Source of the DNA: Gammaproteobacteria bacterium
Lineage (GTDB): Bacteria; Pseudomonadota; Gammaproteobacteria; Pseudomonadales; Azotimanducaceae
Direction: 5' to 3'
DNA: 39,165 bases
Assembly (NCBI GenBank): GCA_026705345.1
Contig: JAPPAV010000059.1
Span: forward strand, 1-39,165
Shown here: piece by piece, positions 1 to 39,165 of the stretch
How positions within the stretch are numbered: the stretch's first letter is position 1
Layout: each line of letters starts with the position of its first letter
Notes under the pieces: model-generated
Told to the model about the DNA's origin: nothing
Seen by the model: only the letters and a program-made list of their open reading frames with translations
Database searches by the model: none
Translations under genes and position numbers: made by a program

Positions 1-1054
1 CGAGGAAGAAGCCGAGGATGAACGTCGCGATCAGGATGCAGATGACGATCCCCGTCGGCCCGAACGGCAGGCCGAGAAGCGCGCGTTCGATCAATTCATC
101 GCCGCCGAGGCCGCGTAGCACCAGCGTGAAGCAGACCGCGCCGATGATGGCGCCGAAGATGAACGCCGACGTGCGGGAAGTCTCCTCCACGACTTCCGCC
201 ATCATCTTGCGGTTGACGGAGCCCTTGAGCGCGGCCAGCAGCAGCGCGCCGCCGGCCCCCACACCGGCGGCTTCCGTCGGCGTTGCCAGGCCGAAGAAAA
301 TGCTGCCGAGCACCGCTAGGATCAACAGTGCCGCCGGAACCACTGCCAAGGTCAGGTCCCACGCCGCGCGCAAGGTTATGGGTTGTGCCGGAACGGCCGG
401 AGCATGTCCCGGTTTGAACCAGCCGACGGCCAGCAGATAGACGATGTACAAGCCCCCCAGCAGGACGCCAGGGAACACCGCGCCGAGAAAGAGATCGCCG
501 ACGCTCATCGACATGCGATCAGCCATCACCACCAGCATGATGCTCGGCGGAATGAGGATGCCGAGCGTGCCCACGGCGCACACCGTGCCGGACGCCAAGC
601 GTTTGTCGTAGCCGTGCTCCAGCATCGCCGGCAATCCGAGGAGACCCAGCAGCACCACCGAGGCGCCGATGATTCCGGTGGACGCGGCGAGGAGGACGCC
701 GATGATGGTGACCGTGATGGCGAGGCCGCCGCGCACCGGGCCGAGCAGGCGTGCGAAGGCGGTCAGCAGGCTGCGCGCGATGCCGGAGCGGTCGAGCAGC
801 ACGCCCATGAAGATGAACATGGGCAACGCCACCAGCACCCAGTTCTCCATGACATCCCAGATGCGGTCGACGGTCATCGACGTGTAGAACCAGTCGACGT
901 TCGTGGGGATCGCGAAATCCACCTGAAAGACGATCGCGAATGCCGTGAAGACAACCGCGAGTCCACCTAGCACCCAGGCGATCGGGTAGCCCGAGAAGAC
1001 GAGGCCGATGAACGCGACGATCATCAAGAGCGCGAGAACTTCGGCACCGGTCAT
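1..1054 (-). CDS. dctM: TRAP transporter large permease DctM (partial, 3' end beyond window)
   Basis: Large membrane subunit of a tripartite ATP-independent periplasmic transporter, which imports organic acids using an ion gradient. The reverse strand reads open from an ATG at 1054 to the window edge, giving about 351 residues of a family usually 425-440 long, so the C-terminus is missing. The translation is strongly hydrophobic and has DctM features: the N-terminal stretch MTGAEVLALLMIVAFIGLVF, an LPMFIFMGVLLDRSG segment, and the GILIPPSIMLV segment typical of this family. The start overlaps the stop of dctQ by 4 bp (ATGA), so the two are translationally coupled. Transcription runs dctP, dctQ, dctM. 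Family assignment is secure; the substrate cannot be read from this subunit. Confidence 0.93.
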   Translation of the reverse strand, partial: MTGAEVLALLMIVAFIGLVFSGYPIAWVLGGLAVVFTAFAIVFQVDFAIPTNVDWFYTSMTVDRIWDVMENWVLVALPMFIFMGVLLDRSGIARSLLTAFARLLGPVRGGLAITVTIIGVLLAASTGIIGASVVLLGLLGLPAMLEHGYDKRLASGTVCAVGTLGILIPPSIMLVVMADRMSMSVGDLFLGAVFPGVLLGGLYIVYLLAVGWFKPGHAPAVPAQPITLRAAWDLTLAVVPAALLILAVLGSIFFGLATPTEAAGVGAGGALLLAALKGSVNRKMMAEVVEETSRTSAFIFGAIIGAVCFTLVLRGLGGDELIERALLGLPFGPTGIVICILIATFILGFFL

Positions 1055-1608
1055 GGCGGCCCGTCCGTCAGGTAGGCCCAAAGGCGCGTCAGCCGGGAAG
1101 CAACGGCGAGGAGCAGCAGCAGGAACGCCACGGGCAGCACGCCCTTCAACAGCCAGCGGAACGGCAATCCGCCGGGCGACGAGGAAACCTCCGAGGCGTT
1201 CCAGCTATGGGCAACGAACGGAAACGAGAACCACAATACGACCGCGATGAACGGCAGCAGCAGCAAGAAGGTGCTGTAGAACTCGATCCAGACCTGCAAG
1301 CGCGGCCGCAGTCGCACCGATACGAGGTCGATGCGGATGTGCGCGTCGACCCGGTAGGCGTAGGCGATGGCGATCAGGAACGCCACGGCGTTCAAATGCC
1401 ACTGCAATTCCTCGAGTTCGATACGACCCTCCTGGAAGACGTAGCGAAGGGTGACGTTGACCACGATGACGGCGAGCAGCACGACCCAAAGCCAACTGGC
1501 CGCACGACCGACCACGGTGAGGGCGTGGTCGACCACGCGGGAGAAGCGGGTCTCCGGCAGCTCGATTCCGGTCAAGTTATCGGCACCGGTGTTCGCGGGA
1601 CGGGACAA
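1051..1608 (-). CDS. dctQ: TRAP transporter small permease DctQ
   Basis: Small membrane subunit of the same TRAP transporter; DctQ bridges the periplasmic binding protein and DctM. The 185-residue frame has four hydrophobic segments (near residues 38-58, 72-90, 108-130 and 150-172). Its EELQWHLNAVAF stretch and following RVDAHIRID are typical of DctQ proteins of the keto-acid/chloroaromatic branch. The outermost start is a TTG at 1608 that lies inside the loop of a REP hairpin (1597-1622), so the first residues MSRPANTG are encoded by repeat sequence. The native start may be the TTG at 1575 or a GTG further in. The stop overlaps the dctM ATG by 4 bp. Function is well supported; the N-terminus is not. 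Confidence 0.88.
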   Translation of the reverse strand: MSRPANTGADNLTGIELPETRFSRVVDHALTVVGRAASWLWVVLLAVIVVNVTLRYVFQEGRIELEELQWHLNAVAFLIAIAYAYRVDAHIRIDLVSVRLRPRLQVWIEFYSTFLLLLPFIAVVLWFSFPFVAHSWNASEVSSSPGGLPFRWLLKGVLPVAFLLLLLAVASRLTRLWAYLTDGPP

Positions 1609-1667
1609 GCCCGTCCCCTACGGATCTGTGCCGCACACGCTCGTAGGGGCGGGGCTTGTCCCCGCCC
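1597..1667. repeat. REP pair, locus 1 (between dctP and dctQ)
   Basis: Two REP hairpins with their GTAG feet facing inward. The left copy points to the minus strand: stem GGGACGGG 1597-1604, loop ACAAG, stem CCCGTCCC 1610-1617, CTAC foot 1618-1621. The right copy points to the plus strand: GTAG 1643-1646, stem GGGCGGGG 1647-1654, loop CTTGT, stem CCCCGCCC 1660-1667. The pair separates dctP from dctQ inside one operon, where hairpins often attenuate or stabilise mRNA segments. Orientation differs from loci 2-4, where the feet face outward. Confidence 0.85.
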
Positions 1668-1696
1668 GCATTGGGGAGCGTATGCAGCGAACACAC

Positions 1697-2806
1697 CTAG
1701 AAGTCCTTCGGCAGGTACGCGAGACGCCGCCACTCGCGGTAGACCGCCTGGTAGTTGCGCTGGGAGTCGAGCACCGCCTTGAAGTCGGCATCTGCGGCGG
1801 CTTCCTCGTCGAGCACCTCCTGCGCCGCGCTTTGCAGGACCCGCAACACCTCTTCCGGGAAATAGCTCGCCGATACCCCGAGTTCCGGGAACTCCGCCAC
1901 GACGGGCGCCTGCTGGTACTCGGACAGCCCGAGGCTTCGCCCGACCGAGGCCATGCAGACCGTCTCCAAGAGCTCCCGGTCCGTCGTCGGCAAGCCCTCC
2001 CAAACATCGAGGTTGACCACGAAGTGGGTGGCGCTGAACGGCTGGTGCCAACCCGGGTAGTAGTTGTACTTGGCAATCCGGGAAAAGCCGAGCGCCTGGT
2101 CGGTGATCGGCTGCGCGAACTCCGTCGCGTCGATCACGCCGGTATCCAGTGCCTGGAAGATCTCGCCCGCCGGCAGCATCGTGACCGACGCGCCGACACG
2201 CTGCATGACCTTGCCCCCCAGGCCCGCGAAGCGAATTTTCAGCCCCGCGAGGTCATCCGTGGAATCGAGGGACGTGCGGAACCAGCCCGCGGTCTCGGGC
2301 CCCGAGACGCCGCACAACAGCGGCTTGATGTTGTGCCGGGCGTAGATGCCCTCGGCGAGTTCCCTGCCGCCGCCAAAGTGCCACCAGCCGATGTACGCCC
2401 AGGGCTCGAGCCCGAACGGGGTCGCGCCGAACAACGCCGACGACGGAATCTTGCCCTGGTCGTAGCCAAGCCACGTATACCCGGCCTGCACCTTGCGGTC
2501 GCGCACCGCATCGGTCACCGCGAACGCCGGAACGATCTCTCCCGGATCGTAGAGATCGATTCTCACGCCGCCACCGCTCGCCCGGTCGAGCGCTTCCGCG
2601 AACCAACTCGGCGTCTCCCCGGCGCCCGGTAGATTGCGCGGCGCACTCAACGGCACCCGCCAGTGGATGCGCACCGGGACGCCCTCGTCCGAAGTCGTCG
2701 CCACGACTGTCCCACCACTGCCCGGCCCTCGGAGTGCCAAACTCAACAGCAATCCGACAATCAAAGCCACCGCAGCGAAAACCAACGCCGCCCGCTTGGA
2801 AATCAC
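1697..2806 (-). CDS. dctP: TRAP transporter substrate-binding protein DctP
   Basis: Periplasmic solute receptor of the TRAP system, 369 residues. A membrane-anchor or signal segment (about residues 7-27) is followed by a mature domain. The GLKIRFAGLGGKVMQRVGAS block, the PAGEIFQALDTGVIDATEF block and YYPGWHQP resemble the branch that binds 2-oxo acids and related carboxylates (TakP-like). The Arg of KIRF is the expected carboxylate-binding residue. The start is GTG at 2806, with a TTGGA ribosome-binding-like sequence just upstream. The gene is first in the operon, so its promoter should lie in 2807-2900, shared with the divergent toxin-antitoxin pair. Nearby hydroxyacid dehydrogenases fit a keto or hydroxy acid substrate, but that is inference. 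Confidence 0.92.
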   Translation of the reverse strand: MISKRAALVFAAVALIVGLLLSLALRGPGSGGTVVATTSDEGVPVRIHWRVPLSAPRNLPGAGETPSWFAEALDRASGGGVRIDLYDPGEIVPAFAVTDAVRDRKVQAGYTWLGYDQGKIPSSALFGATPFGLEPWAYIGWWHFGGGRELAEGIYARHNIKPLLCGVSGPETAGWFRTSLDSTDDLAGLKIRFAGLGGKVMQRVGASVTMLPAGEIFQALDTGVIDATEFAQPITDQALGFSRIAKYNYYPGWHQPFSATHFVVNLDVWEGLPTTDRELLETVCMASVGRSLGLSEYQQAPVVAEFPELGVSASYFPEEVLRVLQSAAQEVLDEEAAADADFKAVLDSQRNYQAVYREWRRLAYLPKDF

Positions 2807-2901
2807 TTGCGTCCAACCACCTCCATCCGTTGTTGCATTGCGTACTTGATCGCGCCGGGCAGGTCAAGCGCATCAAACCAGAGAGCGTTGATACGCGACC
2901 G

Positions 2902-2926
2902 CGCTGACATTAATCTAATGTCAGCG
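2902..2926. promoter_or_regulatory. Perfect palindrome, probable antitoxin operator
   Basis: Left arm CGCTGACATTA (2902-2912), spacer ATC, right arm TAATGTCAGCG (2916-2926): 11-bp arms with no mismatch. It ends about 20 nt before the antitoxin start and covers a possible upstream ATG at 2918. Ribbon-helix-helix antitoxins usually repress their own operon by binding such dyads, so this is the likely operator. A terminator is less likely because no T-run follows on either strand. Confidence 0.75.
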
Positions 2927-2947
2927 ACATTCAACGGGATGTTGAGC

Positions 2948-3169
2948 ATGAGCCAGATCTCCGCACGCCTGCCCGACCGGCTGGTCAAAGGATTGGACGC
3001 CGCTGCCACCACGTTGAAACGCAGCCGCGCCGAGATCATTCGCCAAGCCGTGGAACGATACCTCGAGGACTTTGACGACCTCGCCGTCGCCGTGGAACGG
3101 CTACGCGATCCGTCTGATCCAGTCCTAGAGTGGGATCAAGTGAAGCGTGAGCTTCTCACTAAGGATTAA
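2948..3169 (+). CDS. Ribbon-helix-helix antitoxin (CopG/ParD-like)
   Basis: Seventy-three-residue protein that should bind DNA as a dimer through its N-terminal ribbon-helix-helix domain and neutralise the downstream toxin with its C-terminus. The sequence starts MSQISARLPDRLVKGLDAAA, with the alternating strand residues (QISARLP) and then two helices (residues about 12-25 and 27-42, including RSRAEIIRQAVERYL). The acidic tail DFDDLAVAVERL is typical of the toxin-wrapping part. The start is taken as ATG 2948 because the motif begins immediately after it; ATG 2939 would add three residues. Its 3' end overlaps the toxin gene by 23 bp, the usual coupled arrangement. Autoregulation through the palindrome at 2902-2926 is likely. 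Confidence 0.85.
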   Translation: MSQISARLPDRLVKGLDAAATTLKRSRAEIIRQAVERYLEDFDDLAVAVERLRDPSDPVLEWDQVKRELLTKD

Positions 3170-3404
3170 GGCGAGTGCCGCCCAGGAACTAGAACGGGTG
3201 CCGCAGTCCCATCGGCTCCGCATCGTCGCCGCCATTGACCGCTTGGCGGACTACCCACTGGCAGGCAGCGCGCTCAAGGGTGACCTTCGGGGCCTCCGGC
3301 GATTGCGCGTCGGCGACTATCGAATCCTCTACGAAGTGCGGAACAACGATCTCGTCGTACTCGTCGTGCGCATCGCACACCGCCGCGATGCGTACCGACA
3401 CTAG
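3147..3404 (+). CDS. RelE/ParE-family toxin
   Basis: Eighty-five-residue basic protein of the RelE/ParE fold, the toxin half of a type II toxin-antitoxin pair. Visible family features are the N-terminal SLRIKASAAQELERVP strand-helix, the central LKGDLRGLRRLRVGDYRILY block and the C-terminal VVRIAHRRDAYR block. That last block contains an Arg (R75) and Tyr (Y83) at the places used by RelE-type ribosome-dependent mRNA interferases. This favours RelE activity over ParE gyrase inhibition, though sequence alone does not settle it. The start is GTG 3147, inside the antitoxin gene. The stop lies 7 bp from the convergent stop of the cyclase gene. Confidence 0.87.
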   Translation: MSFSLRIKASAAQELERVPQSHRLRIVAAIDRLADYPLAGSALKGDLRGLRRLRVGDYRILYEVRNNDLVVLVVRIAHRRDAYRH

Positions 3405-3411
3405 CCCCCTC

Positions 3412-4353
3412 TCACCGAATCGCCACCGGATTGATGATCATCTGCACGGCGCCCTTGATCTTGGCGTGGCCGAGCACGAACAGGAACTCGAACGCCTCGT
3501 CCCGCACCAGCGGCCCGGTATTCATGACTTCCAGGATGTAGATGCCGTTCTCCATGAGCAGGGTCACGTGGCCCTGGAACGGCCGGTCCGGGTTCTCGGG
3601 CGGGACGACATCCAGTCCCCAGGTGTCCGCGCCAGCGGCGACGACGTTGCGACTGGCGAGGTAGTCGGCCACATCCTCCGCCATGCCCGGCTCCCCGGCC
3701 ACCCACGCTTGGGGATCTGCGGCGAGCATGCCCTCGGTCCAGCCCGTGTGGAATAGCACCACGTCCCCTTCGCGAATCGGCGTGCCTTGTTTTTCCTCGA
3801 CGGCCTGCACGTCCGCCGTCGTGAAGAACTGGCCCGCCTGCATGACCTCGACGCCCGCATGGCCCGCCATGTCCAGCACCACGCCCCGGGCGACGATGGG
3901 CGGAATCTTGTCGATGCCGAGTTTGGTGAGTCCCGTTATTTCCGCGAAATCCTCGGCGCGGTTGCAGTTGTAGTAGACGCCGCCGGGTGCGCCCAAGTGG
4001 CCGAGGCCATCGATTTGCGAGCCGATTCCGAGCCAGGTCTGCACCAAATCGTCGTTGTAGGCCATATTCGGGAACGCCGCCCTGCCCTGCTGCTGACCGG
4101 GCTGGACCACCTGCAACGCCAACCCACGGGGCGGGAACGCCGGCGTGGCGGAATCGATCGTGATCCCGAGGCTGTAGGTCTTGCCCGTCTTGATGAGCCT
4201 GGACGCCGCGAGAACGCTCTCGGCCGTGATCAGGTTGGCGCTGCCGATCTCGTCGGCCTCGCCCCATTTGGATGGCTCGCAGTCCTTCTCCGCCGCCGTC
4301 ACCGACAGCCCGCAGACGGCCAATGCCAATACCGAGAATCTAGCCGTAGTCAT
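3412..4353 (-). CDS. Exported cyclase-family metal-dependent hydrolase
   Basis: Member of the cyclase/kynurenine-formamidase-like family (PF04199), 313 residues. The start is ATG 4353, preceded by a strong GGGGAGGA ribosome-binding site. It opens a signal peptide (MTTARFSVLALAVCGLSVTA, cleavage probably before AEKDC), so the enzyme should act in the periplasm. The metal-site region reads GSQIDGLGHLG (residues 111-121). Asp115 and His119 are kept, but the first His of the classical HxGTHxDxPxH signature is replaced by Gln113, as in some subfamilies. Family substrates include N-formylkynurenine and cyclic amides or lactones; the real substrate is unknown. The gene lies 66 bp downstream of the hydroxyacid dehydrogenase on the same strand and may share its transcript. 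Confidence 0.82.
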   Translation of the reverse strand: MTTARFSVLALAVCGLSVTAAEKDCEPSKWGEADEIGSANLITAESVLAASRLIKTGKTYSLGITIDSATPAFPPRGLALQVVQPGQQQGRAAFPNMAYNDDLVQTWLGIGSQIDGLGHLGAPGGVYYNCNRAEDFAEITGLTKLGIDKIPPIVARGVVLDMAGHAGVEVMQAGQFFTTADVQAVEEKQGTPIREGDVVLFHTGWTEGMLAADPQAWVAGEPGMAEDVADYLASRNVVAAGADTWGLDVVPPENPDRPFQGHVTLLMENGIYILEVMNTGPLVRDEAFEFLFVLGHAKIKGAVQMIINPVAIR

Positions 4354-4419
4354 GCCTGGTCCTCCCCACGATTCTCGGTTCATTGTGTCAGCACCGGCGA
4401 CGAATGTCGCCGTGCGAGG

Positions 4420-5409
4420 CTAGTACCACAGGGCCTTGTCAACCACGTTGCGCAGGGGTTCGCCGGCAAGGAACCGCCGCGCGTTCTCGGCTAGCAGCGC
4501 ATAACGCCGTTCCGGAATATCGGCAGCCTCCGCGACAGCGACGTGCGGCGTGATCAGCACGTTTTCCATCCGCCAGAGGGGGTGGTCGGCGGGCAACGGC
4601 TCAATCTCGAAGACATCGAGGCCAGCACCCGCGATTTCGCCTCCGGCCAGCGCGGTCGTCAGGTCGTCGAGCTTGGCGGTCATGCCGCGGCCGATGTTGA
4701 TGAAATACGCGGTCGGCTTCATTCGACCAAAACGGTCGGCGTTCCACATGAATTCGGTCTCCGGCGTATGCGGTGCGGTGGTTACCACGAAGTCCGCCGT
4801 CGGCAGGAGCTCGTCGAGTGCCGACGGCGCGTGGATCGCCGCCGGACAGTCGTGTTCGGGTCGCGGGTCGACGCCGACCACCGTGGCGCCGAGCGCCGCG
4901 CACAAGCGCGCGGTCTCCGCCCCGATGCCGCCAACCCCGTTGATCAGCACGGTCGATCCAGCCACATTGACGTAGCCGTGCTTGCGGGCGCGCGGATCCC
5001 AACGTCCCGCCCTCTGGGCGTCCATGTAGTAGGCAAGGCCCCTGGACAAGGCCAGCATCAGCATGAGGATGTGGTGCGCGATGTGGTCCGAGTAGATGCC
5101 GCGGGGATTGGTGACCACCACCAGGTGATCGACCAGTTCCCGGTAGTAGTAGCCGGGAAACGGCCCGGCGAACGGGTTCTGCAGCCAGCGCAGGTTCTGG
5201 GCCAAGGGCAGCATCGACGGCGACACCCAGCCGTAGGCGGCATCCACGTCTGCCAGGACCGCCCGCACGGCGGCATCGTTCTCCAAGACGGCTACATCGA
5301 GACCGGGCACATCCTTGACCAGGCGCTCGGCCCACGAGCGCATGTCGTCGTTGACCGGCGGCAACATGGCGAACAGTGGCTTCCGGCCCAGGCTTGAGTT
5401 TTTCTTCAT
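4420..5409 (-). CDS. D-2-hydroxyacid dehydrogenase (NAD(P)-dependent)
   Basis: Cytoplasmic oxidoreductase of the D-isomer-specific 2-hydroxyacid dehydrogenase family, 329 residues, interconverting 2-hydroxy and 2-oxo acids. The Rossmann motif GVGGIG is at residues 158-163, followed about 20 residues later by Asp171, which suggests a preference for NAD. The catalytic set is present: Arg241 (NIGRG), Glu270 (before PLP) and His289 (ITPHVA). The start is ATG 5409, with a GGAGAG ribosome-binding site 6-7 nt upstream. Next to a keto-acid-type TRAP importer and an Ldh-family dehydrogenase, it probably takes part in hydroxy/keto acid use. The exact substrate (glyoxylate, hydroxypyruvate or other) cannot be told. 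Confidence 0.9.
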   Translation of the reverse strand: MKKNSSLGRKPLFAMLPPVNDDMRSWAERLVKDVPGLDVAVLENDAAVRAVLADVDAAYGWVSPSMLPLAQNLRWLQNPFAGPFPGYYYRELVDHLVVVTNPRGIYSDHIAHHILMLMLALSRGLAYYMDAQRAGRWDPRARKHGYVNVAGSTVLINGVGGIGAETARLCAALGATVVGVDPRPEHDCPAAIHAPSALDELLPTADFVVTTAPHTPETEFMWNADRFGRMKPTAYFINIGRGMTAKLDDLTTALAGGEIAGAGLDVFEIEPLPADHPLWRMENVLITPHVAVAEAADIPERRYALLAENARRFLAGEPLRNVVDKALWY

Positions 5410-5467
5410 CTCGGACTCTCCGTCAAAACCGGATGCACTATGCTAACAACGCGACGGGGCACGGGCG

Positions 5468-5878
5468 TTGGCAGTGGAGTACCTGAACCTGCTAACCACA
5501 TCGAAGGGCGCATTCGCCTGCGCCTCGATGGCCTGTACGGCACTCGTCTTCCTCCTTGCGCCCATTCGGCAGCCAACACGATCCGTCTGGAACCTCGACA
5601 ACGAAACCCTCAATGCGGTTTTTGGTGGAATAGCCGCCTCGGCCGGTTTCCTCGCCATCGGGAACTGGTGCCTTCCAGATGGAACCCGGCTATTCGAGGC
5701 CGCCGCGGCGCTGGGGCTGGTCGGGGCGGTGTCGGCCTACCGCTGGCGCAGACGGCTGCAGTCGTTGACCGGAGACGTGGATGCCTTCAATCGGGCCAAT
5801 GGCAGGCTCGCGGTCTGGCGTTGGGGCCTGGTACCCGTATCCGTCGTACTAGTGACGTACACGTCGCTGTTTTCCTGA
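5468..5878 (+). CDS. Small hypothetical membrane protein
   Basis: A 136-residue open frame I do not recognise. It has four hydrophobic stretches (about residues 15-31, 49-65, 77-92 and 119-135). Between the third and fourth is a basic cytoplasmic-like stretch RWRRRLQSLTGD. The protein would be a four-helix inner-membrane protein. The start could be TTG 5468 or GTG 5474; neither has a good ribosome-binding site. The gene is divergent from the hydroxyacid dehydrogenase and lies 104 bp before the Ldh-family gene on the same strand. The segment pattern makes it a plausible gene, but it has no known domain. Confidence 0.5.
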   Translation: MAVEYLNLLTTSKGAFACASMACTALVFLLAPIRQPTRSVWNLDNETLNAVFGGIAASAGFLAIGNWCLPDGTRLFEAAAALGLVGAVSAYRWRRRLQSLTGDVDAFNRANGRLAVWRWGLVPVSVVLVTYTSLFS

Positions 5879-5982
5879 TCGGGAACCACTCCATCCGCCA
5901 CCGATTGCGTGTGCCGAATCGGCGCTTTCCGTCTATGCTTACGCGCTTTGCCCAGCGACGCCCACGCTAGGAGGAAGACCGG

Positions 5983-7056
5983 ATGCTCGAACGGTTCAAG
6001 GTTCCGGAGGACGTCGCGGTTCGCGTCCCCCACGCGACCATGCGCCAAGCCGTGGAGGCCATTTTCAGCGCCCTGGGCATGACCGAATCGGATGCCGCGA
6101 AGTGCGCGGATCCATTGATCTACGCGGACGTGCGCGGCATCGATTCCCACGGCGTCAGCAACATGATGCGCGCCTACGTCGCCGGTCTGAAAGGCGGCTA
6201 CATCAACCCGACGCCTGCCATGGACCGAGTGCGCGACTTCCCGGCCGCCGTCTCGGTGGACGGCGATCGGGGGCTCGGGCTCGGCCAAGGCAAGGAACTC
6301 ATGCAACTGGCCTGCGAGCGCGCCAAGGACAACGGCGTCGGGGTTGTGACCGCGTTCAACAGCGGCCACTACGGCGCAGCGGCCTACTACGCCCACCTCG
6401 CCCTCGAACACGACATGGTCGGCGTGTCCATGACCTCCGGCGGCTTGCAAGTGGCACCCACCCAAGGCGCCGAACCGCTGCTGGGCCTGAATCCCCTTGG
6501 CATTGCGGCCCCGTCGAACCAAGAGCCGCCGTTCATCTTCGACGCCTCGATGAGTTCCGTCGCCGGCAACAAGATTCAGCTCTTGCGGAGACTCGGCAAC
6601 AAGGTCCTGCCCGGTTGGATCACCGACGCCGAGGGCGCGCCGGTGATGGACGAGGTCGACGTGCCGGACCGGTACCTGATGCTTCCCCTAGGCGGAACCC
6701 GGGACATCGGCTCGCACAAGGGCTTCGGCCTATCGATGCTCGTCGAGATTCTCTGCAAGACGCTGCCGGGGACCGGCGCCGGCCCGCACCGCCGCCAAGG
6801 CTCCGGGCACTACTTCATGGCCTACAACATCGCCGCGTTCGCCGACGTCGACGTATTCAAGGCGGACATGGATGCCTATCTGCGCTCGATCCTCGACTGC
6901 AAACCCGCGCCGGGCGAGTCGCGGGTGGTCTACGCGGGCTTCCCCGAACACGAAACCGAGATCGACCGGCGCGCGAACGGCATCCCGTACCACCCGGAAG
7001 TGATCCAGTGGTTCAAGGACGTCATGGAGCAACTGGAGATCGCCTCGCCGTTGTAG
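5983..7056 (+). CDS. Ldh-family oxidoreductase (malate/L-lactate/ureidoglycolate dehydrogenase type)
   Basis: NAD(P)-dependent dehydrogenase of the Ldh_2 family (PF02615), 357 residues, a fold unrelated to classical malate dehydrogenases. Members oxidise malate, L-sulfolactate, ureidoglycolate or 2,3-diketogulonate. Family motifs are visible: DVRGIDSHGV with the catalytic His (residue 56), the nucleotide-binding NSGHYGAAAYYA, and GTRDIGSHKGFGLSMLVE. The start is ATG 5983, with a strong AGGAGGAAG ribosome-binding site. It is probably part of the same hydroxyacid-use neighbourhood as the TRAP system and D-2-hydroxyacid dehydrogenase. The substrate is not decidable from sequence. Confidence 0.9.
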   Translation: MLERFKVPEDVAVRVPHATMRQAVEAIFSALGMTESDAAKCADPLIYADVRGIDSHGVSNMMRAYVAGLKGGYINPTPAMDRVRDFPAAVSVDGDRGLGLGQGKELMQLACERAKDNGVGVVTAFNSGHYGAAAYYAHLALEHDMVGVSMTSGGLQVAPTQGAEPLLGLNPLGIAAPSNQEPPFIFDASMSSVAGNKIQLLRRLGNKVLPGWITDAEGAPVMDEVDVPDRYLMLPLGGTRDIGSHKGFGLSMLVEILCKTLPGTGAGPHRRQGSGHYFMAYNIAAFADVDVFKADMDAYLRSILDCKPAPGESRVVYAGFPEHETEIDRRANGIPYHPEVIQWFKDVMEQLEIASPL

Positions 7057-7307
7057 CGGCAGCCGCGACGTCACCGGGCTGCCAACGACTTGCCCCCGGC
7101 CCACGCCGGTTCACCTCATTCGACGGTCTCAATGCGTTCGATGCCGCCGAACGCGATCCGACCCTGCTCGGCGCCCCCTCACGCCGGGCGAGACTCCGGC
7201 ACCTTGGAGCGGCACCGGACGTCGAGAAGCTGGAAAGTCCTCTCCGCGCCAGATCCTCCAGAAGGGGATGCCGTGGCGCGCGAGTTGGGATCCTCGGGTC
7301 GAACGCC

Positions 7308-9431
7308 TCAGTCGGTAGACGTGAGCGTGCGCGCAACTCGCAACCCGAACATGGTTCCGCCGATGCCTTTGCTCCCAAACCCGCGACTCGTCGCACGTAG
7401 GTGCCTCGGAGCACCTCCCCATGAACCGCCACGAAAGACGCGACGCTTACAGTCGCCAGTGAGCCAAGCGCTTCCGTCTGTGGGCGCACGCCTGTAGCTG
7501 CTGTTCCAGCAGTCCTCGACCCACTCTTCGACGTTGCCGTGCATGTCGTACAGGCCGAAACGATTCGGCGCGAACGAGCCAACCGGCGCAGTCATCAGAC
7601 CGTCCCACTGGCTTCCACACCCATCGCAGTTGGCACGGTTGATGCCCACCTCGTCGCCCCAGTTGTACTTCGTCGTCGTTCCGGCGCGTACGGCATATTC
7701 CCATTGGGCTTCGCTCGGCAGCTGGTAGCGCTCCCCGGTTTGTGCCGACAGCCACTCGACGTACCCCTGCGCATCAGACCAAGTAACCCTCATGGCCGGT
7801 CGGGTACCCCGACCCCAACCCCGGTCGCTCACGCTTTCCGGGTGTGTATAGCGATCGTAGTCCTCAAACGTCACCTCATACGCCGACAGCGCGAATGGCG
7901 TCGAGATCACCACATCGTGCACGGGCTCCTCGCTCCTTCGGCAATCGTCGCTATTCGAAGAATCGCATCCCATCGTGAAACGGCCTGCGGGGATCACTAC
8001 CATCAACGGCCCTTCACCGCCGCTACTGAGCTGGTCACGGAACACCGTGGCGGGCGCACTCGCCGCCGACGATCCAACAGCGTTGGCGCTGCCGTCCGCA
8101 TCAGGTACTTCCCGCTGCCCTAGGTTCTCGATCCACCCGATCTCATCTTTCCTTCCCTCACTTCCGTAGAGCACGTCGAGATCCCCATCTCCATCCATGT
8201 CCAGGGGGACCAAAGCCGTGAGGTAGTTCGCATCCTCCGTCAACACTTGACCGTCCGTGAACGTGCCCCCTCCATCGTTTTCGTACCACACAATCGTATT
8301 GTAGGTTCCGGATAACACGTCCATGTCGCCATCCCCATCAAGGTCCGCAGCACGGACGAAAAATACGGGATAATCGACAACCTCGTTAACGACTACTTGC
8401 TCGTCCGCGAACTCTCCCCGACCTAGGTTCTCATGCCAAACGATCCCACGTCCTCCGGATATGACGTCCGCATCCCCGTCCCCATCCATATCTCCACAGG
8501 ATATTTGCGATATCTCTGACGACATCGGAATCATCCGTTCCGGGGAAAATGCACCGCTACCCTGGTTCTCATACCAAGCGGCTGAATCACCGGCGGCCAA
8601 TATGTCAGGACTAGCGTCCCCGTTCAGATCCCCGCCAATCACGCGAGTCAGCATGTTTGTCGGATAAGCAGCTTTTCGGGATGACGTAAACGCGCCTTCA
8701 CCAAGGTTTTCGTACCAGACAATGTGTCCGATCTCATCGCCAGTCGAACCCGGACGGCCAAGGTTCGTCAACACGTCCAAGTCGCCATCATCGTCCAGAT
8801 CTACAACACTGATATCCGTTATCCAGAACGGTCCTCGGTCAATCGTCCCACCTAGCGTGAATTCGCCTGCGCCTTGGTTTCTGTACCACGCGATCTCCGC
8901 CTCAAGCCTTTCAACGTGGTAGCTCCATTCATAGCCGTAGAGCACATCCAGGTCTTCGTCACCGTCCATGTCCACCGCAACTACTACAACGTCTGCCCCC
9001 CGACTTAGCGGCGTCTGAAAGGAATTCGTGACCGAAGGTTCTCTAGAAAACTGCGCGTTACCGTTGTTGCTGACCCAACCAATGACGCCGTGTCCCTCGT
9101 CAGAGTTATAAATCACATCTTGGTCTCCATCTCCATCCAGGTCCCCAGCGTAAATGGAATAAACGTTGTCGACTTCTGTCGCTATGACATGCGGATCAGA
9201 AAAGGAGGCTCCGCCCGTCGACGAACGCCCAGAACCAGTGCCGAATCCACATCCGGTGACAGATTCGGCCCTAGCAGCACCGGATTGGCCGCGGTCGGAA
9301 TTGTCCGGCCCGCAAGAGACCGTGGCGACGGCCAATGCGATCGGCAAAATCCAAGTGATTCCGGTGTAGCTCGATTCTAAGCGACGGCGGACCCGCCCGC
9401 CCGGTAGCTCTACTACGGTCATAGCACTCAC
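7308..9431 (-). CDS. Exported FG-GAP/VCBS repeat protein with C-terminal FGE-sulfatase (SUMF1) fold domain
   Basis: A 707-residue two-part protein. The N-terminus has a basic region and a hydrophobic segment (about 22-40) ending TVSCGPD, a possible lipobox. Residues about 75-430 hold around seven FG-GAP/VCBS blades, each marked by an Asp-rich DxDGDGDxD calcium-binding loop, as in DLDGDGDQDVIY and DMDGDGDADVISG. Residues about 475-700 form an FGE-sulfatase domain: MVVIPAGRFTMGCDSS, YEVTFEDYDRY, LPSEAQWEYAVRAG, GLYDMHGNVEEWVEDCW, FRGGSWGG, GLRVART. The paired Cys that true formylglycine-generating enzymes carry in this last part is absent (GGSWGGAPRHLRATSRG). A binding or structural role therefore fits better than sulfatase activation. 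The start overlaps the ankyrin gene stop by 4 bp (ATGA). Local GC is clearly lower than in flanking genes. Confidence 0.85.
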   Translation of the reverse strand: MSAMTVVELPGGRVRRRLESSYTGITWILPIALAVATVSCGPDNSDRGQSGAARAESVTGCGFGTGSGRSSTGGASFSDPHVIATEVDNVYSIYAGDLDGDGDQDVIYNSDEGHGVIGWVSNNGNAQFSREPSVTNSFQTPLSRGADVVVVAVDMDGDEDLDVLYGYEWSYHVERLEAEIAWYRNQGAGEFTLGGTIDRGPFWITDISVVDLDDDGDLDVLTNLGRPGSTGDEIGHIVWYENLGEGAFTSSRKAAYPTNMLTRVIGGDLNGDASPDILAAGDSAAWYENQGSGAFSPERMIPMSSEISQISCGDMDGDGDADVISGGRGIVWHENLGRGEFADEQVVVNEVVDYPVFFVRAADLDGDGDMDVLSGTYNTIVWYENDGGGTFTDGQVLTEDANYLTALVPLDMDGDGDLDVLYGSEGRKDEIGWIENLGQREVPDADGSANAVGSSAASAPATVFRDQLSSGGEGPLMVVIPAGRFTMGCDSSNSDDCRRSEEPVHDVVISTPFALSAYEVTFEDYDRYTHPESVSDRGWGRGTRPAMRVTWSDAQGYVEWLSAQTGERYQLPSEAQWEYAVRAGTTTKYNWGDEVGINRANCDGCGSQWDGLMTAPVGSFAPNRFGLYDMHGNVEEWVEDCWNSSYRRAPTDGSAWLTGDCKRRVFRGGSWGGAPRHLRATSRGFGSKGIGGTMFGLRVARTLTSTD

Positions 9432-10120
9432 CTTTGCTCCTCCATGGCGCTGACGATTCCTCGGTACTTGTCGATGTTCTCTTGCCTATTCGACCCCGTG
9501 TAGCGGTCTATGAAGTAGTCAAGCCTTCGGCGTGCGATGTCCAAGACGCTGAGTTCTCTCCGCCCCGCACGGACCATCAGGTCGACGTTGGTGCCACCCT
9601 CCAGCAGGGCCATTACGCACTCAACGTGGCCGTCGCCCAACGCTTGCACGACCGGCGGGAAGACGGAGTTGCCGTTCGGATCGGCACCCGCTTGCAACAA
9701 CGCCTTGATCGCGCCCACATAACAACCAATCACCGCGAGATTCAGGGCAGTCCCTTTGACGCCCCAAGGTTGCGGCAGGATTACGACGGCGTCGACATCA
9801 ACCACACCCGTTTCGGTGAGAAGCCTGATCATTGCCGCCCGTCCATCCATAGCTGCTAGCTGGACGGGGGTCATTCCCCGATCTACCCTACCTTCTCTTC
9901 GATTGAGCAGATCCTTGAGGCCCGGCTCGCCGCGACGTTCCTCCGCGATTGCCATCAACCGTTCAACGCGTTCTAAGTCATTGGCCTTGACGGCATCGTG
10001 GATCTGATCACCCATTGTGTTGACTGCGACCACTAGCATCAGCGAGGCGAGCAGTGCTGTGTAAACGTGCGCGGGCAGCTTCCACACGCTCATATCGGAT
10101 TGTCTACATGGTTTTGTCAT
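9428..10120 (-). CDS. Exported or membrane-anchored ankyrin repeat protein
   Basis: A 230-residue protein. The start chosen is ATG 10120 because GAGGAG lies 6 nt upstream; the frame stays open further upstream without a good start. A hydrophobic segment (about residues 16-34, HVYTALLASLMLVVAVNTMG) should be a signal or anchor. About four ankyrin repeats follow: DQIHDAVKANDLERVERLM, GMTPVQLAAMDGRAAMIRLL, TALNLAVIGCYVGAIKALLQAGADPNG and VVQALGDGHVECVMALLEGG. Ankyrin repeats mediate protein-protein contacts. The gene is first in a two-gene operon with the FG-GAP/FGE protein (4-bp overlap), so the two products probably meet in the envelope. Partner and role are unknown. Confidence 0.82.
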   Translation of the reverse strand: MTKPCRQSDMSVWKLPAHVYTALLASLMLVVAVNTMGDQIHDAVKANDLERVERLMAIAEERRGEPGLKDLLNRREGRVDRGMTPVQLAAMDGRAAMIRLLTETGVVDVDAVVILPQPWGVKGTALNLAVIGCYVGAIKALLQAGADPNGNSVFPPVVQALGDGHVECVMALLEGGTNVDLMVRAGRRELSVLDIARRRLDYFIDRYTGSNRQENIDKYRGIVSAMEEQR

Positions 10121-10742
10121 TTGCTTCTCCTCGGGGTTCGTTCCGTTCCTTGTGTTGCGCAGATCTTTCACGGGCTGCGCGGGGCCGCAAACAAACAGAA
10201 AAGCAGACAACCGAAAGCTCGCCAGCTTAGTAAATGAGTAGGAGGCACAACACACTGCGATCAGTCACCCCACGTCACTTCTCTACAGTCTCTTCACCCG
10301 CACGATCCCCCAACGCGAACCATCAATGACCAACATCGCAAACGCACCACCCATTTGAGGGGGGTCAGCTGCGCGCAAACCTTGATAGGGTTGCCGCGAC
10401 CCCCACAAGGTGCCGGGCCGTTTGCAAGTATCTCCGGGATTCCAAGAGTTCCCGCCTATTCGCCGAGCGTCGATTTAGCTACTCCTCTTGCCGGATGTGG
10501 CTGTTGTATTCAGCGGGTGGCCCGACTCGCGGGCAGCCCAGAAATACTTGCGAGACCCACCGTAGCCGAGGTCCAACGCGACATGAGACTGAACCGCTAG
10601 TGCGATTCCAACGCAAAGTGAGCCTCATGTGGGCGTGTCGGGGATCTGGAGATGATCGTGGCACTTCAAACCCGAACGGATTCGGACCATGGAGCAGGTC
10701 GCCGCCTTCGTCGTACGCTGGCCAAGCGATGTCTTCGGGAGC
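10121..10742. other. 622-bp intergenic region of the accessory island
   Basis: I see no credible gene here. It holds the presumed promoter of the ankyrin/FG-GAP operon (AT-rich stretch about 10185-10260) and the first copy of the long direct repeat (10345-10573). Open frames across 10495-10742 are antisense shadows without ribosome-binding sites or recognisable domains. Confidence 0.6.
10345..10573. repeat. Long direct repeat, copy 1
   Basis: About 229 bp that recur at 12587-12812 in the same orientation with roughly 85-90% identity by eye and a few small indels. The most conserved part is about 10503-10572, around GGGTGGCCCGACTCGCGGGC. Each copy ends about 210-225 bp upstream of the start of a minus-strand operon (ankyrin here, FHA for copy 2). 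It could be a shared regulatory region, a duplication scar, or a dispersed intergenic element. Confidence 0.85.
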
Positions 10743-11879
10743 TCATTTCCCAATTGGTGCGTTCACCGTCTCTTGCCCGTCACGGAGTTCCGACCGCCAA
10801 GCTACCCGGAAGGCATGTTCGTGGAAGCGGACCCCATCGCCGGGCCGCAATAGGCTTTTCTCGATCCGGGTACCGTTTACCCAGGTGCCGTGTGTGGATC
10901 CGAGATCCGTTAGCAGCAATCGCCCGTCCGAGAAGGTCTCAAGCATGGCATGGACACGCGAAACGGAAGGATCGTCGAGGCTCAAGCCGCCGACCACGTC
11001 CCGACCGATCAGCAACTCGTTTCCGATGTCTATCACCTCGCCCCGATTCGGTCCATTGGATCCCAATAGGCACCAAGAATCGTCGGAATCGGGTAACACC
11101 CTGATCGAGACCTGTCGCGGTTCCGGCGATGCCGGGGGGTCTTTCGCAAATGGTGGTAACAGTTCATCGGACGACGCTGACGGTTCTTCTGGCACAAGAT
11201 CCTCCGATTCCGCCGCAGTATCGCTGGGCTTCGCCTTGTCACGTCTGACTACACCGTACTGTTTGAGTATCCCGGTAATCACGATGGCGACGAAGACTAA
11301 CGCCGCGACGACCAGCCGTCCGGTCGTGTCGACGAGACTCCGCGAGAAGGTGTCGAGCAATCGGTACACGGACCCCGCCACGAGCGCCGCGCCGCTGACC
11401 GCGAATCCGATGATCAGGAACAGCTCGTAGATCAGTTTGGCGACGACGGCACCCAACACGCCAGCCGCCAGAGGAACGATGAGACCTGCGTCCTCTGGTT
11501 GCATCCAGATAAACGCGGCCGCGAACCCCACGAGGAATCCGAGTCCAACCGGGATGAGATAGGCGCACGCGAGCAGAACGAAGCCGCCGACAATACCCAA
11601 GATCAAGGCTCCTGCGGCCCCTCCGATCAGAGCGCCGAGCACGCCCCCGAGCACAGCGCCAAGCAGGAAAACCAGCACTTTGTAGATTTTCAGTCCGTAG
11701 TAGGCTGACAAAAGGCCGACGACGATGCTCACCGCCGAGACGATCAGCACATGCAGTTCAATAGTCGAGGTGATGAGTTCGTCCACGGCGTCGAACGCGT
11801 CTTCCAAATCACGCAAGATGGAATTGAACTCGACGAGTGCAAGCGGCATGGGCGTGCCCTGCGAATGGGCGGCACTCAC
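10743..11879 (-). CDS. Polytopic membrane protein (DUF4203/TMEM198-like) with C-terminal FHA domain
   Basis: A 378-residue protein if started at GTG 11879, which overlaps the upstream FHA gene stop (GTGA); ATG 11849 is the alternative. Residues about 35-210 contain six to eight hydrophobic helices rich in Gly and Ala, resembling DUF4203/TMEM198 membrane domains. A charged, proline-rich linker (about 215-265) follows. The C-terminal FHA domain (about 285-360) shows the phosphothreonine-binding landmarks: GRD (IGRDVVGG), SRVHA, and GSTHGTWVNG. The FHA part should be cytoplasmic and dock a phosphorylated partner at the membrane. No Ser/Thr kinase or phosphatase lies in this window. Its operon partner is the small FHA protein. 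Confidence 0.82.
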   Translation of the reverse strand: MSAAHSQGTPMPLALVEFNSILRDLEDAFDAVDELITSTIELHVLIVSAVSIVVGLLSAYYGLKIYKVLVFLLGAVLGGVLGALIGGAAGALILGIVGGFVLLACAYLIPVGLGFLVGFAAAFIWMQPEDAGLIVPLAAGVLGAVVAKLIYELFLIIGFAVSGAALVAGSVYRLLDTFSRSLVDTTGRLVVAALVFVAIVITGILKQYGVVRRDKAKPSDTAAESEDLVPEEPSASSDELLPPFAKDPPASPEPRQVSIRVLPDSDDSWCLLGSNGPNRGEVIDIGNELLIGRDVVGGLSLDDPSVSRVHAMLETFSDGRLLLTDLGSTHGTWVNGTRIEKSLLRPGDGVRFHEHAFRVAWRSELRDGQETVNAPIGK

Positions 11880-12379
11880 ATCATCGCCCAAAGATGGTTC
11901 CGCGCGTAGGATTCGGATCCCCAAGCGGGTTCTCCGCCCCATCGCCCGACCGAATTCCGGCTAGGTAGAACGTATACAGACACGGAATGGTCAGCAGTAG
12001 TATGGATACCCCGATGGTGGAACGAAGGTGCGTCGCGCCCAAGACGAATGTCCAATTGGAACAAAGCCACAGGGCCGAGTTCAGTCGACCGCTGAACCTC
12101 GGCATCTGTGACCTCCAAGTGCGTGTTCCCGATCTCGAGTGTGCACCAGGCCTTGAGCTGTGCGCGTTCGCGGAGGCGGCGCCCATCAACTGCGGTCCCG
12201 TTCGTCGAACCAAGATCCCCGATCGACACGACGCGACCGTCGTTTAGGATCACCGCGTGGAATTCGGATACCGAGTCATCCGCCGAAACTACGTTATTGG
12301 CGTGGTCGCGACCGATCGAGATACGTTCCTTGGCCAGTTCCCCTATTGTCTCATCCTGTTGGTTCTTGAGCAGTAGCAT
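11876..12379 (-). CDS. FHA-domain protein, possibly frameshifted before its membrane segment
   Basis: A 167-residue frame. Residues 1-91 are a clear FHA domain, with IGRDHANNVV, SEFHAVI and GDLGSTNGTAVDGRRL, so it should bind phosphothreonine peptides. After about residue 92 the annotated frame becomes polar and unstructured. The neighbouring frame on the same strand, from about 12110 down to its stop at 11881, encodes a convincing transmembrane helix (VSILLLTIPCLYTFYLAG). This suggests a natural frameshift or a sequencing error that moved a membrane anchor out of frame. The start is ATG 12379 with a GGAGGGG ribosome-binding site. It overlaps or abuts the second FHA gene. Confidence 0.72.
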   Translation of the reverse strand: MLLLKNQQDETIGELAKERISIGRDHANNVVSADDSVSEFHAVILNDGRVVSIGDLGSTNGTAVDGRRLRERAQLKAWCTLEIGNTHLEVTDAEVQRSTELGPVALFQLDIRLGRDAPSFHHRGIHTTADHSVSVYVLPSRNSVGRWGGEPAWGSESYARNHLWAMM

Positions 12380-12505
12380 GGATCCCCTCCGAAGTGCTTA
12401 CCGTAAAGTTTGAACGACGCCACATCCCATCAGATCGACCGGGGCAATCAGATCGGCGACGTGACGCCACACAATCTGGCGCGTGGCCAATCCACGGGCG
12501 AGTTT

Positions 12506-12533
12506 CGATCCCTCCTAAGGCGAGGAGGGATCG
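12506..12533. promoter_or_regulatory. Perfect 11-bp stem-loop upstream of FHA operon
   Basis: Left arm CGATCCCTCCT (12506-12516), loop AAGGCG, right arm AGGAGGGATCG (12523-12533). It sits about 127 bp upstream of the FHA start. No T-run follows on either strand, so an intrinsic terminator is unlikely. An operator dyad or a 5'-leader hairpin are the better readings. Confidence 0.55.
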
Positions 12534-12586
12534 GCGACAGCGCCCAACGTCCAAACGACTACGTTTCCAAACGCGGGTGATGCATA

Positions 12587-12812
12587 CACCACCCATTTGA
12601 GGGGTCACCTGCGGCACATCTTGATAGCGTCGCTGCGACCCTCACCCATGGTGCCGGGCCATTTGCAAGCATCTCCGGGAATCGAAGAACTCCCGCCTAT
12701 TCGCCCAGCGTCGAGGTAGCTATTCCTCTCGCCGGCGTGGCTGTTGTATTCAGCGGGTGGCCCGACTCGCGGGCAGCCGGAAATACTTGCGAGGCCGACC
12801 GTAGCCGAGGTC
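12587..12812. repeat. Long direct repeat, copy 2
   Basis: About 226 bp matching 10345-10573 in the same orientation, beginning CACCACCCATTTGAGGGG and ending near GTAGCCGAGGTC. It ends 207 bp upstream of the FHA operon start. The intervening 2 kb contains only the two FHA genes, so the pair brackets that operon. Confidence 0.85.
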
Positions 12813-13022
12813 TCGCTGGGAAGTCAACGCAGCTACTTCCGGGGGACGCCGCACAATTGGAGTTCGTGGAAACGCCTGCGGTTCGACAAAGCGTGCCCTC
12901 GTCGGCCTAGATGTCGCGCTTCGCCACGCAATTCGTCGCGTCAGGAACATACCATGGACAGCTTGGAATAGCGCAACCGTCGGGAGTCCGAGCACCAACA
13001 CGCCGCTGCGACGAGGAAGTTC

Positions 13023-14162
13023 CTAGCGGATCGAGGCAGCCGACGGAAGTTGGACTACAAGCCGCACCAAGTCAGCTTGGCGACTGCAGTTCGTCTTCGA
13101 CAACACGTTCTTAAGCGTCCAGCGCACCGTGTGCTCGGAGCGGCGAAGCTCGCGTGCAATGTCGCGTACGCTCCTGCCCATCGCCAACAGAACCACCACG
13201 CGACTCTCGGCGGGTGTTAGTCCCAGTACATCGCCAACCAGGACTTGATCGAACCGGTTGGCGTCGGGATTGCGGATGAGCACTAGCACCGCTAGCCGGT
13301 CGGCGCCGAAGTCCGCGCGTTCGGGCACGACGGGATGGATATGGACAATGAGCGGTAGTCCCGCGTTGCGCCGGATCGACATGCAGTCGCCCTTCGCGAC
13401 GCTGGCCGCTCCCGGCAATGCAGCGGCAGTTAGCCGGCGGAGCTCTCCGTCGTCGCGTGGCATCCTGGCTCGCAATGCACGCTGCCACTCGTAGACACCA
13501 GAACGATCCCTCAGCATTTGCTGAGCGGATTCGTTGGCGAAACTAATTCCCCCGCGCCTATCCAGCCCTACAACGCCCAAGGACGTGCGTTCAAACAAGC
13601 TCGCGACACTGGCGTGGGCATGAGCTTCCGCCACCACGAGTTCCTGTCGAACGCGGACCGCCTGGCGAATGTGAGGTAGCAGGCTGTGAATCCGGTCCAG
13701 CTTGTCGGCATCCCAGCCAGATTCACCGTTTGCCATCGTCCACATCAGGTAGTCGTCTCGGCGTCTCAGGTCCGACGGCCGATCCACGACGACGGCCACT
13801 TGGTTCTGGCAGTCGTACTTCGGCTGGAATTCGTTGTACATGCGGGAGGTCCGTTTCTCCGCCGCGGTGAACAGCTCCTCGTTGTGGGTCAGGCGCCAGG
13901 TCGGCAACTTCCCGATCCTCGGCACGTTCTCGCTGTACGCCGAATAGTTCTCCACCCAATCCGCAACGATCTCCTGGTGGGGATCGCCGTTGATGTAGCA
14001 AGCCCCGAAAGTCGCCTCGACCTCGCCGTTCGGGTTGGCTGCCATGGCCGTCAGCTGGCCCCCGTTCAGGTCGCACAGCGTGTCCATTGCCTTGAAGGCA
14101 TCGCCCCAGCGAGCATCGTCGAACGCTGCGTCCAGAAGCACCTCGACTGTGCGTTCGAACAT
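13023..14162 (-). CDS. LuxR-family transcriptional regulator
   Basis: A 379-residue regulator. The C-terminal LuxR helix-turn-helix (about residues 310-375) is clear: VLGLTPAESRVVVLLAMGRS, VRDIARELRRSEHTVRWTLK, NVLSKTNCSRQADLVRL. The N-terminal 200 or so residues are an unassigned sensor region. The middle part (about 205-270, TSLGVVGLDRRGGISFANES) looks PAS-like. The start is ATG 14162, behind GTGAGG 9 nt upstream; the longer frame up to 14690 would overlap fdsG and is rejected. The gene is divergent from the formate dehydrogenase operon across 222 bp, so it may control that operon, though fds operons described elsewhere often have LysR-type regulators. Confidence 0.85.
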   Translation of the reverse strand: MFERTVEVLLDAAFDDARWGDAFKAMDTLCDLNGGQLTAMAANPNGEVEATFGACYINGDPHQEIVADWVENYSAYSENVPRIGKLPTWRLTHNEELFTAAEKRTSRMYNEFQPKYDCQNQVAVVVDRPSDLRRRDDYLMWTMANGESGWDADKLDRIHSLLPHIRQAVRVRQELVVAEAHAHASVASLFERTSLGVVGLDRRGGISFANESAQQMLRDRSGVYEWQRALRARMPRDDGELRRLTAAALPGAASVAKGDCMSIRRNAGLPLIVHIHPVVPERADFGADRLAVLVLIRNPDANRFDQVLVGDVLGLTPAESRVVVLLAMGRSVRDIARELRRSEHTVRWTLKNVLSKTNCSRQADLVRLVVQLPSAASIR

Positions 14163-14384
14163 TCCGTCTGCCTCACCGGACACCGCGCATTTCCTCCATC
14201 CCGACGTGGCTCCCCGTTGCTCGCCCATGACATCCGCGTACCAGACGATCATGCCAGCAAACCAATCAAGCCTAAGACCAGGGCATTGGGACATCGGGGG
14301 ATTCGCGTACCGGATGCGACATCTCCAACTACACCCCGCGTCAGCGGTTCGTTGCGCTCGCGGCAACGCTGCTAACATCAACCC

Positions 14385-14843
14385 ATGGCCGAAATCGAGT
14401 CCAAATCCGACGCCACGGCAGGGGAGATCGCCCGGCAGCACCGCGACCGGGTGGGCGGCGTACTCATCGCACTTCGTGAGATCGTGGGGCGTTTCGGGTA
14501 CGTAAGCCGAACCCAGGAGCACGATGTCGCCGACGTGTTCAACCTGAGCCGCGCCGAGGTGCGCGGCATCGTGTCCTTCTATCACGACCTCAAGACGAAG
14601 CCCCAGCCATCGGTACGTGTGCGGGTCTGCCAAGCGGAGGCCTGCCAGTCCGTGGGCGCGCGGGAACTCACCAAGCGCGTCGAGTCGCACCTTGGCGTCA
14701 AGCTCGGCGAGATGACGGACGCCGTGTCGCTTGACGCCGTCTACTGCCTAGGCCTCTGCGCCCAGGCACCCTCGATGATGGTCAACGGACGACCGCTGGC
14801 CCGGGCCGACCTGTGCGATCTGGCCGAGCAGATCCCGGCATGA
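14385..14843 (+). CDS. fdsG: NAD-dependent formate dehydrogenase gamma subunit FdsG
   Basis: Electron-transfer subunit of the soluble molybdenum formate dehydrogenase, related to NuoE/24-kDa subunit of complex I, 152 residues as is usual. A thioredoxin-like fold carries one [2Fe-2S] cluster through Cys82 and Cys87 (VCQAEAC) and Cys121 and Cys125 (CLGLC). It passes electrons between the FdsB flavin module and the FdsA iron-sulfur chain. It is first of the operon fdsGBA-fdhD-mobA. Its stop overlaps the fdsB start by 4 bp. The ribosome-binding site is weak; the start at ATG 14385 fits the family N-terminus. Confidence 0.94.
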   Translation: MAEIESKSDATAGEIARQHRDRVGGVLIALREIVGRFGYVSRTQEHDVADVFNLSRAEVRGIVSFYHDLKTKPQPSVRVRVCQAEACQSVGARELTKRVESHLGVKLGEMTDAVSLDAVYCLGLCAQAPSMMVNGRPLARADLCDLAEQIPA

Positions 14844-16321
14844 CCACCGCCTTCGTACCCCTCGATACCGCAGCGGTCGCCGCCGGCGCCGATGCCGTGG
14901 CTGCCGCCGTCGCGGACAACGGCACCGAGATCGTTCGCAACGGTTCAAGGGGCATGTGTTGGGCAGAGCCGACGATGGAAATCGAGTACGCCGGTACGCG
15001 CCTGGCATTCGGCAATGTTGCGGCCCCCGATGTTCCAAGCATCTTCCAACAGCACGAACAACATGCAAAATGCCTGGGCGAGGTTTCCGAGATCGACTAC
15101 CTGCAACGCCAAACCCGGGCGGTCTTCGATCGCGCCGGCACTTCCCATCCGCTCGAACTGCCGAAGACCACCGTCCTCGAGGAGTGCTTGGAACGCGATC
15201 CCGAGTCCCTGATCGCCGAGATCGAAACGTCCGGGCTACGCGGACGCGGCGGTGCGGGGTTTCCCGCCCACATCAAGTGGCGCACCGTGTTCGACACACC
15301 CGGGGAGCAGAAGTACATCGTCTGCAACGCCGACGAGGGTGATTCCGGCACCTTCGCGGACCGGATTCTCATGGAGGGCGATCCCTACCGTCTGATTGAA
15401 GGGATGACCCTCGCGGGCTTGGCCACCGGCGCGACGAAGGGGTACGTGTACCTGCGTTCCGAATACCCCATTGCCGCCGGCATCTTCCAGGCCGCGTTGG
15501 ACGATGCGTACGCGGAAAACCTGCTCGGGACCGATATCCTCGGCAGCGGCAAGGCCTTCGACCTCGAACTCTTCATCGGCGCCGGTGCCTACATCTGCGG
15601 CGAGGAGACCTCGCTGCTCGAAAGCCTCGAAGGAAAGCGCGGCGAGATCCGCGTCAAACCCCCCGTTCCCGCCATCAGCGGGCTGTTCGGCGCACCGACG
15701 CTCGTTCACAACGTCATTTCCTTTGCCGCAGTGCCCGCAATCATGGGGAACGGGGGCGCTTGGTACGCCGATCTGGGCGTCGGCCGCTCGACCGGAACGA
15801 TGGCGTTCCAGCTCGCGGGCAACGTCCAGCGGGGCGGCCTCATCGAGGTGCCCTTCGGAATCACCATCGACGAGATCGTCAACGGCTTCGGCGGCGGCAG
15901 CCGCAGCGGCCGACCGATCCGCACGATCCAGATCGGCGGTCCACTCGGGGCGTACCTCAAGCCCGAGGAGTTCGACACACCCCTCACCTACGAGGCCATC
16001 GCCGAACTGGGCGCCGGCATTGGCCACGGCGGCATCGTGGTATTCGACGACACCGTCGATCTGGCGCGGCAAGCGCACTACGCCTTCGAGTTCTGCGAGG
16101 TCGAATCATGCGGCAAGTGCACGCCGTGCCGGCTCGGTTCGGTGCGCGGCAAGGAGACCATGAGCGGGATCATCGACGGTCGCGATGTCGAGCAGAAATT
16201 GACTATTATTGAAGACCTTTGCGAGGTGATGGAGACCGCCAGCCTGTGCCAGATGGGCGGCATGACGCCCATTCCGGTGTTGAGTGCGATCAAGCGGTTC
16301 CCGGAGGACTTCCGGCGATGA
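14840..16321 (+). CDS. fdsB: NAD-dependent formate dehydrogenase beta subunit FdsB
   Basis: Flavin subunit that reduces NAD+ with electrons from formate, related to NuoF, 493 residues. Residues 1-90 are a degenerate thioredoxin-like extension. The FMN/NAD site follows: GRGGAGFPAHIKW (near 135-147), NADEGDSGTFADR, and GAGAYICGEETSLLESLEGK. The [4Fe-4S] cluster ligands are Cys414, Cys417 and Cys420 (SCGKCTPCR) with Cys460 (SLCQMGG). ATG 14840 overlaps the fdsG stop, and its own stop overlaps fdsA by 4 bp. The unbroken overlaps imply equimolar synthesis of the three subunits. Confidence 0.95.
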   Translation: MTTAFVPLDTAAVAAGADAVAAAVADNGTEIVRNGSRGMCWAEPTMEIEYAGTRLAFGNVAAPDVPSIFQQHEQHAKCLGEVSEIDYLQRQTRAVFDRAGTSHPLELPKTTVLEECLERDPESLIAEIETSGLRGRGGAGFPAHIKWRTVFDTPGEQKYIVCNADEGDSGTFADRILMEGDPYRLIEGMTLAGLATGATKGYVYLRSEYPIAAGIFQAALDDAYAENLLGTDILGSGKAFDLELFIGAGAYICGEETSLLESLEGKRGEIRVKPPVPAISGLFGAPTLVHNVISFAAVPAIMGNGGAWYADLGVGRSTGTMAFQLAGNVQRGGLIEVPFGITIDEIVNGFGGGSRSGRPIRTIQIGGPLGAYLKPEEFDTPLTYEAIAELGAGIGHGGIVVFDDTVDLARQAHYAFEFCEVESCGKCTPCRLGSVRGKETMSGIIDGRDVEQKLTIIEDLCEVMETASLCQMGGMTPIPVLSAIKRFPEDFRR

Positions 16322-19209
16322 CCATATCGGTCCCCGACTTCGGCACACCGCCGGTGGTGCGCTACGCCGATCCGGCGCGACGCCTGGACGGCAACGGCAC
16401 CACGCCGGCTATTTCCAACGGCGTCGAATACGTCGATGTCACCATCGACGGCGCGCCGATCCGGGTCGCCGCCGGCACGTCCATCATGCGCGCCGCCCGC
16501 GAGGCGGGCCTCGATATCCCCAAGCTCTGCGCCACCGACAACCTCAAGGCGTTCGGTTCCTGCCGGGTGTGCCTGGTGGAGGTGGAGGGTCGACGGGGCC
16601 TGATCGCGTCCTGTACCGAACCCGTGCAGGAGGGCATGGTCGTCCGCACCCAGACCGAGCAGGTCGCCAGGGTTCGGCGGGGGGTGATGGAACTCTACAT
16701 ATCCGACCACCCGTTGGACTGTCTGACCTGTCCCGCCAACGGCGACTGCGAGCTGGAGACCGTTGCCGGCGCCGTGGGTCTCCGGGATGTCCGCTACGAC
16801 GACGGTGCCAACCACCTGGACGCGGTGGCCGATACCTCCAACCCGTATTTCCAGTTCGATCCGTCGAAATGCATCGTCTGTTCGCGCTGCGTACGCGCCT
16901 GCGACGAGGTCCAGGGCACCTTCGCGCTGACCATCGACGGGCGCGGTTTCGGTTCCAAGGTGGCGACCAGCGATGACACCTTCTTCGACTCGGAGTGCGT
17001 GTCGTGCGGCGCCTGCGTACAGGCCTGCCCTACCGCCACCTTGATCGAGAAGTCGGTGGTCGACCACGGGGTGCCGGATCGCAGCGTGGACACCACCTGC
17101 GCGTATTGCGGGGTGGGCTGCTCGTTCCGGGCCGAGGTCAAGGGCGACGTGGTGGTCCGCATGGTCCCGCACAAGGACGGCAAGGCGAACCACGGGCATT
17201 CCTGCGTCAAGGGCCGTTTCGCCTGGGGCTACGCCAACCACCGGGAACGGATCACCACGCCGATGATCCGAGAGACCATCGACGATCCCTGGCAGGAGGT
17301 GGGTTGGGAAGAGGCCATCGACTACGCCGCCAAGCGGTTGAAGGGTCTCCAGGAGAAATACGGCCGAACATCGATCGGCGGCATTACGTCGTCTCGCTGC
17401 ACCAACGAGGAGGTCTGGGTGGTGCAGAAGATGGTGCGAGCGGCGTTCGGCAACAACAACGTCGATACCTGCGCCCGGGTGTGCCACTCCCCCACCGGCT
17501 ACGGACTCCGCCAGACCTACGGCACGTCCGCCGGGACACAGGACTTCGACTCGGTGGCGGACGCCGACGTCATCGTCGTCATCGGCGCCAATCCCACCGA
17601 AGGACACCCGGTGTTCGCATCGCAGATGAAGCGCCGTCTCCGGGAGGGCGCAAGCCTGGTCGTCTGCGACCCGCGCCGAATCGACTTGGTGCGCACGCCG
17701 CACATCGAGGCCGCGCATCACCTGGCGCTTCAGCCCGGAACCAACGTCCCGCTGATGAACGCCTTCGCCCACGTCGTGGTCACCGAGGGTTTGATCGACC
17801 ACGACTTCGTCGCCGAGCGTTGCGACACCGGGTCGTTCCGGGACTGGCTCGAATTCGCCCGCGACCCGGCAAACGCACCGGAGAACGTCGCCGACATTCT
17901 GGGCGTACCCGCGGCGGACATCCGTGCGGCCGCCCGTCTCTACGCGACGGCCCGCAACGCCGCGATCTACTACGGTCTCGGCGTTACCGAACACAGCCAG
18001 GGTTCCACCATGGTCATGGCCATGGCCAACCTCGCCATGGCCACGGGCAATATCGGGCGCCCCGGCGTCGGCGTGAACCCGCTGCGCGGCCAGAACAACG
18101 TCCAGGGCTCCTGCGACGTCGGCTCGTTCCCCCACGAGTTCTCCGGCTACCGGCCCGTGGCCGACGACGCCGTCCGCGCCGAATTCGCCGCGCACTGGAA
18201 TGTCGAACTCGATGCCGAGCCGGGTCACCGGATCCCGAACATGCTGGACGAAGCCTGCGCGGGAACCTACAAGGGCATCTACATTCAGGGCGAGGACATC
18301 GCCCAGTCCGATCCGAACACCCAGCACGTGGAGGCGGCGCTCGGCTCCATGGAATGCGTCATTGTCCAGGATCTGTTCCTGAACGAGACCGCCAAGTTCG
18401 CCCACGTCTTCCTGCCCGGTTCGTCGTTCCTCGAGAAGGACGGCACCTTCGTCAATGCGGAACGACGCATCAACCGGGTTCGCGCCGTGATGCAATCCAA
18501 GGCGGGCCTGCAGGAGTGGCAGGCGACCCAAGCGCTGGCAACCGCCATGGGCTACCCGATGGACTACTCCTCGGTGGAGGAGATTCTCGCCGAGATCGCC
18601 GAACTCACCCCGATCTTCGCCGGCGTCACCTTCGACCTCCTGGACCGCGAAGGCAGCGTGCAGTGGCCGTGCAACGATGAGGCGCCGACCGGCACACCGG
18701 TCATGCACGAGGAACAGTTCGTACGCGGCAAGGGCTTGTTCGTCCCTACCGAATACCAACCGACGCCCGAACGCGCCAACCGCAAGTTCCCGCTGCTACT
18801 TACCACCGGTCGGATACTCACCCAGTACAACGTGGGTGCCCAGACCCGCCGTACGGACAACATCGAGTGGCTCGACGAGGACGTCCTGGAGATCCACCCG
18901 GCGGATGCCGAGACCCGCGGCGTGCGTACCGACGACTGGGTCTCGGTCGCCAGTCGCATCGGGGAAATCACGCTTCGGGCCAAGGTCACGACCCGTGTCG
19001 CGCCGGGGGTGGTCTACACGACCTTCCACCATCCTCAGACGGGTACCAACGTGGTGACCACCGAGTTGTCCGACTGGGCCACGAACTGCCCGGAATACAA
19101 GGTGACCGCAGTGGAGGTCCGACCGGCGAATCATCGCTCCGAGTGGCAGGATCGCTTCGCCGAGCGCGCCCGGGACCAGGCCGAGGCGTTGGCCGCGGCG
19201 GGTAGCTAA
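16318..19209 (+). CDS. fdsA: NAD-dependent formate dehydrogenase alpha (catalytic) subunit FdsA
   Basis: Molybdenum bis-MGD subunit that oxidises formate to CO2, 963 residues. An N-terminal [2Fe-2S] domain (Cys71, Cys82, Cys85, Cys99) is followed by a His131/Cys135/Cys138/Cys144 cluster and two ferredoxin-type [4Fe-4S] sets (Cys185-195 and Cys227-237). A further proximal cluster uses Cys251, Cys254, Cys258 and Cys286. The active-site pair is Cys379-His380 (ARVCHSPTGYGL), so the Mo ligand is Cys rather than selenocysteine. The cofactor-binding GVGVNPLRGQNNVQGSCDVG and C-terminal molydopterin dinucleotide domain (from about 840) are intact. There is no Tat signal, so the complex is cytoplasmic. 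Confidence 0.96.
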   Translation: MTISVPDFGTPPVVRYADPARRLDGNGTTPAISNGVEYVDVTIDGAPIRVAAGTSIMRAAREAGLDIPKLCATDNLKAFGSCRVCLVEVEGRRGLIASCTEPVQEGMVVRTQTEQVARVRRGVMELYISDHPLDCLTCPANGDCELETVAGAVGLRDVRYDDGANHLDAVADTSNPYFQFDPSKCIVCSRCVRACDEVQGTFALTIDGRGFGSKVATSDDTFFDSECVSCGACVQACPTATLIEKSVVDHGVPDRSVDTTCAYCGVGCSFRAEVKGDVVVRMVPHKDGKANHGHSCVKGRFAWGYANHRERITTPMIRETIDDPWQEVGWEEAIDYAAKRLKGLQEKYGRTSIGGITSSRCTNEEVWVVQKMVRAAFGNNNVDTCARVCHSPTGYGLRQTYGTSAGTQDFDSVADADVIVVIGANPTEGHPVFASQMKRRLREGASLVVCDPRRIDLVRTPHIEAAHHLALQPGTNVPLMNAFAHVVVTEGLIDHDFVAERCDTGSFRDWLEFARDPANAPENVADILGVPAADIRAAARLYATARNAAIYYGLGVTEHSQGSTMVMAMANLAMATGNIGRPGVGVNPLRGQNNVQGSCDVGSFPHEFSGYRPVADDAVRAEFAAHWNVELDAEPGHRIPNMLDEACAGTYKGIYIQGEDIAQSDPNTQHVEAALGSMECVIVQDLFLNETAKFAHVFLPGSSFLEKDGTFVNAERRINRVRAVMQSKAGLQEWQATQALATAMGYPMDYSSVEEILAEIAELTPIFAGVTFDLLDREGSVQWPCNDEAPTGTPVMHEEQFVRGKGLFVPTEYQPTPERANRKFPLLLTTGRILTQYNVGAQTRRTDNIEWLDEDVLEIHPADAETRGVRTDDWVSVASRIGEITLRAKVTTRVAPGVVYTTFHHPQTGTNVVTTELSDWATNCPEYKVTAVEVRPANHRSEWQDRFAERARDQAEALAAAGS

Positions 19210-19229
19210 AGCCCAAACGCCCGGATCAC

Positions 19230-20099
19230 GTGGCGACATTCGAGACCGACCGATCGAGCCCGGCGGCGCCGCCGCAGAGCCTGCGCGTGGACGTGGCCTT
19301 TCATGGGCGCGAAACCGACGAGGTGACCGATCTGGTCACCGTCGAGGAGCCGATGGAGATCCGGCTTGGGCTGGCGACCGGGGAAGGAACCACGGAGCAG
19401 AGCATTTCGGTCACCATGCGCACCCCGGGCGATGACTTCGACCTGGCCATCGGGTTCCTCTACACCGAAGGGGTGATTCGCAACCGCGCCGACATCGACC
19501 ATGTCGAATACGGCGATGCGCCGAGTGCCGACAAGGGCCTCTACAACGTGGTCAGGGTGACCCTGGCCGAGAGAGTCCGTTTCGATGCCGCGAGCCTCGT
19601 GCGGCACTTCTTCACGTCCTCAAGCTGCGGCGTTTGCGGCAAGGCGTCGCTCAATGCGGTTCGCATTCAATTGCCCGAGGGGGAACGCGACGCCTTCGAG
19701 ATCGCCGCCGCCGACCTCCACCGACTACCGGAGGCGCTGCGCGCGAGCCAAACCGAGTTCGACCGCACGGGTGGGCTCCATGCATCGGCGTGTTTCGACG
19801 CCAAGGGACGGATCCGCCGCATTCGAGAGGATGTCGGACGTCACAATGCCTTGGACAAGCTGATCGGTTCCTACCTCGTGGCGCCTCGGCCGCTCGCGGG
19901 TCTCGGCATCCTGCTCTCCGGTCGCGCCAGCTTCGAGTTGATCCAGAAAGCCGCCATGACCCGTGCCGCGTTCGTCGCCGCGGTGGGTCCCCCGTCCAGC
20001 CTGGCCGTCGAACTCGCCGAGGAACTCGGCATTACCCTGGTCGGATTCCTGAAGGCGGATACCTTCAACGTCTATGTCGCACCGCAGCGCATCGTCTGA
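19230..20099 (+). CDS. fdhD: Formate dehydrogenase accessory sulfurtransferase FdhD
   Basis: Maturation factor that passes sulfur from a cysteine desulfurase to the molybdenum cofactor of formate dehydrogenase, which makes the enzyme active; 289 residues. The CxxC motif that carries the persulfide is at Cys133-Cys136 (SSSCGVCGK). Family landmarks DFDLAIGFLYTEGVI, EDVGRHNALDKLIG and LSGRASFELIQKAAM are present. It starts at GTG 19230, 20 bp after fdsA, and overlaps mobA at its 3' end by 26 bp. Confidence 0.95.
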   Translation: MATFETDRSSPAAPPQSLRVDVAFHGRETDEVTDLVTVEEPMEIRLGLATGEGTTEQSISVTMRTPGDDFDLAIGFLYTEGVIRNRADIDHVEYGDAPSADKGLYNVVRVTLAERVRFDAASLVRHFFTSSSCGVCGKASLNAVRIQLPEGERDAFEIAAADLHRLPEALRASQTEFDRTGGLHASACFDAKGRIRRIREDVGRHNALDKLIGSYLVAPRPLAGLGILLSGRASFELIQKAAMTRAAFVAAVGPPSSLAVELAEELGITLVGFLKADTFNVYVAPQRIV

Positions 20100-20685
20100 T
20101 CCAACCGAACTGCCCGGCATCACCGCCATCATCCTTTGCGGCGGGCGCGCGACGCGGCTCGGCGGAATCGAAAAACCCCTAGCTGACCTGGGCGGCAAGT
20201 CTCTTCTCGCACACGTGATCGCGCGGTTGGAACCCCAGGTCGACTCGATCGTGCTGTCCGTTGGACGCGGTTCCGCGCACTACGGTGGATTCGGCTACCC
20301 GGTCGTGGTCGACGACGATCCGGACCAAGGACCCCTCGCGGGCATCGTCTCCGCCCTGGCGGTAGTAGCTACTCCCTGGACCCTCACCACCCCGGCAGAC
20401 ACGCCGTTTATTCCAGCGAACCTTGTCCATGCCCTGGCGCCTTCCTGCCACGAGCGCGGCGCAGCGGTTGTCTCGGCAGGCGGACATCGTCAGAACCTAA
20501 CCATGCTCCTCGACGAAGAGCAGACGGCATCGCTTGGGGAGTTCTATCGGGTCGGCGGCCGCGCCGTCCACCGTTGGCTCGTCGCCGGCGGTGTCGAGGA
20601 GGTCGCTTTCCCGGAGGACGGCTTCTTGAACATCAACACCCCCGAAGACCTTGGCCTCGCGCTGTCGGAACTGGACCGTCGTTGA
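20074..20685 (+). CDS. mobA: Molybdenum cofactor guanylyltransferase MobA
   Basis: Attaches GMP to molybdopterin to make the MGD cofactor that FdsA needs; 203 residues. The nucleotide-binding loop ILCGGRATRLGGIEKPL (LxGGxxxRxGxxK pattern) is near the N-terminus. DDDPDQGPLAGIVSAL and the TTPADTPF metal/GTP site (the family's DxP element) follow. The ATG at 20074 lies inside fdhD, so translation is coupled. Having mobA directly in a formate dehydrogenase operon makes the unit nearly self-sufficient for cofactor completion. Confidence 0.92.
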   Translation: MSHRSASSDPTELPGITAIILCGGRATRLGGIEKPLADLGGKSLLAHVIARLEPQVDSIVLSVGRGSAHYGGFGYPVVVDDDPDQGPLAGIVSALAVVATPWTLTTPADTPFIPANLVHALAPSCHERGAAVVSAGGHRQNLTMLLDEEQTASLGEFYRVGGRAVHRWLVAGGVEEVAFPEDGFLNINTPEDLGLALSELDRR

Positions 20686-20816
20686 CGCCGGCCCACGCTG
20701 GTGTTCTCCCCGGCAGCCCGGTCACAAACGGTTCGATGCATCGCATCCCAAGCCTTGTGATCGGGAACGACCGACGCCATAAAATGTCAATAGCACGTCG
20801 CTAGCGAGGGCGCACC

Positions 20817-21695
20817 ATGAAACGCGTTGCACTGTTTGTCCTGACCAACATCGCCATCCTGACCGTGGCCAGCCTCACGTTCAGCCTGCTCGGCATCACC
20901 GACGCGTTGGTGTCGAACGGCTTCGACCCGGCTGGCATGCTGCTGTTCTGCGCACTGTTCGGTTTCGGCGGTGCGTTCGTCTCCTTGGCGCTCTCCAAGT
21001 GGATGGCCAAGCGGGCGACCGGGGCCGAGGTCATCGACGCACCGCGCAACGCCGGCGAGCGCTGGCTGCTCGATACCGTGGCCCGCCAGTCGGCGGCGGC
21101 GGGGATCGCCATGCCGGACGTCGCGGTCTTCCCTTCGCCCCAGCCCAACGCCTTCGCCACCGGTGCATCGCGGAACAAGGCGCTGGTCGCCGTCAGCACC
21201 GGGCTGCTCGACTCGATGCGCGAGAACGAGGTCGAAGCCGTGCTGGGCCACGAGATCGGCCACGTCGCCAACGGCGACATGCTCACCCTGACGCTGATCC
21301 AAGGCGTCCTGAACACCTTCGTGCTGTTCCTCGCCCGGGTCATCGGATTTGCCGTCGACCGGGTGGTACTGCGCAACGAGGGCGGTATCGGAATCGGCTA
21401 TTTCGTGACCACCATCATCGCCCAGATCGTGCTCGGGATACTCGCCAGCATCGTCGTCATGTGGTTCTCCCGGCAACGCGAGTTCCGGGCCGATGCCCAA
21501 GGCGCGCAGCTCGCCGGACGGAACAACATGATCGCCGCGTTGGAACGCTTGAAAGCGTCGAGCGACATGCCCGACACCATGCCGGAGTCCATGGCCGCAT
21601 TCGGCATTTCGAGCGGCGTCCGGCAGGGACTTCGGGCCCTGTTCGCCTCGCACCCGCCCCTAGACGCGCGAATCGCCGCCTTGCGCGCATCGTAG
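20817..21695 (+). CDS. htpX: Membrane metalloprotease HtpX
   Basis: Zinc endopeptidase of the inner membrane (family M48) that degrades damaged membrane proteins; 292 residues, the usual length. Two N-terminal helices (about 4-26 and 38-58) and two further ones (about 155-175, 195-215) flank the active site. The zinc motif HEIGH is at residues 145-149, and the distal Glu is in [17 protein letters not shown] ribosome-binding site precedes ATG 20817. A possible but poor promoter (TTGTGA 20755, TAAAAT 20780, 19-bp spacer) is seen. The stop TAG at 21693-21695 is formed by the GTAG foot of a REP hairpin. Confidence 0.95.
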
Positions 21696-21770
21696 GGGAC
21701 GGGCTTGTCCCGTCCCGTCGCCGAGCCATGCCTGTTATTCACCGCGGGCGACCACAAGGGTCGCCCCTAC
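21692..21770. repeat. REP pair, locus 2 (htpX 3' end)
   Basis: Forward copy: GTAG 21692-21695, stem GGGACGGG 21696-21703, loop CTTGT, stem CCCGTCCC 21709-21716. Reverse copy: stem GGGCGACC 21746-21753, loop ACAAG, stem GGTCGCCC 21759-21766, CTAC 21767-21770. The spacer is 29 bp, with feet facing outward. The forward foot contains the htpX stop codon. The pair separates the convergent htpX and PEGA lipoprotein genes, a typical position for transcript-end protection. Confidence 0.87.
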
Positions 21771-21802
21771 GACGCCTCGCCTTCGCCGTGTGCGGCCCCG
21801 GG

Positions 21803-22183
21803 CTATTCGGGTTCGAGTTCGACTTCCAGGGGATTCGGCTGGTGCTCGCGATTGGCGCCGCTGGCCCAGTCGGTGACGCGACCGATGTACTCGGTCTCCC
21901 CGACGACGACGCGTTCCCCGAGCCCTCTCTTGTTGCCCTGGATCGGCACCGACTTGATCGTGAACGTCCGCGTGAGGTAGCCGTCCTTGCGGACGGTCAC
22001 CACGAAGTCTCCCCGCCGAGCCACCTTGACGATGCAGGGCGTGGTGCACTCCCAGCCGCTGGTCGACGTGACCGACGCACCGGAAGGAGAAGAACGGACC
22101 TCGAACGTCTCCGTCGATCCGCGCTTGGCCGTCGCGCAACCCGACAGGACCACCAAGAGTACGGCAACCAGGCAACGACGCAT
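21803..22183 (-). CDS. PEGA-domain lipoprotein
   Basis: A 126-residue lipoprotein. The signal peptide ends in the lipobox LSGC, so Cys16 should be lipidated. The mature part is a PEGA-type domain: VRSSPSGASVTSTSGWECTT, then PCIVKVARRGDFVVTVRKDG and a tail with YLTRTFTIKSVP. PEGA domains are small surface-layer-like beta modules found in envelope proteins. There is no Asp after Cys16, so outer-membrane sorting is likely. The start is ATG 22183 with GAAGG 4 nt upstream. It is convergent with htpX and divergent from the crotonase pair. Confidence 0.85.
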   Translation of the reverse strand: MRRCLVAVLLVVLSGCATAKRGSTETFEVRSSPSGASVTSTSGWECTTPCIVKVARRGDFVVTVRKDGYLTRTFTIKSVPIQGNKRGLGERVVVGETEYIGRVTDWASGANREHQPNPLEVELEPE

Positions 22184-22249
22184 TTGACCTTCCGTCCATA
22201 TCGCGGGACTCCCGTATCATGACCACGGACATTAGCGAAGGGAAGAGGG

Positions 22250-23014
22250 ATGCTCGACATTCGCACCGCCGGCGGGGTGACCAGGATCAGCTTCGGCGGA
22301 CGGTTAATCGATTTCGCCATGCTCGAGACCCTGCGCGATGCGGTGAACGAGGCGGCCCGGGACTCTAGCACTCGCGCACTGGTCCTGGACTGTCGCAGCG
22401 GGGGCGACGACTGGACGAACATGGGCGAGTGGCCCGCGCGGCTCGCGCATCGGCACCCGAAGGGTTCTCACGGTCCCGGTCCGTTGCCCGAGCAGGACGC
22501 CATCAAGGCCGTGCGCGGAATCATGAAGCCGACGCTGGCGCTGATGCACGGCGAGGTTCTTGGGCTGGCGTTCGATCTGGCGTGCGTCTGCGACATCCGC
22601 CTCGCGGCGGCCACCGCGCGAATCGGCGACCCGCGCATTCGCCAAGGCCGCGCTGCTGCAACGGGCATCGCCTACCTGCTGCCCAAGCTCATCGGCCAGT
22701 CCCAGGCGATGCGGATCCTATTGCTGGGCGAGGTCCTCGATGCCGAGGAGGCGAAACGGATCCAACTCGTTCACGAAGTCGTGGCAGCCGAGTCGTTCGA
22801 CACCCGGGCAATCGAACTCGCCGATGAAATCGCCAAGCTACCGACCCGGGCCTGGGAGGTCCACAAACTCCAAGTGCTGCCCCAACTCGACCTGCCTTTC
22901 GACGCCGCGATGGTGCACTCCCTCGGCATCCGCCAGACACATGTCATCGAGGATCGGCTGGAGGGAATGAACGCCTGGCGCGAGCGCCGGCCGCCGGAGT
23001 TCAAAGGCCGATGA
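22250..23014 (+). CDS. Crotonase-family (enoyl-CoA hydratase/isomerase-like) protein 1
   Basis: A 254-residue member of the crotonase superfamily acting on acyl-CoA thioesters in the cytoplasm. The oxyanion-hole segment LMHGEVLGLAFDLACVCDIR and the DPRIRQGRAAATG segment are visible. At the places of the two catalytic Glu of true hydratases this protein has Arg/Ala-type residues, so it is unlikely to be a standard enoyl-CoA hydratase. Isomerase, thioesterase or hydrolase chemistry is possible. A GGGAAGAGGG purine-rich ribosome-binding site precedes ATG 22250. Its stop overlaps the start of the second crotonase gene by 4 bp; the two are paralogues and may form a hetero-oligomer. Confidence 0.85.
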   Translation: MLDIRTAGGVTRISFGGRLIDFAMLETLRDAVNEAARDSSTRALVLDCRSGGDDWTNMGEWPARLAHRHPKGSHGPGPLPEQDAIKAVRGIMKPTLALMHGEVLGLAFDLACVCDIRLAAATARIGDPRIRQGRAAATGIAYLLPKLIGQSQAMRILLLGEVLDAEEAKRIQLVHEVVAAESFDTRAIELADEIAKLPTRAWEVHKLQVLPQLDLPFDAAMVHSLGIRQTHVIEDRLEGMNAWRERRPPEFKGR

Positions 23015-23733
23015 GCGACGACACGGCGCTGGCGGTCCGGGACGAGGGCCCGGTCCGTCACCTGATCCTCAACCGACCGCAGAAACTCAACGCCCTGGAC
23101 CTTGACCAGCATGTGCGCATCAAGGACGCCGTCGAAGCCGCTGGCGACGACGATTCCGTGCGAGTCCTGGTACTGTCGGGCGAAGGCCGCGCGTTCTGTG
23201 CCGGGGACGACCTGACGGCAGGCGCGCCTCAAGGCGAGGATCCCATGCGGGACCGTCGGGTGGATCTCGACCTCGGCGCCGGCCCGGCGTTCCTGCTCGA
23301 ATCCGCCGCCGTGCTTCGGGCCTGTCCCAAGCCGACGGTGGTGCTACTGCACGGTCACGCCTTGGGTTCCGGGTACGACTACAGCCTGTCCTGTGACTTC
23401 CGACTCGCCACCGAGGACGTGAACTACGGGGATCCGCGCATCCATCGGGCACTCTGGGCGGCGGAAGGCTGGTCGTACAAACTGCCCCGACTGGCCAACC
23501 AATCCGTCGTAACCCCGATCGCCTACCTCGGCGAAACCATGGACGGTCCAACCGCCGAAGCCTGCGGCCTGGTTCACCGCGTCTATCCCGCCGGTGCCGA
23601 CCTCCGCCTTGTCGCGAAACCGTTCTTCAACGAGCTGGTCGGTCTGGATTCCCGGGCCTATGCAGAGACCAAGGCACGCATTCTGGCGTCGGTGGATACG
23701 GACTTCGAACACGCCCTAGCCTTCACCCCCTAA
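23011..23733 (+). CDS. Crotonase-family (enoyl-CoA hydratase/isomerase-like) protein 2
   Basis: A 240-residue crotonase-superfamily protein, coupled to the preceding paralogue by an ATGA overlap. Residues RPQKLNALDLDQH, GEGRAFCAGDDLTAG and LLHGHALGSGYDYSLSCDFR make the CoA and oxyanion-hole regions. The following DPRIHRALWAAEGWSYKLP matches the partner's DPRIRQGR segment, again with Arg where a hydratase Glu is expected. One Glu (in WAAEG) may serve as the catalytic acid. The pathway is not clear; an acyl-CoA dehydrogenase and a carboxyltransferase also lie in this window, but not in this operon. Confidence 0.87.
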   Translation: MSDDTALAVRDEGPVRHLILNRPQKLNALDLDQHVRIKDAVEAAGDDDSVRVLVLSGEGRAFCAGDDLTAGAPQGEDPMRDRRVDLDLGAGPAFLLESAAVLRACPKPTVVLLHGHALGSGYDYSLSCDFRLATEDVNYGDPRIHRALWAAEGWSYKLPRLANQSVVTPIAYLGETMDGPTAEACGLVHRVYPAGADLRLVAKPFFNELVGLDSRAYAETKARILASVDTDFEHALAFTP

Positions 23734-23758
23734 CCGCCCAGCTCGGCGGCAGGACGGG

Positions 23759-23786
23759 TTGAAATTTCGCGATATTGCGAAATAAT
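23759..23786 (+). promoter_or_regulatory. Predicted sigma-70-type promoter with operator-like palindrome in spacer
   Basis: A -35-like TTGAAA (23759-23764), a 16-bp spacer and a -10-like AATAAT (23781-23786), in an AT-rich patch within GC-rich DNA. A near-palindrome, ATTTCGC (23764-23770) and GCGAAAT (23777-23783) around GATATT, spans the spacer. A regulator bound there would block polymerase. It lies 124 bp upstream of the large haem protein gene. Confidence 0.55.
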
Positions 23787-23909
23787 CCAGGGTTGCCATG
23801 GCGCATCGTTGCGCGAGACGGGTCCGTCACGGCAGTGCCCGTTGGGGTGCCGACGTTTCGTGATCCGCCGTCTCAGGCGACCTAGGGGTGCGGGTCGCAA
23901 GGAGGGAAC

Positions 23910-26900
23910 ATGACGTGCTATCGAGCCACACCCGCGTCGAACTCGCGACTCCGAGTTCTACGGCAGCTAGTCACATCGAGGTGTATTCCGCTCGGCGTAG
24001 CCATCGCCGGCGCGTCATCTGCCGTATCGGCCAATGCCGAAGATCACCTGGTGGGGTTGGTCCCCGCCGCATCGGACACGATTCGCCAGGGTTTCGTGCG
24101 CGTCATCAATCACGGCGAGGAACCGGGCGAGGTCACCATCGACGCCGTCGACGACCAGGGCAATGTCCACGGACCCCTCACGTTGTCCATCGGCGCCGGC
24201 GAAACCATCCACTTCAATTCGGATGACTTGGAAAGTGGCAATGCCAACAAGGGCTTGAGCGGGAGCACCGGAACCGGCGAGGGCGACTGGCGGTTGGACC
24301 TGACCAGCGATCTGGACATTGAGGTTCTGGCCTACATTCGCACCCAGGATGGTTTCCTGACCGCGATGCACGACCTGGTGCCCCAGACCGACGAGGAATA
24401 CCGGGTGGCCACCTTCAATCCGGGTCGCAACGTGAACCAAGTGAGTCGCCTCCGCTTGATCAACCCCGGGGACACTGACGCCACGGTGACGGTCTACGGC
24501 ATCGACGGCAGCGGCATGCGATCGGACGACGTACAGGCAACCGTGCCGGCCGGTGCCGCGCGCACGTACTCTGCCGCGCAGTTGGAGAACGGTGGCGACG
24601 GGCTGACTGAAAAAATGGGCTCCGGAAGCGGCAAGTGGCAACTTTACCTCAGCGCCGATCAGCCGATTCACGCTTTGAGTCTGTTGCAGAGCCCGACTGG
24701 CCATCTGACCAACCTGTCCACCACGCCCGAAAACGACGGGGACATTCATGCCGTGCCGATGTTCCCGCCCAACATCGAGGGCGGACCGCAGGGTTTCGCG
24801 CGGGTCATCAACCGCGGCGACACGGCAGGCGAAGTGGCCATCGCGTCCTTCGACGACGACGGCACGGAGTACGGCCCCCTCACCCTCGCGATCGAGGCCA
24901 ACGAGACGGTTCACTTCAATTCGAAGGACTTGGAAGCTGGCAACGAAGCCAAGGGTCTCGCTGGAACCGGATCGGGAGTGGGCGATTGGCGCCTGGAACT
25001 CACCAGCGACCTCGACATCGAGGTGTTGGCGTACGTCCGCACCCCGGACGGATTCCTGACCGCCATGCACGACACCGCGCCCAGCGCCGAGACCCGGCAC
25101 CGGGTGGCCGTGTTCAATCCGGGCTCCAACATCAACCAGTTGAGCTGGCTGCGGATCCTCAACCCCGACACCGTGGCCGCAGCCATCGACATCACCGGCA
25201 TCGACGATGCAGGCGAGTATTCGGACTACCTGGTCCGGATCGATGTGCCCCCCGGCGGCAGCAGGTCGCTGGACGCCGGAGAACTCGAAGACTTGGGGCT
25301 CGGCGACGGTCGCGGCAAGTGGCAGCTGATCGTCGAGTCGGAACAGCCGATCATTGCAATGAGCCTGCTGGCGACGCCGACGGGGCACCTGACCAACCTG
25401 TCGACGGCACCCGGCGGCGCAGTCCTGCCGGACACTGCCGAGGATGTGTTCTCGGAGTCCGTTTCGCAGACCGTGGTGCAAGAAAACTGCATCGGTTGCC
25501 ACACGGAGGGTGGCCGGTCCGGCCACACACGGCTCGTGTTCGTAGACTCCTCGAACTCCGATCATCTCGAACGAAACCTCGCGCAGTTCCAGAATCTCCT
25601 CGGCGAAGTCGACCGGCGGTACATCCTTGACAAGATCAACAACGTAAGCGGGCACGGCGGAGGCATCCGCATCGAGCGCGACTCGGAAACCTACAGGACA
25701 CTTGAGCGTTTCCTGGTTCTTCTGCAGGGCGAACTGCGCCGCGCAGCCGGTCCCGTCGAGGTCGTGCAAGCCCCCGTGCCGGAAGGCATCGGCCATCCCG
25801 TGTTCGCGAGCCCGCACGCGAGGCCCATCGCCACCCTGGGCGACTTCGTCTACGTGGCGAACACGCCAAGCGACACGGTGGACGTCATCAATGCGGAGGA
25901 GCGCACGCTCGTCAACCGGATCAACGTGGGCATCGATCCCGTCAGCGTCGTGCCCCGGTCGGACGGTCTCGAAATCTGGGTCGCGAACCACGTCTCGGAC
26001 ACGGTCAGCGTCATCGACACGGACCCCGGCAGCCCGACGTTCCAGAACGTTGTCGCCACCGTACAGGCCGTCGACTCGGTCAATCTATCCACCGACTTCG
26101 ACGAACCCGTAGGCATCGCCTTTGCCGGCAACGAAAAGGCCTACGTGGCCCTCGGTCCCGCCAACGAGATCGCGGTGGTCGACGTCGAGACGCGCAACGT
26201 GAGCAAGCGCCTGCCGATCCGTGCCCAGGATCCCCGGGCCATCGCGGTGCGCGGCGAGCGGCTCTACGTGGTCGCCTTCGAGTCGGGCAACAAGAGCCAG
26301 CTCTCGGGATGTTTCGCGGGCGAGATCGGTCGCGACGGCTGCACCTTCGACGCCGTCGAGCACGTCTTCTCCAACAACAACGTCCTGTCGCTCAACTACG
26401 ATGCCGACATCACAGAGGACGACGCCGTACCCGACCGGGACCTCTTCGTGTTCGATACCACGACGGACGAGCTCCAAGCGGTGGTGGAAGGCGTTGGAAC
26501 ATTGCTCTACGGCATCGCCGTGGACAGCGACGGTCGGGTCTTCGTCGCGCAGACCGATGCCCGTAACACCGCCAACGGCCTCGCCGGCAGCGAAGGCCAC
26601 GGCATGGCCGAGATGGAGAACCGGGCGTTCCTGAATCAGATCACCCGCGTCGACTGCGGGGCCGACTCCGGTTGCGAGGCGCCGATCCGCTTCGATCTCG
26701 AACCGGTGCCGCCGGATCATCCTGACCCGGAAGACTCGCTGGCGACTCCGTTCGGCATCCGGGTCAGCGAGGACGACGCCACGCTCGTGGTGACCGCGGC
26801 CGGTTCGGACAAGCTGTTCACCGTCGATGCACAAAGCGGCGAGGTCCTCGGCAGCGTGGATGTCGAGAACGTACCCCGAGGCGTCGCGTTGGTCTCAGGC

Positions 26901-29027
26901 GCAAACGGCCAACCCATCGGCGCCTGGGTACTCAATGCCGTGGCGAACTCGGTTTCCGCGGTGGATCTCTCGTCGTTGGATGCGCCAACGGTCACACAAA
27001 CCATTGCTCTCGACGATCCCACCCACCCCGTTGTCAAGCAGGGCCGGATGGCGTTCAACGACGCCCACGCCTCGACAACCGGGACGTTCTCCTGCGAGAG
27101 CTGCCATCCGGACAATCACACCGATCAGCTGATCTGGATTCTCCAGACGCCGCCCTGCGAGGGAGCCCTAGACGAGGACGGCGAAGAACAATGCGTGGAC
27201 CAGGTCCCGCCCCGGCTCACCATGCCCGCCAAAGGGTTGCGCGACACCCAGCCCTACCACTGGGACGGCATCCCCGGCGATCCCTACGGCGGCATCAACA
27301 CCGCCTCCATCAACGCGACGGTGGAACCCAATTGCAGCGAGGACGACCCGGAGTCCTGCACACGCTTCCTCGTCGACGGCTCGCTGGCGACGACGATGTG
27401 CGATGTCAGTTCGGGTGCCTGCCCGCACGCCAACGACGAAGGCAAGGCGGGGTTGCTGGATGCGCAGGACCGCGACGCCCTGGCCACCTACCTCCTGAGC
27501 GTTCCCTTCCCGCCCGCCCAGAAACGTCCGTTCGACAACGAACTGACCCAGATGGGCCGGGACGGCATCTTCGAGTTCAGTTTCATCATCGACTCGGGCC
27601 AAGGCACCGGCGCGCAGACCTGCGGCGACTGCCACCGGATGCCGTTCCTGGTCACCCCCAACACGCCGGGCACCGGCATGGACGCGCCAACGTGGCGGGG
27701 CGCCTACGACCGCTTCCAGATCACCCCACAGGCCCGGACCAACGTCATCGACCTGATGTACCTGGCGTTCCGCCACAACGGCGCCGAGCCGCAGCCCGCA
27801 TTCAACGAGCGCTTCTACTTCGAAGAGGAGGACATCTGGGATCTCGGCGGCGCATCGCCCGAGGTGTGGCAGATGGTCCTCCAGAACAGCACGGGCTTCT
27901 CCGGCAGCTTCGGCCGGCAGGTGACCCTGAACCAAGACACCGCGGATGCGTCGCTCACCGAACAACTGCTCGATGCGTTGGAACTGTCCGGCGAGGAAGG
28001 CGGAATCATCCTGCAGGGCGAGGGGGTCTTGATGGAGGATGACGGTGCAGGCCCGTTGGCCGTCGAATTCAGCAACGGCGCCTACCGGACCCGCGACGGC
28101 AGCGAGTCGTTCGACCGTTCGGAGTTGGTGCAGTTGGCCGCCGACGGCGAGCTGGTGCTGACCATCACCGGGCGAACGGGCGCCAACATCGACAAGCACA
28201 TGCAGCCCGGATTGTGGCCGGTGGCGCCGATTCACCGGCAATCCCGAAACGTGCACCTCGCCTTCCTAGACGACAGGAAACTGCGCATCAACGCCAGGCA
28301 CATCCAGGAGGACGCGTCCCTCCATCTGAACGGTCGGCGGGTCGATGGGCGCGTGGAGTGCGAACACGGGACGCTGCCCTACTGCTCTGGCGAGATCGCG
28401 ATCGTGGAACTCGACGAAGCGCCCCCCGGCGGCCTGCACTTCCTGCAGATCCAGAATCCCCAAGGGCTCTTCAGCAATGACATGATGTTCTTCAACGACG
28501 ACCTGGAGTCCATGCCTTCCGCGGGCAACCGGAACCTCATCAGCAGCGGCGGCGAGTTCAACCGGATCCGGTTCGACCGCCACAACTGGAACTTCGTCAA
28601 CGTGGACAACGTGGTCGGGAATATTGACTGGGGTCGGGGGGAAGTGAACATCCCGATCAATCGGTCTTCGCCTACGCGTTGGCACGCGCAGATCAGCCAT
28701 GCGGTACCAGTGGTCGGCGGGCAGACCTACACGCTGTGCTACGACGCCAAGTCCAACGAGGGGCCCAGACAAATGCGGGCGTACACCGACACGAATATGG
28801 ACAACTGGCGGAATACCAGCGGCGGCCAGTTCACGGTGAACCTGACGACGTCCTACCAGCAGTTCACCCACACGTTCACCATGGCCGAAACAGACCTTAG
28901 AGGTCGGGTTGCATTCGACCTCGCCGAAAGCCCCAACGACGTCCAGATGGACAACATCGGCCTCTACGAAGGCACCGAGTGCGGCGATCCGGCGAAACAG
29001 CCAGGGATGTTCCCGGGCGTCCCGTAG
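23910..29027 (+). CDS. Exported 1705-residue three-haem beta-propeller protein with carbohydrate-binding-like C-terminus
   Basis: I recognise the parts but not the whole. A signal peptide (cleavage likely after SANA, residue 43) directs export. Residues about 61-509 are two copies of a 234-residue beta-rich module (GFVRVINHG/GFARVINRG to PTGHLTNLST). A first c-type haem site CIGCH is at 527-531. A YVTN-type beta-propeller runs from about 637 to 1050, with blades such as FVYVANTPSDTVDVINAEE. Two more haem sites follow, CESCH (1062-1066) and CGDCH (1238-1242), around a cytochrome-peroxidase/oxidase-like region. The last 180 or so residues resemble a CBM4/9-type jelly roll. The start is ATG 23910 behind AAGGAGGG. 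The stop TAG lies in a REP foot. A periplasmic or surface redox role is inferred. Confidence 0.85.
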   Translation: MTCYRATPASNSRLRVLRQLVTSRCIPLGVAIAGASSAVSANAEDHLVGLVPAASDTIRQGFVRVINHGEEPGEVTIDAVDDQGNVHGPLTLSIGAGETIHFNSDDLESGNANKGLSGSTGTGEGDWRLDLTSDLDIEVLAYIRTQDGFLTAMHDLVPQTDEEYRVATFNPGRNVNQVSRLRLINPGDTDATVTVYGIDGSGMRSDDVQATVPAGAARTYSAAQLENGGDGLTEKMGSGSGKWQLYLSADQPIHALSLLQSPTGHLTNLSTTPENDGDIHAVPMFPPNIEGGPQGFARVINRGDTAGEVAIASFDDDGTEYGPLTLAIEANETVHFNSKDLEAGNEAKGLAGTGSGVGDWRLELTSDLDIEVLAYVRTPDGFLTAMHDTAPSAETRHRVAVFNPGSNINQLSWLRILNPDTVAAAIDITGIDDAGEYSDYLVRIDVPPGGSRSLDAGELEDLGLGDGRGKWQLIVESEQPIIAMSLLATPTGHLTNLSTAPGGAVLPDTAEDVFSESVSQTVVQENCIGCHTEGGRSGHTRLVFVDSSNSDHLERNLAQFQNLLGEVDRRYILDKINNVSGHGGGIRIERDSETYRTLERFLVLLQGELRRAAGPVEVVQAPVPEGIGHPVFASPHARPIATLGDFVYVANTPSDTVDVINAEERTLVNRINVGIDPVSVVPRSDGLEIWVANHVSDTVSVIDTDPGSPTFQNVVATVQAVDSVNLSTDFDEPVGIAFAGNEKAYVALGPANEIAVVDVETRNVSKRLPIRAQDPRAIAVRGERLYVVAFESGNKSQLSGCFAGEIGRDGCTFDAVEHVFSNNNVLSLNYDADITEDDAVPDRDLFVFDTTTDELQAVVEGVGTLLYGIAVDSDGRVFVAQTDARNTANGLAGSEGHGMAEMENRAFLNQITRVDCGADSGCEAPIRFDLEPVPPDHPDPEDSLATPFGIRVSEDDATLVVTAAGSDKLFTVDAQSGEVLGSVDVENVPRGVALVSGANGQPIGAWVLNAVANSVSAVDLSSLDAPTVTQTIALDDPTHPVVKQGRMAFNDAHASTTGTFSCESCHPDNHTDQLIWILQTPPCEGALDEDGEEQCVDQVPPRLTMPAKGLRDTQPYHWDGIPGDPYGGINTASINATVEPNCSEDDPESCTRFLVDGSLATTMCDVSSGACPHANDEGKAGLLDAQDRDALATYLLSVPFPPAQKRPFDNELTQMGRDGIFEFSFIIDSGQGTGAQTCGDCHRMPFLVTPNTPGTGMDAPTWRGAYDRFQITPQARTNVIDLMYLAFRHNGAEPQPAFNERFYFEEEDIWDLGGASPEVWQMVLQNSTGFSGSFGRQVTLNQDTADASLTEQLLDALELSGEEGGIILQGEGVLMEDDGAGPLAVEFSNGAYRTRDGSESFDRSELVQLAADGELVLTITGRTGANIDKHMQPGLWPVAPIHRQSRNVHLAFLDDRKLRINARHIQEDASLHLNGRRVDGRVECEHGTLPYCSGEIAIVELDEAPPGGLHFLQIQNPQGLFSNDMMFFNDDLESMPSAGNRNLISSGGEFNRIRFDRHNWNFVNVDNVVGNIDWGRGEVNIPINRSSPTRWHAQISHAVPVVGGQTYTLCYDAKSNEGPRQMRAYTDTNMDNWRNTSGGQFTVNLTTSYQQFTHTFTMAETDLRGRVAFDLAESPNDVQMDNIGLYEGTECGDPAKQPGMFPGVP
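24090..25412 (+). repeat. Intragenic tandem module (2 x 234 residues) in the haem protein
   Basis: Residues 61-275 and 295-509 of the large protein align without long gaps. Shared blocks include RVIN.G, GPLTL.I.A.ET.HFNS.DLE, GDWRL.LTSDLDIEVLAY, DGFLTAMHD, FNPG.N.NQ.S.LR and PTGHLTNLST. Each copy itself has two similar halves, so four beta domains are likely. This points to an extracellular adhesive or spacer stalk. Confidence 0.85.
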
Positions 29028-29099
29028 GGGACGGGCTTTGTCCCGTCCCGTGCCGACCAGTGTCGCGTCTGGGCGGGCGACCACAAGGGTCGCCCCTAC
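29024..29099. repeat. REP pair, locus 3 (supplies stop codons to both convergent genes)
   Basis: Forward copy: GTAG 29024-29027, stem GGGACGGG 29028-29035, loop CTTTGT (one extra T), stem CCCGTCCC 29042-29049. Reverse copy: stem GGGCGACC 29075-29082, loop ACAAG, stem GGTCGCCC 29088-29095, CTAC 29096-29099. The forward TAG ends the haem protein gene. The reverse TAG (29096-29098) ends the acyl-CoA dehydrogenase gene on the other strand. Confidence 0.88.
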
Positions 29100-30295
29100 G
29101 AGAAGTACATCCCCCCGTCGGTATTGCGCAGCTTGTCCCGGGCGATCACCACCCGGTGTACCTCGGACGGTCCTTCGCCGATCCGCTTGACGCGTAACTC
29201 CCGGTACCAGCGTTCCAGCGGCATCTCCTTGGCCATGCCCATGCCGCCGAACATCTGCATGGCCCGGTCGACGACCCTGCCCGCCGTCTCGGTGCCGTAG
29301 AGCTTGCACACCGACGCATCGACCTTGCCCGGTTCGCCGGCATCCACCTTCGACGCGGCGTCGTAGATCAGGAACCTCGCCGCACGCAACTCCACTTCGG
29401 AGTCAGCGATCATCCACTGGATGGCCTGCTTGTCAGCCAACCGCCCGCCACGCACGGGCCGCTGCTTGACCCAGCCGCAGGCCATGTCGAGGGCTTCCTG
29501 GGCGATACCGATGCAGCCGGCGGCGTAGGGAATGCGGGCATCCACTAGCCAGTTCTGGGCGACGCCGAAGCCTCGGCCGACTTCGCCGAGGACGTTCTCC
29601 TCGGGAACCTCGCATTTGTCGAGGACGATCTCATAAGGAGATAAGGCCCGTATCACCTTGATTTCGTTAAATTCAATTCCCGGAAACGTCGGCTCCACGA
29701 TGAACGCGGTGATCTCCGGCGGCGCATCCGCCGTCCCGTCCCGGGTACGCGCGAAGATGATTCCGTAGTCCGCGCCCTTGGCGGCGGTGATCCACATCTT
29801 GCGGCCCGTTAGGCGCCACTTGCCGCCTTCGAACACCGCCCGGGTCTCGATGTTGTTGCGCGGATCCGAGCCGCCGGTGGGCTCGGTGATGGCGACGAAC
29901 GCACGCTTGTTGCCGTCCACACAGGGCATGCCGTACTTCTCGATCTGCTCGGGCGTGCCGCCCCAGATGACGACAGGCGGACCGCCAGCGAACGCGCCGA
30001 GCGCCGGCGCATAGGCACCGAGGCGGCACTTGGCGGATTCCTCGGCGACGATCGCCCGGGCCAAGGCGCTCACCTGATTGCCGCCGTACTCCTCGGGCAC
30101 CGTCAGCCGCGTCATGCCCATGGCCTCGGCCTTGTCGCGCAACCGGGCGCGGTCCTCCGGGTCGCAGCCAGTCGCGTCATGGGGAAGCCGATCCTCGACG
30201 GGCTTCACCTCCTCGCGCATGAAGCGGCGTACCTGGTCGCGCAGCATGATCAACTCGTCCGGCAGCGCGAAGCCGTAGTGGTTGCCGTCGTTCAC
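29096..30295 (-). CDS. Acyl-CoA dehydrogenase
   Basis: FAD-dependent acyl-CoA dehydrogenase, 399 residues from GTG 30295, which has GGAGA 6 nt upstream; the open frame extends to 30337 but lacks support. The protein introduces a double bond into an acyl-CoA and hands electrons to electron-transfer flavoprotein. Family blocks are visible: VPEEYGG, AITEPTGGSDP, GRKMWITAAKGADYGI (FAD/substrate site), and FGGMGMAKEMPLERWYRELR near the C-terminus. The following GEGPSE carries the expected catalytic Glu. The preference is not clear; it is not an obvious short-chain enzyme. It is downstream of the ABC transporter genes on the same strand. Its TAG stop is in REP sequence. Confidence 0.93.
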   Translation of the reverse strand: MNDGNHYGFALPDELIMLRDQVRRFMREEVKPVEDRLPHDATGCDPEDRARLRDKAEAMGMTRLTVPEEYGGNQVSALARAIVAEESAKCRLGAYAPALGAFAGGPPVVIWGGTPEQIEKYGMPCVDGNKRAFVAITEPTGGSDPRNNIETRAVFEGGKWRLTGRKMWITAAKGADYGIIFARTRDGTADAPPEITAFIVEPTFPGIEFNEIKVIRALSPYEIVLDKCEVPEENVLGEVGRGFGVAQNWLVDARIPYAAGCIGIAQEALDMACGWVKQRPVRGGRLADKQAIQWMIADSEVELRAARFLIYDAASKVDAGEPGKVDASVCKLYGTETAGRVVDRAMQMFGGMGMAKEMPLERWYRELRVKRIGEGPSEVHRVVIARDKLRNTDGGMYFS

Positions 30296-30378
30296 TTGAA
30301 ATCTCCGCAACGAAACCGGCAAACCTACGCGAAGCACTGCGCCCGCGGAAGCCCTTAGCGCGAGAGAGCGTCGCCGCG

Positions 30379-31437
30379 TCAGAAGTGCCGCTGCGCCGCA
30401 CCCGTCGTCGGATCCCTGCGCGGGTCGAAGGCATCGCGAACGGCTTCGCCTGCGAAGATGAGCAGGGTCAGCATGGTGGCGACGGTCAGGAAGGTGGTGA
30501 GACCCAGCCAGGGTGCGTGGATGCTGTTGGCGCGACCCTGCGCCAGCAGACGGCCCAGCGACGGCGAATCCGCCGGCAACCCGAAGCCCAGGAAGTCGAG
30601 CGAGGTGAGCACGGTGATCGAGCCCGTCAGGATGAACGGCAGGAACGTGATCGTCGCCACCATCGCGTTGGGCAGCACGTGTTTACGCATGATCGTGGCA
30701 TCGCCAACGCCCAGCGAACGCGCGGCCTCGATGTACTCGAAGTTCCTCGCGCGCAGGAATTCCGCGCGAACCACGCCGACCAGCGACATCCAACCAAAGG
30801 CGACCAGTATCCCGAGGAGCCAGAACACGTTGGATTCGACGATGCTCGCCAGGATGATCAGGATGAAGAGCGTCGGAAGGCCCGCCCAGATCTCGACGAA
30901 CCGCTGGCCGAAGAGATCGATTCTGCCGCCGAAATACCCCTGGATGCCTCCGACGCAAACCCCGATGATCGAACAAAGAAGCGTCAGAACGAGGCCGAAC
31001 AGGAACGACAAACGTACCCCGTAGATCAGGGAAGCCAGCACGTCCTTGCCGACGGTGTCCGTGCCGAGCCAATGCTCCCTCGACGGTGGATACGGTGCCG
31101 CACCGGGTAGATCGTAGTCGATGGTGTCGTAGCTGAAGCGAATCGGCGGCCAGATCATGAAGCCCCCGGCGTCGGTGATGAGTTCCTGGACCACGCGTTC
31201 GGAGTAGTCCGCTTCGACCTCGAAGACACCCCCGAACTCGGTCTCGGCATAGGTCTCGAACAGCGGAAAATAGAACCGGTCGTCGAATCGGATCACCAGG
31301 GGCTTGTCGTTGGCGATGACTTCTGCGAACAGCGTCACCGTGAAAAGGCCGAGAAACAGGCCGAGCGACCAATAGCCGCGCTTGTTGGCTCGGAAGTTGG
31401 CCCAACGGCGTCGTGTCAGGGGGCTCAGTGCCACCAC
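30379..31437 (-). CDS. yejE: ABC transporter permease, YejE type
   Basis: Inner-membrane permease of the peptide/nickel (DppC/OppC) group, 352 residues. An N-terminal helix (about 24-42) is followed by a long periplasmic loop typical of YejE (containing FDDRFYFPLFETYAETEFGG). The HWLGTDTVGKDVLASLIYG block follows, then four more helices. The ATPase-coupling loop EAARSLGVGDATIMRKHVLPN (EAA motif) is intact. GTG 31437 directly abuts the yejB stop (TGA then GTG). With yejA and yejB it forms an oligopeptide importer, but no ATPase gene follows; the next gene is the acyl-CoA dehydrogenase. Confidence 0.92.
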   Translation of the reverse strand: MVALSPLTRRRWANFRANKRGYWSLGLFLGLFTVTLFAEVIANDKPLVIRFDDRFYFPLFETYAETEFGGVFEVEADYSERVVQELITDAGGFMIWPPIRFSYDTIDYDLPGAAPYPPSREHWLGTDTVGKDVLASLIYGVRLSFLFGLVLTLLCSIIGVCVGGIQGYFGGRIDLFGQRFVEIWAGLPTLFILIILASIVESNVFWLLGILVAFGWMSLVGVVRAEFLRARNFEYIEAARSLGVGDATIMRKHVLPNAMVATITFLPFILTGSITVLTSLDFLGFGLPADSPSLGRLLAQGRANSIHAPWLGLTTFLTVATMLTLLIFAGEAVRDAFDPRRDPTTGAAQRHF

Positions 31438-32598
31438 TCACGTCCCCCGGGTTTCGAAGTCGATCCGGGGATCGACCAGCGTGTAGACAATGTCGGCGAC
31501 CAACTGCGTCACGAGGCCGAGCAGGGTGAACATGAACAGCGTGCCGAAAACGATGGGATAGTCCCGGGTCATGATGGCCTCGAACCCCAGCAATCCGATG
31601 CCGTTCAGCGAGAAGATCACCTCGATCAAGATCACGCCGGTGAAGAGGATGCCGAGCAGGGCCGCCGGGAATCCCGCGATGACGATCAGCATCGCGTTGC
31701 GGAATACGTGCCCGTAGAGCACGCGTCGCGAGGTCAAGCCCTTGGCCTTGGCGGTAAGCACGTACTGCTTGCCGATTTCGTCGAGGAAGGAGTTCTTGGT
31801 CAGCATCGTCAAGGTCGCGAAACTGCCGGCCGCCATCGCCGCGACGGGCATGGCGAGGTGCCACGCGCGGTCCTTGAGGCGCTCCCAGATGCCGAACGCG
31901 GCGTAGTCCTCCGATGTCAGCCCCCGCAACGGAAACCAGTCCAGGTACTCGCCGCCACAGAACAGGATGATCAGCAACATGGCCAGGACGAAGCCCGGAA
32001 TGGCGTAGGCGATGAGAATCAACACGCTGGTGGCGACGTCGAAGGACGTGCCGTCGCGTATTGCCTTGCCGATGCCGAGAGGCAACGACACCAGGTACAC
32101 GATCAGGAGCGTCGCACCGCCGAGCGACAGCGACACCGGAAGCCGTTCGATCACGAGGTCGACCACGGCGACGTCCTGGTAGAAGCTCGTCCCGAAGTCG
32201 AACGTGAAGTAGTCGCCAAGCATCTTGAAGAAGCGGACGTGGGCCGGTTTGTCGAATCCGAACTGCCGTTCTAGTTCCTCGATGAGGTCCGGATCGATTC
32301 CCCTCGCGAACTCGTAGCTGCTCGGTGTACTGGGATCTAAGGCGGCGGGACCGCCGTCACCGCCACCGCCGATCGCGGCGGTCGCCGCGACGCCCTCTCC
32401 CTGCAGCCGGGCTATGGCCTGATCCACCGGACCGCCCGGGGCTACTTGGATGATGACGAAGTTGACCAGCAGGATGCCGACGAGGGTCGGAAAGATGAGC
32501 GCGACCCGACGAAAGATGTAGGACGAGCCGACGACCGACGCGAACGCCTTCAGAGCACCCAGGATGCGTTGCTTATCCGATGCCGGTCTACTCGCCAT
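31438..32598 (-). CDS. yejB: ABC transporter permease, YejB type
   Basis: Partner permease of the DppB/OppB group, 386 residues from ATG 32598, which overlaps the yejA stop by 11 bp; the frame is open a little further upstream. The N-terminal helix segment ALIFPTLVGILLVNFVIIQV is followed by the YejB-type insertion (about residues 75-110, Gly-rich GGGGDGGPAA). The FGTSFYQDVAVVDLVIERLP block follows, then five more helices. The EAA-type loop GKQYVLTAKAKGLTSRRVLY couples to the ATPase. Long insertion and order (yejA-yejB-yejE) match the Yej system, which imports peptides such as microcin C in enterics. Confidence 0.92.
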   Translation of the reverse strand: MASRPASDKQRILGALKAFASVVGSSYIFRRVALIFPTLVGILLVNFVIIQVAPGGPVDQAIARLQGEGVAATAAIGGGGDGGPAALDPSTPSSYEFARGIDPDLIEELERQFGFDKPAHVRFFKMLGDYFTFDFGTSFYQDVAVVDLVIERLPVSLSLGGATLLIVYLVSLPLGIGKAIRDGTSFDVATSVLILIAYAIPGFVLAMLLIILFCGGEYLDWFPLRGLTSEDYAAFGIWERLKDRAWHLAMPVAAMAAGSFATLTMLTKNSFLDEIGKQYVLTAKAKGLTSRRVLYGHVFRNAMLIVIAGFPAALLGILFTGVILIEVIFSLNGIGLLGFEAIMTRDYPIVFGTLFMFTLLGLVTQLVADIVYTLVDPRIDFETRGT

Positions 32599-34468
32599 GC
32601 CCGGCAAGCCACGCGTCCACCCGTGCACTCCTGGCGGCGTCGAACCACCATAGGTGCGGGAATCCGGTCCAGTTCATGTGCTCGACCCCCAACGGCGGGT
32701 GGCCGAACCGGTCCCAGTACACGATCTTGCGCCCCACCGGGTAGCCTTCCGGAATCAGGTAGAAACTCCACAGCAGCACCCGGTCGAGCGCCTGCCCGGC
32801 GGTGTTCATCTGCTCTTCCGTGGTGGCGGCAATGACCTTCTCGACAAGGTAGTCGACGACGGGATCCTTGATGCCCGCGTAGTTGGTCATGTTCGGCGGA
32901 TCGGCGTAGCGGGACGTGAACTGGCTGCGCAACCGGGCCGGTTGCGGAATCTTGAACGTGTAGAACTTCCGGATCGTCGTGTCGAAGTCGTACGTGCGAA
33001 GCCGGTTGATCATCAGGTTGTTCTCCATCCTGCGCAGGACCGCATGGATGCCGAGCCGTTTCAGGTTGTCCACGAACGGAACCAGCATCCGCTCGTGGGC
33101 AATCGAGGAGACCGCGAACTCGAACGTCAACGGCCCGCCGGTCACCTCGTTGACGCGTACGAAATCCCGCACCACCCAGCCGGCGTCGACGAGCAGTGCA
33201 TGGGCTCTCTCCAGTTCTTCCCGGTTCCGACCGAATGGGCGGTTCCTCGGCAACCCGACGGGATGGGTGAACACGCGCTCCGGAATCCGGCCCCGAAACG
33301 GTGCCAGGAGTTCGAGTTCCGCTTCGCCCGGCAACCCCTTGGCTTGCATGCCGGAGAGCATGAAGTAGCTGTTGTTGCGCGCCATGCCGTCGTGCCAGTA
33401 GACCCGGTTCGCCCACTCGAAGTTGTAGGCGAGCGTCAGCGCCTCCCGGATCCGGATGTCCTTGAACAACTCCCGCCGCGTGTTCAGCACGACGCCGTAG
33501 TGCATGCCGTAGGACGGGCCCATCGTGTAGGCCTCCTTGCGAAACATGCCCTCGCGGTAGCCCTCGAAGTCGTAGGCGGTTGCCCAGGTAGCCTCGTTCT
33601 GGTCCCGGTAGTAGTCGAAAACGCCCGCCCGCATCGCCTGCAGCATGACGTTCTCGTCGAAGAAGTAGATGACCTCGAAGCGGTCGAAGTTGTAGTGGCC
33701 GACTGAGATGTTGAGATCCCGCGCCCAATAGTCCTCGACCCGTTCGAAGGCGATCCTGTGGCCGGCGTCCATCTTGCCGATGCGATAGGCGGCATTTCCC
33801 AACGGCGGCTCCAGCGTGGTCGCCCCGAAATCGCGGTTCTCCCAATAGTGCTTGGGAAGCGTGGTGAATCCCGTGGTCTGGACGATGAGATGCGGGGTCT
33901 TCTCCGCTTCCTCGCTGAACACGAACGTGAACGAACGTGGTCCCGCGCGTTCGAGGGCGACGATTTCCCGGTAGGCGCTTCGCCAACTGATCGACGCCTC
34001 GGTCTTCAGCATGTCGAACGTCCATAGGACGTCGTCCACGGTCACCGGCTCCCCGTCGTGCCAGTAGGCGTCCTTGCGTAGCGTGTAGGTGACCCAACCG
34101 TAGTCGTCGGCGACTTCCACGGTCTCGGCGAGCACCCCGTAGTACGAAGCCAGTTCGTCTTCCGAAGCCTTCATCAGCGGCTCGTAGATCGCCGAACCGA
34201 GGCGCGGATCCATGAAGTAGGGGAGGATGCCCTTGTCGACGTAGGGGTTTAGGTTGTTGAACGACCCGATGGCCGGCATCCTGATCGTGCCGCCCTTCGG
34301 CGCACCCGGATTGGCGTAGTCGAAGCGGGCCATGTCCTTCGGGTATTTGAGGTCGCCGAAGTAGGCGAAGCCGTGGCTTGGTTCGCCGCCCAGGGCGTGC
34401 ATGGATCCGAAGACGAGCCCCGCAGCGAGCGCTGCACATGTCTTGACGACGCGACGGGGCCGGGCCAC
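32588..34468 (-). CDS. yejA: ABC transporter substrate-binding protein, YejA type (family 5)
   Basis: Periplasmic oligopeptide-binding protein, 626 residues if started at GTG 34468. From there a good signal peptide begins (MARPRRVVKTCAALAAGLVF, cleavage near HALGG). The open frame continues to 34627, but its extra residues are translated REP sequence (for example GDPCGRP and GGDKPRPYE), so the longer start is rejected. The mature protein shows FAYFGDLKYPKDMARFDYAN and GGTIRMPAIGSFNNLNPY, the signature of this subgroup, then WTFDMLKTEA, FDENVMLQAMRAGVFDYY and the C-terminal YWDRFGHPPLGVEHM. Its stop overlaps yejB. Confidence 0.9.
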   Translation of the reverse strand: MARPRRVVKTCAALAAGLVFGSMHALGGEPSHGFAYFGDLKYPKDMARFDYANPGAPKGGTIRMPAIGSFNNLNPYVDKGILPYFMDPRLGSAIYEPLMKASEDELASYYGVLAETVEVADDYGWVTYTLRKDAYWHDGEPVTVDDVLWTFDMLKTEASISWRSAYREIVALERAGPRSFTFVFSEEAEKTPHLIVQTTGFTTLPKHYWENRDFGATTLEPPLGNAAYRIGKMDAGHRIAFERVEDYWARDLNISVGHYNFDRFEVIYFFDENVMLQAMRAGVFDYYRDQNEATWATAYDFEGYREGMFRKEAYTMGPSYGMHYGVVLNTRRELFKDIRIREALTLAYNFEWANRVYWHDGMARNNSYFMLSGMQAKGLPGEAELELLAPFRGRIPERVFTHPVGLPRNRPFGRNREELERAHALLVDAGWVVRDFVRVNEVTGGPLTFEFAVSSIAHERMLVPFVDNLKRLGIHAVLRRMENNLMINRLRTYDFDTTIRKFYTFKIPQPARLRSQFTSRYADPPNMTNYAGIKDPVVDYLVEKVIAATTEEQMNTAGQALDRVLLWSFYLIPEGYPVGRKIVYWDRFGHPPLGVEHMNWTGFPHLWWFDAARSARVDAWLAGHGE

Positions 34469-34504
34469 GGACGCCCACGGATCGCGCGCAACCGGCCCGG
34501 GCTC

Positions 34505-34605
34505 GTAGGGGCGGGGCTTGTCCCCGCCCGCGCCGGCAACCCCACGCGGCGGGCTTTGGGGGAGACCACATAGGTCAAACGGGCGACCACAAGGGTCGCC
34601 CCTAC
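34505..34605. repeat. REP pair, locus 4 (upstream of yejA)
   Basis: Forward copy: GTAG 34505-34508, stem GGGCGGGG 34509-34516, loop CTTGT, stem CCCCGCCC 34522-34529. Reverse copy: stem GGGCGACC 34581-34588, loop ACAAG, stem GGTCGCCC 34594-34601, CTAC 34602-34605. The spacer is 51 bp, with feet facing outward. It lies between the DsbA-like pair and the transporter genes, all on the minus strand. No stop codon is made from it here; the nearest stop is 22 bp away. Confidence 0.87.
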
Positions 34606-34626
34606 GGTTTGTCCCACGCGAACGCA

Positions 34627-35223
34627 CTACAGCGGTCCGGGTCCGTCCCGACCCTGCAACAACCAGCGGATCATCGGCAGGTGGGCCCGACCAACGAACA
34701 CCTGCTCCTCGACCAAATACGCCGGCAGCGTGTGCACGCCGCGTTCTTCGACCGACGCCTTGTGCGCGGCCAATGGCGCCTCGAAGTCTTGATCGTCGAA
34801 CCCCGGTGCGCCGAGTCCGTCAAGAATCGACTTGAGCGTCGCGCCGTTTTCGATGTCCAGACGCCCCGCCCAGAATTCGGTGATCACCTGTTCGTGGTAG
34901 GCCCGCGCGACACCATGACCGTGCGCCCAAAGGCCGCCGGCACAGGCCAGGGCCGAATCGACGCCGGCCGCATCACGGTTGATCTCGATGCCCTGCCACC
35001 GGGCGTAGCGGGCCACATCCATCGCGACGTATTCGGCGCGAACACGGCTATGCCGTTCGGGAACGGACTCATCATCCCGCTTGGGACCCATCGCGACCGG
35101 GCGGGCGTTGGCGGGCACGGGCAGCCACTCGATGGGAACATCCAACTCGTCCGCCAAGGTGCAGGTCGGCGTGAAAGCCAACAGCGACGCCGTACTGATG
35201 TAGTCGAACGCGAACGCGATCAC
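34627..35223 (-). CDS. DsbA/HCCA-isomerase-like thioredoxin-fold protein, copy B
   Basis: A 198-residue protein of the DSBA/2-hydroxychromene-2-carboxylate isomerase family, a kappa-glutathione-transferase-like fold. GTG 35223 overlaps the stop of copy A by 4 bp (GTGA); a longer frame is open up to 35289 but is redundant. It reads FDYISTASLLAF where the family usually has a FxSPY motif, so the Ser-Pro active-site turn is changed. The C-terminal TLPAYLVEEQVFVGRAHLP matches the paralogue, with LPA instead of VPT at the cis-Pro loop. It may be catalytically altered or a partner of copy A. Confidence 0.83.
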   Translation of the reverse strand: MIAFAFDYISTASLLAFTPTCTLADELDVPIEWLPVPANARPVAMGPKRDDESVPERHSRVRAEYVAMDVARYARWQGIEINRDAAGVDSALACAGGLWAHGHGVARAYHEQVITEFWAGRLDIENGATLKSILDGLGAPGFDDQDFEAPLAAHKASVEERGVHTLPAYLVEEQVFVGRAHLPMIRWLLQGRDGPGPL

Positions 35224-35906
35224 GGCGGCGGCTCGAACCGGTCGTAGGCGACATCCGGTGCCGGTCCTTGCCGACCATCGAGGAGCCAACGGACCGCCGG
35301 CAGGTGTTCGCGGCCGAAGAAGACCTCGCCATCGATGACGTAGGTGGGAACGCCGAAGACCCCGGCACCGTGCAACTGCGCCTGCAAGGCGTCGTGATCG
35401 CGGCGGCCTTCGCCTTGCAGAAAGGTGAGGAACCCCTGCCCGTCTCCGCCAGCCTCAGCGACCACGCCAGCGACCACGGCCCCGTCTTCAATGTCGAGTT
35501 CCCGTCGCCAGAACCGTTCGTAGACGATGTCCATGTAGCCCTTGAGGACATCCCGGCCGCTGCGTTTGGCCCACAGCATCCCGATCCCGGCCAGCGACGA
35601 GTCCCAGATCTTGCGCGGGCCGTAGATCAGGATGTCCTTCAACCGCGCATAGCGCTTGGCATCCATGTAGGCGTAGCGCACGCCCTGCCACTGCCGCGGC
35701 GTGCGGTTGGCCTCAACCACCTTTCCCGTCTCGTTCACCTTGGCCGATCCGAGGAAGCTCGGGATGTTGAGTGTCAGCGGCCGCCAGTCGATGGCGATGC
35801 CGAAGTCGTCCTCGAGCTGCCACGTCGGATCCTTGGCCAAGTAGGCATACGGGCTCTTGAAATCCATGTAGACGATCAGGGGCTTGTCGGTTTCGAGCGG
35901 GTGCAC
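35220..35906 (-). CDS. DsbA/HCCA-isomerase-like thioredoxin-fold protein, copy A
   Basis: A 228-residue protein of the same family, with the canonical MDFKSPYAYLA motif at residues 14-24. Ser18 is the likely catalytic or glutathione-activating residue, and the VPTYVIDGEVFFG cis-Pro segment lies near the C-terminus. There is no CxxC, so this is not a disulfide oxidase. Known members isomerise 2-hydroxychromene-2-carboxylate in naphthalene degradation; the substrate here is not known. The start is GTG 35906, with GGAGA 9 nt upstream. It is divergent from the nitronate monooxygenase gene, with a dyad between them, and couples to copy B. Confidence 0.86.
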   Translation of the reverse strand: MHPLETDKPLIVYMDFKSPYAYLAKDPTWQLEDDFGIAIDWRPLTLNIPSFLGSAKVNETGKVVEANRTPRQWQGVRYAYMDAKRYARLKDILIYGPRKIWDSSLAGIGMLWAKRSGRDVLKGYMDIVYERFWRRELDIEDGAVVAGVVAEAGGDGQGFLTFLQGEGRRDHDALQAQLHGAGVFGVPTYVIDGEVFFGREHLPAVRWLLDGRQGPAPDVAYDRFEPPP

Positions 35907-35940
35907 TGCGCAAGGTCTCCACAGGTCAGCGGGCGCCTCC

Positions 35941-35960
35941 GGTTATTCGGCATAATAACC
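35941..35960. promoter_or_regulatory. Dyad between divergent genes (putative operator)
   Basis: GGTTATT (35941-35947) and AATAACC (35954-35960) around CGGCAT: perfect 7-bp arms in the 84-bp gap between copy A (minus) and the monooxygenase gene (plus). CATAAT at 35951-35956 could serve as a -10 element for the plus-strand gene. No good -35 was found and no regulator gene is adjacent. Confidence 0.5.
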
Positions 35961-35990
35961 ACAACAGCGCATTTCCTTGGGGGAAGAATC

Positions 35991-37136
35991 GTGAAGTCAC
36001 CGATATGTGACATGCTCGGCTGCGAGTTCCCGCTCGTCGCCTTCAGCCACTGCCGCGACGTCGTCGCCGCCGTGAGCAATGCCGGGGGATTCGGCGTGCT
36101 CGGTGCCGTGGGCCACTCGCCGGAGACGCTCGACATCGAGTTGTCCTGGATCGACGATCAGGTCAACGGCAAACCCTACGGCATCGACCTGCTCGTACCC
36201 ACCAGCCTGGACAGCAAGGAAGAAGCCCTGGCCGCGGAAGAGATCCGCGCCCGGATTCCGCCGGAACACAAGGAGTACGTCCGCAATCTGCTCGCCCAGT
36301 ACGACATTCCCACCGACGACCTCTACGTCGAGCAACCCCGGGGCGGTGTGGGCGACAACATGCGCGAGAAAGGCGCGTCCATCGTGCTCGATGCGGCGTT
36401 CTCGCATCCCATCAAGCTCGTTGCGAATGCCCTTGGCGTCCCGCCGCCGTTCATGCTCGAGCGCGGCCGGCGCGAGGGCGTACCGGTTGCGGCGCTGTGC
36501 GGCGCCCGGGAGCACGCCATCAAGCACGCCGAGGCGGGCACCGACATCCTGGTCGTGTCCGGAACCGAAGCCGGCGGCCACTGCGGGGAGGTCTCGACGC
36601 TGGTGTTGATCCCCGAGGTGATCGAGGCCACCAGGCCCTACGGCGAGATTCCGATACTCGCCGCCGGGGGCATCGCGACGGGCCGGCAAATGGCGGCCGT
36701 GATGGCCATGGGTGCCCACGGTGCATGGACCGGCTCGGTGTGGCTCACAACCGCGGAAGCGGAAACCGCACCGGCGGTAAAGGAGAAGTTCCTGGCGGCC
36801 AATTCACGCCAAACCGTTCGTTCGCGGAGTCGCACCGGCAAGTACACACGCCAATTGCGTTCACCGTGGACCGATGCCTGGCATTCAGAGGAAGCGCCCG
36901 ATCCGCTGCCGATGCCCCTGCAGCAGCTCATCAGCGAGCCTGCGCTCGGCAAGATCGCGCGCCTGGCGGAAACCGGCCACCCCGGCGCCAAGCAGTTGAC
37001 GACCTATTTCGTCGGTCAGGCCGTGGGACTCATGAACCAGGTTCAGTCCGCGCGGCAGGTGGTCTACGACTTCATGGAGGACTTCCTGGAAGCCACCGAG
37101 CGATTGAACGGCTTCATGGAGGACGACGCGGCATAA
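35991..37136 (+). CDS. Nitronate monooxygenase-like flavoprotein
   Basis: An FMN-dependent TIM-barrel protein of the nitronate monooxygenase/2-nitropropane dioxygenase family, 381 residues. The start is GTG 35991, preceded by GGGGAAG; the open frame extends far upstream but has no support there. The N-terminal PLVAFSHCRDVVAAVSNAGG and GFGVLGAVGHSPE form the flavin-site start. GTEAGGHCGEVSTL carries the conserved active-site His, and ILAAGGIATGRQMAAVMAMG the phosphate-binding end. Family members detoxify nitroalkanes, but many act on other substrates. It is 22 bp upstream of the carboxyltransferase gene and surely co-transcribed. Confidence 0.9.
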   Translation: MKSPICDMLGCEFPLVAFSHCRDVVAAVSNAGGFGVLGAVGHSPETLDIELSWIDDQVNGKPYGIDLLVPTSLDSKEEALAAEEIRARIPPEHKEYVRNLLAQYDIPTDDLYVEQPRGGVGDNMREKGASIVLDAAFSHPIKLVANALGVPPPFMLERGRREGVPVAALCGAREHAIKHAEAGTDILVVSGTEAGGHCGEVSTLVLIPEVIEATRPYGEIPILAAGGIATGRQMAAVMAMGAHGAWTGSVWLTTAEAETAPAVKEKFLAANSRQTVRSRSRTGKYTRQLRSPWTDAWHSEEAPDPLPMPLQQLISEPALGKIARLAETGHPGAKQLTTYFVGQAVGLMNQVQSARQVVYDFMEDFLEATERLNGFMEDDAA

Positions 37137-37158
37137 CCAACCGCCGAGGGCCATCCCC

Positions 37159-38712
37159 ATGAGCTGGGAGAAGGAGGTCGACGAACTCCGCGAGCAGGCC
37201 GAGTTCGCCAAGGAGATGGGCGGCGCCGACAGCGTCGCCTTCCACCACTCCCGGGGCCGGCTGACGGTCCGCGAGCGGATCGGGCTCCTGGAAGATCCCG
37301 GCACCTTCCACGAAGTCGGCACCATTGCCGGCACCGCGCAATGGGAAGACGATGCCGTCGTAGCATTGAAGCCCGCGAACTCGGTTGTGGGCACGGCTCG
37401 CGTTGACGGCCGCAAGGTCGCGGTTTCCGGTGGTGACTTCACCATCCGCGGCGGTTCGGCAGACGCAGCCGTTGGCAACAAGGGCGGCTTCGCGGAACGG
37501 TTCGCCCTGCAGGCGCGCATCCCCTATGTGCGCCTGCTCGACGCCACCGGCGGCAGCGTCAAGACGTTCGAGAAGATGGGCCGCACCTACCTGCCGGGCA
37601 ACGCGGGCACGAATCTCTCCGCTGAGTTGCTGCAGTTCGTCCCCGTGGTCTCCGCCGTGCTCGGATCCGTGGCGGGACTTCCCGCCGTGCAGGCGTGCAT
37701 GTGTCATTTCAACGTGATGGTGCGCAATACCAGCCAGGTGTTCGTCGCCGGGCCAAAGGTGGTCGAACAGGCGACGGGGCAAGTCATCACCAAGGAAGAC
37801 CTGGGCGACGAACGCATCCAGGTCAAGAACGGCGTCATAATGAATCTCGCCGATGACGAGCCGGATGCCATCCGCCAGATCCGCCGTTTCCTCTCCTACC
37901 TGCCGGCCAACGTCTGGGAAGCGCCGCCGGTTGTCGAGCCCGACGACGACCCGCAGCGACGCGACGAGTCCTTGATCTCCGCCATCCCCCGCAATCGGCG
38001 CCGCATCTACGACCCCCGAGCGATCCTGGACGCCGTTCTCGACAAGCACAGCTTCTTCGAGATCGGCCCCTTCTACGGTCGCGCCCGCGTCACCGGCCTC
38101 GCCCGGGTCAACGGCCACCCGGTCGGCGTCATGGCCAACCACCCGAAGTACAACGGCGGCTCCATGGACATCGCGACCGGCGAAAAGACCATCCGCCTGA
38201 TCGAACTCTGCGACACCTTCCACCTGCCGCTGGTCTACTTCGCCGACGAACCGGGATTCTCGGTTGGGCGCGCCCAGGAGGAACTCGGCATCGTCCGCGC
38301 CGGTGCCCGGGTGGTGACCACGCTCACCCAGAGCAAGACGCCCTACATCTGCTTCGTGCTGCGCCAGCTATACGGCGTCGCCGGCGGCTTGCACCAGCGC
38401 GGCGGTGACGGCCTGTACCGGCGCTACTGCTGGCCCTCCACCCACGGCGGCTCGATGCACATCGAAGGCGGCACCGCCATCGCCTACAAGCGCGACATCG
38501 AGAACGCCCCGGATCCGGAGGCGCGACGCCAGGAGATCGAAGCGCGTTTGCAGGCCATCTCGTCGCCGTTCCGCAACGCCCACGCCTTCGGCATCGAGGA
38601 GCTCATCGATCCGCGGGACACGCGGCCGCTGTTGGTGGACTTCATTGACGACGCCTGGAAGGTGGTGAAGACGCAGTTGGGGCCGGGGAACGGGCCTAGT
38701 TACCGGCCTTGA
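37159..38712 (+). CDS. Acyl-CoA carboxylase carboxyltransferase (beta) subunit
   Basis: Biotin-dependent carboxylase transferase subunit, 517 residues, in the propionyl/methylcrotonyl/geranyl-CoA carboxylase group. The N-terminal crotonase-like half has HHSRGRLTVRERIGLLEDPG, the CoA-binding TIRGGSADAAVGNKGG, and LDATGGSVKTFEKMG. The C-terminal half has RIYDPRAILDAVLD, FFEIGPFYGRARVTGLARVNGHPVGVMAN, GFSVGRAQEELG, and the late block CWPSTHGGSMHIEGGTAIAY. It needs a biotin carboxylase/carrier (alpha) subunit, which is not within the window. Some positions usually conserved for propionyl-CoA carboxylase differ, so the substrate is not assigned. A GAGGGCC-like ribosome-binding site precedes ATG 37159. 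Confidence 0.92.
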   Translation: MSWEKEVDELREQAEFAKEMGGADSVAFHHSRGRLTVRERIGLLEDPGTFHEVGTIAGTAQWEDDAVVALKPANSVVGTARVDGRKVAVSGGDFTIRGGSADAAVGNKGGFAERFALQARIPYVRLLDATGGSVKTFEKMGRTYLPGNAGTNLSAELLQFVPVVSAVLGSVAGLPAVQACMCHFNVMVRNTSQVFVAGPKVVEQATGQVITKEDLGDERIQVKNGVIMNLADDEPDAIRQIRRFLSYLPANVWEAPPVVEPDDDPQRRDESLISAIPRNRRRIYDPRAILDAVLDKHSFFEIGPFYGRARVTGLARVNGHPVGVMANHPKYNGGSMDIATGEKTIRLIELCDTFHLPLVYFADEPGFSVGRAQEELGIVRAGARVVTTLTQSKTPYICFVLRQLYGVAGGLHQRGGDGLYRRYCWPSTHGGSMHIEGGTAIAYKRDIENAPDPEARRQEIEARLQAISSPFRNAHAFGIEELIDPRDTRPLLVDFIDDAWKVVKTQLGPGNGPSYRP

Positions 38713-38754
38713 TCCCGATCTCGCACCGGAGACGTGCGCCATTTCGGATGCATC

Positions 38755-38779
38755 GTAGGGGCGAGGCTTGTCCTCGCCC
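38755..38779 (+). repeat. REP hairpin, locus 5 (single copy)
   Basis: GTAG 38755-38758, stem GGGCGAGG 38759-38766, loop CTTGT, stem CCTCGCCC 38772-38779. It is solitary, 42 bp after the carboxyltransferase stop. Its stem differs from the others by a matched A-T pair, kept base-paired on both sides. Confidence 0.85.
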
Positions 38780-38889
38780 GCAGATGTACGAGAACAATCG
38801 CGGCTAGTTCGACCACCCAACGGGACCGCCTTGTCGGTCTGAGGCGGGGCATCGCTAGACTAGATTTCCAAACAAAAACAATGACAAAC

Positions 38890-38923
38890 GGTCAATATAC
38901 TGGTATTGTATACAGCATTGACC
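38890..38923. promoter_or_regulatory. AT-rich dyad upstream of the edge gene
   Basis: GGTCAAT (38890-38896) and ATTGACC (38917-38923) form perfect 7-bp arms. A smaller inner palindrome, GTAT-TGT-ATAC (38903-38913), lies between them. The AT-rich patch stands out in GC-rich DNA and ends 25 bp before the ATG at 38949, so it probably holds the promoter and an operator. Confidence 0.5.
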
Positions 38924-38948
38924 ACTTCGCCGCAGTGAGCCCAGCACG

Positions 38949-39165
38949 ATGTTCCAACCCTCCGAAGAAGCCGTCCAGAACTTCGAGCTCGACTCCGAAT
39001 ACGCCGCATATCCTGGCCTCGAAGATGCCCCGGAGCTCTACTTCATCCCCGACGACCCCGCCGAACTGCGTTGTGCCGTCACGGAGATGGCCGCCCACAT
39101 CAACCGCGCCGACTGGCGCTTCATCAAGCTCGTCGCCGCCATGGACCGCAGGCGCGGCTGGGACG
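38949..39165 (+). CDS. Probable DUF222/HNH-endonuclease family protein (partial, 3' end beyond window)
   Basis: The first 72 residues of an open frame beginning MFQPSEEAVQNFELDSEYAA. The stretch MAAHINRADWRFIKLVAAMD followed by RRRGWD resembles the helix at the start of DUF222 domains, which are usually fused to a C-terminal HNH nuclease (the 13E12 repeat family). The HNH part would lie outside the window. These proteins often occur in several copies per genome and have mobile-element associations. Because only the start is visible the assignment is tentative. The ribosome-binding site is weak. A dyad lies 25 bp upstream. Confidence 0.6.
   Translation, partial: MFQPSEEAVQNFELDSEYAAYPGLEDAPELYFIPDDPAELRCAVTEMAAHINRADWRFIKLVAAMDRRRGWD

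Follow-up and report, generated by a model that had tools for sequence, protein, structure and literature searches.

A candidate mosaic oxidoreductase of Azotimanducaceae joins a shared propeller/di-haem core to a lineage-specific, reused N-terminal module

Introduction

What kind of protein combines, in a single exported chain, a repeated N-terminal module, three c-type haem motifs, a beta-propeller and a carbohydrate-binding-like end, and is such a combination a new redox system? The question is raised by a gene at 23910..29027 on the + strand of the window, that is, of the whole 39,165-nucleotide stretch of DNA analysed here, which comes from a gammaproteobacterium of the family Azotimanducaceae. 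A preliminary description had read its product as a surface-displayed redox protein anchored to polysaccharide and as a candidate for an undescribed system. Our analysis lends that overall interpretation partial support: the propeller and di-haem core proved to be of a reported kind, no known family with the layout of the whole chain was found, and the N-terminal modules, taken earlier for a tandem stalk, turned out to be reused on many other proteins of the same genome.

Results

The ORF listing and translation give a protein of 1,705 residues with an ATG start, and the elements that had been assigned to this single frame, two modules, CIGCH, a propeller, CESCH, CGDCH and a jelly-roll-like end, were all borne out by the ORF and the domain searches. 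The claimed signal peptide was likewise recognized by eye as a Sec-type export signal spanning residues 1 to ~43 (23910..24038, +; end approximate). No lipobox was seen by eye at this N-terminus; lipobox-like sequences were noted by eye near the start of the copy in genome G015 and of the related locus L037. Searches of the whole protein against Pfam, NCBIfam and PDB sequences returned Cytochrom_C at residues 520-541, YNCE/YVTN propeller repeats from about residue 645, and a weak CCP_MauG match at 1043-1069.

The three c-haem sites are exactly where they had been placed, with CIGCH at 527, CESCH at 1062 and CGDCH at 1238. Shuffling the residues of the protein yielded a mean of 0.0055 CxxCH per shuffle (2000 shuffles) against the three present, and this, together with conservation in relatives, rules out a chance origin of the motifs. 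In alignment A1 (22 rows, with L037 entered as two pieces and L043 left out), all 21 rows that cover the first di-haem site (residues 1062-1066; 27093..27107, +) have C1062, C1065 and H1066, and all 20 that cover the second (residues 1238-1242; 27621..27635, +) have C1238, C1241 and H1242. In G023, from another genus of the family, CGRVGCH replaces the second CxxCH. The CIGCH motif (residues 527-531; 25488-25502) lies in a mono-haem cytochrome domain delimited by alignment (residues 507-617; 25428..25760, +), which is confined to the six long rows of A1 and occurs also in five other ORFs among the own-genome loci fetched.

Conservation suggests candidate haem ligands. In the mono-haem domain, H552 and H582 are invariant in 11 of 11 rows and are candidate sixth ligands; in the di-haem part, the invariant M1163, M1257 and M1322 (20 of 20 rows) are candidates for the same role, and no second conserved His follows H1242 within that part of A1. 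Trp1118, in an HWDG motif, is also invariant (20 of 20 rows) and resembles the inter-haem Trp of cytochrome c peroxidase (CCP) and MauG. Between residues 1128 and 1142, the region corresponding to that of the distal catalytic Glu or Gln of haem 1 in CCP, the alignment has the invariant residues G1128, N1130, P1140 and N1141 and no invariant Glu or Gln. Residue 1142 is Cys in 14 of 20 rows and Ser or Ala in the other 6. Hydrazine synthase gamma has a third Cys that links its haem, and extrapolation past the end of the profile alignment with gamma would put Cys1142 close to it; in the 1,705-residue protein, a C1142-C1150 disulfide is equally plausible.

The central part of the chain begins with a YVTN-type propeller (residues 627-1029; 25788..26996, +), supported by profiles, alignment and model, which scores 55 bits with TIGR02276 against a cut-off of 27.85. 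It is followed by a di-haem domain resembling hydrazine synthase gamma, MauG and CCP in profiles and alignment (residues 1028-1420; 26991..28169, +) and by a beta-rich segment, recognized from the alignment and the model, that closes the conserved core (residues ~1421-1530; 28170..28499, +). Against solved structures, the core profile matched 1l0q, a YVTN surface-layer propeller, at 1.2e-49 and hydrazine synthase beta at 1.5e-15; the di-haem profile matched hydrazine synthase gamma best (E 5.1e-6) and two CCP-type enzymes at E 0.07-0.08. A model of residues 507-1705 built from a 22-row alignment reached a mean pLDDT of 61.0, with good propeller blades bearing loose insertions. Because pLDDT is <50 over most of the di-haem part, where haems could not be placed, the model does not report on haem geometry. 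In a Foldseek comparison, the first match of the modelled chain was 1l0q, followed by the seven-bladed hydrazine synthase beta (E 1.8e-17, TMt 0.77).

The chain has a tandem pair of covalent haem motifs, as in CCP and MauG, and a propeller followed by a gamma-like di-haem domain, as in beta-gamma-type fusions. PF03150 (CCP_MauG) matches every one of the 20 di-haem rows at E <= 0.1, the best at 2e-6; in the protein under study it gives 23.7 bits for the di-haem domain and 19.4 for the whole chain, below its cut-off of 25.6. Scores with the NCBIfam models hydrazine_beta and hydrazine_BC are 50.2 of 560 and 37.9 of 1250 bits. Membership in L-NosZ (20.6 of 700 bits) and in quinohemoprotein amine dehydrogenase beta (18.8 of 223.2 bits) was rejected. 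Hydrazine synthase alpha (PF18582) was not found in the own genome, but neither did its model match in any of 14 controls. From these sequence and profile matches, we assign residues ~627-1530 to the hydrazine-synthase beta-gamma-type fusions, consisting of a propeller and a MauG/CCP-like di-haem part.

Such fusions have been reported. According to the accessible part of Hagglund et al. 2025 (PMC12758564), fused beta-gamma-like homologues are highly prevalent in environmental bacteria, and some of their clades have extra N-terminal haem motifs, with one extra in clade III. Among the matches listed by a literature search lying mostly outside subscription journals, this was the only paper that, by title and abstract, seemed to concern propeller-di-haem fusions; for a YVTN domain, cytochrome c peroxidase and beta-propeller in Verrucomicrobia, no paper was found in the literature searched. 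Given the profile and Foldseek matches and this report, the core is a reported but uncharacterised kind and not an undescribed system. The earlier claim of novelty therefore fails for the core but not for the whole chain: a reported family shares the layout of the former, and no known family with the layout of the latter was found.

A search of named genomes recovered 21 loci related to the core. Five share the long layout, with 82-88% identity (L028 is cut by a contig end); the others align only from about residue 603-627 onward, with 43-65% identity over the matched part (among all of them, L037 is split in two ORFs, and L041 and L043 are partial). The core is present in 15/15 same-genus genomes and in 5/21 other-genus genomes of the family (partial in G031), and also in Verrucomicrobia and other Gammaproteobacteria. 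Plasmid carriage is unsupported, as tblastn of the core gave partial matches in 20 of 72,556 records, none covering 80%.

The C-terminal end, described earlier as jelly-roll-like and carbohydrate-binding-like, is a CBM_4_9 domain (residues 1540-1694; 28527..28991, +) identified by Pfam, PDB sequence search and alignment. The PF02018 match at residues 1584-1672 scores 27.2 bits, over the cut-off of 25.9, and two of its tryptophans, W1591 and W1633, have Trp counterparts in the aligned laminarinase CBM 1gui; in CBM-bearing rows of A1, as assigned by reading the alignment, they are present in 10/10 and 9/10 rows, respectively. Where the end of a gammaproteobacterial relative is complete, the CBM is mostly retained, and it is matched in G022; no CBM match was obtained in G023, G035 or G036. 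In the verrucomicrobial rows L031, L032, L034, L035, L036, L038, L042 and L044, the CBM is replaced by repeats that, from a reading of the alignment and from DARPin matches, are ankyrin-like, and L040, from Comamonadaceae, ends with neither.

Between the signal peptide and the mono-haem domain lie two copies of one module, of like build and with ~57% identity: module 1 (residues 44-277; 24039..24740, +), with halves at residues ~44-160 and 161-277, and module 2 (residues 278-501; 24741..25412, +), recognized from alignment and profiles. When the two halves of the module alignment A5 were compared by hhalign, the probability of homology was 99.6% (E 1e-23, a single comparison); by BLAST, the module halves of this protein have 24-32% identity between types and 50-63% within a type. 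A model of one module from 12 rows (mean pLDDT 71) resembles 2ii8, the Anabaena sensory rhodopsin transducer (ASRT), with a probability of 1.00 and a TMt of 0.73-0.74, as expected of an ASRT-like fold. The Foldseek E value of this match is 0.024, at ranks 45 and 47 among the best 50 of 1051 matches, where those ranked above have TMt <= 0.42.

Pfam searches point the same way. Among 12 orthologous modules, at E <= 1, DUF5719 matched 12 (best 1.1e-7), Slr4 11 (best 8.4e-5), ASRT 8 (best 5.3e-4), and PLipase_C_C and DUF7382 5 each; among 24 own-genome modules (the split module of L017 being left out), at E <= 0.05, DUF5719 matched 17, and Slr4 and ASRT 4 each. These models cover a module only in part (e.g., residues 132-198 of module 1), and module 1 gives 24.6 bits with DUF5719 against a cut-off of 26.2. 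A scan of the whole 1,705-residue protein at E <= 1 returned neither DUF5719 nor Slr4, only ASRT at 0.01; of the 14 module-bearing paralogues scanned whole, 5 had DUF5719 at E <= 0.001, and 2 passed its cut-off (L014, 27.0; L016, 28.3). The highest score printed for Slr4 (PF19526) was 23.5, in L016, against a cut-off of 25, and a search of the own genome with this model gave no match at E <= 0.001, as was the case for every control. N24 and N142, which correspond to the Asn at the end of strand 2 in the ASRAH superfamily, show conservation of 90% or more across 24 rows. The conserved Trp at the start of strand 1 is lacking in A5, where a few rows have a Trp. Ten of the 15 module proteins of the own genome have four domains and five have two, which agrees with the dyads and tetrads that De Souza et al. 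2009 noted, in the part of the article available, for the ASRT superfamily, along with a prediction of sugar binding (PMC2739507). No paper naming DUF5719 was found in the literature searched. Each module is best read as two homologous beta-sandwiches of the DUF5719/ASRT kind; the resemblance to Slr4, an S-layer protein, is weaker.

The modules had been described as tandem stalk units. They are not private to this protein: the own genome has 25 of them spread over 15 proteins (26 matches, since that of one L017 module is split), so that 14 others share this terminal module. The modules are in the N-terminal part of nine proteins, with the first starting at residue 35-171, and at the extreme C-terminus of the other six, 2-13 residues from the end. 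Their partners are a reprolysin-like protease with LRR (L012, L018), LRR (L017), a calcineurin-like phosphatase (L011), a sorbosone dehydrogenase (L014), a trypsin-like protease (L021), GmrSD_C (L020), PSCyt3 cytochromes (L009, L010) and a propeller-like protein (L013); L015 combines one module with a mono-haem domain, and no partner family was found at E <= 0.001 in L015, L016, L019 or L022. This reuse hints, from sequence, at a common way of displaying enzymes outside the cell.

Modules were detected in 20 of the 58 genomes searched as relatives, namely, in the own genome, in 13/15 of the same genus and in 6/21 of other genera of the family, with 0/21 in other families of the order. Across the family, 51/200 genomes and 10/37 genera have them; in the class and phylum samples, none of the other 273 and 397 genomes, respectively, gave a match. 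Since these searches scored a limited number of first-look candidates per genome (seven in the phylum sample), distant relatives may be missed in these counts. The N-terminus is the lineage-specific part of the 1,705-residue protein.

Within the genus, the modules and the mono-haem domain are present or absent as one unit. When the best-matching core copy of each of 16 same-genus genomes was examined, 11 copies had both and 5 had neither. Nine copies have the order module-module-mono-haem-propeller-di-haem (that of G002 is cut by a contig end before the CBM), and two have the order module-mono-haem-module-mono-haem-core (G009, and G001 in two ORFs). The five short forms (G005, G007, G008, G010 and G014) keep the CBM match. 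A second core copy exists in six of the genomes (G004, G005, G006, G007, G008 and G014), of which that of G004, the one examined, has neither tag nor relay. The 11 long-form genomes have 8-49 module matches each, and the short-form genomes G005, G007, G010 and G014 have 0, 2, 0 and 1 (G010 is 74% complete); G008 is an exception, with a short-form core but 17 module matches. The proposed search for the same architecture in other genomes thus found the full layout, modules, mono-haem domain and core, in 11/16 same-genus genomes and in none of the other relatives examined (loci L029-L044; G022, G023, G035 and G036). Outside the genus, modules are lacking in G022, G023, G035 and G036, and of these only G023 has a mono-haem domain. 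In a tree built from 23 cores, with G001 left out, the five short forms make up two well-supported clades within an unresolved radiation, so that gain and loss of the unit are not distinguished. Because cores without the unit exist in five genomes and in the second copy of G004, neither tag nor relay appears to be needed for basic activity.

The gene 3' of the ORF is on the - strand, and the 20 window ORFs scanned encode, among others, formate dehydrogenase, enoyl-CoA hydratase, acyl-CoA dehydrogenase and ABC transporters; with metabolic and transport genes of this kind as neighbours, an operon partner was rejected. A search for conserved neighbours covered four neighbour proteins in 20 stretches of ~5-9 kb. 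Three of them, two enoyl-CoA hydratases and the acyl-CoA dehydrogenase, were found, only in G002, G003, G004, G006 and G011; within the fetched stretches, only the closest relatives share neighbours with this gene. An Rfam scan of the window gave no family at or above its gathering score. The suggested check for cytochrome c maturation genes found CcmF encoded in the genome, which also encodes a type II secretin (447 bits including in-frame neighbours; cut-off 351). Records of relatives bear labels such as RHO and COS. Hosts of sponge MAGs include Rhopaloeides odorabile and Coscinoderma matthewsi, according to the accessible part of PMC8163846, and if the labels denote these hosts, the relatives would be sponge associated.

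Discussion

The protein resembles several known systems and departs from each. With the fused hydrazine synthase beta-gamma-like proteins of PMC12758564, as far as the available text describes them, it shares a propeller followed by a MauG/CCP-like di-haem part in one chain, to which it adds a CBM and an N-terminal tag; in contrast to hydrazine synthase itself, its genome has no alpha match (with a silent control), and conservation makes it look unlikely that haem 2 has His as its second ligand, as in gamma. Like MauG and the bacterial di-haem CCPs (PF03150), it has a CxxCH pair 176 residues apart, similar surroundings of haem 1 and an HWDG-like motif, but it falls below the Pfam cut-off, lacks conservation of the catalytic residues of CCP and has a propeller in front. 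The module shares with DUF5719/ASRT proteins of the ASRAH superfamily, exported versions of which are predicted to bind sugars, the beta-sandwich, the Asn ending strand 2 and the dyads and tetrads (PMC2739507, accessible part); it differs in being confined to this bacterial family in the samples searched, in being joined to many enzymes, in lacking the conserved strand-1 Trp and in matching Pfam models only in parts. Its weak match to Slr4 of marine Gammaproteobacteria (best E 8.4e-5) stays below the cut-off, and it is a repeated terminal module on other proteins, whereas Slr4 is described in the available part of PMC7821379 as a lattice-forming S-layer protein. Planctomycete-type PSCyt1-3 proteins, as presented in the accessible part of PMC5615132, are also cytochromes joined to CBMs with sulfatase genes near; two tagged own-genome paralogues carry PSCyt3, as these cytochromes do, but the 1,705-residue protein has no PSCyt match at E <= 1, and its main part is a di-haem fusion.

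We consider the protein to be best explained as a mosaic oxidoreductase, in which a conserved di-haem core is fitted with a lineage-specific display tag and an electron relay. The core would be the widely shared unit of propeller and MauG/CCP-like di-haem part; the tag would be the two modules, four tandem DUF5719/ASRT-like beta-sandwiches carried with the mono-haem relay as one unit; the CBM, at the opposite end, is found also on untagged core copies. The protein would be exported by Sec, receive its haems from the Ccm system in the periplasm and then probably pass to the cell surface or matrix, where the four-sandwich tag may hold it in a cell-surface layer and the CBM may hold a polysaccharide. 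The reaction would take place at haem 1 (His1066) and electron transfer at haem 2 (His1242), and electrons would pass between the N-terminal haem and an outside or periplasmic carrier. We put this assignment, with a reactive haem 1, an electron-transferring haem 2, a relaying third haem and an anchor at each end, at slightly under an even chance. The chemistry would most likely be of the peroxide type or the oxidation of a substrate bound to the matrix.

Three rival accounts can be set against this reading. The protein could be a tri-haem variant of bacterial cytochrome c peroxidase that removes peroxide in the periplasm or at the surface, with the mono-haem domain supplying electrons to the di-haem part and with tag and CBM serving only for placement. 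The PF03150 matches in all 20 di-haem rows, the spacing of the CxxCH pair, the invariant Trp1118 and the conserved Met1257 and Met1322, which could ligate haem 2, are consistent with this, but the protein's own score is under the cut-off (the best other row may pass), hydrazine synthase gamma is the nearest di-haem protein of solved structure, CCP-type enzymes matching only at E 0.07-0.08, and the catalytic Glu/Gln of CCP is not conserved; we consider this account unlikely. The affinity to gamma raises instead the prospect of nitrogen-oxide chemistry as in hydrazine synthase, with haem 1 reducing NO or a related N-oxide. The combination of beta and gamma folds and the position extrapolated for Cys1142 favour it, yet no alpha subunit was matched in the genome (with controls silent too), the scores lie far from the NCBIfam hydrazine cut-offs, and residue 1142 is Ser or Ala in 6 of 20 rows, with the disulfide to C1150 as likely in the 1,705-residue protein. 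To our knowledge, no activity of hydrazine-synthase-like beta-gamma fusions is known outside anammox, and we regard this chemistry as highly improbable.

The CBM suggests a polysaccharide- or matrix-directed oxidase, in which the propeller face and the CBM would hold a glycan for oxidation at the haem site and the enzyme would be a redox partner of hydrolases. In line with this, the five untagged same-genus cores and G022 all retain the CBM match, W1591 and W1633 are nearly invariant, and sulfatase or PQQ-propeller genes adjoin or lie near the core in the verrucomicrobial loci L034, L035, L038 and L044; similar links between cytochromes, CBMs and sulfatases in Verrucomicrobia are described in the accessible part of PMC5615132. 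Against it, the verrucomicrobial cores have ankyrin-like repeats instead of the CBM, which is also missing from L040 and unmatched in G023, G035 and G036, and of 10 chosen neighbour ORFs that were annotated, 2 encode RND efflux proteins and another 4 had no Pfam match at E <= 1e-5. We know of no sugar-oxidising activity for this fold, and we judge this account quite unlikely. The mosaic reading remains our preferred explanation.

Elsewhere, SLH domains and dockerins serve to display or place proteins. The modules may be an equivalent of these, a shared tag for lineage-wide surface display whose ASRT-like tetrads co-assemble or bind one cell-surface glycan, a proposal that is possible but on balance doubtful. 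If it is true, one lineage could equip its outer layer with dozens of unrelated enzymes, haem oxidoreductases that carry their own electron relays among them. Since tag and relay haem are optional, they should be separable in the laboratory. If the mosaic reading is right, the protein extends the hydrazine-synthase-like beta-gamma fusions by a branch that is clearly modular and would be a concrete case of enzyme display by uncultured, probably sponge-associated Gammaproteobacteria by means of one reusable module, which sits on proteases, a phosphatase, LRR proteins and cytochromes.

Genomic context

Positions 14813 to 20685 of the window hold genes resembling those of NAD-dependent formate dehydrogenase, after which come FdhD and a MobA-like gene. 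This set recurs upstream of the relative of the 1,705-residue haem protein in L025, L026, and L028, which are among the loci that encode long proteins of the same layout. Elsewhere in the window, G+C content falls below that of the surroundings at 7308 to 12379 (0.574 and 0.588 in the bins of 8001 to 12000, versus about 0.65 in most bins). This stretch, which was possibly acquired, encodes a protein that combines FGE-sulfatase with FG-GAP, as well as one ankyrin protein and one FHA protein. Facing the modules of the haem protein is a long antisense open frame (24015 to 25991, minus strand); nothing pointed to a real gene there, and the frame is probably a by-product of high G+C content and repeats.

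Variation among relatives

In an open reading frame of G009, a genome of the same genus (L075, 1656 to 7217), modules alternate with two mono-haem domains, giving four CxxCH motifs within a single chain. In G023, from another genus (L085, 2152 to 6204, minus strand), CGRVGCH (CX4CH) replaces CxxCH at the second haem site of the core. Verrucomicrobial cores terminate in ankyrin-like repeats; at four of their loci (L034, L035, L038, and L044), a gene for a sulfatase or a PQQ propeller adjoins the core or sits near it.

The genome itself encodes a 1,706-residue protein of related layout (L010, 3257 to 8377, minus strand), comprising modules, a mono-haem domain, PSCyt3, and CBM60. In the family genome G796, at least nine modules are spread over several open reading frames along ~52 kb of one contig (C87, 31348 to 83070), a grouping that is perhaps a cluster or hot spot.
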